In this document: positions 1 to 64,000 of the stretch, piece after piece
Numbering within the stretch: position 1 is the stretch's first letter
Layout: every line of letters starts with the position of its first letter
Source of the DNA: Limonium bicolor
Taxonomy: Eukaryota; Streptophyta; Magnoliopsida; Caryophyllales; Plumbaginaceae
NCBI GenBank assembly: GCA_023374045.1
Contig: CM041777.1
Location: 459,290,251-459,354,250, forward strand
Direction of reading: 5' to 3'
DNA length: 64,000 nucleotides
The notes under the pieces: model-generated
What the model was told of the DNA's origin: nothing
What the model saw: the letters and a program-made list of their open reading frames with translations, nothing else
Database searches by the model: none
Program-made: the position numbers and the translations under genes

Positions 1-103
1 GGTTCCTCCTGAGAACCTGCTGGTGCAGTTTCATCATTCTGCTCATCATTAGGAAGGGAAACCTCAGCTTCAGGGACCACTGAGTAAAGTTGTGTACCAC
101 TCC
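1..103 (-). pseudogene. Athila-like gag, C-terminal tail (continues off window)
   Basis: Read on the minus strand, one frame is open across this stretch and gives an acidic tail of the type that follows the conserved ITLRSG motif of Athila-lineage Gag proteins. The motif is split by the solo LTR at 104-4491: its first part ends at 4492 and the reading resumes here in the same frame once one copy of the 5-bp duplication ACTCC (99-103 and 4492-4496) is discounted. The rest of this gag-pol lies left of the window. Seen: the frame continuity and the duplication. Inferred: that it belongs to the same element as 4492-5982. Confidence 0.75.
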
Positions 104-326
104 TGTAACACCCCTACCGCTAATACCGTCATTACCGTCCAATCTCCTTATACATTCGTACTCACGCAGCGGATACATTCATACTCAACGGCGGGTGGTA
201 CAATGCCGTTAGTCAACCTTGTGACTAACAAGGCTACTAATACATACAAAATCGGTCTGATGGACCGGAATATCCGAGTACTACTCAATACAATACATAC
301 TCTCATTACATGCTGAGTACTACCAT

Positions 327-400
327 ACTCCATTCGATACAATACTCCATTCAATACAATACTCCATTCAATACCATACTCCATTCAATACAATACTCCA
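327..400. repeat. 17-bp minisatellite, about 4.3 copies
   Basis: The unit ACTCCATTCAATACAAT is repeated four times with single-base variants, followed by a partial fifth copy. It lies in the distal (U5-like) end of the minus-strand solo LTR. Confidence 0.9.
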
Positions 401-1884
401 CAATTCCGTACAAGATAATACACTACGCATACCGAGTTTACTAGGTTCCAAAATCAGTACAGTACTTCTCCCAAATTCATACACACTCACTAGGAGTCAA
501 TCTGCTACCCATTCCTCACAAACTAGATATTTCTAATTACAAGGCGCGCCTCCGGTCTCTTACCTTGACCGTATCCGCTCCGGGTACCTGCGCACTAAAA
601 ACATTCCCCCGAGGGGGCAGCTTTCGCTGAATATGATAACCGCATACCCCGCGTACTAGCGAGGGTACGCCGACCATTTGGTTGAATACATGCAATTCAT
701 TTGCAATACATACATACATTCATACATACATACATGCTTTCATTCACGATATTACAATACTACACAAGATATACATACATACGTACAGTACCATACATGC
801 TTGGAAGACAATACAAGTCAACCAATACTTACTTACCGTCTTCCAGAATGCACATACACAATACATACCCATTACATATCCAATACGCGATACGGAGATA
901 CACTTCTCCAATACCTACAAAGGTCCAGTTAGCTTCATTACACACCTGGGTTAATCGGGTGTTCGATACTCTTTTACTTCCGGTCAATGACTTACAATAG
1001 TCAAGACCGATACACATACAATACTTACTTCTTACATACTTCACTTCCAGTTAAGTCGGTATGACCTCCGGGCAGGGATTACTACATCCCACCACCGGGC
1101 TTTAGGGTGGCCCACTAATCCAGGATGCTACCTATTCAAGGGAATTGGTCCAAGGGAAAGATTATAGCCAGGATTCGGATCCAACCTCTTGTGTTTCCTT
1201 ATCCTCACGCGTGGCCGAAACTATATCGGACTTCTACTCATTCCATTTACTCATTACTCAAGTTAGGAGTTAGAATGTTAGGAATTAGTAGAAGTCAATA
1301 CTTCATTTCCATACATACATACAATACTCAAGTACACAATACTTGCACATACTTCTCAATTCCATTCATTCATTTCATGAATTATACAAACTAATTGTTC
1401 AAAGAAATACAACAAGAACAGATAGTTCAAACACAGTTAAGTGCATCATAAATCCGATTCGTGCATTTATCTTATTGGTGATCACATAAGCACACAAATC
1501 GGGGTAACCAGGTTAGGATACAGAGCATGAAGAAATCATACCGTTCACCGTTGTATCCGCACTACCGGCTCCTTCGAGGATCAACTATTGGATTCCTATA
1601 CATACATGAAGTAGTATGATCAATGGTCTATTATTGATCTAACTTACTCCTTCATTGATATTCTCAATGTTTACTTACTACTCCTTTACATTCATACTTG
1701 GTTATAAAACCATTCTTTTCCTCATTACTTCTTAAGCTTGCTTCCTTACTCATTTACTTACTTTCTTACCATTACTACTTCATTAATGGTGTGTTACTAC
1801 ATATATATGCATATGTGTATATAGGCTTATATACATGTATATATGATTACTATAATCATATAATTAAAACAATTTTTTTTTACT

Positions 1885-2275
1885 CGACCGGACTTGCGAC
1901 TGACCTTGCAAGTCCGGTCCATTCCAGTAGGTTACATCGTGTGAAAATTCCAGGGCCGACCGACCTTGCAAGTCCGGTCCCAAGGTCGGTCCATTCCAGT
2001 AAGTTTCGTATTTGAAAATTTTAGCCCGACCGACCTTGCAAGTCCGGTCGCAAGGTCGGTCCATTCCAGTAGCTTGCATTACGGGAATTTTTCTGGCCGA
2101 CCGAACTTGCAAGTCCGGTCGCAAGTTCGGTCCATTCCAGAAGGTTTCTGACGGGAGAAATTTCTGGTCCGACCGAACTTGCAAGTCCAATCGCAAGGTC
2201 GGTCGACTCCAGAAGGTTTCCCGTCTTGTAAATCTGGGCTCGACCGACCTTGCAAGTTCGGTCCGGCCCAGTACT
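1885..2275. repeat. Palindrome array, ~71-bp period, six units (GACCGGAC type)
   Basis: Units start near 1885, 1956, 2026, 2096, 2168 and 2240. Each contains an inverted pair such as GACCTTGCAAGTCCGGTC or GACCGAACTTGCAAGTCCGG, followed by a CCATTCCAGTA-like spacer. Each unit could fold into a stem-loop on either strand. A related array lies at 59865-60186, and different-motif arrays with the same period occur in other LTR families here. Confidence 0.9.
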
Positions 2276-4491
2276 TCAGGTTTAAAATCTGTTTTTGGGT
2301 GTTTTCTTTACCATTGTTTCCCCAATCTTGACTAATACTTTCCTACATGTTTACCACTCATTTAGATGTTCTAAATCACCTTAGTTCATACACCAAACTT
2401 GCTACTCAATCCTTACATTCACTTACACATTTTCCCTCACTTCTTCTCAACACTTATACTAGTTCCCTTTTCACCAATGCTACAGATTTTGCTCTTTCCT
2501 CAAATGCTACAGATTTTCAACCTTACCTTTATCATTCAATACTCTTACTACCAATACCACTACTAATATCCTCATTACATTACCTTCCACTCAATCCTTC
2601 CCATTATCTAGCTCCTTTCAAAATCTGTTACAAAGTGGTTTACTTCACACTTTAGGCCCTCCAAGCACACCTAGTTTCTCCTAGTTCCTCCAATGCATTA
2701 TACTTCTTGCTACAGATTTTACACTTTCACATACTCATACTACAAGTACCAATCCATAGTTACTAAATATCTCCACTAACTTCAATACCACCTTGGTTCT
2801 CCCATTTACCAAGTCATCCATAATTGTACATATTCCTACCAAAATTTTGCCATAGCTCATCTACTTTTCTTACTTAGCCACACATACACCTTCTTACCAA
2901 ATTCATGCCTATTCTAGCCACACCCATACAAGGGTCCTACCAGCAATCATTACAATACCAATTCATCAGTACTTCCTCAATCCACAATATTAATACACAT
3001 ACACATTACATTTGGCTCCAAAGCCTACAATTCAAATACTTGCTCCTAAATACTTGAACTTCACAATCCTTAATACTAATACAAGGTTTTGGGTTCTTTA
3101 AATATTTTACCCATTCCCATTACTCTAATGCAATAGAATTTAACATTAGGAAAGAGCTCTTACCTTGAGCTTATACTCCCTTCTTTCTTTCACCTTTTTC
3201 CTCCTTCTTCCTTTCTTGCCTCAAAATCGGCTACATGGGGAATGGAGTTGCCAAACTCCACTCCCATCACCCAATGTACACAAAATAAGTGCAATTAAAA
3301 TGCTAACCCTTAAATTAACACTAATTCATTGGAGTGTTTAAAATACAAATTCTAGGGTTTACCTTTGGAGTGTTTTAGGAGGGGTTTTAGCCCTTAGTTC
3401 AAGAAGGTGATTCCACCACCATTGCAAGGTAGATATTATGCTCAAAAGAGAGAGAGAGAGAACAAGGCATTACACAAGGGTAAAAATCGGCTACCAAAGG
3501 AGATGAAGAAAACTTAAGGTTTTCATGGAGATTTTTACCTTGTTGGAAAGAGGAGACTCCAAGCTCCATAATGGTGTGCTTTTCTCTTTGAATGGGGTAT
3601 ACCCACGAAAATGAACTTCCTCATTTTGAAATTCCGAAAAGAGGGAAGTGTAGAGGAGAGTGAGGGGAGTTCAAATATGTAGTTATTTTTGTGGTTGGAG
3701 CTCAAATGGAGGTAGAGCAAGGAGGAGAAGATGAGGTTGCCATTGGAGCTCTTGTGGAGCTTTCAAAATCGCAGCCCAAGGGAGGAGGAAGAGGAGAGTA
3801 CGGTGGGGAGAAGGAAGGAAAGAGAGGAGTGAGTGAGATGAGAGAGTGAGGTGAGAGAAAAGGGTAAGTACCCCTTTTACTTTATCATTTTTAGCTTTTT
3901 GCTCTCTTATTTAATTAGCTAGTTACATGTGTGTGTGAGGGAGTTATTTGACTGATAAAAACCGGCCTCCACTGTTATACTAGCTGGAGCGTTTTTTGTC
4001 TTTTACAGAAAACGCTCGTTATTTTACCCGGTTTAGGTACTATTCACTAACCGGGCCCGTTTTCCGGGATTTCCTCGTTTCTTTATTTTTATTGGTTATT
4101 AAGCTTCCATAAATGCTTAATAACTATTATTTAATGATTCATAATTTTTACGGGTCTGTTTGACCACTTAAAGTCACGTTTTCGGGTTTCCTCAAAAAAC
4201 GTGCGCTAAAGCTCTTTTAGCGTTTTAATACATTTCTTGGATCCGTTTTTTTCGGGAATCGTTCCCAAACATTATTTAGGTCTTATTAAACCTTTAGAAT
4301 CCATATAATACGCTAACCGAGGTCTCATACCTCCTATGGTTATTTAATGCTTATTTAGCGTTTTTCGCTTTTAAGCGTTTCTTTATTTCTTTCCGATTTA
4401 TTTTCCCTTACCAATACTTCTTAATCATTATTAGACTCTTAAATACCTATTCAGATAATTTAATCACCATATATAAGGTTGGGGTATTTCA

Positions 4492-5982
4492 ACTCCTCAA
4501 CGTGATTGCCTTGGCATGCTCTCTCGGATTCTGCTCAGACTGACTAGGCAAGGAACCCAAAGGACGCTGAGCTAACTATTGAGATATCTGAGACAGCTGA
4601 GTCTCGATGTTTCTATTGAACGTCCTTTGATCATTGTTGAAAGTTCTCTGCTCCTGATTGAAAGCTTCCAGCTCATTAAATTTCTTGGTGTTAACCGTGA
4701 TGAAGTCATTCATTCTGGCAAGAACTTCATCCATACTAAAAGACGCTCCAGCACCAGAATTCTGTGCTTGCTAATTCTGCAGTGGCTGCTTCTGATAAGA
4801 GGAATTATACCGCTGTTGGGGTCTCTAATTGTAATTGCTGTTACCACCAGCTTGGTAACGATTTTGCTGCTGAGCGTGGTAACCTGGGTTGCCTTGATTC
4901 CCGTAGTAATTACCCAGTCTGTTACCAACATAATTTGCTGCCTCTTCTTGCGGTGGAGCGCATTGGCACATGTTAGAAGCCCTACCACAGTATTCGCAAG
5001 GTGGATAAACCTCAGGAGCAGCTGCTGCATTAGACTGCGGATTCATCACTACACACATACGCTCAAACTGCTTCGACATTGCTTCTATCTTGGCAGCCAG
5101 AAAAGTGCTCGAATCCACTTCATAAACACCAGCAGTCTTCTTCGATGCAGCTTCTTCGGCTCTCGTACCTCCCCACTGATTAGCTGCTGTAGTAATAGTC
5201 TCTAACAACTCTTTAATTTGTGTAATGGGCTGCTCCATCAAACTTCCTCCAACGCATGTATCGACCAACAACCGGCTAGAAGGGTCCAAGTCCTTGTAAA
5301 ACGACTGTAGCACAACCTCTTCTCCTAGTCCGTGATGCGGTACTTTCCTTATTATCCCCTTAAACCGCTCCCAAGCTTCAGACAAGGTCTCACCGGCAAA
5401 CTGCTTGAAGTTGGTAATTTCACCTCGCATGGTCAACATCCGCGAGGGTGGAAAGTATTTCGCCAGGAATGCATTAGCCAACTCTTCCCAAGTAGTAATA
5501 CTGTTAGGCGCCAGAGAGTTTAACCACTCAGCTGCTCTATCCCTCAGGGAGAACGGAAACAGAGTGAGCCGAGCAACCTCCTGTGAAGCCGGTGTCGAAC
5601 ATGCTCCTACCAATCTCAGGAATGTAGTGAGGTGGACATTTGGGTCTTCAGTAACCATCCCGCTGAACTGAGGTGCGTTCATCACCATGGTCACGTAGTG
5701 GGTCTTGAACTGCCACTGCACTCCTACTGGCAATGTAGGAATCAGTATCGGCAACACCAACCCTTCAACACTTGGACGGGTGTAGTCCCTCATCTGCCTC
5801 GCGTTGTTCGCCATGTTAACTTCTAGTTGAACTTCCGGACCCTCTTCGACAACAGGTGGTTCAAGCACCCTCTCCTCAACTGGTGGATCCAGATTCAAAT
5901 CCCTACGAAGCTGTCTCGCAAATCTCTCGATCTCGAGATTGAGCTCGAACTCCGGTTCACCTGCAGAGCGGGTTTTAACCAT
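4492..5982 (-). pseudogene. gag: Athila-like retrotransposon Gag, with in-frame stops
   Basis: Minus strand, starting at ATG 5980-5982 (MVKTRSAGEPE...). The first ~385 residues are open to TAG at 4825-4827. The centre (roughly residues 95-240) is a Retrotrans_gag-type capsid region with the typical pattern RDRAAEWLNS...W..L..AFLAKYFP. A cysteine-rich patch (CEYCGRASNMCQC) and an N/Q/Y/G-rich stretch follow. The same frame continues past two more stops (CTA on plus at 4771-4773 and 4576-4578) with a coiled-coil-like Q/N-rich part and reaches an ITLRS motif at the solo-LTR insertion point. Known: this Gag form is typical of the Athila/Tat lineage. Inference: an old inactive copy, since three stops are present. 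The opposite-strand open frames here are shadows of this gag. Confidence 0.88.
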
Positions 5983-6282
5983 AAACTGAGAGTTAGTAAA
6001 TTGAAGCTGTAATAGTGATAAGCGAGAAATACATCTACTTTTAGGGCTTTAATTCTTCCTATTTTTATAGCAATTTGTGTCGTATTTCTCACTTATCATA
6101 TGATTTTCCTAGATTTATGTTTTGATATGAATTAATATATTTTATGTGTTAAATGTAGGAAAAAGCCATGTAAATGGATAGATAATCTCATGAGCTTTCT
6201 AACGCAACAAACGGCGAGTAAAACGGACTTATAACGAAGAATCTGGAGCCGGTTGAAGATTGCAGTCCACAACTCATAAGGA

Positions 6283-6510
6283 GAGGCGGACAAGGACAGA
6301 CAGAGGAGTCCGCCTCCTTTCGCGCGGACAAGAGAGGCGCAGGACAGACAGAGGAGTCCGCCTGTATTGAAGCGGACAAGACAGAGGCGAGTCCGCCTGT
6401 TTTGAAGCGGACAAGAGAGGAGGCGCGAATTATGAGACAACCGCCTCCATTTGCGCGGACAAGAACACACACGTCCGCTTGATTTTGTGACGTACACGAG
6501 GCGGACAAGA
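6283..6510. repeat. GCGGAC/GTCCGC inverted-repeat cluster in the LARD LTR
   Basis: GCGGAC cores start near 6285, 6323, 6372, 6417, 6455 and 6500 (about every 43 bp), alternating with the reverse complement GTCCGCC. Local inverted pairs such as AGGCGGAC...GTCCGCCT result. The copy in the 3' LTR is at about 10676-10905. Confidence 0.88.
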
Positions 6511-6765
6511 GGACATCAGCGCACGCGAACAGTCTTCTTCTTCTTTCGCCGGCGCCGCATTCGAACTGCTCCTTCATTAATTGCAGACGGCGCCCACCTT
6601 AATTTACTGACGCGTGACGATGGCTCTGTCTGCAATCAATTCCTACTGCCCCATCACTCTCTGACTGCAAATCTTCGCGGATCTGCTCACCAATTTCCAC
6701 CGCCATCGACACACCAACTGCACCGTCCCTGATTTCTCCGTTGTCTGCTTCTCATTACCTCAGCC

Positions 6766-6773
6766 TATAAATA
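6766..6773 (+). promoter_or_regulatory. TATA box of the LARD 5' LTR
   Basis: TATAAATA in a GC-neutral context about 750 bp into the LTR, followed by a C/T-rich segment. The identical site in the 3' LTR is 11159-11166. Plausible LTR core promoter; transcription start not visible from sequence. Confidence 0.65.
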
Positions 6774-7803
6774 AGCTACGTTCCCTTCAGTATTAATCAT
6801 CCCCTTCTTCAAATCCAAAGCTCACCACGCTCGTTCACAACACTTCATCAGCTCTCCGGAGCGCTCACCACATACGTTCCATACTATCCATACTACCACA
6901 TCCATTTCTCTTCTCCCCGTTTTCTCCATTTTTATTTGTTTTTCCACCACACCACATTACTCCATTAATTAGTGTTATTATTACGACGACGTGGATACAG
7001 AGGCGGAGCTAGGATTCAGAGTCAACTTGCTAGCTGGAGTTTTCTCTACCCTTTCTCTTATTTTGTTAAAATGTTGTTTATATATAGTTATGTTTAATTA
7101 ATAAACTTAAGCCCTCCAGGTTTGGGATGCGAGCCTATTTTATATAATTATGTTATGTTAAGCTTTCCACTATGATTTTATCTAAAGTAGTAGTTTAATT
7201 CCAGTTCTTGATCTGCTTTAATTCTCTGATCAATTATTAAAGCAATATTTGTAGTTTTCTAATCAACATGCGAGAGCTGAGATAGATAACAAGACGTGGG
7301 AAATAAACCTGATTAACAGCTAGAAGCCTGATCCGGCCTATAGGTTAATTAGTCTCAAATAGAAGCTGTTCTTTATGCGATTGGTTGTGTCCGGATTAGA
7401 GCATTAGTCTGCTGCTAGTTCTAGCAACTGGTTAGGGTTCGTTAGATTTAGTCGTCAACGAATTATTTATAGTTTCTGAGTTTATTACTTAAGTGGTAAA
7501 GTTTATATTAATATAATTGATAAAATAGGTGAGCAGAACAACCCGGGATGCTTTCTCAAAAACAAAAAGATTATAATTTCTATTTTTTATTATTGTTTTG
7601 TTCAGTTAGGTTTTTGATTATTTCTTCTCCTTAAAAAATGATAAAATCTATTTACTAGAAGTCTCAGTAAATTTAATCCACTATCAGTTATCCACAGCGA
7701 GGTCCCCAAGAGTACGACAACCCCACGAATCCACTATCCCGCAAAACGATTAGGTACACTGCCTAAGTGGTAGAAGTAGTCACATATTTCTCCAACAAGT
7801 TTT

Positions 7804-7820
7804 TGGCGCCGTTGCCGGGG
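7804..7820 (+). other. Primer-binding site of the LARD element
   Basis: TGGCGCCGTTGCCGGGG begins six bases after the LTR end. This sequence is typical of Athila-type elements, usually assigned to tRNA-Asp priming (from knowledge of the family, not checked here). Confidence 0.8.
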
Positions 7821-8033
7821 ACCTCCAGCACGGTTAATTGATAGTTTTTAAATTTTATTGGGATTTCTATTTTTATTTACTTTTATTTTATTTTCGCTTT
7901 ATTTAATTTTACAAAAAAAAAATTTTTGTATTTCTATATTATTTCTTATTTGTTTTTCTATCTAGTTAATTTTGTTTATTATTTTTCTTTTCTTTCTATT
8001 TCTTTTCTACTTGGTATTTTTATTTTTGTTTTA

Positions 8034-8802
8034 TAGGATAATTACTGACAATGAGAGCAGCCACGATGAGGTGAGAAGATTGTTGATCAATCTGGAATGG
8101 ACACGAATGCAAGAGGAAATATCCTCATATCAAAGATTGGTCAAGGATTATCAACCACCTCAACCATCAAATCGAGAGCCGTATTGGTGGGAAGTCAACC
8201 AGGCTAACGCACAATACAACGAAGCTCAGTTGGGGTATTACTACTTCAATCAGAACGAGCAGCAATCTACACAGGGCCAGATGAATTCCTCCCAAGTATG
8301 GTCGAGCCACCAGAAGAAATTCCAGTGGTGACTCCAAGGAGTGAAGAGCAAACTGAGCCAGATATTCATGACGCAGCAAGTTCTGATGAGGAGATAATGA
8401 AACTTCTCAAGACATTTTTCTCCGACGCCGAGTTGGAGCAGATGTCTGAGAGTTACATTTCTCCTCCATCCCCATCCCCAACACAAGAGGAGCAATTAAA
8501 ATATGAAGATAAGTTGTCTGAGCCGGTCTGAGCTTGAGAAAGGTGATCCTATTGAGCCTCACCTACCGGAAGAGGAAATTTACATCCTCGAATCTGAGGA
8601 AGGAACACCACTACCACCGGTCTCTCATCAACTCCATCCTGCCTCCATAAGCCTCAACAACGAGGAGGATGTTTACATCCTCCAATTTGAGGAAATGAAG
8701 CCAATCACACCTGGTCTCCTGTTAAAACTACGCTACCGGCAGTACCTCCTCAAACACCAGGTTTTGTGGAGTATTCATTTTCCAATTTATATGCCGAAGT
8801 AA
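8034..8802 (+). pseudogene. Short acidic open frames in the LARD interior, unrecognised
   Basis: Three overlapping open frames follow a T-rich low-complexity stretch that ends in a splice-acceptor-like TTTTATAG. The first (to 8331) reads a charged, Q/N/Y-rich peptide with ...EEVNQANAQYNEAQLGYYYFNQ-like composition (the sequence shows WWEVNQANAQYNEAQL). The second (8298-8531) and third (about 8530-8802) are rich in E, D, P and S. No known domain is recognised. They may be a remnant of an ancestral gag or a product specific to this LARD family; frame breaks argue against a working gene. Nothing else coding is seen from 8803 to 10413. Confidence 0.4.
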
Positions 8803-8938
8803 CATTTTGTTTTGATCCAGGTGGTTTGCTTTTATTATTACTAACTTCGTTTTCCTGGCGAAGGTATTGTCTACTTTTATTTTTGATCCAGGATAACGAA
8901 GCAGGAGTCTAGCCAAAGACTAAAACTACGGGCAGCTT

Positions 8939-8956
8939 ACTGGGAGGCAACCCAGT
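8939..8956 (+). other. Short perfect hairpin ACTGGG-AGGCAA-CCCAGT
   Basis: A six-base stem with a six-base loop lies just downstream of the acidic open frames. I recall similar GGGAGGCAACCC motifs in many plant Athila-type and non-autonomous elements; the role is unknown. Confidence 0.65.
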
Positions 8957-10398
8957 GGTTAAACTTTATTATCCTATTATATTATTATTATTATTATATT
9001 TTATTATTTTTGTACCCCACATTATTTCTATATTATGTTTTTCAAAAAAAAAATTAACAAAAATTTCAATTAATAGGGGAGCAGATGGTTTTATTTTTTT
9101 AATTTTAATTTTTAACAAAAAAGAAGTGGAATGGTGTCTATGCTTTCATGCAACGCTTTTTAGCGTTTATTTTTGGGTAGTGTGTGCAGGAGAAATTCTT
9201 ATCATGGTATCTGAAGACCTCCAAGGCTGGACACTTGCTTGAACGCAAGTGTGAGGAACACTACTACCCCCATTGTTCGCACTTAAGTGTGAGGAAGGAC
9301 ACCTTCCTCAATCTACGATATCAGGGGAGTTCAGTTTCTTTATTTTAAATGTTTGTGTCCAGTCTATCACGCTTAATGCTATTATTATATCAGTCCATGA
9401 TTGTCCTGAATGAAATTTTTCATGAGTCTGGCATATTTTGAAAGGTCTTTTCTTGATTATTTTATGAACAATGAGGACATTGCTCCTCTTAAGTGTGAGG
9501 AAGTTTAGACCTTTCCCTGAAAATATGCCAGTTGCACTTAATGCCACACATGTTTTTAATTGTCTTCTTGCATTGAGGGAATCATGCTCTGAGTGCTTAT
9601 AAATGTTGAATTCTTGGGTGAAAATTTTTGCATAAATTTTGAAGTGAAGCCAGGTGACCACCTCAAGAATCTTTCTGCTTTAGGTTGTTTGTATATATAG
9701 TTTTATTCTAATGAATCTGTTTTCCCAAAATTTGGTGGATTAAGTTGATTGGGGAAACTGAATTAGTTTATCTTGGGATTTTGGAAATGATATGAAAGTT
9801 TGGAATGAAAGGATAAGGCAAGGTACTCCGCTGATCAAAAATTTTCCTAACAAAAGCAGGCCTCGTCTATCCGGTTATTAAGTCCTAGGGGTGCCTTAAC
9901 ACCTATCTACCTAAGGTCTCGTGATCTGGGATAGTTGGCCCAACACCGTTACAAGGATAGAGAGAAAAGTCTGGGTTACAAAAAAACTCTACAATTCGCA
10001 ATTATTCAATTGTGTTGTATATATCTCTTGAAGAAGAATGTTTTTGCATACGAAAAGAGTTAATTGCAGTTTAATTTTTGTTTTTGATCATGAGTATGTG
10101 GTGTTGAAAGGTGTCGCGGAATAAGGCGTTACTTCACACCCCTTGTCATCCAAAGGTTAAAGGAAAGAAATGGTGGAAGATCCCAAGTTAATCTACATTC
10201 AGATTTTGTAGTCTAACTTATCCATGCTTTTAAAATTTTTCCTTTTTCACTGTTTGTGAAAACCTACAACCAGGAGCAAAACTATTCTTTTGATTGTCAC
10301 TTTGCTTGCTCTGTTTTGCATCTGTTTAATCCTGAGGTTTGATACTACGGCCTTAGAGATATATTTATTCTCTATTTGCTTGAGGACAAGCAAAAGCT

Positions 10399-10413
10399 AA
10401 GTGTGAGGAAGTT
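10399..10413 (+). other. Polypurine tract of the LARD element
   Basis: The purine-rich AAGTGTGAGGAAGTT directly abuts the 3' LTR start at 10414, where plus-strand DNA synthesis would be primed. Near-identical copies of the core occur upstream at 9247, 9285 and 9491. Confidence 0.75.
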
Positions 10414-12198
10414 TGATAAGCGAGAACATCTACTTTTAGGGCTTTAATTCTTCCTATTTTTATAGCAATTTGTGTCGTATTTCTCACTTATCATATGATT
10501 TTCCTAGATTTATGTTTTGATATGAATTGATATTTTATGTGTTAAATGTAGGAAAAAGCCATGTAAATGGATAGATAATCTCATGAGCTTTCTAACGCAA
10601 CAAACGGCGAGTAAAACGGACTTATAACGAAGAATCTGGAGCCGGTTGAAGATTGCAGTCCACAACTCATAAGGAGAGGCGGACAAGGACAGACAGAGGA
10701 GTCCGCCTCCTTTCGCGCGGATAAGAGAGGCGCAGGACAGACAGAGGAGTCCGCCTGTATTGAAGTGGACAAGACAGAGGCGAGTCCGCCTGTTTTGAAG
10801 CGGACAAGAGAGGAGGCGCGAATTATGAGACAACCGCCTCCATTTGCGCGGACAAGAACACACACGTCCGCTTGATTTTGCGACATACACGAGGCGGACA
10901 AGAGGACATCAGCGCACGCGAACAGTCTTCTTCTTCTTTCGCCGGCGCCGCATTCGAACTGCTCCTTCATTAATTGCAGACGGCGCCCACCTTAATTTAC
11001 TGACGCGTGACGATGGCTCTGTCTGCAATCAATTCCTGCTGCCCCATCACTCTCTGACTGCAAATCTTCGCGGATCTGCTCACCAATTTCCACCGCCATC
11101 GACACACCAACTGCACCGTCCCTGATTTCTCCGTTGTCTGCTTCTCATTTCCTCAGCCTATAAATAAGCTACGTTCCCTTCAGTATTAATCATCCCCTTC
11201 TTCAAATCCAAAGCTCACCACGCTCGTTCACAACACTTCATCAGCTCTCCGGAGCGCTCACCACATACGTTCCATACTATCCATACTACCACATCCATTT
11301 CTCTTCTCCCCATTTTCTCCATTTTTATTTGTTTTTCCACCACACCACATTACTCCATTAATTAGTGTTATTATTACCGACAACGTGGATACAGAGGCGG
11401 AGCTAGGATTCAGAGTCAACTTGCTAGCTGGAGTTTTCTCTACCATTTCTCTTATTTTGTTAAAATGTTGTTTATATATAGTTATGTTTAATTAATAAAC
11501 TTAAGCCCTCTCAGGTTTGGGATGCGAGCCTATTTTATATAATTATGTTATGTTAAGCTTTCCACTATGATTTTATCTAAAGTAGTAGTTTAATTCCAGT
11601 TCTTGATCTGCTTTAATTCTCTGATCAATTATTAAAGCAATATTTGTAGTTTTCTAATCAACATGCTAGAGCTGAGATAGATAACAAGACGTGGGAAATT
11701 AAACCTGATTAACAGCTAGAAGCCTGATCCGGCCTATAGGTTAATTAGTCTCAAATAGAAGCTGTTCTTTATGCGATTGGTTGTGTCCGGATTAGAGCAT
11801 TAGTCTGCTGCTAGTTCTAGCAACTGGTTAGGGTTCGTTAGATTTAGTCGTCAACGAATTATTTATAGTTTCTGAGTTTATTACTTAAGTGGTAAAGTTT
11901 ATATTAATATAATTGATAAAATAGGTGAGCAGAACAACCCGGGGTGCTTTCTCAAAAACAAAAAGATTTATAATTTCTATTTTTATTATTTTGTTTTTGT
12001 TCAGGTTAGGATTTTTGATTATTTCTTCTCCTTAAAAAATGATAAAATCTATTTACTAGAAGTCTCAGTAAATTTAATCCACTATCGGTTATCCACAGCG
12101 AGGTCCCCAAGAGTACGACAACCCCACGAATCCACTATCTCGCAAAACGATTAGGTACACTGCCTAAGTGGTAGAAGTAGTCACATATTTCTCCAACA
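10414..12198 (+). repeat. 3' LTR of the LARD element
   Basis: 1,785 bp, near-identical to 6016-7797, ending CTCCAACA with the TSD AATAG at 12199-12203. The differences from the 5' LTR are scattered single bases and short homopolymer changes. Confidence 0.95.
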
Positions 12199-12203
12199 AA
12201 TAG

Positions 12204-12736
12204 CGTAAACTAAAAGAACAATAACAATTAAATTAAAACAGCAAGAATCAGAGAGAGATAAAAAGAAATTAACTCACAAAATATGCAGATAAAAGTCCTA
12301 ATGTCTAAACACAGAATATTCAGAAACAACAAATGAAATCGGGAATAAAATCTGGAAGATAAAAGAAAATCTAAAACAAAATCAAATTAGAAATCAAAAC
12401 AGAGTAGATTAACTAAACTAACAGAATCCTCAGCGATAAAAACAGAAAGAAAATCAAAGGATAAAATCTGCAATCTGACCTAACTAAGCAACCACTAACA
12501 AAACAGATTCGAAAAATATTTAAGAAAGAAAAGGAAAGCCTGAAAGAAAACGTAACAGAAGAATAGAAAACAAATACTATCAACTACGTCAACTGAACGC
12601 TGTTAGCAATTAAATATTAAACAGCTAACCTAATGACTACACTAATCGCACGAGAAACAAAAGAAAAGGAAATAAAGAAAACTACCTACTTGTGTGGTCA
12701 GAATCAAATTCAACGGAATAAAACACGGACACAAAC
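12204..12736 (-). other. Leader of the Athila-like element (between PBS and gag)
   Basis: A-rich (on plus) non-coding DNA between the LARD insertion on the left and the Tekay insertion on the right. On the minus strand it sits upstream of the gag start at 5982 and downstream of the PBS at about 28105-28124, so it is the untranslated leader. The 12732-12736 bases CAAAC are the Tekay target duplication. No open frame of note. Confidence 0.75.
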
Positions 12737-15338
12737 TGAAATACCCGGGAATCGCAGGTTAGGAATGATATAGCATATAGTTTGATTAATGTGACTGAGG
12801 TTAATATCATAGTGGCCCGAGGAAATTAGCTATATTTCTTCATTAGGTTATTCCTATTCCTAAAAATATCCGCGATTGTCTACAGTCCCAAAATCCTTAC
12901 TTCGCATATTGTCATTGATGATACTATTATTTAAAATACTATTTCGACCCCTCTTCAATGTTTCAACGTTGTTTGAAAGTCTTTGAATGTGTTCCTAATT
13001 TAATTTGCATTTAATTGGGTGTTTTAATGTAGAATCCAAACTCGATTTTAATTCCCGTTATAAATTATTTCTAATTACAAAGAGTTCAAATCCCTTTTGA
13101 CTTCCTTAGTTTAATAATAAATCCTTCTCTTAATTTTGTTGTTATTAGAATTCTAGAATCTTCTTTATCGTTATGATAACCTCTCACTAGAATTACTGTC
13201 CTATTCTATCTAATTTATTTTCATTCCAATTCTCTTTCTATTTCGAATAAATGGTTAATAAATGATTCCCTATTATACTCTCTCTCTCATCTAGTTACAA
13301 CGATCTATTTTCTCAACAAATTCCAAATTATGAAAGTTATTCCCGAATTTCTAAGAAATAAGTTGTTAGAGGTTTGACTCCTTCCTGATGTTTCTCAAAC
13401 GTTATGTTGTTGTATAAATTTAACTATTTATTTATATTTTATTTTCTAAATTATTTGAGTTCCATAACTATTTAACTCTTTTATTTTAAAATGAATGATT
13501 ATTAATTTTTCTTAAATACTGATTTCCCTTATTCCTATAATTTCATATTTATATCACGATCTTCACCACTACGCTTCACCCTTATCACGACACTTCTACG
13601 CTTTTGCTCTCCCAAAATTTATTCACGCATCTTCTTTCTTGAGCTCTCAAAATTCGTGTTCTCCATTCTACCTTTGCTGGAGCATTTCCCTTGGTGCCAA
13701 TTAGAAATTCGACTGGGTAAAGTATTTCTGCTTGGTAGTTTATTTATTTATTCGATTGTGACTAGTAGCGTCTGATTGCTGGTTATATATATATATATCT
13801 AGACTCCAATTACGCCAACGAGTGCTTCTACTAATCCTGAGGAGATAGACTGTTGAGGTGAATTGATTTATCAGGTAAATTCTATGCTCAATGAATTTGA
13901 CTGTGGTTTTACAAAATATTGGAAAAGGGTTCCGCTGTGCTTTTGTGACGATTGCGTTTTGGAGATTGGGGATTGTTCCCACGATTTGGAATTGAGCAAT
14001 TGGTTTGTGCTGTGGTTTTTGATTCTAGATTTTGGGAGTCTTTCACAGGTTGTATTCTATTATTTGGGAGCCCATAGGTGCTCCCCATGATTGTTATTAT
14101 TTGCGCTGCACACATTGTTGCAGTTAAGCCCTTTGATCTACTCTATGTTACTTGTGTCTCATAGGGGGTGTGCACACTTAAGGACTTAGGGTGAGGTGGT
14201 TGTTTGCGGTCCCATAGGTGACTGTCCTCTTGTTTGAGGTCCCATAGGTGACCCCGTGTTTGGTATTGTGGTGCTCTACTGATGAAAGCTTTTTGATTCT
14301 GGAAATTCGTCTAATGTTCACCAAATTATTCATCTCTGATTGGTAAATGGTAAATGAGGTTCTAAAACGTATTTTACGGATTGAGATAGTCTTTACTTAG
14401 TTTTTCTGATTTGTGCGATCCTTTCTGTGTTTTGTCTATGTTTTATGATCGCAGGTATGGACGACTAAGTTTGGGGATTGGGGCAGCGAATCACATAGCT
14501 TAGGAATAAGGAGTTATTGAGGCAATGTCTGAATTACAATGTTATAGAAGTATTGTGACGTTTTCCAAAGGATTTATATTTTGGTCTTTGATTAGCTTCC
14601 GCATAAGTTGAATTAACATTTGTTTTGAGGTATTTAGTTCTTTAGCCTGAGCACCCATGGGGATTGGGTGTGGTGGTAATGCCCTGGAGGTTTTTGAATC
14701 CGCTATTGTTTTAAGATTACATTCGTTATGGTGGTTACTAATAAGTGTTTTTAACAATTTACGAATTGACCTTATGGAGTTTGAGCTTTGTGACGAGGTA
14801 CTTATTTAGCAACATTTTCCATATAAATGTCTTTCATATTGTTGTTATGGTTTATATAAGTGTTTTGGTGGTTTTTGGGTTCTGTTTACGTTTTCAAAAC
14901 TGCATTGAAGGACCTGTCCGAACGTCCGTCCGGACATCCATGTTTGGACAGGCCCCGAACATTTTCAAAGGATTTCATCATTTGGTTGTGTCCGAACATC
15001 TGTCCGAGCATCGACATTTAGACACACCCATCTATTTTCTCTGGTTTTGCTTCGACTTGTGTCTGAACTTTGGCATTCGGACACATGTTCGGACTTTACG
15101 AGTATCTGATTTCCGAAAGTGTCCGAACATCCGTCTGAGCTTCGATGTTCTGACATCTGTCTGATTTTAGTTTCTGAAGTCTTGACTTGTGTCCGAACGT
15201 TGATGTACGGACACAAGTTCGGACAGGGTGCTGTTTTGACCATAACTTGTTCGTTCAAGCTCTGTTTTGACTTCCGTTTGTGCCGTTGGATTTGTATTTT
15301 CTTAAGCTATCATTTGAGGTAAAATCCAGGGTGTTACA
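12737..15338 (+). repeat. 5' LTR of the Tekay element
   Basis: 2,602 bp, starts TGAAATACCCGGGAATCG and ends GGTGTTACA; direct repeat of 25354-27989. It includes a TA microsatellite near 13785-13799, repeats of GTCCCATAGGTGAC near 14209-14250 and the palindrome array 14915-15236 close to its 3' end. Confidence 0.95.
14915..15236. repeat. TGTCCGAAC...GTTCGGACA palindrome array in the Tekay LTR
   Basis: Units begin near 14915, 14988, 15060, 15120 and 15190. Each carries TGTCCGAAC (or a one-base variant) and, 20-35 bases later, GTTCGGACA or a variant. The 3' LTR copy is at about 27567-27880. The motif matches the array of the AlkB-element LTRs although the surrounding LTR sequence differs. Confidence 0.9.
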
Positions 15339-15341
15339 AGG

Positions 15342-15353
15342 TGGTATCAGAGC
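15342..15353 (+). other. Primer-binding site, tRNA-iMet type
   Basis: TGGTATCAGAGC lies three bases after the LTR end; it is complementary to the 3' end of plant initiator-Met tRNA as commonly described for these elements. The 15354-15749 stretch that follows is a non-coding leader. Confidence 0.9.
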
Positions 15354-15749
15354 CGTGTTTTTGAAATAAGATAAAATTTGAGTAAACCAGATTAAAAATT
15401 TGGGGATAAGCCGCTTGGGAAAGTTATGTTGAATTATATACCATATTGTGTTCTGCTGAGTTATATTGGACACCTCTATGTGGTGTTTAAAGATCATACA
15501 CCGAATAATTGCTTACTCGTTACACATATGTATATTACATGATGGTATATATGCTTGTTTATTTATACATTCTAACTGTCTACCCGAGGATTGGGTAGTA
15601 TGAGCATAGTAGGACTTAAGGGGATATTTGTAGGAGATTAAATTCCTTGAATTCGTGACTCATAATCAGGAGTCCATCTTGAATAGAATAGACTGGCAGG
15701 CCGATTAAATTTCTCCTACAACACCAGAAGTCGAAGCAGAAGCACTACC

Positions 15750-16890
15750 ATGGCAGCCAACGACCCAATGAGACAAATCCAGGAGCTTGCCTTGAACCTG
15801 GGCCAGATTGTGCAACACCAAGCCCAGCGAGACAATGTGCTAGAAGACTACACGAAGAGAATTGCCCACCTGAAGCCGACTACATTCAAGGGGGAGGAGG
15901 ACCCAGTACTATTGGAGGATTGGCTGCGTGAGTTCGACAAGATCTTTGAGGCAGTCAACTGCCCTGCTGACAGGAGAGTCAATACCACCGTGTACTACTT
16001 CAAGAGCGAGGCTGACATCTGGTGCTCTGCCAACAAGGACGCTCTTCTGGCGGGACCTAATTTTGGATGGGAGGCAATGAAGGAGGCCATGCGAAGGCGA
16101 TTCTATCCTGAGCATGTCCGGATGCAGAAATACCTGGAGTTCTCTGAGCTCAAGCAGTAGGCCCGGAGTGTGAAGGAGTACCACTCCAAATTTCTAGAGC
16201 TGGCGAGGTTCGCACCGACGATGGTCCTTGACGAGGCGTCGAAGGTGCAGCGTTTTGTGGGGGGACTCAACTGGAGTCTCCAGGAGGCCTTGAGCGTACG
16301 GACGATACCTACCCTCCAGGATGCTTATGGAAAGGCTGCTAACCTGTATAGGGTGCAGCAGAAGAGGAGGGAGGTCCAGACGGGCCAAAGAGGAAGACAG
16401 AGGATGTGGAGGAGTCCCGGAGTCGAGATGACCGACATCAGAGGCCCAACTAGGACAAGAGGTGGAGGCCTAACTTAGATGATAGGAAGAGGTTCGATGG
16501 GAACCAGAGGAATGACCAGAGGAGGAACGATAGACCCTAGGGTCAGGTTCAGAGGGGAGAGAGCGGGAGAGATAGGCACTTCCACTGCAGGAGATGCCAC
16601 AAGGACCACCCCGGGAAAGACTATGAAGGAAACTTGGTGGCGTGCTTCCGGTGTGGCAGGAAGGGCCGCAGAGCTTTTGAGTGCTTCCAGAACCCTCAGG
16701 GAGGCGCTCAAGAGAGGGGTAATGGCGGGGATCGAGCCTACAGACCAGCAAACTCCCAACCCCGAGGCAGAGATCAACACCAGGGCCAGAACCAGCGCGG
16801 GGATGCTCCCCAACGTGGTAATGGCGGGGGTGGAAATGGAGGCAACAGAGGTCAAGGGGAGAACCGAGATAACAGTCGAGCTCCCGGAAG
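15750..16890 (+). pseudogene. gag: Tekay Gag, broken by a stop and frameshifts
   Basis: ATG at 15750. The capsid region includes KPTTFKGEEDPVLLEDWLR and later W..L...RRRFYPEHV, typical of chromovirus Gag. TAG at 16158-16160 (CAG to TAG, a C-to-T change) interrupts it; the frame continues as ARSVKEYHSKFLELARFAPT to about 16478, then shifts. A double zinc-knuckle region follows at about 16585-16690 in another frame. In each knuckle one ligand is lost: the last Cys of the first reads Tyr, and the His of the second reads Arg. No intron-like break separates capsid and knuckle, unlike the AlkB element. Confidence 0.88.
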
Positions 16891-17536
16891 GATCAATGTT
16901 ATGAGTCGGGCCGAAGCTGAGGCCGAAGCAGAGGTGTTAGCAGGTACCTTTCCTGTTCATGGTACTCCTGCTCGTGTTTTGTTTGATACTGGGGCTTCGT
17001 ATTTGTTCATTTCTGAGAATTTTGTTAAAAGACTAAGTCTAGAAACTTGTAAGTCCCCTACCATAGCAGTATCTATACCCTCAGGGCGGGTTATTTCTTG
17101 TAATTATGTATTGAAAGATGTGGGGGTAGACATAAAGGGGGAAACTTTTGCAACTGACCTGATCCAGTTCGTCCTCCCCGACTTCGACATCATCTTGGGT
17201 TTGGACTGGCTAAGCAAGTACTAAGGGAAGATCGATTGTGGTGAGCAGAAGATCATCTTGAGAGGATCATCGGGCCAAAGAGTCTCCTACAGTGGCATGG
17301 AGAAGAAGCTGGGAGTAAAGATAGTCTCAGCCATGTCGATTCTCTCCCAAGTGAGGAAGGGACAGAAGGCATACCTTTGCCATGTCCAGGACCTGAGCCG
17401 GGAGCCAAGCCCATTAGAAGAGATCCGAGTGGTGAATGAGTTCCCTGACGTCTTTCCAGATGAGATTCCTGGCATGCCGCCAGACAGAGAGGTGGAGTTC
17501 AGTGTCGACCTTGTGCCAGGAGTAGCACCTATTTCC
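16891..17536 (+). pseudogene. pol: Tekay aspartic protease region, broken
   Basis: The retroviral-type protease is recognised from VLFDTGASYLFIS at about 16975-17010, with the active-site DTG intact, and a downstream ILGLDWL. TAA at 17221-17223 interrupts the protease/RT linker. The linker continues in frame with [20 protein letters not shown], the usual sequence preceding Gypsy RT. A one-base shift near 17537 separates it from RT. Confidence 0.87.
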
Positions 17537-18134
17537 AGGCCCCATACCGTATGGCGCCCTCAGAGTTGAAGGAACTGAAGGTTCAGTTGGAGGACCTCTT
17601 GGATAAGGGATACATTCGCCCGAGTGTATCGCCTTGGGGAGCTCCTGTTTTGTTCGTAAAGAAGTAGGATGGGAGCATGAGGCTGTGCATAGACTACCGG
17701 GAGTTGAATCAGATCACTGTGAAGAACCGGTATCCCTTGCCCAGGATCGACAACCTTTTTGAACAGCTACAGGGTGCAGGAGTCTTTTCCAAGATAGACC
17801 TGAGGTCAGGATACCACCAGCTTCGTGTTGCAGAGAAGGACATCCCGAAGACTGCCTTCCGGACCAGATATGGGCACTTTGAGTTCCTGGTGATGCCCTT
17901 TCGATTGACGAATGCGCCGGCAGTCTTCATGGACCTCATGAACCGGATCTTTAACCCCTATTTAGACCGGTTTGTGGTGGTATTTATCGACGATATTCTC
18001 ATCTACTCCAAAGATGAGGAAGAGCATGAGGAGCACCTGAGATTAGTCTTACAGATCCTGAGAGAGCAGCAGCTTTACGCCAAGCTGTCCAAGTGTGACT
18101 TCTGGTTGGACCGAGTGGCCTTCCTGGGCCACAT
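17537..18134 (+). pseudogene. pol: Tekay reverse transcriptase, interrupted by solo LTR
   Basis: RT motifs in order: [18 protein letters not shown], a TAG stop at 17665-17667, [50 protein letters not shown] and the catalytic VVFIDDIL near 17975-18000. The G expected after MPF in most Gypsy RTs is Arg here. The frame stops at FLGHI where the solo LTR enters at 18135 and resumes after 23372 in the same frame, less one TSD copy. Confidence 0.9.
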
Positions 18135-21100
18135 TGAAATACCCCTAACCTTTAAAACATAAGTAAATGATCTATTAATGATCTAAGATGGTTAATAAAC
18201 ATCTAAATATTATTGGGGAACAATCTAAAAGATCTCAACAAGGCAAAACATGCCTTAAGATCGGTAAAGTCAAAAATGTGTTTTAAAGCACCATAAAGAT
18301 TGTATGACCCCAAATAGGATCCAAAGTGGATTCCTATGTATTTAAATGAGACAAGGAACACAACAAAACTGTCCTCAAAGAAAACTAAGCTCGGGAACAC
18401 CCTGTGACACAAAAAGGTGCACTAAAACACCTTAAAGCACGTTTTTGTGAAATTGCCTTCTAAATTAGTTTTTAATGGGCTTAAAAGTTATAATTACCTT
18501 TAAATATGATATTATATCACATTATATCATATTAGGAATTTAATTCCAAATTTTACAAATTTTTACAAATTTAATGTTAAAATATTAGTAAAACCCTAAA
18601 AGGGGGCCCACTTGAGTCAACATTGACTAAGATTGGTCAAGAGGTCAAAGTTGACCCCTTGGACCATAAGAGATCAGCAGCCACAAGCTAAGGAGGCTCC
18701 AATTCGCCACTTGTACACACCATGGACAGCACTCCAACATAACACCCTAAATTAAGGGTTACTTTTGCCTTTTGATTAATTAATAAACCATTAGCTCCAT
18801 TATTTGACCCCCTCCAGCTGGAAAACCGTGTGAGCCTTCCTTTCTTCTCCATTAGCCGACCTCTTGTTCCCTCTTATCTCCTAGATGAGTCACCTCTCAT
18901 TAACAAAGGAATAAACTAATCAAATTTGCTTTTTCAATCAAATAATACCCATTCTAATCACTCTCTCTCTCCTAGCTTCATTCCAACCGATGAAGCTGCT
19001 CCTACAAGCTCTCCCAAGTTCTCTCAACTGTGGCTCTTGAGGTAGGAAGGTAGACCCATCTTCTAAGCTTCTAAGTAATGGTTTAAGGCTTGTTTTTGGC
19101 TCTTTTTCTTCATCTCTTCACCATCTATGCTTAGATCTCGTGGCTAATCAATTCGTATGGCTTATTCTCAGTGTTCTAAGGTTAGAACATCAATCAAATT
19201 CGGTTGAAGCAAGATAAGAGGCCAAAATTTCTCAAAATCTCATTTTAAGGTAAAAACATACCTTCAGCTTCCTTACTCTTCATCCGATTTTCTTCCTCTG
19301 ATTTTTATGAGTTTACACACTCATAATCTTCATATTTACATGTTAAATCAGTTGGTTAGCCATTTGGAGCAAGGGTGGCCGAGATCCAAAGGAAATACCC
19401 TTCTTTAAGGCATTTTCCCAAGGTAAAACCTAATACCAAGGAAGCTTGTTGTTGTATAGCTATTTCCTATGTCAATATGGTGGATCTAACACCTTGTGGT
19501 GTGTTTGATTCAGGCCGTATCCACCTAGAAGCTTCCTCGCATTTTTAAGGTGATTTTTGCCTTAAATCTTACATTAATTGTTCCTTATGGTTAAGCTCAA
19601 GCTTGGAGTATAACCATATCTTATTTTGGTGTATGAAACATGTCTAAATGATGTGGTGAATTTTCCTTCAAGTGACCGAGTTCATACAAGGAGAAACCAA
19701 GGTATAAACACCTTAAAACTTATGATTTTATGAATTCTTAGTGTATATATTAAATATGCCGAGAGTGAACTTAATAATATGGGTTATATTAACCTAAAAA
19801 TGAAAAAAAAATGACTAAGATAAATTAAGTTAGTCATTTAAGAGATTTAATTAACATAATGGTCAAATTATGACATTATGTGGAAAAAATAATTAAATCC
19901 AAGTGAGGCCGTGAGTATATACTATATTTTTTAGACATTTAAAGTGTAATTTATTTTGCAAGTTCAAGATCATAATAAGGCCATGTCATTAGGCCATTTT
20001 AATTTAAGTTTATAAGCTTATTTAGTTAGATTTTTGCTTATATAATTAATTTTGGGGCCAAACCGTAATTACTGGAAAATATAAAGCCGTGGGCTTAATT
20101 TAGAGGAATTTAGGGTTCTTAAATGAATTTAATAAAAATTATAACATTTTATAAAGTTTTGTGTCAAAATAGTAAAAATAGAAAACTATAGGTTATATTT
20201 AGTAATTACCGAAAGGTTTGGGTCCAAGTTGGTATTAGAAGTCAAAGTTGACTATATAGGAGACTTTGACCAAGTTTGGAGAATTTAAGGAATTAAAATA
20301 CTACCTTATAATAAGATAGTTATTAAATTGTAAAAGATTTATAAGTCTTGGGGTGATATTGTGATTTTCGAAAACTTGGGGTACTAAATGGAGTTTAGTA
20401 CAAACCTTGGGTTATTAGGAATTTTTAGAAGTTGATTTGGTTAAATTTGGAGTTTATATGAATTATATGAGTATAATATAAGATATTTCATAAATTGTTA
20501 CAAATGGGTAACATATGTGGTGAAACCGAGATTTAGAGAAAGTATAAGGTTAATAATGATATTTATAACCTTTTGGTATAGTTTGGTAATTTTTGGAATT
20601 ATATATGAAGTTTTATGAAGATATATGTATAATATATAGTGTTGGTGATATTAGAAACTATATGTTATTAAATGGGGTTATTTGGTGATTATAAGAAGTT
20701 AAGTGGTGGAAATTAAATTTAAATAGACCATGGGGTCTGTTCGGTTATTTTGAGAAAATATAACCATGGGTTATAATTATGTTAAGGAATAAGGATTATA
20801 ATATAAGGTATATACTATAAGTGTAACAAGGAAATATAATTTGGGGTTGATTTGTAAATTATGGAAGTTTGGTGGGAATTAATTAATACCGAGAGTTTTT
20901 AGTGCTGTATGGTATTTTATAACAATATATAACTATAGGTTATAATTGTTTTAATGACATAAATGTCAAAATACATGTTATTTAACTATAATATAACATT
21001 ATGTAAAATGTGTGGTGGATTTTGTAAATACTTAAGAAAGATAGGTACTGTTCGGAAATATTAATATTTTTGAATGAAATTTATAATATGGTTTTTAATG

Positions 21101-23372
21101 TTATAAGAGTTATAACATTTATAATATAAGAAGTATTCATTAAAAAGAATGAATATATATTATAAGACTTACCATGTAATGAATAGTTCCATAATACATG
21201 TATATAAATAAATATATGTTATGGTGACATGGTTCAATAACTATAAATTATCATAATTAAAATGATAATAGATGAAGAGGAAGGAATTATAAACATTGGA
21301 TATGGAATTCTAATGTTAAGAAGTTTACATGGGATAATAAGGATTTATATGATTCAAAAGTATTGTTTGCATATGAATTATACCACATTGAAAAAAAAAA
21401 GAGACAAACCTTGGAAAAATAAATACTAAGGTGAGATGTATAGTGCATGACAAAGGATCATACATGCAATAAAGAAACAAACTATACGATATACAAATAT
21501 ACATTAAGTTACATGCGATAACAAAGTTCAACAATAAGTATATTAATATACAAGGCAAGACTACGCATGTAATAAAACGTTTACCAATCTCGAGTTAAGC
21601 CGAAAACCCGACAAACATTGACAGTTTATAACGGGGGATTAACCGGGAGGTATTAGTGACGGTACGGGGTACCGTAGAGTTGTATTGTTATACGGGATGC
21701 TAATCAGTAGCATTATGTGTTGTTTAGACTGCTAGAGACGACACACGGAGCATAGGATCTTGCTGATTCATACTCCACCGTAATACAATCCGGGTGAACA
21801 GTATGTTATTTATGTGGCTTGATTGTCTCTGAGGATTTCCTCAGTTCAGACATTGTGTGAAAATCTGTGTTAAGATTGAATGTCTGCTTGTGTGAATTAA
21901 TATGCTTGAGTTGTATATTAATGCTGCTTATTATTATTACTGTTGCACGATAACAGTACAGTTCGTATATATGAACACATTATAAAACGAACTAGCGGCA
22001 ATGATGCTATCTTATATGTGTAATATAAGGAACGTAAGAAAAACGTTGTAGCATTAAGACAATAAGATATATATATATATATATATATTATCTGAGACTT
22101 ATATACGGAGCATTGGCCTCTTTAACGCCGCTCTCGTATCTAACACTGGATCCCGAGTCGACATACTCAGGATTGGACTAACGACCTTAGTCTGTTGTGT
22201 TAGGAAAAATAATAAAACAAATGCGATGGTATAGGTCAGTTTATCAAGAGGACGTGGCTCTTTCTGTGAACTGTGATCCATTAACGATACTAGGGTACCG
22301 TGTGGTAACCGTAAGTATCTGGATAAATTTCCAACGGACTACAGATGGTTCGTCGGTTGGAGACTCTACCGCTGGAGTGGCTACTGCCGTGTGTGACCCG
22401 CCATTTGAGATGGGTAACTTAGAGACACGTCGTTCTAATGAGACGTTGTCATTAGACATGACTGAACAATTACGAACGATTATATTAACTCGTACATTAG
22501 GCGAACATTATTTTGGCGTGCATGCCAAAGATGAGAGTTCATACTCGTTTATAACTCTCGTTGTTTCGCCTTGTTGTTCTTTGGTTGTGCTTTGTGGTTA
22601 TGTATGGTATGTTGGTGGATTTGGTTGAACGAGCCCTTGTGCTCATATTGTGTGTTGTGAACTGGTTGTGTCGAGTCGCCGTACTCATGAGTGGATTATG
22701 GTGGATTGTTTGGTCGGGTGAGTATCACTGAACTCAATTATGAACTATTAAGTGTTTGTTGGAATGGAGTCTCTGTACTCATGTAAGCGTTGTAACGCTT
22801 TCAGTGGTTATTACGATGCGATGTGTGAAGCCGGGGGCTTGTTTGTTATTTGAGTTTACTGCAAAATATACATTGTTGTTTTACAGTTTTAACATTAAAC
22901 TATTTGTATGGAAAGGAATTGCATGCTCTCGACCAAATAACTGAGTGGTCCGAGGGTGCGTGACAGTCAGGTAATAACATACTCAGTCGGGGCTGATTTC
23001 ATACCACAAACAACCATTTTTGCAGGTATGCAGCTTCCGGTGTCGGCAAAGAGAGTGACACGCTGGGTAGTTTGATTACAGTTATTTGAACATGCACTGT
23101 TGCATTTTGATACGAACCTAGAAACGTGTATAGGTTTTGGATACTTAGAAAGCTCACTGTGAATGTATTTTATCTTGGTCTGGGAAGTTTAGATCTATCT
23201 CTTGTTGTCACTGTGGGAAAATGTTTCGTATTTAAGATTACTTCAGTAGGCACGTTATTACCCGTATGGGCGAGTAAGAATGGTGACACCAGTAGTACAA
23301 TTGTTGAGATTACCGTTGCGATTACATTGTTAATTAAGTTGATTAGGAGCCGAATAGAGTAGGGGTGTTACA
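18135..23372 (+). mobile_element. Solo LTR, 5.2 kb, inside Tekay pol (TSD CACAT)
   Basis: Starts TGAAATACCCCTAACC, ends GGGGTGTTACA, flanked by CACAT at 18130-18134 and 23373-23377. 5,238 bp is very long even for plant Gypsy LTRs. It contains no PBS or pol; the short open frames inside it (for example 22197-22628) match nothing I know and are left out. A/T-rich through 19800-21560, with a TA microsatellite near 22067-22088. The first ~2 kb is repeated in diverged form at 32261-34196. Confidence 0.92.
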
Positions 23373-23941
23373 CACATCGTTACTAAGAAGGGGATCTCAG
23401 TGGATCCGGCCAAGATCCAAGCAGTAAAAGAGTGGCCAAGACCGAGCAACCTGACAGAGGTTCGCAGCTTCCTGGGTCTAGCAGGTTACTACCGAAGATT
23501 TGTGAAGGATTTCTCGAAGATTGCTAGGCCCCTCACAAACCTCATGAAGAAGGTAACCAAGTTTCAGTGGGACGATTATTGCGAAAAGGCGTTTCAGATG
23601 TTGAAGGAGAGGTTGACCACAGCCCCAGTGTTAACCTTGCCCTCAGGGACAGACGGATTCGAGGTTTTCAGCGACGCTTCTAAGTATGGCTTGGGGTGTG
23701 TCTTGATGCAGCACAGGAAAGTCATAGCCTATGCATCGAGACAACTGAAGGAATATGAGACCCGATACCCGACGCATGACTTAGAGCTCGCAGCAGTAGT
23801 CTTCGCCCTTAAGATCTGAAGGCACTACCTCTACGGTGTCACCTGCAAGATCTACACTGACCACAAGAGCCTCATGTACATCTTCACCCAGAATGAACTT
23901 AATATGAAGCAGAGGGCTTCGAGATCCACGGTGATGGCAGC
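23373..23941 (+). pseudogene. pol: Tekay RT end and RNase H, broken
   Basis: Resumes from the RT thumb ([16 protein letters not shown], then [18 protein letters not shown]) into RNase H, with the first catalytic Asp in [17 protein letters not shown] and the [16 protein letters not shown] motif. TGA at 23817-23819 replaces a Trp codon. IYTDHKSL and NMKQR follow, then a deletion near 23920-23945 removes the end of RNase H and the connection (the VADALSR motif) before integrase. Confidence 0.88.
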
Positions 23942-25285
23942 TTGAGATTCAGAGGCCGATGGTGTGTGCCTCAGGGGTGTATTGAGGTAACGGAGAGACT
24001 GATGAGGGAGGCCCACAATACTCCCTATTCGGTCCATCCTGGTGGTGACAAATTGTATAAAGACTTGAAGAGGATGTTTTGGTTGCCTAAGATGAAGAGG
24101 GAGGTGGCAGAGTACGTATCGAAGTGCCTTGCCTGTCAGAAGGTCAAGTTCGAGCATAAAAGGATAGGAGGTTTATTGCAGCCGCTGGAGGTCCCAAAGT
24201 GGAAGTGGGACTCCATTTCCATGGACTTCATGATGGGTTTACCACCGGCGAGAGGAGGAGTCGATCAGATTTGGGTGATAGTGGACCGACTCACTAAGTC
24301 TGCACGATTCATACCCATGAAGAAGACGTGGTCCATGAGTCAGTTCGTGGATGCCTACACCAAGAATGTAGTGAGATACCATGGAGTTCCCGAGACCATC
24401 ATATCAGATAGAGACTCGAGATTCTTAGCCCATTTCTGGCAGCAATTTCAGAAGGCGATGGGCACGAAGCTGAAGTTGAGCACTGCTTTTCATCCAGCCA
24501 CTGATGGCCAGACCGAGAGAACCATCCAGACCTTGGAGGACATGCTTCGAGCATGTGTGATGGACTTCCAGGGTTCATGGGCTGATATGTTACACTTGGT
24601 GGAATTTTCGTACAACAACAGTTACCACACCAGCATCAAGATGGCTCCCTATGAGGCCCTGTATGAGAGGAAGTGCAGGACACCGTTGTGTTGGAGCGAC
24701 ATTAGTGAGACTGTTGTTTTGGGGCCACAGTTGATTAAGGAGACTATGGAGCAGGTTCGAGTGATCCAGAGTCGGATGAAGGCAGCTCAGGACAGGCAGA
24801 AGTCCTATGCAAACCTCAAGCGCAGACCGGTTGAGTTCGAGGTGGGGGACAGAGTCTTCCTGAAGGTATCTCCTGTGAGAGGGGTAACCAGATTCGGGAA
24901 GAAAGAGAAGCTCAGTCCCAAATTCTTTGGACCTTACGAGATCTTAGAGAGGATTGGAGAGGTGGCATACCGTCTGGCGCTTCCTTATGAGCTGGAGAAG
25001 GTTCACAACGTCTTTCATGTATCCCAGCTGAAGCAGTACGTCCCCGACCCTTCACACGTGTTGCAACCAGAGGTCTTGGAGCTAGAGCATAATCTCTCTT
25101 ACGAGGAGTATCCCATCAGAGTCATGGATACTAAGACCAGAGAGACCAGATCGAAGTCCACCCGCATGGTCAAGGTCTTATGGTCAAATCATGGGACGGA
25201 GGAGGCCAAGTGGGAAGTGGAGGAGGAGATGAGGAAGAAGTACCCCCAGCTCTTCGATCAGGTAACCATTTCAGTCAGTACCTAG
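23942..25285 (+). CDS. pol: Tekay integrase with C-terminal chromodomain, open but N-terminally truncated
   Basis: Open for 447 codons. An HHCC zinc domain (H in [10 protein letters not shown], then CLACQ) is followed by the DDE core: D in [11 protein letters not shown] in SDRDSRFL and E in DGQTERTIQ. The GPY/F-type region ([21 protein letters not shown]) and [10 protein letters not shown] follow, then a chromodomain-like end with [19 protein letters not shown]. The start given is only where the frame opens; the true polyprotein reads through from RNase H. Alone it lacks the rest of pol, so it is a remnant of an inactive element even though this segment has no stop. Confidence 0.9.
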
Positions 25286-25340
25286 TTCACACTTTTCGCT
25301 GTAAGGATGAGTTTTAGCTTCGAGGGCGAAGCTTTCTTTT

Positions 25341-25353
25341 AAGGGGGATGAGA
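25341..25353 (+). other. Polypurine tract of the Tekay element
   Basis: AAGGGGGATGAGA immediately precedes the 3' LTR start at 25354. Confidence 0.85.
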
Positions 25354-27989
25354 TGAAATAGCCGGGAATTGCAGGTTAGGAATGATATAGCATATAGTTT
25401 GATTAATGTGACTGAGGTTAGTATCATAGTGGCCTGAGGAAATTAGCTATATTTCTTCATTAGGTTATTCTTATTCCTAAAAATATCCGCGATTGTCTAC
25501 AGTCCCAAAATCCTTAATTTGCATATTGTCATTGATGATACTATTATTTAAAATATTATTTCGACCCCTCTTCAATGTGTCAACGTTGTTTGAAAGTCTT
25601 TGAATGTGTTCCTAATTTAATTTGCATTTAATTGGGTGTTTTAATGTAGAATCCAAACTCGATTTTACTTCCCGTTATAAATTATTTCTAATTACAAAAA
25701 GTTCAAATCCCTTTTGACTTCCTTAGTTTAATAATAAATCCTTCTCTTGATTTTGTTGTTATTAGAATTCTAGAATCTCCTTTATCGTTATGATAACCTC
25801 TCACTAGAATTACTATCCTATTCTATCTAATTTATTTTCATTCCAATCTCCTTTCTATTTCGAATAAATGGTTAATAAATGATTCCCTATTATACTCTCT
25901 CTCTCATCTTGTTACAACGATCTATTTTCTCAACAAATTCCAAATTATGAAAGTTATTCCCGAATTTCTAAGAAAGAAGTTGTTAGAGGTTTGACTCCAT
26001 CCTGATGTTTCTCAAACGTTATGTTGTTGTATAAATTTAACTATTTATTTATATTTTCTTTTCTAAACTATTTGAGTTCCATAACTATTTAACTCTTTTA
26101 TTTTAAAATGAATGATTATTATTTGTCTTAACAATACTGATTTCCCTTATTCCTATAATTTATTATTTATATCACGATCTTCACCACTACGCTTCACCCT
26201 CATCACGGCGCTTCTACGCTTTTGCTCTCCCAAACTTTATTCACGCATCTTCTTTCTTGAGCTCTCAAAATTCACGTTCTCCATTCTACCTTTGCTGGAG
26301 CATTTCCCTTGGTGCCAATTAGGAATTCGACTGGGTAAAGTATTTCTGCTTGGTAGTTTATTTATTTATTCGATTGTGACTAGTAGCGTCTGATTGCTGG
26401 TTATATATATATATATATATATCTAGACTCCAATTACGCCGACGAGTGCTTCTACTAATCCTGAGGTGATAGACTGTTGAGGTGAATTGATTTATCAGGT
26501 AAATTCTATGCTCAATGAATTTGACTGTGGTTTTACAAAATATTGGAAAAGGGTTCCGCTGTGCTTTTGTGACGATTGCGTTTTGGAGATTGGGGATTGT
26601 TCCCACGATTTGGAATTGAGCAATTGGTTTGTGCTGTGGTTTTTGATTCTAGATTTTGGGAGTCTTTCACAGGTTGTATTCTATTATTCGGGAGCCCATA
26701 GGAGCTCCCCATGATTGTTATTATTTACGCTGCACACATTGTTGCAGTTAAGCCATTTGATCTACTCTATGTTACTGCTGTCTCATAGGGGGTGTGCACA
26801 CTTAAGGACTTAGGGTGAGGTGGTTGTTTGACGGTCCCATAGGTGACTGTCCTCTTGTTTGGGGTCCCATAGGTGACCCCGTGTTTGGTATTGTGGTGAT
26901 CTCCTGATGAAAGCTCCCTGTTGTGATTTTAAATGTTGTTTTGGATTCTTGAAATTCGTCTAATGTTCACCAAATTATTCCTCTCTGATTGGTAAACGGC
27001 AAATGAGGTTCTAAAACGTATTTTACGGATTGAGATAGTCTTTACTCAGTTTTTTTGATTTGTGCGATCCTTTCTGTGTTTTTGTCTATGTTTTATGATC
27101 GTTGGTATGGACGACTAAGTTTGGGGATTGGGACAGTGAATCACATAGCATAGGAATAAGGAGTTATTGAGACAATGTCTGAATTACGATGTTATAGAAG
27201 TATTGTGACGTTTTCCAAAGGATTTATATTTTGGTCTTTGATTAGCTTCTGCGTAAGTTGAATTAACATTTGTTTTGAGGTATTTAGTTCTTTAGCCTGA
27301 GCACCAATGGGGATTGGGTGTGGCGATAATGCCCCGGAGGTTTTTGAATCCGCTGCTTTTTTAAGATTACATTCGTTATGGTGGTTACTAATAAGTATTT
27401 TTAACAGTTTACGAATTGACCTTATGGAGTTTGAGCTTTGTGACGAGGTACTTATTTGGCAACATTTTCCATTTAAATGTCTTTCATATTGTTGTTATGG
27501 TTTATATAAGTGTTTTGGTGGTTTTTGGGTTCTGTTTATGTTTTAAAAACTGCATTTAAGGACCTGTCCGAAGGTCCGTCCGGACATCCATGTTCGGACA
27601 GGCCCCGAAAGTTTTCAAAGGATTTCGTCATTTGGTTGTGTCCGAACATCTGTCTGAGCATCAACGTTCGGACACACCCATCTATTTTCTCTGGTTTTGC
27701 TTCGACTTATGTCCGAATGCCAAAGATTCAGACACATGTTCGGACTTTACGCGTATCTGATTTCCGAAAGCGTCCGAACATCCGTCCGAGCTTCGATGTT
27801 CAGACATCTGTCTGATTTTAATTTATGAAGTCTCGACTTGTGTCTCAACGTTGATGTACGGACACAAGTTCGGACAGGGTGCTGTTTTGACCATAACTTG
27901 TTCGTTCAAGCTCCGTTTTGACTTCTGTTTGCGTCGTTGGATTTGTATTTTCTTAAGCTATCATTTGAGGTAAAATCCACGGTGTTACA
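25354..27989 (+). repeat. 3' LTR of the Tekay element
   Basis: 2,636 bp direct repeat of 12737-15338, ending GGTGTTACA before TSD CAAAC. Its TA microsatellite (about 26404-26422) is longer, and a ~30-bp stretch near 26916-26945 is absent from the 5' LTR. The palindrome array copy lies at about 27567-27880. Confidence 0.95.
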
Positions 27990-27994
27990 CAAAC

Positions 27995-28127
27995 ACACGT
28001 TGAACAAATAAAACACAAATAAATTAACAAAATAAAATTAACTAAAATAAGATAAACAAAAAATAAATAACGAAAAATAAAGACTAAACTAAATAACCGT
28101 GCCTCCCCGGCAACGGCGGCAAAAACT
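27995..28127 (-). other. PBS and start of the Athila leader
   Basis: Read on minus, TTTTTGCCGCCGTTGCCGGGG (28105-28125) follows the 5' LTR end at 28128, matching the Athila-type PBS form with one change from the LARD version. The remainder is A-rich leader cut by the Tekay insertion. Confidence 0.82.
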
Positions 28128-29603
28128 TGTTGGGATAATAACCTAACAGCAAGTGTACCGGTCAATTCTAGCAAGTTTTAATAGAGAATATTCCCTAAGT
28201 ATCGAACCAGAGGAGGCGATGTCTAGTTTAAATCTTTACTAAACGAAAAGAAATAAAAGGCTAAATAACAAATTAACACAGGAAATTGGGGGTTTTGATT
28301 TGATAATAAATAAAAACTGTAAACAGATTGTAAAACAGTAAAAAGCAAGAAAATAATTGTTTTGAACTGATTGGGAAAGAAATCCCGGTTTACTACTTCT
28401 CCTTAAATCTGTAATTCCTATCCCTAAGTGATTTCCAAGACAATTCTGAGTAAAACCCTAGAACAAAGATAATTTACCTTCGCTCTCCCGCTTAGCAAAT
28501 TCTAGTTAGCAAAGACCGAATTCTAACTCTCATTACAAACCCACTGTTTACTAACCGCCTTAAGAACAATCTAGATTATCGGTCAATTAGCAAATTAGAG
28601 GAATTACCGTCTCTAAACTAACCGGTTATTTTCCTGTATTCAATTGAAAGCCGCAGTCGTCACATATAAGCTAACAAAATACTAATCTTTATAATTGGCC
28701 AGATTATAACGATTAAAGAAATTAAGCAAGGAAAATAACTTTACTCAATAGAATTGCAGTAAATCACAAAGGAACAGAAATAGTCAATTTAGGGATACAT
28801 AGCAAACCGGAATCTAAGGAACTACTCAGCCATTGACATGATTACAATAAGCAAAACTGTAGTTAGTAGTAATAAAGAAACAAGAAGAAACTCTGTTCTG
28901 AGACTTCTGGTGAAGTCTCCATGTTGAACTCTCTTCTCTGCTCTTCTCCAAACTCTCGATCAGAACAAATCTCAAACTATGCTATTCTCTCTGTTGTATC
29001 ATGACAATTTGTGGTGTATCCAAGCATATCTCTCACGTTGGCAAGCCTCTCCTTTTATAAGAATGAGAATTCTATCTTTTATCTCTTCCTTTATACACGC
29101 GGCACTTAAAGATAAATAATAAAACTCAGTTATTTCGAAACAGATCTCCGGTGCTCCGCTTATATTGGTCCGGGTTTGCAAACAAGTACGCAAACCCGGA
29201 CCACCACTAAAACTCGGCAGAAGGTTCTCGCTTGAGGATGGTCTGGGTTTGCAAACAAGTACGCAAACCCGGACCACATCTGAAACTAGGCAGAGAGATC
29301 TTCGACGAGATGGTCCGGGTTTACAAAGTAGGATACAAACCCGGACCATCAATAAAACACGGCAGTAGTAGATGAAATTCAGCCTTTAACTCTGGTTCGA
29401 CTTCCACTTGTTGCCTCAACCTCTAAAATCTTCATTTAAGCACTTTGTTGAGCATTTTATCTTGAAAACATATCAAATCGATCATTGGAGACAAATTTAA
29501 CAATAAAGTGTAAATAAAGCATTAAAGAGGGAAGTTAATGTCATAATGTAGATAATTAAGCATGAATTAGCCTAGTAAACTCAGATAAATTTCCGACTTA
29601 TCA
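28128..29603 (-). repeat. 5' LTR of the Athila-like element
   Basis: On minus it starts TGATAAGTCGG at 29603 and ends TATCCCAACA at 28128, 1,476 bp, directly next to the PBS. It carries a three-unit palindrome array at 29166-29348. The partner 3' LTR is outside the window. Open frames within it are produced by the palindromes. Confidence 0.88.
29166..29348. repeat. Three-unit TGGTCCGGGTTTGC palindrome array in the Athila LTR
   Basis: Units at 29166-29203, 29239-29276 and 29311-29348, period 72-73 bp. Each is an inverted pair GGTCCGGGTTTGC...GCAAACCCGGACC (the third reads TTTAC/ACAAA) around a loop of about 10 bases. Confidence 0.92.
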
Positions 29604-31448
29604 AAGGAGTAGGACCGAAGGCTACATAAATCCCAAAGCATCTAATGCGCAAAACAGAACAAATGTCTAACTGAAGCTTAGGCGTAAACAAAGCTCCAAA
29701 AGGGAATAAGGATAGAAGATCCCACGAGCTCAATCTGCATAAGAGTAAAGGGTGAGCTACACAGCCCAGTAAGCAGTGGACGTCCTCAAGGAAGCCCACT
29801 CAAAACAAAAGTAGAAGTTTGCATAAGCAGAGGGAAGTGCATGCTATTCGTAAATAGACAGAACAATAACAACGGATAAGAAATCAGAGTAGAATACTAA
29901 ATCAAAATCACAGTCGGACTTTCAGAATCAGAGACAAAAGGCGGGACACTAGATACACGCTAGCACAATAGAAGGACTCACATAACATCCTATGGATCAG
30001 AAGATCCCACAACAGAAGCCGTAGATTCAGCTAACAGACCCGTCAGTCAAATAATGTCTTAAGGGAGACCCTAAGGAGCTTAATCAGAAGGAATTCCTGC
30101 ACAGCATGCTACGGGACATCCCGACCCGACTATCCAAGGCTCAGAAGCAATGTAACTAGGTCCCAAAATAATAAGTTCATAATACAGATCTCAAGTGCAT
30201 AAAAATGCATATAAATAGCATAGGAAGCTTGTACACTGATAGGGGAATCCAACCCCACAAACGGAATTCAAATCGGAGCTGAAACGGAAAAGTTACACAA
30301 AAACAGAGGCGTGTCCGAACATGCATGTTCGGACAGAGGCCGAGAATCAGAAGTCGCGAAAAAGCCAATGTCCGAACTTACGTCTGAGCATCAAAGTTCA
30401 GACGTAAGTCAAGAGTTGAAATCTCGTGGAAACGTTATGTCCGAACTTACGTCCGAACATCAAAGTTCGAACATAAGTCGAGAGTCAGAAAACAAAATGT
30501 CGTCGTGTCCGAACTTGCGTCTGACCTTGCATGTTCGGACACATGTCAAAGTTCAGAATTAAAAACTGTCCTCGCACTCTTTCGGAACTTCAAAGTTTGG
30601 AAAGAAGTTCAGAGGCTTCAAAATCCAGAAATCAGAAGCACGCCCAACGACACGTCCGAACTTACAAGTTCGGACGCATGTTCGGATGGCACAAAGCAGA
30701 CAGTTCGTCGATTGAAACAGAGACACGAAAATTCACAAAATCAAGTCCCAAACTCACCCAAATTTGTAGAAACACAAAACAGTACCCTCGGGGGTTTAAC
30801 CACTTGATTAACAACGCAAATCCAATGTAAAATCACACAAATGCATCACAATATCGGTCCAGAAAATGAGAATCAATCCAGTCCCCGAGGGTAAGCAAAC
30901 AACCAAGATTCCATCCCCTACTTACATCGAATTTGCAGAGTCGGAACAGTCCAAACGATGTCGGCAACTAGACGAACGGAACACAGTAGAGGAGACGCAC
31001 AAAGCACCACTGAATTCATCAACAATGGCAACCAAAAATCAGAAAACTGCTCCTCCCCAAATCAAGAATGAAACCACCAAAATTCCATAGATTACAAACC
31101 TGAACACTGTCCGAGGAACAGTCCAAGCAGCAGCAGAAAAATCAGCAAGGAACGCAGCACAACAATTGGAACTCACACCAGGGAATTGAGAGAGAAGAGG
31201 AAGCGGTCAAAACTGTCGATAAACACATGTCGATGAAGAAAACTGATCGGGAATTGTAAAAAGAAAAATGAGTCTTCTTTTCATTAATAATACCTTACCA
31301 AAATAACAAGGGAGAGAAAATGACCTCCTTAGCCCTCTCTTGTAATTCAATGCCCCAGCTGTCCCTAAATACTAGAAGACACCAAATACGAAAGACAACA
31401 TAAACTGAAACATTAGAAAATCTACAACGAGAAACGCAGGTTATTACA
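29604..31448 (-). mobile_element. LTR fragment (Tekay-like, minus strand), interrupted by Athila
   Basis: On minus this appears to begin TGTAATAACC at 31448 and to be cut at 29604, where the Athila LTR begins. It contains TGTCCGAAC/GTTCGGACA palindromes (30312-30690) followed on minus by text resembling the end of the Tekay LTR (tttgacttccgttt-like). The other part should lie beyond the left end of the Athila element, outside the window. The 31448 boundary is tentative. No coding potential seen. Confidence 0.6.
30312..30690. repeat. TGTCCGAAC palindrome array in the LTR fragment
   Basis: TGTCCGAAC-type starts near 30312, 30369, 30438, 30506 and 30652, each paired with GTTCGGAC or a mutated form within about 35 bases. 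Spacing is 57-69 bp, with one double-length gap. Confidence 0.87.
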
Positions 31449-31608
31449 TATATGGTGATGATACTACAATATTTATGTAATAGCTATGATGATGGGCCAG
31501 TGCTCTATATCTGAGTTCACCATTTTCATAAGCAATGATGACAAATCTGTGGTCTGAGCATAATTGACCTGTTGTTCTGGTCCTGATCAATGCAATGTCT
31601 GTTGTAGT

Positions 31609-32013
31609 ATGTCTTCATTAAACAATTGAAACAGCGAGAGCTTGTTCACATTCGCTAATATGAAGTGCAAGTGCACTAGGAATGTGAAGCTGCACATTGC
31701 CTTAACTGTAGAGAATCTTGGAAAGTTGTTCTATATCATTGTACTGTCATTATGGCCTATTCAAATGGTGCATGAAGGGGAACTGAACAGACACCTATTG
31801 AGCAACAGCTGGTATGGTGAAGAGGTGAATGGCCCCAACGTTGATGTGTTGAAGGTACTCGAAGAGATCAAAGATCTTAGACAGGAGTTGAGAGATTTGA
31901 AAACGTTTCTTCATACACTAAGAGGTAGTCACAATGCTGGATTCCCTAGGTTTTTTATGAGTATCTGTGCAGTAGTTGTAGTGATTGCTCTGATTATTTT
32001 TAAGCCGATCTAG
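31609..32013 (+). pseudogene. GRF-type zinc-finger protein pseudogene (host-gene remnant)
   Basis: ATG at 31609 opens a frame with TGA at 31627-31629; the rest is open to TAG at 32011-32013. Residues include KCKC...NVKLHIALTVENLGKLFY, which resembles the first half of a plant GRF zinc finger (paired Cys, then GK.FY). The second pair of Cys is missing, and a two-base insertion near a TGG-TGCATGAA stretch would explain the lost Trp-His part. A charged coiled-coil-like helix (VLEEIKDLRQELRDLKTFL) and a C-terminal hydrophobic helix (about 17 residues, FFMSICAVVVVIALIIF) follow, as in many plant GRF-domain small proteins. Recognition rests on pattern memory only. Confidence 0.5.
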
Positions 32014-32216
32014 TTTGTAGTTGATGGTGGGATTGTAATGGACCTAATTAAGTATTGAAGTAGTCTTGTGGAGTTGGAGTTGTTATTTATGCATATTGTA
32101 GTGATTGCTATGTTTGTGGTTGTTGCTGATGTAGTTTGTAGTTGATGGTGGGATTTTAATGGACCTGATTTAGTATTGAAGTAGTCTTTTGGATTTGGAG
32201 TTGTTATATATGCATT
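31975..32216 (+). repeat. 121-bp tandem duplication downstream of the GRF pseudogene
   Basis: TAGTTTGTAGTTGATGGTGG occurs at 32011 and again at 32132, and flanking bases match over about 120 bp with roughly 10% differences. The duplication overlaps the end of the pseudogene frame and its 3' region. The bases 32217-32260 hold nothing recognisable. Confidence 0.8.
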
Positions 32217-32260
32217 TTAGTAGTTACATAATGTAACAAACCAGTTTAAGTAATGAATGT

Positions 32261-34196
32261 TGAAATACCCCTAACCTTAAAAACATAATCAAATGATCTA
32301 TTAATGATCTAAGATGTTAATAACATCTAAATACCATTGGGGAACAATCTAAAGATCTCAACAAGGCAAAACATGCCATAAGATCGGTAAAGCCAAAAAT
32401 GTGCTTTAAGAAACCATAGAGATTGTATGACCTCAATTAGGATCCAAAGTGGATTGATAAGTATTATAATTATGTAATGAACACTATAAAACTATTCTCA
32501 AAGGAAACCAAGCTCTAAAACATGTTGTAACACAAAATGTGCTTTAAAATTCCTTAAAGCACGTTTTTAAGAAAATTGACTTTCTGAGTGGGTTTTGAGT
32601 GGTGTAAGGCATTGTATTAGACCTTGTTATACTAATGTACTATAATTTACCACATTATAAGGCCTAAATCCAAGATTTCAAAAAAAAATCAGAAATATGG
32701 CATTCATTTATGAATAGTAATCCAAATAGTGCATTTTTAATCAAAATTGACTAAGTCTAGTCAATGGTCAATACATGACTCATCTATATCCTAAATGAGG
32801 CGGCAGCTTAAGGCATGGAGAATAGCACATTCAACTTTAATCAAAATATCTAGCCAATTTGGTGAATCACCATTTACTATTCCATTTTCTACTTTTCATT
32901 CATTAAAACACATTTTCTTTCTTTCTCTTTCCTCTTGTCCCCTTTCAGCCAAACCTTTAGCAGTTCCTAAACCTCTCAAGCTGTGTTCTTGAGCATTCAA
33001 GGCAAATCAACCTCTTTTCCACCTAAGGTGATGGTTTTAGGCATATTTTAGCTCTTTTTCTTCATCTCTTCATCACCTACACATGGAGCTTATAATCTAT
33101 CACTTTCCATGGCTTATTCTCAGTGTTTTAAACCTTGACAACATCTATTCTCGGCTGAAGCAAGTTTTGGGACCAAGGTGGTCAAAATTACATTATAAGG
33201 TAAAAAACATACCTTAAGGATTCTTACTCTTCATCTGGTTTATTCTTCTGTTTCTATGAATATCACTTATAATCTTCATATTTTCATGTTGATTCAGTGT
33301 GTTAACCATTTGGAGCAAGGGTGGCGCGAAATCAAAGGAAAAATCAGTTCTTTAAGGCATTTTGCCAAGGTAAAACCTATTACCATAGCACCTTGCTTGT
33401 TGTCTAGCCTATTTCACATGTTTTATGGTGAATTTAACACCATATGTGTTCTTGATTCAGGCCAAACCCTTTGGAGATTACCTTTCATTTTAAGGTGAAT
33501 TTTTGCCTTAAATCTTACATTTAATTGTTCTTTATGGTTAGCTCATGCTTGGAGTGTAACCATATCTTATTTTAATGTATTAAACATGTTTAAGTGCTGT
33601 GTGATTTTTCCTCCAAGCCGGCGAGTTGGGTTTTTAGGGCTAAACCAAGGTATAAACACCTTAAACTTATGATTTATGATTTTCAGCTCATATAATATAT
33701 GTGCCGAGAGTGGAGATGATTAATGGGTGATTTTAACCTATTATAAAAAAATGACTTAGATAAATTAAGCTAGTCATTTAGTGATTTAATTAACATAATG
33801 GTCAAATTATGACATTATGTGGAAAATAAATAAGCTACAGCAAGGCCGAGAGTTATAGTATATTTTGAGCTATTTACGTGTAATTTTATGTTATAAAGCA
33901 AAGTTGTATAAGGTATGTCATTAGGCCACTTTAATTTTAGTTAAAAGCTTATTTAATTTAATTTATGCTTATATAATTAAGTTTGGGGTCAAACGGTAAT
34001 TACTGGTAAAATATAAAGCCGTGGGCTTAAATAATAGGAATTTAGGGTTTTAAAATGAATTTAATAAAAATTATAACATTTTTATAAAGTTTTGGGTCAA
34101 AATTGTAAAAATAGAAAAGTATAGGGTATAAGTAGTAATTACCGAGAGTTTGGGTTCCATTTGGCATTAGAAGTCAAAGTTGACTATATAGGAGAC
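32261..34196 (+). mobile_element. 5' portion of an LTR related to the 5.2-kb solo LTR
   Basis: Starts TGAAATACCCCTAACC and follows 18135-20273 for about 1.9 kb with many differences (for example the shared AAGTCAAAGTTGACTATATA near its end). It stops abruptly at 34196, where LTR1 of the AlkB array begins. The remaining ~3 kb is not found on the other side of the array. Confidence 0.85.
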
Positions 34197-36440
34197 TGAA
34201 ATACCCCAAACCTTGGTATGTTGGTTAAACATTAAAACATGATTTATTAAGACTAAAAAGAGTCTTAGAAACCTTAGTAAACAAATTTAAGCAAAAGGAA
34301 ACACAAATGTGCTTTAAAGTCAATAAGAGCCAAAATGTGCTCTAAGCTTGGGATAAACTTGAGTAAGACCTAATGAGCTTACCAAGACCTCATTTATATA
34401 CTAATGAACATATTAAACCAATTACCAAAGAAAACCAAGCTTGAAAACAAGTTAAAACACAAAATGTGCTTTAAGAAGTCTTAAAGCACGTTTTTGAAAA
34501 ATTGTCTTGTAAATGAGTTTTGAATGGCTAAATGTCCATCATTACTCTTAAATATATATGTGTACTATATAGTATCACATTTGGGTGGCTATATTAGTGG
34601 GAAATCAAAAATTTCACTTCTAAGTGCCTTGTTTAGGTGAATAGTACTTTTTATAAGCTAGTTTATAACATATGTTGTATTAAGTAATTAAATTGACAAA
34701 CAAAGACTATAATACCCTCATAATAATAAGGGGGCCGGTTTTCCTTAAGTGTGGTGACTCACCACTCTCTTATTAATGTATTAAGTAAGTAAAGATAAGT
34801 AAATAAACTTACTTTTTATTTAAGTAAAATATCTCTTAAAAGCAAATTCTATCTTCACTCTCATTTCTTTCCTTCATTCACACGGTTTCCCACCTCTCTT
34901 CTTCCTTCTTCCTTGTTCTCTCTCGGTAATACTACTACCACCATGGAAGTTCCAACTTTGACCACTTGCTAAATCTAGCTCACTTGTCCAAATCAAAAAC
35001 AAAGACCACCAATCTCTTCCTCTCATCAAGCTCTTCATTCCTATCTTCTCAAAACTCCAAGAGCTCCATTTCGGTGCCAAGGTGTTCTACCATTGAAGGA
35101 GCTTGAGCTTGTATTTTTACATATTGTTACTCCTTGGCTTCTAGGTAAGGAATCTCAAATAAAAACTTCATTTCCTCCTTGTTTTTGTCATGTCCGAAAA
35201 TACACATTGAAGGAGCTTTTTATGTGACTTTGTTCTAGCTTCATTCCAACCCTTCATGGACTAGGTGGAGTCCTCTCTTGCTAGATATTCAAACTCTCTT
35301 CAAAGAGCAAGGTAAAACAACTACATTAATGTTTTTGAAACAATGTAAAACTAGGGTTTACAATGAGATGGAGCTTATAGCTTGAATACTCATTTAATGT
35401 TTGTATATTGTTTAGAACTTGTCAAAGGATCAAGTACCCTATCGGTTTTCTAAAGGAAACAAGAAAGAAGTTATTTTGCAAAAGAGGTAAATCTACTAAC
35501 CTAATGTTGTTTTAATGCCTTAGGAGAAATGAGCTTATGAATGCTTATTAAAACTACCTAAAGAGCCAATGGTGAATGACTTAGTAAAGTGTTCCCAAGA
35601 GCTTAGTAAAAGGCATATGAGTTGTTGAGTGTATTTGCAGGTTAAAGGCAAATATATTGTGGAAATTCAGTGTTTATGATTTGTGCATTTTAAGGGCCTA
35701 AGAGCCATGTCATTTAAGGGCCTAAGTGCCATGCAATTTAAATTGTGCACTATATTGTGATGTAGTGCCTTGTGAGTGAAGTTTGTGTATAATAAGTACT
35801 TGATGGATTTTTAGTGTTCTTGGTTGTTTGTTGGTAAAAACAATGTGTTTTGGTTTAGTAATGTTCTAGGAGAACCTATGTCGAAATTTAGGTAACGAAT
35901 GTGAAGTTCTAGGTGTTAAAATGGATTTGATAAGTTAAGGAGTATTTAAAATGGTTAAGTGTTGTTCTTGTGTAGGAAACACGCATTAAGGTGATTTGGG
36001 GATGTAACAAGGACTTAGGCATGAGCTTGAGATTTTAGTATGTACCAAAGCCATTTTGGACTTAGGTAAATACTTAGGCAAACTTTGGTAAATTAAGGAG
36101 AAAGTGTACACTAGGAAAGAGTTCCAAGAATGATGTAAGGAGTAGGTTGGTAAGAAATAATGCTTAAGAGATGATGTTAGGATGAGGAGAAAGCATTTTG
36201 GGATAGTAGTTTTTATAGGTAAGAAAAACCATTTAGGAACTTAATGTAAAATGTTGTAAGTGTTGGTGGATTTTACAAGGAACATGAGTGACAAGTAAAA
36301 CATGGAATTATGAGTGTTTAAGATGATATTATGACACTAGAATATACCTAGGAACGTTTGGTAAGTTTTTACAATCAATGGTGGCTTTGGTGAAATTTGG
36401 CTAAGTGTTTAGAGGGTTTTAAAGGTGAGAATTTTGCCTT

Positions 36441-36760
36441 GTCCGAACTTCCGTCCGGACATGGAAGCTCGGACAGGCTCTGTTGGGCAAGGATTTTTCA
36501 CTCTCGAACTGTGTCCGAACTTCGGAAAGTCCGGACACAAGTTCGGACGTCCCTGTTGCTTTCCTTAGAATTATCCTCGAACTGTGTCCGAACTTGGGAA
36601 GTCCGGACACATGTTCGGACATATAGAATTCTGCTTTGGATTTTCCTCGACTCATGTCCGAACTTCCGAAGTCCGGACACAAGTTCGGACATGTGTCTGT
36701 TTTGGGTTTAAAGTCACGGCTTGTGTCCGAACTTGGACACTCGGACACAAGTTCGGACAG
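36441..36760. repeat. Five-unit TGTCCGAAC...GTTCGGACA palindrome array in LTR1
   Basis: Units begin at 36440, 36512, 36585, 36655 and 36724 (spacing 69-73 bp). A typical unit has TGTCCGAACTT, then GTCCGGACACAAGTTCGGAC, so it holds nested palindromes. Copies are at 46858-47177 (LTR2) and 57290-57608 (LTR3). Open frames with repeated VRT/SGH residues here are translations of the repeat. Confidence 0.95.
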
Positions 36761-37769
36761 GCCACTATATGGACCAAAAATTATTGTTTTAAGATGGGAA
36801 TTGTTACCTAAAAATAGTAGTTGGTTAGTAAAGATATTATAAGGTTATGTGAGACATGTTAGGTGGGTTTTAAAGGCAATTAAAAGGATGAAAAGATGTA
36901 ACAAGTGTAAAATAAAAGTAAACTAGTAATGTGAGTAGATAATGTTAATAATGGATTAGTGCGTTAATTAACCGACGTTACTAATGTGTATAGGATTCTC
37001 TCAAGGTGGAAACGAAACGAGGCAAGGACCAAGGTATGGTTTTCTTGCAGTCTGTTGCCTACCGGTTTACACCGGCTTGGGTGTTGTTTGCTTTTCTGCG
37101 TGTTACGACCTTATAAGACTAAGGCATGAAAAGAGTTTACAGTTGTTATACATTATGATGTTGTAAGGTTATGACTCCTTTCCCTTGGTTGTCTAACAAG
37201 ACCTAAATGTTTGCTTGTATGTGACTTAACAAAATGTTGTGTGATCACTAACAAGTGCTAACCGGGGGAGTGAGGAGTCCGGTTGTTCCGGCCACGCGTG
37301 TGATGGATGGGGGTCGATATCATATCCGGTTCGGCTCTCTTGGTGTATGTATAGGTGGTATTCCAATTTGGTTTCTACCTTCCCTTAGCTTATCCAAAGC
37401 TAGATACTGACTCACGTCGGGCCATAGGGGCATACGTATGTTATTTCGGTGTGCTTGGGATTACTATATCCGACACACCTTTGGTATAAGTTAACCGTTC
37501 TATATAACCGGACGGTAACGAGGATGGTAACGAGCTTAACATGGGATTGGTAAAAATCCCTAGGCTCTCATGGTATACTAACTATGGTGGAAGGTTCCTT
37601 GTGAGAACCGATTTTATGGTGTTATGTATTGATGTTGTGGTGCTATGCAATTTCCCTTGCTATGCTATGGTATATATATATATGTTGGATGTTCTAAAAT
37701 GAATGCCATGTTATTATGACAATTGGTTGCGCGTATCCCGGTAGTCGATGGGCTGCGCGTTAGCCATAC

Positions 37770-37797
37770 CAGCAAAGGTGCTGACCCCCTCGGGGGC
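37770..37797 (+). other. Paired hairpins in LTR1 (AGCA-aagg-TGCT, then CCCCCTCGGGGG)
   Basis: An AGCA/TGCT stem with a four-base loop is followed at once by a C5/G5 stem. A T-rich run and TTGCAG come next, near 37804-37816. Equivalent pairs are at about 48189-48216, 58617-58644, 61292-61318 and, on minus, 604-630 with different loops. Confidence 0.75.
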
Positions 37798-38192
37798 TCC
37801 ATATTTTTATTGCAGGATGAGGATCGAAGAGGCAGAGTGGCTCTAGGTCCTAGGTTGTTGATATACTTTTGGATAAGTAGGTTGTTGAGCCCGGGATGCG
37901 CCTGTGCTCCCGAGGCGTTACATTTTGATACCGTTGTTATACAGTGTTGGATGATTATGGTTGGAGATGTGTTGTAAATTAAATACTCGGTATGGTTGGT
38001 TATGTTTATATATGGATGTTAGTTACTATGCTCGGGAGTCTGATCATCAGACCGATACACTTGTATTTATTCTGCCTAGTTAACCACGTGGGTGGTTAAC
38101 GGCGTTGTAACACAAAGCGAATAGTTATTGTTTGGTTGGTTTCCGCTGCGATTTCGGTAGATGATAGGGCGTTGTAGGGGTGTTACAAAAAG

Positions 38193-38218
38193 TGGTATCA
38201 GAGCGAAGTATCGCTCTG
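38193..38218 (+). other. Primer-binding site of internal copy 1, inside a hairpin
   Basis: TGGTATCAGAGC (38193-38204), five bases after the LTR1 end, matches the iMet-type PBS. Its 3' half is the left arm of the perfect stem CAGAGCGA-AGTA-TCGCTCTG (38199-38218). Copy 2 has the same at 48616-48641. Confidence 0.88.
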
Positions 38219-39077
38219 ATGACTAGAATACCGAGCTTAGGGATATACCGAGTTAGGAAACCTAACTACAGATACCTAAGTGAACAGATTTGGAAGGTTA
38301 ACCACTAACTAAGTGTGGAATTACCTGGTTGACGGAAGATGTTATAACCATTGGACCGATAAGTGTGCAAGCATAATGCTAATGAAATGTTCATATGAAT
38401 TCAGATGGCAGGTAGACCACGAGGGAGAGGCCGGGCGCGGTACTGGAGATTTGGGTAACCAGGGCGATGATACTACGGCGCAGACTATGGCTGAGGCAGT
38501 TGCAGCCGCCGTAGCCCAGTTGGTACCCGATTTGGTTGCTGCTATTCAGCAAGGGCAACAGCCCGGAGTTCAGCCACCACCACCACCGCCACGAGAGACC
38601 AATTGGGTCAAGGCGTTGGCTGATCTGAGACCGCCATCATTCAATGGGGAGACTGATCCTCGAAAACTGGAGGCGTACATCTCCGAACTGGAGACCGCCT
38701 ACGAGACCTTGGCAGTACCTGCTGAAGCTAAGGTCCGTCTTGCCGCCTACTACTTGAAGGGTACGGCGCAGAGTTGGTGGAAGTTGGTGAAGGAGGACAG
38801 GATGGCTGATCCTGACTTTGGTTGGAGGGAGTACACGGCTCTACTGCGAGCCAAGTACTACCCGGTACACGTGCAGGAGGCCAAGCGCCTCGAGCTGGAC
38901 AGTCTGAAGCAGGGGGATAAGATGTCGGTTGATGACTACTATACCGCATTCACCGGCCTTATCCACCTGTTACCAGACCTTGGGTATTCGAACCGGGTGT
39001 TGGTGAACCGGTTCTACAATGGACTAAGCCACCGTCTCCGCTATGGGATGGGGCCAGCTGAGTATACCACCTTGCAG

Positions 39078-39180
39078 GTAATTAGAGTACCTTGTTGTGA
39101 ATCCATTTATACCATGAGTGAATGTTAATGTGAGTTGGTAAGTTGTTTTTGCGGGGCATGACTGACATCCTAAATTACAG
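39078..39180 (+). other. Predicted intron 1 in gag, copy 1
   Basis: 103 bp, CAG|GTAATTAG...CTAAATTACAG|GAG, phase 0. It contains in-frame stops, and removal restores the capsid frame TTLQ/ECYHAAAKVE. Copy 2: 49504-49606. Confidence 0.8.
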
Positions 39181-39439
39181 GAGTGCTATCATGCCGCTGC
39201 TAAGGTTGAAATTACCGTCCGTCTGAGGGACGAGGAGAATGCGCACAAGCGCAAGGCCACCAACGAGGGCCAGAATCAGCAAGGGTATGGGGGAGGAAAG
39301 AAAAAGAAACCCTACCCTCAGCCCCAGAAGGGCCAGTACCAGGGTGACAAGGGCCAAGCCCAGACCACCACATCTGATGAGCCACTGAAGCTCACGTATG
39401 CGTATGCGGCGAAGCCTCTACGCTCCTACCCGCCTAAGG

Positions 39440-39519
39440 GTAATTACTTAACCATGTGTATCTAGTTGAGGTGTATGTTGTTGAGATGGAAAGTGAGTAT
39501 TGATTGTGTGTTGTTATAG
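39440..39519 (+). other. Predicted intron 2 in gag, copy 1
   Basis: 80 bp, AAGG|GTAATTAC...GTTATAG|CAGC, phase 1. Removal joins the basic linker to the zinc-knuckle exon in frame; read-through meets TAG at once. Copy 2: 49866-49945. Confidence 0.78.
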
Positions 39520-39864
39520 CAGCTAGCGCGGGTTCTGGACCGGAGCGCCACTTTTACTGTAAGTGGTGCAATGGAGACCACCCCGGCAAAGACTGCAAGG
39601 GGAATGATGTGAGGTGCCGTCACTGCCAGAAGATGGGGCACCGTGAGTTTGAGTGTTGGACGAACCCCAACGGCAGAAACTACAAGCCAAAGGGGCAGTG
39701 GAAGGGTAATACTACCACGACCACTGAAGGCCCGAAGGCGATTACTCAGCAGACTTCTGACAAGAAGTACACTGAATCCCAGAAGGGGAAGGCTACGGGG
39801 TCCGGCAAGGCCACCCTGAATGTGGTGGACCGGTCAGAGGCACCAGGATCCTCTTCGAGACCAG

Positions 39865-40920
39865 GTACCGCCTAAACCGTTAAATGAAAAAGTGATTGCT
39901 TACCGCATTTCATGCATGAGTGTTAGTGAGTCAAAATATAACCACCTAGTAATGAGCTAAAGAGTCATGTGGAAAACACCTAAAGTTAGGCAATTTGAAA
40001 CTTAGGAACCTTCAATATCTGCTATCCAATCCCGCCCACACCAAACCCTGAAGAAACCGCCATCGACATCACCGACTTCCCATTGGAGCAATGTCAGGTT
40101 ATCCAACCAGGTATGATACTTCTAGAGGGATACCTGACACCGGAAGCACAAATCCACATCATCAGACGATGCGATGAACTTGGAGCAAAACCAGGAGGGT
40201 TCTACACACCCGAGTACCCGAACGGAGCAAGGATGCAATTGAAGATGATGTGCATGGGTAAGGACTGGAACCCTTACACCAAGTCATATCAAGAAGTACG
40301 AGCTGAAGATGGAGCAACAGTACAAGTATACCAGAGGAGTTCCATGCGGTCGTTAACCACGCCGTGGGAATTGCTCAGCAAGTTGAAACGGAATCAATTC
40401 CAAGTGTAAAAGCAGATCTATGCGTTGTAAACTTCTACCAGAAAGGTGGACGGTTGGGTATGCACCAAGACAAGGACGAGTCACCCGAGTCTCTAAGTAA
40501 GGGAGTACCCGTGGTGTCTTGGTCCATTGGTGACACCGCAGTGTTTGTGTATGGCGAGCAGAAGCGTGCTGACCTCGCAAAGAAGCTATTGCTAAAATCG
40601 GGAGATGTATTAATCATGGGTGGGCAATCAAGGATGCTATACCATGGCATCAGAAAGATCAAACTGAATACCGCACCGTCGGCAGTGATCAATGCCACAC
40701 ACATGAAACCCGGACGTTTGAATTTGACCTTCAGGCAGTTTTAAGCCTTGTATAATTATGTGGTAACCAGTATGTATTAAGGATATTGTAAGTATGAATC
40801 ATGGCGACAGTATAAGCCAATGAATGTTGTAAAAAGAGTGTGTTAATGAATAAAGTGGAGTTGTTTGAATCATGTCAACCGTGTTGTTACCCAATACTTA
40901 TTAGTTTGCCAATGAATTAG
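39865..40920 (+). other. Predicted alternative intron 3 (contains the AlkB exon), copy 1
   Basis: The donor CCAG|GTACCG at 39865 (phase 1) has two in-frame partners. Acceptor ACTTAG|GAAC at 40005 joins gag to AlkB (141-bp intron). Acceptor AATTAG|GCTG at 40920 joins gag to protease (1,056-bp intron). Both keep phase 1. Unspliced, gag ends at TAA 39873-39875. Copy 2: 50291-50434 or 50291-51346. Confidence 0.68.
40006..40744 (+). pseudogene. AlkB-type dioxygenase exon, copy 1 (single-base frameshift)
   Basis: Same sequence as the intact copy at 50435-51174 except that one A is missing near 40322-40324 (CAGTACAAG against CAGTAACAAG). The N-terminal lid region (to about 40322) and the catalytic part (from about 40330 to TAA 40742-40744) are therefore in different frames. 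All metal and 2-oxoglutarate residues remain encoded. Because the change is one base in an otherwise perfect copy, a sequencing error is as likely as a real mutation. Confidence 0.88.
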
Positions 40921-41645
40921 GCTGTGCACTCGGAACGGGAGGTACACTGAGTGTCTGCAATAAGGCAGAAGCCGGCAAGAGCGGCACAATCCTCACCGGT
41001 ACCTTTCCAGTGAATGGCGTGGATGCATCGATCTTGTTCGACTCTGGAGCCTCACACACATTCATTTCGCTATCATTTGCGAAGAGGCTGGGGTTAGATG
41101 GTGAAGAGATGCCAGACTTCGTGGTCACTCTCCCGTCGAAAGAGCGGATCAGATGTACCCGCTACTACCGAGATGCTATTGTTCGAATCATGGATGAGGA
41201 GTTTCCGATCGACTTGATAGAGTTCGACGGACTGGGTTTTGATGTGATTGTCGGGATGAACTGGTTGGAGCGGTACAAGGGTAGAATCCTATGTGCCGAG
41301 CATCGACTGCTTCTTAGGAGTCCATCTGGGGTTACTATATCATACCGCCAGAGGCCCAGGGAGCCTTCGACACAGATCATCACCGCCATGGCCATGTATC
41401 GTGAGTTACGACGGGGAAATGATGTATACCTCTGCTATGTCCAGGACATAGAGAGAGACCCTGAGTTTAGCCCAGATGTGCCGGTAGTGTCGGAGTTTCC
41501 TGATGTATTTCCTAAGGAACTGCCGGGCATGCCGCCAGCACGAGAGGTTGAGTTTGAGATTGATCTAATTCCGGGCACCGGACCCATTGCGAAGGCACCT
41601 TACCGTATGGCTCCAGCAGAGATGACAGAGCTCAAGGAGCACTGA
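40921..41645 (+). pseudogene. pol: Protease and start of RT, AlkB element copy 1
   Basis: The exon begins after acceptor AG at 40919-40920. Aspartic protease motif [13 protein letters not shown] near 41034-41070 (DSG in place of DTG, common in chromoviruses) and VIVGMNWLE. The linker ends [20 protein letters not shown] and the RT start [16 protein letters not shown] one-base deletion near 41641 (GAGCACTG against GAGCAACTG in copy 2) brings a premature stop at 41643-41645. AlkB lies directly upstream. Confidence 0.9.
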
Positions 41646-42799
41646 GAGACCTACTCGACAAGGGCTTTATCCGCCCTAGTGTGTCACCATGGGGAGCGCC
41701 GGTCCTCTTCGTGAAGAAGAAGGACGGTAGCCTCCGCCTATGTATTGATTATCGGGAGCTGAATGCTGTTACGGTGAAGAACCGTTACCCTTTACCACGC
41801 ATCGACGATCTATTTGATCAGCTTAGGGGAGCATCAGTATTCTCCAAGATAGACCTACGTTCCGGATATCACCAGATTGCCATCCGTGACAGTGATATCG
41901 AAAAGACAGCCTTCAGAACTAGGTATGGGCACTATGAGTTCACCGTTATGCCGTTTGGCTTGTCAAATGCACCAGCAAAGTTCATGGACTTAATGAACCG
42001 TTTGTTCCAAGATCAGTTGGACAAATCAGTGGTAGTCTTCATCGATGACATACTTGTGTATTCGAAATCGAGAGGTGAGCATGAAAGCCACCTGAGAGAT
42101 GTATTGCAGACGTTGAGAAAGAATCAGCTGTATGCTAAATTTTCCAAGTGTGAATTTTGGTTGAACCAAGTATCATTCCTTGGACATGTGATTTCTGAGG
42201 CCGGGATCGCTGTTGATCCGGCAAAGATAGATGCAGTGCGCACCTGGCCTAGGCCGAAGACAGTCACCGACATCAGGAGCTTCCTCGGTCTGGCAGGTTA
42301 CTATAGGAGATTTGTGAAGGACTTCTCCAGTGTCTCGAAGCCGATGACTTCCTTGATGAAAAAGGATGCACCATTCGAGTGGACAGTCGACTGTGAGAGA
42401 GCTTTCACGAGTCTCAAGGATGCTCTGACATCTGCACCGGTTCTGACATTACCAGACGGTCCAGATGGTTTTGAGGTCTATTGCGACGCATCAGGCAGGG
42501 GTATGGGTTGTGTGTTGATGCAACACGGGAAGGTCGTGGCTTACGCCTCCCGACAGCTGAAGAAGCATGAGGAGAACTACCCTACCCACGACTTAGAATT
42601 GGGGGCCATTGTCTTCGCACTGAAGATATGGCGACATCACTTGTATGGGGTAAGTGTGACGATTTATTCTGACCACAAGAGCTTGAAATACTTGTTCACT
42701 CAGAAAGAGTTGAACATGAGGCAGAGAAGGTGGGTTGAATTCTTGAATGATTATGATATCGATTTACAGTACATAAGGAGGGTAAGGCAAACGTGGTAG
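41646..42799 (+). CDS. pol: Reverse transcriptase and RNase H, AlkB element copy 1
   Basis: Uninterrupted: [74 protein letters not shown], then the catalytic VVVFIDDIL (42032-42058). The thumb ([18 protein letters not shown]) and RNase H ([47 protein letters not shown]) follow. This copy has an intact RT/RNase H where copy 2 is shifted. The frame is lost at 42797-42799, just before the ADALSR connection, which is in another frame. It synthesises element cDNA in the family's known cycle. Confidence 0.92.
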
Positions 42800-43104
42800 C
42801 TGACGCATTGAGTCGCCGAGCACACTCTCTCCATTCGCTAGTCTCTCATACTGGCTTGGTTGAAGAGGTGCGGAGTGCTCAGATGACGGATCAGTATATG
42901 GTGGAAATTAGACAGAAGCTTATTGATGGCACATTCGAGGGTCAGAAGTACGACTTCAGACTCCACGATGATGACCTGATTAGGCTTAATGGCCGGTTGT
43001 GTATACCGAGGAGTAGCGCTGAGCTGAAGGAGCGCATACTGAGTGAATCCCATTGTTCTACGACATCGATTCACCCCGGAGCTTCAAAGATGTATAAGGT
43101 ATGA
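42800..43104 (+). pseudogene. pol: RNase H-integrase connection and integrase zinc domain, copy 1
   Basis: Frame +1 to [23 protein letters not shown], then a linker and the HHCC His pair in ESHCSTTSIHPG. A two-base deletion near 43098 (AAGGTATG against AAGGATATG in copy 2) ends it at TGA 43102-43104. Confidence 0.88.
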
Positions 43105-44292
43105 AAGTTATTTCTGGTGGGCTGGAATGAAAAAGGATGTGAATGACTATGTTGAGGTGTCTCACTTGTCAGAAGGTCAAGTTTGAGCACCGACGGCCTG
43201 GTGGTATGGTGCAGCCAATGCCAGTGCCGGAGTGGAAGTTCCATGACATATCTATGGACTTCGTGGTAGGGCTTCCGCCTACAAGGGGAGGTCTGAATAT
43301 GATTTGGGTGGTAGTTGACCGACTGACCAAGGTGGCCCGATTCATTCCGATGAAGGACACCTGGAAAGTGGCAAGATTGGCAGAATTATTCGATAAAGAG
43401 ATTGTTAGACATCATGGTGTACCAAAGACGATAGTATCTGACAGAGATACCAGATTCTTATCCAGATATTGGAAGTCTACACGAGAGGCACTTGGTACTG
43501 AACTGAAATTGAGCACAGCGTTCCACCCACAGACAGATGGTCAGAGTGAGCGCACCATCCAGACACTTGAGGATATGCTACGTGCATGTGCACTTGACTT
43601 TCAGACCAGCTGGATTGATAAGTTACATCTGATCGAGTTTAGTTACAACAACAGTTATCATGCATCGATCAAGATGTCTCCCTTCCAGGCATTGTACGGT
43701 AGACCATGCCGCACGCCATTATGCTGGGATGAGTCGAGTGAGACGGTCATTATAGGACCAGAGTATCTTGAGCAAGTTCAGGCAGAAGTTCGCCAGATCA
43801 GGGCTAATATGAAAGCAGCTCAGGATAGACAGAAGTCGTACGCAGATGTGCGCCGACGTGGAGTTCGCCGTGGGCGATCAGGTATTTCTTAGGGTATCCC
43901 CCATGAAGGGAGTATTTCGTTTTGGCCAGAAGGGCAAGTTGAGCCCGAAATATGTAGGTCCATATGTTGTGACGGAGCGGATCGGCCCGGTAGCTTATAG
44001 ACTTGATTTACCCGCCGAGCTGGGCAAGGTACATGATGTATTTCATGTGTCCCAGTTGAAGAAGTATATGTCTCATCCGTCTCATGTGCTTCAGCCGGAA
44101 AGGCTAACCTTAGAGCCAACCATGCGATCAGTGGAGACTCCGGTACGGGTTCTGGATACTAAGACTCGAGACACTCGCCATAAGTCCGTGAGACTGGTGA
44201 AGGTCCTCTGGTCTAACCAGGACGTTGAGGAGGCCACTTGGGAGCTGGAAGAAAAGATGAAGGCGAAGCACCCGTCATTGTTTGCTTCTTAG
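43105..44292 (+). pseudogene. pol: Integrase core and chromodomain, copy 1
   Basis: [11 protein letters not shown] (zinc Cys pair), then the DDE core: ISMDFVVGLP, SDRDTRFLSRYW and [14 protein letters not shown] five-base deletion near 43857 moves the end to another frame (from about 43846), which carries [33 protein letters not shown] and a chromodomain-like VLWSNQDVEEATWELEEKM ending at TAG 44290-44292. Chromodomains of this class guide integration toward marked chromatin (known of chromoviruses). Confidence 0.9.
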
Positions 44293-44614
44293 TGTTCATA
44301 TGTATAGGGTACGGGGCGTACCCCTTTTAAGGGGGGTAGAGCCGTTTCGGTTATGGTTGTATACGACATGTATATGTATACATTGTCTATGTTATGTTAC
44401 AGACCGTTGTGTCTGAATGGTATTATGTGGTTTGGACCTGAGTCCGTTGTGGTATTATGTGGTTGGACCTCGAGTCCGTTGTGGTGTAAGAATGATGGAA
44501 AGGTTGGTAATGATGTTTTGGAAGTTGGTGTTATAAGATGTTTCCCGTGTTCTAATAGTAAGATATGTGGGAAGTATGAACTTTGGGGACAAAGTTCTTT
44601 TAAGGGGGGTAGAT
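44293..44614 (+). other. 3' non-coding region with two polypurine tracts, copy 1
   Basis: TTTTAAGGGGGGTAGA occurs at 44325-44340 and again at 44599-44613, the second directly at the LTR2 start. Between them is a two-copy ~34-bp repeat (GGTATTATGTGGTT...GAGTCCGTTGTGG, about 44419-44485). Copy 2: tracts at about 54751-54766 and 55025-55040. Confidence 0.82.
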
Positions 44615-45238
44615 TGAAATACCCCAAACCTTGGTATGTTGGTTAAACATTAAAACATGATTTATTAAGACTAAAAAGAGTCTTAGAAACCTTAGTAAAC
44701 AAATTTAAGCAAAAGGAAACACAAATGTGCTTTAAAGTCAATAAGAGCCAAAATGTGCTCTAAGCTTGGGATAAACTTGAGTAAGACCTAATGAGCTTAC
44801 CAAGACCTCATTTATATACTAATGAACATATTAAACCAATTACCAAAGAAAACCAAGCTTGAAAACAAGTTAAAACACAAAATGTGCTTTAAGAAGTCTT
44901 AAAGCACGTTTTTGAAAAATTGTCTTGTAAATGAGTTTTGAATGGCTAAATGTCCATCATTACTCTTAAATATATAGTGTACTATATAGTATCACATTTG
45001 GGTGGCTATATTAGTGGGAAATCAAAAATTTCACTTCTAAGTGCCTTGTTTAGGTGAATAGTACTTTTTATAAGCTAGTTTATAACATATGTTGTATTAA
45101 GTAATTAAATTGACAAACAAAGACTATAATACCCTCATAATAATAAGGGGGCCGGTTTTCCTTAAGTGTGGTGACTCACCACTCTCTTATTAATGTATTA
45201 AGTAAGTAAAGATAAGTAAATAAACTTACTTTTTACTT

Positions 45239-45253
45239 TATAAGTATAAATAT
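45239..45253 (+). promoter_or_regulatory. Putative TATA region of LTR2
   Basis: TATAAGTATAAATAT about 625 bp into the LTR, followed by C/T-rich DNA suitable for a start site. The same sequence is in LTR3 (55665-55679). LTR1 has only TTATTTAAGTAAAATAT at the equivalent place. Confidence 0.55.
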
Positions 45254-46857
45254 CTCTTAAAAGCAAATTCTATCTTCACTCTCATTTCTTTCCTTCATTC
45301 ACACGGTTTCCCACCTCTCTTCTTCCTTGTTCTCTCTCGGTAATACTACTACCACCATGGAAGTTCCAACTTTGACCACTTGCTAAATCTAGCTCACTTG
45401 TCCAAATCAAAAACAAAGACCACCAATCTCTTCCTCTCATCAAGCTCTTCATTCCTATCTTCTCAAAACTCCAAGAGCTCCATTTCGGTGCCAAGGTGTT
45501 CTACCATTGAAGGAGCTTGAGCTTGTATTTTTACATATTGTTACTCTCCTGGGCTTCTAGGTAAGGAATCTCAAATAAAAACTTCATTTCCTCCTTGTTT
45601 TTGTCATGTCCGAAAATACACATTGAAGGAGCTTTTTATGTGACTTTGTTCTAGCTTCATTCCAACCCTTCATGGACTAGGTGGAGTCCTCTCTTGCTAG
45701 ATATTCAAACTCTCTTCAAAGAGCAAGGTAAAACAACTACATTAATGTTTTTGAAACAATGTAAAACTAGGGTTTACAATGAGATGGAGCTTATAGCTTG
45801 AATACTCATTATAATGTTTGTATATTGTTTAGAACTTGTCAAAGGATCAAGTACCCTATCGGTTTTCTAAAGGAAACAAGAAAGAAGTTATTTTGCAAAA
45901 GAGGTAAATCTACTAACCTAATGTTGTTTTAATGCCTTAGGAGAAATGAGCTTATGAATGCTTATTAAAACTACCTAAAGAGCCAATGGTGAATGACTTA
46001 GTAAAGTGTTCCCAAGAGCTTAGTAAAAGGCATATGAGTTGTTGAGTGTATTTGCAGGTTAAAGGCAAATATATTGTGGAAATTCAGTGTTTATGATTTG
46101 TGCATTTTAAGGGCCTAAGAGCCATGTCATTTAAGGGCCTAAGTGCCATGCAATTTAAATTGTGCACTATATTGTGATGTAGTGCCTTGTGAGTGAAGTT
46201 TGTGTATAATAAGTACTTGATGGATTTTTAGTGTTCTTGGTTGTTTGTTGGTAAAAACAATGTGTTTTGGTTTAGTAATGTTCTAGGAGAACCTATGTCG
46301 AAATTTAGGTAACGAATGTGAAGTTCTAGGTGTTAAAATGGATTTGATAAGTTAAGGAGTATTTAAAATGGTTAAGTGTTGTTCTTGTGTAGGAAACACG
46401 CATTAAGGTGATTTGGGGATGTAACAAGGACTTAGGCATGAGCTTGAGATTTTAGTATGTACCAAAGCCATTTTGGACTTAGGTAAATACTTAGGCAAAC
46501 TTTGGTAAATTAAGGAGAAAGTGTACACTAGGAAAGAGTTCCAAGAATGATGTAAGGAGTAGGTTGGTAAGAAATAATGCTTAAGAGATGATGTTAGGAT
46601 GAGGAGAAAGCATTTTGGGATAGTAGTTTTTATAGGTAAGAAAAACCATTTAGGAACTTAATGTAAAATGTTGTAAGTGTTGGTGGATTTTACAAGGAAC
46701 ATGAGTGACAAGTAAAACATGGAATTATGAGTGTTTAAGATGATATTATGACACTAGAATATACCTAGGAACGTTTGGTAAGTTTTTACAATCAATGGTG
46801 GCTTTGGTGAAATTTGGCTAAGTGTTTAGAGGGTTTTAAAGGTGAGAATTTTGCCTT

Positions 46858-47177
46858 GTCCGAACTTCCGTCCGGACATGGAAGCTCGGACAGGCTCTGT
46901 TGGGCAAGGATTTTTCACTCTCGAACTGTGTCCGAACTTCGGAAAGTCCGGACACAAGTTCGGACGTCCCTGTTGCTTTCCTTAGAATTATCCTCGAACT
47001 GTGTCCGAACTTGGGAAGTCCGGACACATGTTCGGACATATAGAATTCTGCTTTGGATTTTCCTCGACTCATGTCCGAACTTCCGAAGTCCGGACACAAG
47101 TTCGGACATGTGTCTGTTTTGGGTTTAAAGTCACGGCTTGTGTCCGAACTTGGACACTCGGACACAAGTTCGGACAG
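46858..47177. repeat. Palindrome array in LTR2
   Basis: Five units identical in layout to 36441-36760, spacing about 70 bp. Confidence 0.95.
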
Positions 47178-48615
47178 GCCACTATATGGACCAAAAATTA
47201 TTGTTTTAAGATGGGAATTGTTACCTAAAAATAGTAGTTGGTTAGTAAAGATATTATAAGGTTATGTGAGACATGTTAGGTGGGTTTTAAAGGCAATTAA
47301 AAGGATGAAAAGATGTAACAAGTGTAAAATAAAAGTAAACTAGTAATGTGAGTAGATAATGTTAATAATGGATTAGTGCGTTAATTAACCGACGTTACTA
47401 ATGTGTATAGGATTCTCTCAAGGTGGAAACGAAACGAGGCAAGGACCAAGGTATGGTTTTCTTGCAGTCTGTTGCCTACCGGTTTACACCGGCTTGGGTG
47501 TTGTTTGCTTTTCTGCGTGTTACGACCTTATAAGACTAAGGCATGAAAAGAGTTTACAGTTGTTATACATTATGATGTTGTAAGGTTATGACTCCTTTCC
47601 CTTGGTTGTCTAACAAGACCTAAATGTTTGCTTGTATGTGACTTAACAAAATGTTGTGTGATCACTAACAAGTGCTAACCGGGGGAGTGAGGAGTCCGGT
47701 TGTTCCGGCCACGCGTGTGATGGATGGGGGTCGATATCATATCCGGTTCGGCTCTCTTGGTGTATGTATAGGTGGTATTCCAATTTGGTTTCTACCTTCC
47801 CTTAGCTTATCCAAAGCTAGATACTGACTCACGTCGGGCCATAGGGGCATACGTATGTTATTTCGGTGTGCTTGGGATTACTATATCCGACACACCTTTG
47901 GTATAAGTTAACCGTTCTATATAACCGGACGGTAACGAGGATGGTAACGAGCTTAACATGGGATTGGTAAAAATCCCTAGGCTCTCATGGTATACTAACT
48001 ATGGTGGAAGGTTCCTTGTGAGAACCGATTTTATGGTGTTATGTATTGATGTTGTGGTGCTATGCAATTTCCCTTGCTATGCTATGGTATATATATATAT
48101 ATGTTGGATGTTCTAAAATGAATGCCATGTTATTATGACAATTGGTTGCGCGTATCCCGGTAGTCGATGGGCTGCGCGTTAGCCATACCAGCAAAGGTGC
48201 TGACCCCCTCGGGGGCTCCATATTTTTATTGCAGGATGAGGATCGAAGAGGCAGAGTGGCTCTAGGTCCTAGGTTGTTGATATACTTTTGGATAAGTAGG
48301 TTGTTGAGCCCGGGATGCGCCTGTGCTCCCGAGGCGTTACATTTTGATACCGTTGTTATACAGTGTTGGATGATTATGGTTGGAGATGTGTTGTAAATTA
48401 AATACTCGGTATGGTTGGTTATGTTTATATATGGATGTTAGTTACTATGCTCGGGAGTCTGATCATCAGACCGATACACTTGTATTTATTCTGCCTAGTT
48501 AACCACGTGGGTGGTTAACGGCGTTGTAACACAAAAGCGAATAGTTATTGTTTGGTTGGTTGTTTCCGCTGCGATTTCGGTAGATGATAGGGCGTTGTAG
48601 GGGTGTTACAAAAAG

Positions 48616-48641
48616 TGGTATCAGAGCGAAGTATCGCTCTG
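48616..48641 (+). other. Primer-binding site and hairpin, copy 2
   Basis: TGGTATCAGAGC at 48616-48627 after the LTR2 end; its 3' half forms the same 8-bp stem as in copy 1. Confidence 0.88.
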
Positions 48642-48829
48642 ATGACTAGAATACCGAGCTTAGGGATATACCGAGTTAGGAAACCTAACTACAGATACCT
48701 AAGTGAACAGATTTGGAAGGGTTAACCACTAACTAAGTGTGGAATTACCTGGTTGACGGAAAGATGTTATAACCATTGGACCGATAAGTGTGCAAGCATA
48801 ATGCTAATGAAATGTTCATATGAATTCAG

Positions 48830-50290
48830 ATGGCAGGTAGACCACGAGGGAGAGGCCGTGGGCGCGGTACTGGAGATTTGGGTAACCAGGGCGATGATAC
48901 TACGGCGCAGACTATGGCTGAGGCAGTTGCAGCCGCCGTAGCCCAGTTGGTACCCGATTGGTTGCTGCTATTCAGCAAGGGCAACAGCCCGGAGTTCAGC
49001 CACCACCACCACCGCCACGAGAGACCAATTGGGTCAAGGCGTTGGCTGATCTGAGACCGCCATCATTCAATGGGGAGACTGATCCTCGAAAACTGGAGGC
49101 GTACATCTCCGAACTGGAGACCGCCTACGAGACCTTGGCAGTACCTGCTGAAGCTAAGGTCCGTCTTGCCGCCTACTACTTGAAGGGTACGGCGCAGAGT
49201 TGGTGGAAGTTGGTGAAGGAGGACAGGATGGCTGATCCTGACTTTGGTTGGAGGGAGTACACGGCTCTACTGCGAGCCAAGTACTACCCGGTACACGTGC
49301 AGGAGGCCAAGCGCCTCGAGCTGGACAGTCTGAAGCAGGGGGATAAGATGTCGGTTGATGACTACTATACCGCATTCACCGGCCTTATCCACCTGTTACC
49401 AGACCTTGGGTATTCGAACCGGGTGTTGGTGAACCGGTTCTACAATGGACTAAGCCACCGTCTCCGCTATGGGATGGGGCCAGCTGAGTATACCACCTTG
49501 CAGGTAATTAGAGTACCTTGTTGTGAATCCATTTATACCATGAGTGAATGTTAATGTGAGTTGGTAAGTTGTTTTTGCGGGGCATGACTGACATCCTAAA
49601 TTACAGGAGTGCTATCATGCCGCTGCTAAGGTTGAAATTACCGTCCGTCTGAGGGACGAGGAGAATGCGCACAAGCGCAAGGCCACCAACGAGGGCCAGA
49701 ATCAGCAAGGGTATGGGGGAGGAAAGAAAAAGAAACCCTACCCTCAGCCCCAGAAGGGCCAGTACCAGGGTGACAAGGGCCAAGCCCAGACCACCACATC
49801 TGATGAGCCACTGAAGCTCACGTATGCGTATGCGGCGAAGCCTCTACGCTCCTACCCGCCTAAGGGTAATTACTTAACCATGTGTATCTAGTTGAGGTGT
49901 ATGTTGTTGAGATGGAAAGTGAGTATTGATTGTGTGTTGTTATAGCAGCTAGCGCGGGTTCTGGACCGGAGCGCCACTTTTACTGTAAGTGGTGCAATGG
50001 AGACCACCCCGGCAAAGACTGCAAGGGGAATGATGTGAGGTGCCGTCACTGCCAGAAGATGGGGCACCGTGAGTTTGAGTGTTGGACGAACCCCAACGGC
50101 AGAAACTACAAGCCAAAGGGGCAGTGGAAGGGTAATACTACCACGACCACTGAAGGCCCGAAGGCGATTACTCAGCAGACTTCTGACAAGAAGTACACTG
50201 AATCCCAGAAGGGGAAGGCTACGGGGTCCGGCAAGGCCACCCTGAATGTGGTGGACCGGTCAGAGGCACCAGGATCCTCTTCGAGACCAG
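48830..50290 (+). pseudogene. gag: Gag of AlkB element, copy 2 (three exons, one frameshift)
   Basis: ATG at 48830, with the G/R-rich N-terminus intact (MAGRPRGRGRGRGTG). One T is missing near 48956-48959 relative to copy 1, so the capsid part (from about 48958) is in the next frame. Exon 1 ends at 49503, exon 2 is 49607-49865, exon 3 is 49946-50290. Introns, phases and both zinc knuckles are the same as in copy 1. The breaks in the two copies are at different places, so each copy is intact where the other is broken. Confidence 0.86.
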
Positions 50291-50434
50291 GTACCGCCTA
50301 AACCGTTAAATGAAAAAGTGATTGCTTACCGCATTTCATGCATGAGTGTTAGTGAGTCTAAATATATAACCACCTATGTAATGAGCTAAAGAGTCATGTG
50401 GAAAACACCTAAAGTTAGGCAATTTGAAACTTAG

Positions 50435-51174
50435 GAACCTTCAATATCTGCTATCCAATCCCGCCCACACCAAACCCTGAAGAAACCGCCATCGACATCA
50501 CCGACTTCCCATTGGAGCAATGTCAGGTTATCCAACCAGGTATGATACTTCTAGAGGGATACCTGACACCGGAAGCACAAATCCACATCATCAGACGATG
50601 CGATGAACTTGGAGCAAAACCAGGAGGGTTCTACACACCCGAGTACCCGAACGGAGCAAGGATGCAATTGAAGATGATGTGCATGGGTAAGGACTGGAAC
50701 CCTTACACCAAGTCATATCAAGAAGTACGAGCTGAAGATGGAGCAACAGTAACAAGTATACCAGAGGAGTTCCATGCGGTCGTTAACCACGCCGTGGGAA
50801 TTGCTCAGCAAGTTGAAACGGAATCAATTCCAAGTGTAAAAGCAGATCTATGCGTTGTAAACTTCTACCAGAAAGGTGGACGGTTGGGTATGCACCAAGA
50901 CAAGGACGAGTCACCCGAGTCTCTAAGTAAGGGAGTACCCGTGGTGTCTTGGTCCATTGGTGACACCGCAGTGTTTGTGTATGGCGAGCAGAAGCGTGCT
51001 GACCTCGCAAAGAAGCTATTGCTAAAATCGGGAGATGTATTAATCATGGGTGGGCAATCAAGGATGCTATACCATGGCATCAGAAAGATCAAACTGAATA
51101 CCGCACCGTCGGCAGTGATCAATGCCACACACATGAAACCCGGACGTTTGAATTTGACCTTCAGGCAGTTTTAA
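50435..51174 (+). CDS. Captured AlkB-type 2-oxoglutarate/Fe(II) dioxygenase (ALKBH1-like), intact copy
   Basis: Open from acceptor AG at 50433-50434 to TAA 51172-51174, about 245 codons without a stop. Counting from codon 50512 (220 residues), it shows the AlkB double-stranded beta-helix signature: NFY (117-119), HQDKDES with Fe ligands His128 and Asp130, third ligand His188 in LYHGI, and the 2-oxoglutarate-binding RLNLTFRQF end (Arg212, Arg218). The MMCMGKDWNP segment resembles plant ALKBH1-type proteins. AlkB enzymes oxidatively demethylate DNA or RNA bases; the substrate here is unknown. There is no early ATG, so it is probably made as a Gag-AlkB fusion by splicing (phase 1, Gly at the joint). 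It lies between gag and protease in both copies, so it is part of the element and not a stray insertion. Alternative: a passive passenger, but the motifs and open frame argue against long neglect. Confidence 0.93.
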
Positions 51175-51346
51175 GCCTTGTATAATTATGTGGTAACCAG
51201 TATGTATTAAGGATATTGTAAGTATGAATCATGGCGACTAAGCCAATGAATGTTGTAAAAAGAGTGTGTTAATGAATAAAGTGGAGTTGTTTGAATCATG
51301 TCAACCGTGTTGTTACCCAATACTTATTAGTTTGCCAATGAATTAG

Positions 51347-52779
51347 GCTGTGCACTCGGAACGGGAGGTACACTGAGTGTCTGCAATAAGGCAGAAGCCG
51401 GCAAGAGCGGCACAATCCTCACCGGTACCTTTCCAGTGAATGGCGTGGATGCATCGATCTTGTTCGACTCTGGAGCCTCACACACATTCATTTCGCTATC
51501 ATTTGCGAAGAGGCTGGGGTTAGATGGTGAAGAGATGCCAGACTTCGTGGTCACTCTCCCGTCGAAAGAGCGGATCAGATGTACCCGCTACTACCGAGAT
51601 GCTATTGTTCGAATCATGGATGAGGAGTTTCCGATCGACTTGATAGAGTTCGACGGACTGGGTTTTGATGTGATTGTCGGGATGAACTGGTTGGAGCGGT
51701 ACAAGGGTAGAATCCTATGTGCCGAGCATCGACTGCTTCTTAGGAGTCCATCTGGGGTTACTATATCATACCGCCAGAGGCCCAGGGAGCCTTCGACACA
51801 GATCATCACCGCCATGGCCATGTATCGTGAGTTGCGACGGGGAAATGATATATACCTCTGCTATGTCCAGGACATAGAGAGAGACCCTGAGTTTAGCCCA
51901 GATGTGCCGGTAGTGTCGGAGTTTCCTGATGTATTTCCTAAGGAACTGCCGGGCATGCCGCCAGCACGAGAGGTTGAGTTTGAGATTGATCTAATTCCGG
52001 GCACCGGACCCATTGCGAAGGCACCTTACCGTATGGCTCCAGCAGAGATGACAGAGCTCAAGGAGCAACTGAGAGACCTACTCGACAAGGGCTTTATCCG
52101 CCCTAGTGTGTCACCATGGGGAGCGCCGGTCCTCTTCGTGAAGAAGAAGGACGGTAGCCTCCGCCTATGTATTGATTATCGGGAGCTGAATGCTGTTACG
52201 GTGAAGAACCGTTACCCTTTACCACGCATCGACGATCTATTTGATCAGCTTAGGGGAGCATCAGTATTCTCCAAGATAGACCTACGTTCCGGATATCACC
52301 AGATTGCCATCCGTGACAGTGATATCGAAAAGACAGCCTTCAGAACTAGGTATGGGCACTATGAGTTCACCGTTATGCCGTTTGGCTTGTCAAATGCACC
52401 AGCAAAGTTCATGGACTTAATGAACCGTTTGTTCCAAGATCAGTTGGACAAATCAGTGGTAGTCTTCATCGATGACATACTTGTGTATTCGAAATCGAGA
52501 GGTGAGCATGAAAGCCACCTGAGAGATGTATTGCAGACGTTGAGAAAGAATCAGCTGTATGCTAAATTTTCCAAGTGTGAATTTTGGTTGAACCAAGTAT
52601 CATTCCTTGGACATGTGATTTCTGAGGCCGGGATCGCTGTTGATCCGGCAAAGATAGATGCAGTGCGCACCTGGCCTAGCCGAAGACAGTCACCGACATC
52701 AGGAGCTTCCTCGGTCTGGCAGGTTACTATAGGAGATTGTGAAGGACTTCTCCAGTGTCTCGAAGCCGATGACTTTTGA
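51347..52779 (+). pseudogene. pol: Protease and reverse transcriptase, AlkB element copy 2
   Basis: Exon from acceptor AG 51345-51346. Protease ([13 protein letters not shown] near 51460-51500) and RT run together without a break through FIDDIL and [11 protein letters not shown] one-base deletion near 52680 (CCTAGCCGAAG against CCTAGGCCGAAG in copy 1) shifts the thumb, and further small deletions follow near 52737 and 52774. The protease-RT join that is broken in copy 1 is intact here. Confidence 0.92.
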
Positions 52780-53159
52780 TGAAAAAGGATGCACCATTCG
52801 AGTGGACAGTCGACTGTGAGAGAGCTTTCACGAGTCTCAAGGATGCTCTGACATCTGCACCGGTTCTGACATTACCAGACGGTCCAGATGGTTTTGAGGT
52901 CTATTGCGACGCATCAGGCAGGGGTATGGGTTGTGTGTTGATGCAACACGGGAAGGTCGTGGCTTACGCCTCCCGACAGCTGAAGAAGCATGAGGAGAAC
53001 TACCCTACCCACGACTTAGAATTGGGGGCCATTGTCTTCGCACTGAAGATATGGCGACATCACTTGTATGGGGTAAGTGTGACGATTTATTCTGACCACA
53101 AGAGCTTGAAATACTTGTTCACTCAGAAAGAGTTGAACATGAGGCAGAGGGTGGGTTGA
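52776..53159 (+). pseudogene. pol: RNase H, AlkB element copy 2
   Basis: [14 protein letters not shown] start, then [36 protein letters not shown] and [14 protein letters not shown]. It ends at TGA after NMRQR, where copy 1 has two more bases (GAGAAGGTGG against GAGGGTGG). Further 1-3 base deletions near 53163 and 53190 separate it from the connection. Confidence 0.9.
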
Positions 53160-53412
53160 ATTCTGAATGATTATGATATCGATTTACAGATAAGGAGGGT
53201 AAGGCAAACGTGGTAGCTGACGCATTGAGTCGCCGAGCACACTCTCTCCATTCGCTAGTCTCTCATACTGGCTTGGTTGAAGAGGTGCGGAGTGCTCAGA
53301 TGACGGATCAGTATATGGTGGAAATTGACAGAAGCTTATTGATGGCACATTCGAGGGTCAGAAGTACGACTTCAGACTCCACGATGATGACCTGATTAGG
53401 CTTAATGGCCGG
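53160..53412 (+). pseudogene. pol: RNase H-integrase connection, copy 2
   Basis: [16 protein letters not shown] from about 53210, open to 53395. One base is missing near 53328 compared with copy 1, shifting the linker before the integrase frame opens at about 53413. Confidence 0.85.
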
Positions 53413-54717
53413 TTGTGTATACCGAGGAGTAGCGCTGAGCTGAAGGAGCGCATACTGAGTGAATCCCATTGTTCTACGACATCGATTCACCCCGGAGCTT
53501 CAAAGATGTATAAGGATATGAAACGTTATTTCTGGTGGGCTGGAATGAAAAAGGATGTGAATGACTATGTATTGAGGTGTCTCACTTGTCAGAAGGTCAA
53601 GTTTGAGCACCGACGGCCTGGTGGTATGGTGCAGCCAATGCCAGTGCCGGAGTGGAAGTTCCATGACATATCTATGGACTTCGTGGTAGGGCTTCCGCCT
53701 ACAAGGGGAGGTCTGAATATGATTTGGGTGGTAGTTGACCGACTGACCAAGGTGACTCGATTCATTCCGATGAAGGACACCTGGAAAGTGGCAAGATTGG
53801 CGGAATTATTCGATAAAGAGATTGTTAGACATCATGGTGTACCAAAGACGATAGTATCTGACAGAGATACCAGATTCTTATCCAGATATTGGAAGTCTAC
53901 ACGAGAGGCACTTGGTACTGAACTGAAATTGAGCACAGCGTTCCACCCACAGACAGATGGTCAGAGTGAGCGCACCATCCAGACACTTGAGGATATGCTA
54001 CGTGCATGTGCACTTGACTTTCAGACCAGCTGGATTGATAAGTTACATCTGATCGAGTTTAGTTACAACAACAGTTATCATGCATCGATCAAGATGTCTC
54101 CCTTCCAGGCATTGTACGGTAGACCATGCCGCACGCCATTATGCTGGGATGAGTCGAGTGAGACGGTCATTATAGGACCAGAGTATCTTGAGCAAGTTCA
54201 GGCAGAAGTTCGCCAGATCAGGGCTAATATGAAAGCAGCTCAGGATAGACAGAAGTCGTACGCAGATGTGCGCCGACGTGACTTGGAGTTCGCCGTGGGC
54301 GATCAGGTATTTCTTAGGGTATCCCCCATGAAGGGAGTATTTCGTTTTGGCCAGAAGGGCAAGTTGAGCCCGAAATATGTAGGTCCATATGTTGTGACGG
54401 AGCGGATCGGCCCGGTAGCTTATAGACTTGATTTACCCGCCGAGCTGGGCAAGGTACATGATGTATTTCATGTGTCCCAGTTGAAGAAGTATATGTCTCA
54501 TCCGTCTCATGTGCTTCAGCCGGAAAGGCTAACCTTAGAGCCAACCATGCGATCAGTGGAGACTCCGGTACGGGTTCTGGATACTAAGACTCGAGACACT
54601 CGCCATAAGTCCGTGAGACTGGTGAAGGTCCTCTGGTCTAACCAGGACGTTGAGGAGGCCACTTGGGAGCTGGAAGAAAAGATGAAGGCGAAGCACCCGT
54701 CATTGTTTGCTTCTTAG
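53413..54717 (+). CDS. pol: Integrase with chromodomain, AlkB element copy 2 (intact)
   Basis: 434 codons, unbroken. HHCC zinc domain (ESHCSTTSIH, CLTCQ), DDE core (ISMDFVVGLP, SDRDTRFL, DGQSERTIQ), KLSPKYVGPY region, [12 protein letters not shown] and the chromodomain-like end VLWSNQDVEEATWELEEKM, stop TAG 54715-54717. The start is where the frame opens; the native product is cut from a longer polyprotein. Copy 1 carries three short deletions in the same region. Confidence 0.92.
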   Translation: MCIPRSSAELKERILSESHCSTTSIHPGASKMYKDMKRYFWWAGMKKDVNDYVLRCLTCQKVKFEHRRPGGMVQPMPVPEWKFHDISMDFVVGLPPTRGGLNMIWVVVDRLTKVTRFIPMKDTWKVARLAELFDKEIVRHHGVPKTIVSDRDTRFLSRYWKSTREALGTELKLSTAFHPQTDGQSERTIQTLEDMLRACALDFQTSWIDKLHLIEFSYNNSYHASIKMSPFQALYGRPCRTPLCWDESSETVIIGPEYLEQVQAEVRQIRANMKAAQDRQKSYADVRRRDLEFAVGDQVFLRVSPMKGVFRFGQKGKLSPKYVGPYVVTERIGPVAYRLDLPAELGKVHDVFHVSQLKKYMSHPSHVLQPERLTLEPTMRSVETPVRVLDTKTRDTRHKSVRLVKVLWSNQDVEEATWELEEKMKAKHPSLFAS

Positions 54718-55040
54718 TGTTCATATGTATAGGGTACGGGGCGTACCCCTTTTAAGGGGGGTAGAGCCGTTTCGGTTATGGTTGTATACGACATGTATAT
54801 GTATACATTGTCTATGTTATGTTACAGACCGTTGTGTCTGAATGGTATTATGTGGTTTGGACCTTGAGTCCGTTGTGGTATTATGTGGTTGGACCTCGAG
54901 TCCGTTGTGGTGTAAGAATGATGGAAAGGTTGGTAATGATGTTTTGGAAGTGTGGTGTTATAAGATGTTTCCGTGTTCTAATAGTAAGATATGTGGGAAG
55001 TATGAACTTTGGGGACAAAGTTCTTTTAAGGGGGGTAGAT

Positions 55041-58000
55041 TGAAATACCCCAAACCTTGGTATGTTGGTTAAACATTAAAACATGATTTATTAAGACTAA
55101 AAAGAGTCTTAGAAACCTTAGTAAACAAATTTAAGCAAAAGGAAACACAAATGTGCTTTAAAGTCAATAAGAGCCAAAATGTGCTCTAAGCTTGGGATAA
55201 ACTTGAGTAAGACCTAATGAGCTTACCAAGACCTCATTTATATACTAATGAACATATTAAACCAATTACCAAAGAAAACCAAGCTTGAAAACAAGTTAAA
55301 ACAAAAATGTGCTTTAAGAAGTCTTAAAGCACGTTTTTGAAAAATTGTCTTGTAAATGAGTTTTGAATGGCTAAATGTCCATCATTACTCTTAAATATAT
55401 ATGTGTACTATATAGTATCACATTTGGGTGGCTATATTAGTGGGAAATCAAAAATTTCACTTCTAAGTGCCTTGTTTAGGTGAATAGTACTTTTTATAAG
55501 CTAGTTTATAACATATGTTGTATTAAGTAATTAAATTGACAAACAAAGACTATAATACCCTCATAATAATAAGGGGGCCGGTTTTCCTTAAGTGTGGTGA
55601 CTCACCACTCTCTTATTAATGTATTAAGTAAGTAAAGATAAGTAAATAAACTTACTTTTTACTTTATAAGTATAAATATCTCTTAAAAGCAAATTCTATC
55701 TTCACTCTCATTTCTTTCCTTCATTCACACGGTTTCCCACCTCTCTTCTTCCTTCTTCCTTGTTCTCTCTCGGTAATACTACTACCACCATGGAAGTTCC
55801 AACTTTGACCACTTGCTAAATCTAGCTCACTTGTCCAAATCAAAAAAAAGACCACCAATCTCTTCCTCTCATCAAGCTCTTCATTCCTATCTTCTCAAAA
55901 CTCCAAGAGCTCCATTTCGGTGCCAAGGTGTTCTACCATTGAAGGAGCTTGAGCTTGTATTTTTACATATTGTTACTCTCCTTGGCTTCTAGGTAAGGAA
56001 TCTCAAATAAAAACTTCATTTCCTCCTTGTTTTTGTCATGTCCGAAAATACACATTGAAGGAGCTTTTTATGTGACTTTGTTCTAGCTTCATTCCAACCC
56101 TTCATGGACTAGGTGGAGTCCTCTCTTGCTAGATATTCAAACTCTCTTCAAAGAGCAAGGTAAAACAACTACATTAATGTTTTTGAAACAATGTAAAACT
56201 AGGGTTTACAATGAGATGGAGCTTATAGCTTGAATACTCATTATAATGTTTGTATATTGTTTAGAACTTGTCAAAGGATCAAGTACCCTATCGGTTTTCT
56301 AAAGGAAACAAGAAAGAAGTTATTTTGCAAAAGAGGTAAATCTACTAACCTAATGTTGTTTTAATGCCTTAGGAGAAATGAGCTTATGAATGCTTATTAA
56401 AACTACCTAAAGAGCCAATGGTGAATGACTTAGTAAAGTGTTCCCAAGAGCTTAGTAAAAGGCATATGAGTTGTTGAGTGTATTTGCAGGTTAAAGGCAA
56501 ATATATTGTGGAAATTCAGTGTTTATGATTTGTGCATTTTAAGGGCCTAAGAGCCATGTCATTTAAGGGCCTAAGTGCCATGCAATTTAAATTGTGCACT
56601 ATATTGTGATGTAGTGCCTTGTGAGTGAAGTTTGTGTATAATAAGTACTTGATGGATTTTTAGTGTTCTTGGTTGTTTGTTGGTAAAAACAATGTGTTTT
56701 GGTTTAGTAATGTTCTAGGAGAACCTATGTCGAAATTTAGGTAACGAATGTGAAGTTCTAGGTGTTAAAATGGATTTGATAAGTTAAGGAGTATTTAAAA
56801 TGGTTAAGTGTTGTTCTTGTGTAGGAAACACGCATTAAGGTGATTTGGGGATGTAACAAGGACTTAGGCATGAGCTTGAGATTTTAGTATGTACCAAAGC
56901 CATTTTGGACTTAGGTAAATACTTAGGCAAACTTTGGTAAATTAAGGAGAAAGTGTACACTAGGAAAGAGTTCCAAGAATGATGTAAGGAGTAGGTTGGT
57001 AAGAAATAATGCTTAAGAGATGATGTTAGGATGAGGAGAAAGCATTTTGGGATAGTAGTTTTTATAGGTAAGAAAAACCATTTAGGAACTTAATGTAAAA
57101 TGTTGTAAGTGTTGGTGGATTTTACAAGGAACATGAGTGACAAGTAAAACATGGAATTATGAGTGTTTAAGATGATATTATGACACTAGAATATACCTAG
57201 GAACGTTTGGTAAGTTTTTACAATCAATGGTGGCTTTGGTGAAATTTGGCTAAGTGTTTAGAGGGTTTTAAAGGTGAGAATTTTGCCTTGTCCGAACTTC
57301 CGTCCGGACATGGAAGCTCGGACAGGCTCTGTTGGGCAAGGATTTTTCACTCTCGAACTGTGTCCGAACTTCGGAAAGTCCGGACACAAGTTCGGACGTC
57401 CCTGTTGCTTTCCTTAGAATTATCCTCGAACTGTGTCCGAACTTGGGAAGTCCGGACACATGTTCGGACATATAGAATTCTGCTTTGGATTTTCCTCGAC
57501 TCATGTCCGAACTTCCGAAGTCCGGACACAAGTTCGGACATGTGTCTGTTTTGGGTTTAAAGTCACGGCTTGTGTCCGAACTTGGACACTCGGACACAAG
57601 TTCGGACAGGCCACTATATGGACCAAAAATTATTGTTTTAAGATGGGAATTGTTACCTAAAAATAGTAGTTGGTTAGTAAAGATATTATAAGGTTATGTG
57701 AGACATGTTAGGTGGGTTTTAAAGGCAATTAAAAGGATGAAAAGATGTAACAAGTGTAAAATAAAAGTAAACTAGTAATGTGAGTAGATAATGTTAATAA
57801 TGGATTAGTGCGTTAATTAACCGACGTTACTAATGTGTATAGGATTCTCTCAAGGTGGAAACGAAACGAGGCAAGGACCAAGGTATGGTTTTCTTGCAGT
57901 CTGTTGCCTACCGGTTTACACCGGCTTGGGTGTGTTGTTGCTTCTGCGTGTTACGACCTTATAAGACTAAGGCATGAAAAGAGTTTACAGTTGTTATACA

Positions 58001-59036
58001 TTATGATGTTGTAAGGTTATGACTCCTTTCCCTTGGTTGTCTAACAAGACCTAAATGTTTGCTTGTATGTGACTTAACAAAATGTTGTGTGATCACTAAC
58101 AAGTGCTAAGGGGGGAGTGAGGAGTCCGGTTGTTCCGGCCACGCTGTGATGGATGGGGGTCGATATCATATCCGGTTCGGCTCTCTTGGTGTATGTATAG
58201 GTGGTATTCCAATTTGGTTTCTACCTTCCCTTAGCTTATCCAAAGCTAGATACTGACTCACGTCGGGCCATAGGGGCATACGTATGTTATTTCGGTGTGC
58301 TTGGGATTACTATATCCGACACACCTTTGGTATAAGTTAACCGTTCTATATAACCGACGGTAACGAGGATGGTAACGAGCTTAACATGGGATTGGTAAAA
58401 ATCCCTAGGCTCTCATGGTATACTAACTATGGTGGAAGGTTCCTTGTGAGAACCGATTTTATGGTGTTATGTATTGATGTTGTGGTGCTATGCAATTTCC
58501 CTTGCTATGCTATGGTATATATATATATATGTTGGATGTTCTAAAATGAATGCCATGTTATTATGACAATTGGTTGCGCGTATCCCGGTAGTCGATGGGC
58601 TGCGCGTTAGCCATACCAGCAAAGGTGCTGACCCCCTCGGGGGCTCCATATTTTATTGCAGGATGAGGATCGAAGAGGCAGAGTGGCTCTAGGTCCTAGG
58701 TTGTTGATATACTTTTGGATAAGTAGGTTGTTGAGCCCGGGATGCGCCTGTGCTCCCGAGGCGTTACATTTGATACCGTTGTTATACAGTGTTGGATGAT
58801 TATGGTTGGAGATGTGTTGTAAATTAAATACTCGGTATGGTTGGTTATGTTTATATATGGATGTTAGTTACTATGCTCGGGAGTCTGATCATCAGACCGA
58901 TACACTTGTATTTATTCTGCCTAGTTAACCACGTGGGTGGTTAACGGCGTTGTAACACAAAAGCGAATAGTTATTGTTTGGTTGGTTGTTTCCGCTGCGA
59001 TTTCGGTAGATGATAGGGCGTTGTAGGGGTGTTACA
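55041..59036 (+). repeat. LTR3 of the AlkB-element array
   Basis: 3,996 bp. Close to LTR2, with several extra single-base losses in its last third: AACCGGGGGAG reads AAGGGGGGAG near 58108, ACGCGTGTG reads ACGCTGTG near 58143, and T runs are shorter near 58653 and 58770. Ends GGGGTGTTACA at 59036, next to an unrelated flank. Confidence 0.95.
57290..57608. repeat. Palindrome array in LTR3
   Basis: Five units matching 36441-36760 and 46858-47177. Confidence 0.95.
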
Positions 59037-61674
59037 ATTTCATGGGAGCCTTGTTGAGTGTATTCGCAGGTTGAAGGCATATATATATGTGGAAATTCAG
59101 TGGTTTAAGATTATTGTTATTTAAGGGCCTAAGTGCCAAGATTTTAAGTTTAAGCATTAATGATGATGTGGGAAGTTTTGGTGTAAATGGGTGTTAAGCT
59201 ATTGTGATGAGAATTTTTTGTGTATTGTTGTTTGGTGGAGAAAAACCATGGTTAGGAGGTTACTATATACTAGAGAACCCATGGCAAAAATTTAAAGGAG
59301 AGTTTAAGTGTTTAAGATATCCTAAGGAATTTAATGAATAAGGAAGTACTAGGAATGTTCTATGGGTTGTCTTGATGAAAAAGGGTTGAAGTTAAGAGTT
59401 TTAATGACTTATGATGACTTAGGTATCACCATGGAGTATTAGGAATCAAAAGAATGTATTTGGTATTTAGGACTTAGGCAAATGTTGGTGCACATCTAGG
59501 AACGAAAATAATGTAATGATGATGGAAGTTTAATCTTGTTAAGGAACCTTAAGTGAATGTTTAAAAGAGTTTAGATAGTGAGAGATGCTTGGGAGATGAT
59601 GTTATAGTGGTGAAGGAAACATTTGGCATAGTGGTTACATAGGTATGAACCACCACCTAGAAAAACTAGAGGAAAACATTACAAGTTTAGCATTATCACA
59701 AGGAAAATGCATAATGACTAAGATGGATTTTGGGTGGATGAATTAAGGTATTTTAAGGAGGGCTTAAGGTGTATTTGAGGTGCCCAAATGAGGTTATAAC
59801 ATATGAGGATATATGAGGAGAAGTTTGGAGTTGAAAAAGAAATTAGAAACAAGTTTTTTAGAGCCGACCGGCCTTAGGACCGGACTTGCAAGGTCGGTCG
59901 GGCTCTGTTACACTACCGGAAAATGTTTCTGGAATCGACCGGACTTAGGACCGGACTTACAAGTCGGTCGGCGGGCTTCTGTTTTGTGAGGGAAATTAGT
60001 TTCTGGAATAGACCGGACATGGGACGGACTTGTCAAGTCCGGTCGGCATGAATTTAGTACGGATTATAAGTCTCTGGAATCGACCGGACATAGGACCGGA
60101 CATGTAAGTCCGGTCGGAGTGAATTTCCAACGGTAAAAGGTACTGGAATGGACCGACTTGGCAACGGTCGGTAAGTCCGGTCGAGCCTAAAAATAAAAAA
60201 AAAAAAAAGAAAATTTCAATTTCTAAGAATGGTAATGGGTAATGAGGTATGCCCTTGGTAGGGTAGTAGTATGATTGGGGCCCTAAGAACTTAAGGAATT
60301 AAGTTAAGATTAAGTATAAGTTTTAGTGTTTAAAGTTAAGTTTGTAAGACTAAGTGATAAAGACTTGAGAGGTTATTGAGTGGAAGTCCTTAGGGACTAA
60401 GTGAGTTAGGTAAGGTGCAAATAACTAATACCTAAAAATGAATGAATGTTTTAGGTTTGTGAGTTGGGACCCCGAAGAAGATTAGTCAAACAACGATCGA
60501 CGGTGAACGGTACAATCCTTTTCGTGACCTGCTTGCTAACGAGGGTCCCTCGGCTTGTGTGCTATCTGTTTATTTGCTATGACTAAAACAAGATAAAGCA
60601 TGCAACCGGTTTTATTGTTCTCGTTGTGATTGTGTTATATTTACACTAACCCGCGAGATTTGAGATTGTTACTAACCAAGTTTAGTACTTACTGAGTTGA
60701 GAATAAGAGTTAAGTTGATGGTTGTTGGTTAATGCCCGTTAAGGCTTAGCTAGCACATGGTGTTTAAGATGTCTACTAACTGGAACTTGAGTGAGGAAAC
60801 CCGGGACCGATCTCCGGTCATGCATGCTAAGTGAAAGGGGGACGGTATCTGAATCAGATCCGCCCTCCGCTTAAGGACTTGTCTTCGGACTTGTAGCCTA
60901 GGGCCGGATGCCGGCTCAGCTACGCTGGACTCCCGTCCAGAGTAGGTGGCATTAAGATGGGGCGGTGGGATCACCTAAATCCCAGGTTCGAATTAAGCTA
61001 CAACCAATCCCTTCCAGGAAAGGTTTGTATACTGAGATTAAGAGATGAGATTGAGATTAAGATTAAGGTAAGGTAAGGAACTGAGATTAAGGAAATGAGG
61101 ACTAAGGAGGGGGGTTACTAACCCACTTGTTAAGGGAACGCTTGAGTCGTTCATTGCTTGTGAACTATATATGTTCATCTGTGGTTATTGTTATTGCACT
61201 TCATATTATGTTTGTGTATGTAATCAATTTCCATGCTATCGACAATTAGTCGTCGTAGCCCCGTTAGCTTGGGGGCCATGAGAGGGTGTACCAGCATTCG
61301 TGCTGACCCCCTCGGGGCTATTTTACACTTGCAGGTAAGAGGCCCATGAGGACGCACTACGAGAGTAGGAGCGGTTAGACTTAGGAGGGGACATTTATTT
61401 TGAATTCGGGTTACGCCTGTGCACCCGACTGTTTATATTAAATTGTTGTAAGTTGAGATTACGTTGAGATACTAGTACTCGGTTGGTTGTGAGATTGTGT
61501 ATGTTGATGTTTTGAGTTGGATAAGTATTTTGGTTAAGTATTGTAAATATTAATCCGGTATATTCTAACGATCAGACCGTGGCAAGGTCCAGGTGTTGTT
61601 TATTTCCGCTGCGACGTTTTCGATTAAGTGTTCAGATTGCGATAACCATGATAGGCTTTGGATGGGGTATTACA
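59037..61674 (+). mobile_element. 3' portion of a related LTR (5' part missing)
   Basis: Begins within text resembling the AlkB-element LTR about 1.4 kb from its start (TGTTGAGTGTATT.GCAGGTT.AAGGCA). It ends GGGGTATTACA at 61674. It carries a five-unit GACCGGAC palindrome array and a hairpin pair at about 61292-61318, followed by TTGCAGGTAAGAGG. No PBS follows, so it was a 3' or solo LTR. Short tracts of GAGATTAAG repeats lie near 61030-61105. No gene seen. Confidence 0.82.
59865..60186. repeat. Five-unit GACCGGAC palindrome array
   Basis: Units begin near 59865, 59936, 60009, 60081 and 60150 (about 71 bp). They pair CGACCGGAC with GTCCGGTCG or a variant and share a TCTGGAAT-like spacer. Closest in motif to 1885-2275. 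Confidence 0.9.
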
Positions 61675-62663
61675 CAAATACATACTTACCAAAACTATTC
61701 AATTGTTACTCTATTCCAATAGATAATTATGAAAATTCCAAATAACCCTTACTAAGTACCTGTATGGTAGTACCTATTAAACCATATACCGAAATATACT
61801 TGCATGAATCCCTAGTTACTTCTTCCTAGCATTTTGATAAGTAGTATTCTCAAAACATATAATTTAATCCGCCCATTTGATTTCGAACAATTTGGATCTC
61901 CAACTTTCACTTTCAACTGTTTATTCTATAAACCAATTTCCAAATCCCTTCATAAAATCCTAAAGATTTACCTTTACTTTCAATGAACATGATCTACCAA
62001 CAACTAAGTTTTGATCCTGAAACCTGTGGGTTATGGATCCACCACTAATCCATTATCTTTTAATTTTTTTCCTATGGATTTTCTAACTTTAGGTTATCTT
62101 ACGTATTTGATCCTTAATAATATATTACACACTTTTTATTTCTAAGTTATCACCTTAGGCATGATTCTCTATCATCCTTTATTAGAAAATTAGAAATATT
62201 TGTAATACTACGCTATGGCTAATACAGTAATCCTGCTATTTCCAAAGACCTGGTTCCACATTATATTTCCTATAAAGAAACTCAAATCAAGTGGGGTTTG
62301 ACTCCATGTCGTGTCAACATCAATGATAGTCATTTTGAGTATCTAAATATTCACAGTACATTTCAACCCAATTTATATTTTTTCAAGGTCTCACACAACG
62401 CCCTATAATTCCTTTGATCGTATAAAGACAAACCGTCTTAGTAGTAGAGGTGAGAAATTCTATAAGGACGGTGCATAGATAGAGCATTCAAGAATAAGTG
62501 TAGTAATGTAAGTGAAGTATGGGGTAAGGGTAACGTGCTCTTTCTGATCCTCAATTCCCAATTCTACCCCAATTCCCCAGTTTTAAGGGCACCTATATTC
62601 TAAGTATTTCACTCGACTTGTTTTCTCGGGCTCAGAGCGTAACTACGCTCTGATACCACTTTC
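61675..62663 (-). other. Leader and PBS of a minus-strand Gypsy element
   Basis: On plus, GCTCTGATACCA at 62647-62658 is the reverse complement of the iMet-type PBS, next to an LTR end at 62664. On minus the PBS overlaps the stem TCAGAGCGTA-GT-TACGCTCTGA. The remaining ~970 bp is A/T-rich leader with no gag start, cut at 61674 by the neighbouring LTR. Confidence 0.82.
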
Positions 62664-64000
62664 TGTAACGCCCCTATTAAACATAAATGCAGCGGAAATA
62701 AAATCTCTAATGGCGATTACAGATCATCGGGTTCCAAACACCCGGTACAAAACCTCACCAATTACTACTTACAAGTGTTACAGTCTGAACTCGAGAAAAC
62801 AATGTAAACATAACTTAAAATGAACAAAGCAACTCTCTATACTTCCTAATTCCCATCCCAATCACTCATACTCTTCGTGGCCACCTGTATGAACAATTCG
62901 TACCTGCAAGATGAAACCAAGCAGCCCACCCCGGGAGGGATGAGTCAGTTCCCTGGAATGGAACTGGTACAATTCTCCAAAACAAAAGTTTAAAACATAA
63001 CTCTTGAAATAAACAATAACTTGAAGTCAAATGCTTAAAACAAAAACAGAAGAACAAGGATCACAACCAATCACCAAGTCAAAGGTAACAAGTCAAGGAT
63101 AGAGATAAATATCAAGAAGGTAAAGTTAGTCAATTAAGAAAAAACCACATCATAAGTCAGTGAACATCCATTACTTGTGTTAGATTCAGTTCCAATTAGG
63201 AGTAGAAAGACCCAAGTTGTCACAAGGACTAGGAATGGAAGAAGAGACCCAAGAACCAAACTCAAGAGTGGAATAAAACCAATTGGGAGAGATGGCCCCC
63301 ACCGCCAGTCAGTTGTCACAAGGACGAGGTAAACAGACCTCCGCTGTCAGTTGTCCATATGGACGAGGTATAGCAGACCTCCGCTGCCACCGACCCGTTC
63401 TCAGTCATCGGTGAAAAGTGTGTGCACCACTTATTAGAAATAATCCATACCCAATACCAAGATTGACATTTTCCCATATTCCCACTAGATTATTAACTGT
63501 ACAAGTGCAATACCAAAACACTCAGTCCTACAGAGTGCAGAGGCGTAAACCCTCAACAGTCAATATCTAATGAGGCAACCAGATAAGAGGAACCAATGAT
63601 CATGTGAGTTGTACACCCAAGGCTCAGTTAGTCACATCAAGCTGAGTTAGTCACACATCCAATTTCCTTTCAAGATTCATTCAAACTCATTTAGCGTTTC
63701 TCAAAACATTCCATAAAATTCGTCACCAAAAGCATCTGAGTACGAGAAATCGTACCTGGTATGTGTAGAAGCAGTAACCAAACTTGAAAATGCGAACTAC
63801 TTCCACTAATCACCTATAATTAAGGTATTCCAAGCATTGATTAGTTAAGGAACTATAATGCTACACATCTTTCATTATTACTAGTCTATAGTTTTGGTTT
63901 ACAATTACTCTCTCTTAAGGATCTGGCTAGATCTCGTAATTAAATCTTTAATGTACATTTTAACTTATTCCATTTACCTACTCCTGAATATAGGTTTAGC
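62664..64000 (-). repeat. 5' LTR of a minus-strand Gypsy element, partial
   Basis: On minus it ends GGGGCGTTACA at 62664; the start is beyond the window. A GC-rich hairpin-like stretch followed by TTTCATCTTGCAGGTA (on minus) lies near 62900-62945, as in the other LTRs. No coding potential recognised. Confidence 0.8.
63309..63386. repeat. ~38-bp tandem repeat, two copies
   Basis: TCAGTTGTC...GGACGAGGTA...CAGACCTCCGCTG occurs twice in a row, with a partial third match near 63213 (AAGTTGTCACAAGGAC). Confidence 0.8.

What the first reader, a model, noticed from the sequence alone, without database searches (positions are those of the whole stretch)
50435..51174. AlkB-type dioxygenase carried inside a Tekay-type LTR retrotransposon, between gag and protease
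Seen: an unbroken ~245-codon frame with HQD, LYHGI and RLNLTFRQF signatures at the same place in two internal regions (40006-40744 and 50435-51174). Known: AlkB domains reverse base methylation, several plant RNA viruses carry one, and an Arabidopsis m6A demethylase (ALKBH9B) has been reported to promote mobilisation of the Onsen retrotransposon. Inference: the element captured a host ALKBH1-like gene and may use it to strip methyl marks from its own RNA or cDNA. The other Tekay element in this window has nothing at this position. I do not know of a described Tekay element with this domain, though I cannot search.
Basis: partly seen in the sequence, partly recalled or inferred. Interest (0 to 1): 0.95.

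Follow-up and report, generated by a model that had tools for sequence, protein, structure and literature searches.

The report
Retrotransposon carrying its own AlkB demethylase
In this plant genome a family of jumping genes carries a gene segment for an AlkB-type enzyme between its coat-protein and protease genes; the segment is likely kept by selection, is predicted to be spliced onto the coat protein, and would then likely erase methyl marks from the element's own RNA or DNA copy.

Summary
An ALKBH1-type AlkB exon (50435-51174) lies between gag and protease of a chromovirus-type LTR retrotransposon. It is a family feature: the genome search scored its 150 best AlkB places, and 41 of 41 copies examined have gag, AlkB and protease in that order, as far as each part was found. 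AlkB looks constrained: dN/dS 0.14 and 0.11 within two subfamilies, about 0.10 between them; five catalytic residues are present in 41 of 41 sequences.

The new point is the anatomy. AlkB sits inside the intron between nucleocapsid and protease. One donor (40 of 41) faces two acceptors, at AlkB (AG in 41 of 41) and at protease (38 of 41). In 11 of 11 subfamily-B copies the AlkB exon has no Met in its first 75 residues, so the whole domain is most simply made as a Gag fusion. No RNA evidence was available, and the copies were picked by AlkB score.

Prior art: orchid Ogre/Tat-type elements with an ALKBH5-like enzyme active on m6A in vitro (PMC9289625). Here lineage, AlkB subfamily, position and predicted expression differ. 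I found no report of this in the papers searched. Verdict: new variant of a known kind.

The parts
34193..38192 (+). first LTR (borders by alignment, uncertain by a few bases)
44611..48611 (+). middle LTR, shared by both internal regions
55037..59037 (+). last LTR
48616..48627 (+). primer-binding-site-like TGGTATCAGAGC after the middle LTR (also 38193 and 15342); that this fits initiator tRNA-Met is recalled
48830..49503 (+). gag exon 1 (capsid part, PF03732 and Ty3_capsid); frame broken once near 48958 in this copy
49504..49606 (+). predicted gag intron 1, GT-AG, phase 0
   Evidence: reading; spacing of 93-105 bases in the A copies where it could be measured
49607..49865 (+). gag exon 2
49866..49948 (+). 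predicted gag intron 2, phase 1, with a tandem acceptor (TAGCAG); removed exactly in 2 of 30 A copies (L017, L026)
49949..50290 (+). nucleocapsid exon with zinc knuckles, ends at a phase-1 donor CCAG|GT
50291..50434 (+). short form of intron 3, to the AlkB acceptor
50435..51174 (+). AlkB exon, 245 codons and stop; numbered from its first whole codon, catalytic H153, D155, H213, R237, R243
51275..51280 (+). AATAAA after the AlkB stop; may be chance, not tested
   Evidence: reading
50291..51346 (+). long form of intron 3, to the protease acceptor, skipping AlkB
51347..52779 (+). protease and RT coding part, same frame as 51436-52779
52776..53159 (+). RNase H part
53413..54717 (+). integrase with C-terminal SH3_Tf2-1 match and weak chromodomain match
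40006..40744 (+). AlkB exon of the first internal region, frame broken once

Best explanation
A family of chromovirus-type LTR retrotransposons carries an ALKBH1-type AlkB exon inside the predicted intron that separates its gag and protease coding parts; the exon is likely kept by selection, is predicted to be spliced onto Gag, and the fusion would likely ride into virus-like particles and remove methyl groups from the element's RNA or single-stranded cDNA. Shown by calls: position, presence across the family, catalytic residues, constraint in the sampled copies, and one conserved donor with two conserved, mostly frame-compatible acceptors. Predicted: three products from one RNA. If intron 3 is kept, translation stops just inside it and gives Gag; if the AlkB acceptor is used, Gag-AlkB; if the protease acceptor is used, Gag-Pro-Pol. 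Untested: splicing of intron 3, packaging, enzyme activity and substrate.
For: 41 of 41 copies colinear. AlkB dN/dS 0.143 within A (435 pairs), 0.113 within B (55), 0.100 between (330). Catalytic residues in 41 of 41 sequences. Donor CCAG|GT in 40 of 41, AlkB acceptor AG in 41 of 41, protease acceptor TTAGG in 38 of 41. Donor phase 1 in 28 of 29 measurable A copies and 9 of 9 measurable B copies by the nearest homologous codon; phase 1 at AlkB in 34 of 40, at protease in 34 of 38. Intron length to AlkB falls 14, 18 and 7 into the three frames, which rules out a family-wide readthrough or frameshift. No Met in the first 75 residues of the exon in 11 of 11 B copies. Pairwise difference 10.2% in the short intron against 4.7% in AlkB. 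Intron 2 removed exactly in L017 and L026. Confident AlkB-length model, pLDDT 93.6.
Against: No RNA evidence; none of the 41 copies lacks the short intron 3 (not measurable in 4 B copies), and the genome-wide junction search did not complete. Copies were chosen from the best AlkB scores, which lowers dN. Protease within B has dN/dS 0.495 and RT within B 0.230. Measured from a distant nucleocapsid match, donor phase was 1 in only 2 of 9 B copies. The AlkB acceptor in most A copies is A-rich (CTTAAAG), not a strong plant acceptor (recalled standard). In most A copies a Met lies before the core domain, so a separate start is possible there. No gag domain is listed for any of the 120 public proteins shown of 221 found with a Gag-AlkB query.
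Confidence: 0.55

Rival explanations
1. AlkB is selected, but is made as a separate protein from its own start codon or a subgenomic RNA and acts in trans on element or host RNA, as was proposed for the orchid ORF2.
For: Most A copies listed have a Met (PMEQC) near residue 26 of the exon, before the core domain. The orchid enzyme is a separate ORF (PMC9289625).
Against: 11 of 11 B copies have no Met in the first 75 residues of the exon and none in the 6-18 open codons before it. The window copy lacks the Met at PMEQC.
Confidence: 0.2
2. AlkB is a host function that rides in the element: the enzyme mainly serves the plant, for example in repair of alkylated nucleic acids, and the elements are its carriers.
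For: The domain is AlkB-like in sequence, and ALKBH1-type proteins are found across plants.
Against: Constraint is seen across many element copies and two subfamilies, not at one locus, which points to selection at the level of the element.
Confidence: 0.08
3. AlkB is a passenger that happened to land in an intron and does nothing.
For: An intron would make an insert harmless. The sample was chosen by AlkB score.
Against: dN/dS 0.10-0.14 with catalytic residues kept between subfamilies whose dS is near saturation; the flanking intron differs about twice as much.
Confidence: 0.04

Closest known systems
Gypsy_Pa_2799 family: Phalaenopsis Ty3/Gypsy elements with an ALKBH5-like ORF2 (PMC9289625; abstract, introduction, methods, results and discussion read)
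   Same: A plant Ty3/Gypsy LTR retrotransposon family that carries an AlkB-type gene with cofactor residues kept. There the protein demethylates m6A RNA in vitro.
   Different: There: Tat/Ogre relatives, 25.5 kb with 6.4 kb LTRs, tRNA-Arg primer site, Gag-Pol in one ORF and AlkB in a separate 565-residue ORF2 of ALKBH5 type. Here: chromovirus-type pol, about 14.4 kb with 4 kb LTRs, another primer site, ALKBH1-type AlkB as an exon between gag and protease.
Ogre elements with a partly spliced intron (PMC6317226, passages; its references there)
   Same: Splicing of part of the transcripts would decide how much of the polyprotein is made.
   Different: In Ogre the intron lies between GAG-PROT and RT; here it lies between nucleocapsid and protease and holds a whole enzyme exon. 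Partial splicing is not shown here.
Sunflower Tekay elements with an additional ORF (PMC11728184, abstract and passages)
   Same: An extra ORF conserved over many copies of Tekay elements.
   Different: That protein was likened to dsRNA-binding proteins; the words AlkB and oxygenase do not occur in its text.
Rice ALKBH1 (PMC10469495, passages)
   Same: Same AlkB subfamily by the names of the relatives. Rice ALKBH1 removes 6mA from single-stranded DNA in vitro and lowers 6mA in R-loops.
   Different: A host gene, not in a retrotransposon. That PDB 5xeg/5xoi is this rice protein is recalled; one search gives only a generic name.
AlkB domains of plant RNA viruses (named in PMC9289625)
   Same: A mobile genome that carries its own AlkB.
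   Different: RNA viruses; no relation tested here.

Membership tests
AlkB / ALKBH1-type 2OG-Fe(II) dioxygenase | Pfam 2OG-FeII_Oxy_2 domain over its full length | tested here: met
   E 6.9e-48, profile positions 1-194 of 194
AlkB / ALKBH1-type 2OG-Fe(II) dioxygenase | Fe(II) and 2OG residues HxD...H and R...R | tested here: met
   H153, D155, H213 invariant and R237, R243 at 90% or more in 34 sequences; all five in 41 of 41 element sequences
AlkB / ALKBH1-type 2OG-Fe(II) dioxygenase | Nearest relatives are ALKBH1 and not ALKBH5 | tested here: met
   PDB hits at E 0.1 or better are 5xeg/5xoi, E. coli AlkB and ALKBH1, none named ALKBH5; several named plant relatives are called ALKBH1D or ALKBH1C. 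No ALKBH5 sequence was put in the tree.
AlkB / ALKBH1-type 2OG-Fe(II) dioxygenase | Demethylase activity | not testable with these tools
   needs an enzyme assay
Tekay-clade chromovirus | Ty3/Gypsy domain order gag, protease, RT, RNase H, integrase | tested here: met
Tekay-clade chromovirus | C-terminal chromodomain | tested here: inconclusive
   PF00385 at 21.3 bits, under the cut-off of 25.1
Tekay-clade chromovirus | Place of RT/RH/INT within Tekay in a reference tree | not tested
   No reference set held; the other chromovirus of the window is 63% (INT) and 74% (RT) identical
Orchid Gypsy_Pa_2799 family | ALKBH5-like enzyme in a separate ORF beside an uninterrupted Gag-Pol ORF | tested here: not met
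   ALKBH1-type exon between nucleocapsid and protease
Ogre-type spliced element | Intron between protease and RT | tested here: not met
   Protease and RT are in one ORF, 51436-52779
Ogre-type spliced element | Intron removed from only part of the transcripts | not testable with these tools
   Splice sites and phases only; no RNA data, junction search unanswered

The most novel reading that the evidence does not exclude
A chromovirus uses one splice donor and two acceptors as a three-way switch (Gag, Gag-AlkB, Gag-Pro-Pol) and so packages its own nucleic-acid demethylase as a Gag fusion, which cleans methylated bases from the RNA and single-stranded cDNA inside the particle. It would be a retroelement's counter to host adenine methylation acting at reverse transcription, acquired independently of the orchid case.
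Probability: 0.4. Interest if true: 0.88.

Novelty: new variant of a known kind. Interest (0 to 1): 0.76.

Why it matters
It would be a second acquisition of a demethylase by plant LTR retrotransposons, in another lineage and from another AlkB subfamily, pointing to nucleic-acid methylation as a recurrent barrier to retrotransposition. If the Gag fusion is real, the enzyme is delivered to where reverse transcription happens, and both the splice junction and the substrate become directly testable. The copies in this window are young, so RNA may be easy to look for.

Tried and rejected
Passenger: rejected on dN/dS, catalytic residues and the intron contrast. Family-wide readthrough or frameshift into AlkB: rejected, because intron lengths fall in all three frames. 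Single-locus accident or chance ORF: rejected. Recent capture from an angiosperm gene: not supported by the tree, but fast evolution of the element branch could mimic an old split. Led nowhere: the gag protein search had 1456 candidates and none at E 0.001, so I could not tie the unnamed relatives P0001-P0004 and P0011 to retrotransposons; the viral-contig search gave one locus at 32% identity, not used further; the tRNA scan gave nothing and Rfam one plant snoRNA. Not achieved: the host's own ALKBH1 gene and its exon borders, an unbiased copy sample, copies with a spliced intron 3, a copy number, a fold comparison.

Full report
What is there. The window holds three LTRs of about 4 kb (34193-38192, 44611-48611, 55037-59037) with two internal regions between them. 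LTR pairs differ by 3, 8 and 7 substitutions over about 3990 aligned bases, so the insertion is young. The internal region codes for gag, protease, RT, RNase H and integrase, with a chromodomain match under Pfam's cut-off. Between nucleocapsid and protease lies an exon of 245 whole codons and a stop, 50435-51174. It matches PF13532 at E 6.9e-48 and PDB chain 5xeg/5xoi at E 3.4e-69 (that this is rice ALKBH1 is recalled). AlphaFold2 gives mean pLDDT 93.6 and pTM 0.91. The copy at 40006-40744 has its frame broken once, and pol of the copy at 51436-54717 is in three ORFs. The two internal regions differ by 24 indel events and only 6 substitutions, 16 of the 24 in short runs of one base by a rough test, so assembly errors are a fair suspicion.

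A family feature. The genome of the window (2.92 Gb, unnamed) was searched once with PF13532. The first look gave 38,325 candidate places, of which only the best 150 were scored; all 150 pass the cut-off and 149 have no stop inside the match. The total is not a copy count. I fetched 40 of these places in 5.2 kb pieces and used one more, L005. In 41 of 41 the matches found lie in the order gag, nucleocapsid, AlkB, protease, RT; gag was not found in 4, nucleocapsid in 1, RT in 2. They fall into subfamily A (30 copies, AlkB 88-98% identical to the window protein) and subfamily B (11 copies, 63-67%). The other chromovirus of the window (INT 63%, RT 74% identical) has nucleocapsid and protease in one ORF.

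Selection. By Nei-Gojobori counts, AlkB has dN 0.026 and dS 0.179 within A (0.143, 435 pairs), dN 0.012 and dS 0.105 within B (0.113, 55 pairs), and dN 0.193 with dS about 1.9, near saturation, between them (0.100, 330 pairs). In the same copies protease within A is 0.144 and RT within A 0.117. Against this, protease within B is 0.495 (9 rows) and RT within B 0.230 (4 rows). The sample was chosen by AlkB score, which lowers AlkB dN; that bias can hardly explain two subfamilies a third different in protein with the catalytic residues kept in 41 of 41 sequences, these being the window and 40 of the 41 copies. Of the AlkB frames used, 3 of 30 in A and 1 of 11 in B hold stops.

Intron structure. 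Gag is split by two predicted introns (49504-49606, phase 0; 49866-49948, phase 1). Intron 2 is missing exactly, donor to acceptor, in L017 and L026, 2 of the 30 A copies. In AlkB, L017 is nearer to the intron-bearing L012 (97.7%) than to L026 (92.4%), so the loss may have happened twice. Exact loss is what reverse transcription of a spliced RNA leaves; it speaks for intron 2 only. Intron 3 starts at the donor CCAG|GT, present in 40 of 41 copies. The AlkB acceptor keeps AG in 41 of 41, though L029 lacks the next base; the protease acceptor TTAGG is found in 38 of 41. Donor phase is 1 in 28 of 29 measurable A copies. In B it was 1 in only 2 of 9 when measured from a distant nucleocapsid match, but 1 in 9 of 9 when measured from the nearest homologous codon. 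Phase is 1 at AlkB in 34 of 40 and at protease in 34 of 38. Intron lengths to AlkB fall 14, 18 and 7 into the three frames, so neither readthrough nor a fixed frameshift could keep AlkB in frame across the family, while splicing could. Mean pairwise difference in 18 A sequences is 7.7% in the nucleocapsid exon, 10.2% in the short intron, 4.7% in AlkB, 10.2% in the first and 5.4% in the second half of the stretch after its stop, and 4.6% in protease. Four of the 11 B copies were printed in alignment and show the two acceptors, and three of the four the donor, L044 having lost it. In 11 of 11 B copies the AlkB frame has no Met in the first 75 residues of the exon nor in the 6-18 open codons before it; a separate start codon would lose the first part of the domain. 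This is the strongest argument that AlkB is made as a Gag fusion.

Proposed working. An RNA that keeps intron 3 ends Gag just inside it (SRPGTA, stop, window copy only). Splicing to 50435 would give Gag-AlkB; splicing to 51347 would give Gag-Pro-Pol. The fusion would enter particles by its Gag part and act on packaged RNA or cDNA. Rice ALKBH1 removes 6mA from single-stranded DNA in vitro and its loss raises 6mA in R-loops (PMC10469495, passages), which would fit nascent cDNA and RNA-DNA hybrids. For RNA the precedent is ONSEN, where ALKBH9B removes m6A and frees the RNA from stress granules (PMC12786077, passages). Which substrate applies here is open.

Origin. In a tree of 41 proteins rooted on five presumed bacterial ones (unnamed), the nine element proteins form one group (93/78). 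Together with five unnamed public proteins (P0001-P0004, P0011) they form a group at 98/96, which lies beside the other 22 rows, most of them named plant ALKBH1-like proteins and including conifer, fern, liverwort and Volvox; the branch joining those 22 has only 91/69. This suggests an old acquisition or a fast branch. Whether the unnamed proteins lie in retrotransposons is not known (one search found no gag relatives).

Known or new. The orchid case (PMC9289625; abstract to discussion read) set the kind: an AlkB gene in a Ty3/Gypsy element, active on m6A in vitro; that survey of 121 angiosperm genomes reported the domain in Phalaenopsis only. The element here is not a member of that family (see membership test). 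Searches of the paper library: ALKBH1, retrotransposon, Tekay, two of three (292 papers, 20 listed); AlkB with chromovirus (2); AlkB with further retrotransposon terms (20 and 14); papers with the orchid title (3). Among the papers listed I saw no chromovirus with AlkB. The library lacks most subscription papers and all bioRxiv preprints and supplements could not be read, so an unseen description remains possible; PMC6317226 (passages and one section) counts 314 groups of extra-ORF proteins in Ty3/gypsy elements, with domain matches listed only in a supplement. PMC7264820 and PMC11963269 were only searched for terms; neither text holds AlkB-related hits beyond the citation of the orchid paper in the latter.

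Noticed in passing
window 34193-59037; own genome C1 near 497.44-497.47 Mb: LTR-internal-LTR-internal-LTR array in the window; on C1 four AlkB places follow each other at 10,121, 10,043 and 10,097 bases, which looks like the same kind of tandem array. No matching target-site duplication was seen at the ends of the window array.
   Followed up: partly
window 36397-36748, 46814-47165, 57246-57597: Each LTR holds a repeat-like stretch with open frames on both strands (VRT-rich in translation); a similar stretch is at 14745-15164 in the other chromovirus.
   Followed up: no
window 5327-5433: Rfam match to plant snoRNA snoR71 (45.7 bits, gathering score 40) inside a stretch that also holds a gag-like ORF on the other strand, 4825-5982.
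   Followed up: no
L017, L026: Exact loss of gag intron 2 at the second AG of a tandem acceptor, in two copies that are not nearest kin in AlkB.
   Followed up: partly
P0183, P0198: In the liverwort Riccia and the fern Ceratopteris the ALKBH1-like domain is in one protein with PF23134 and PF06221.
   Followed up: no
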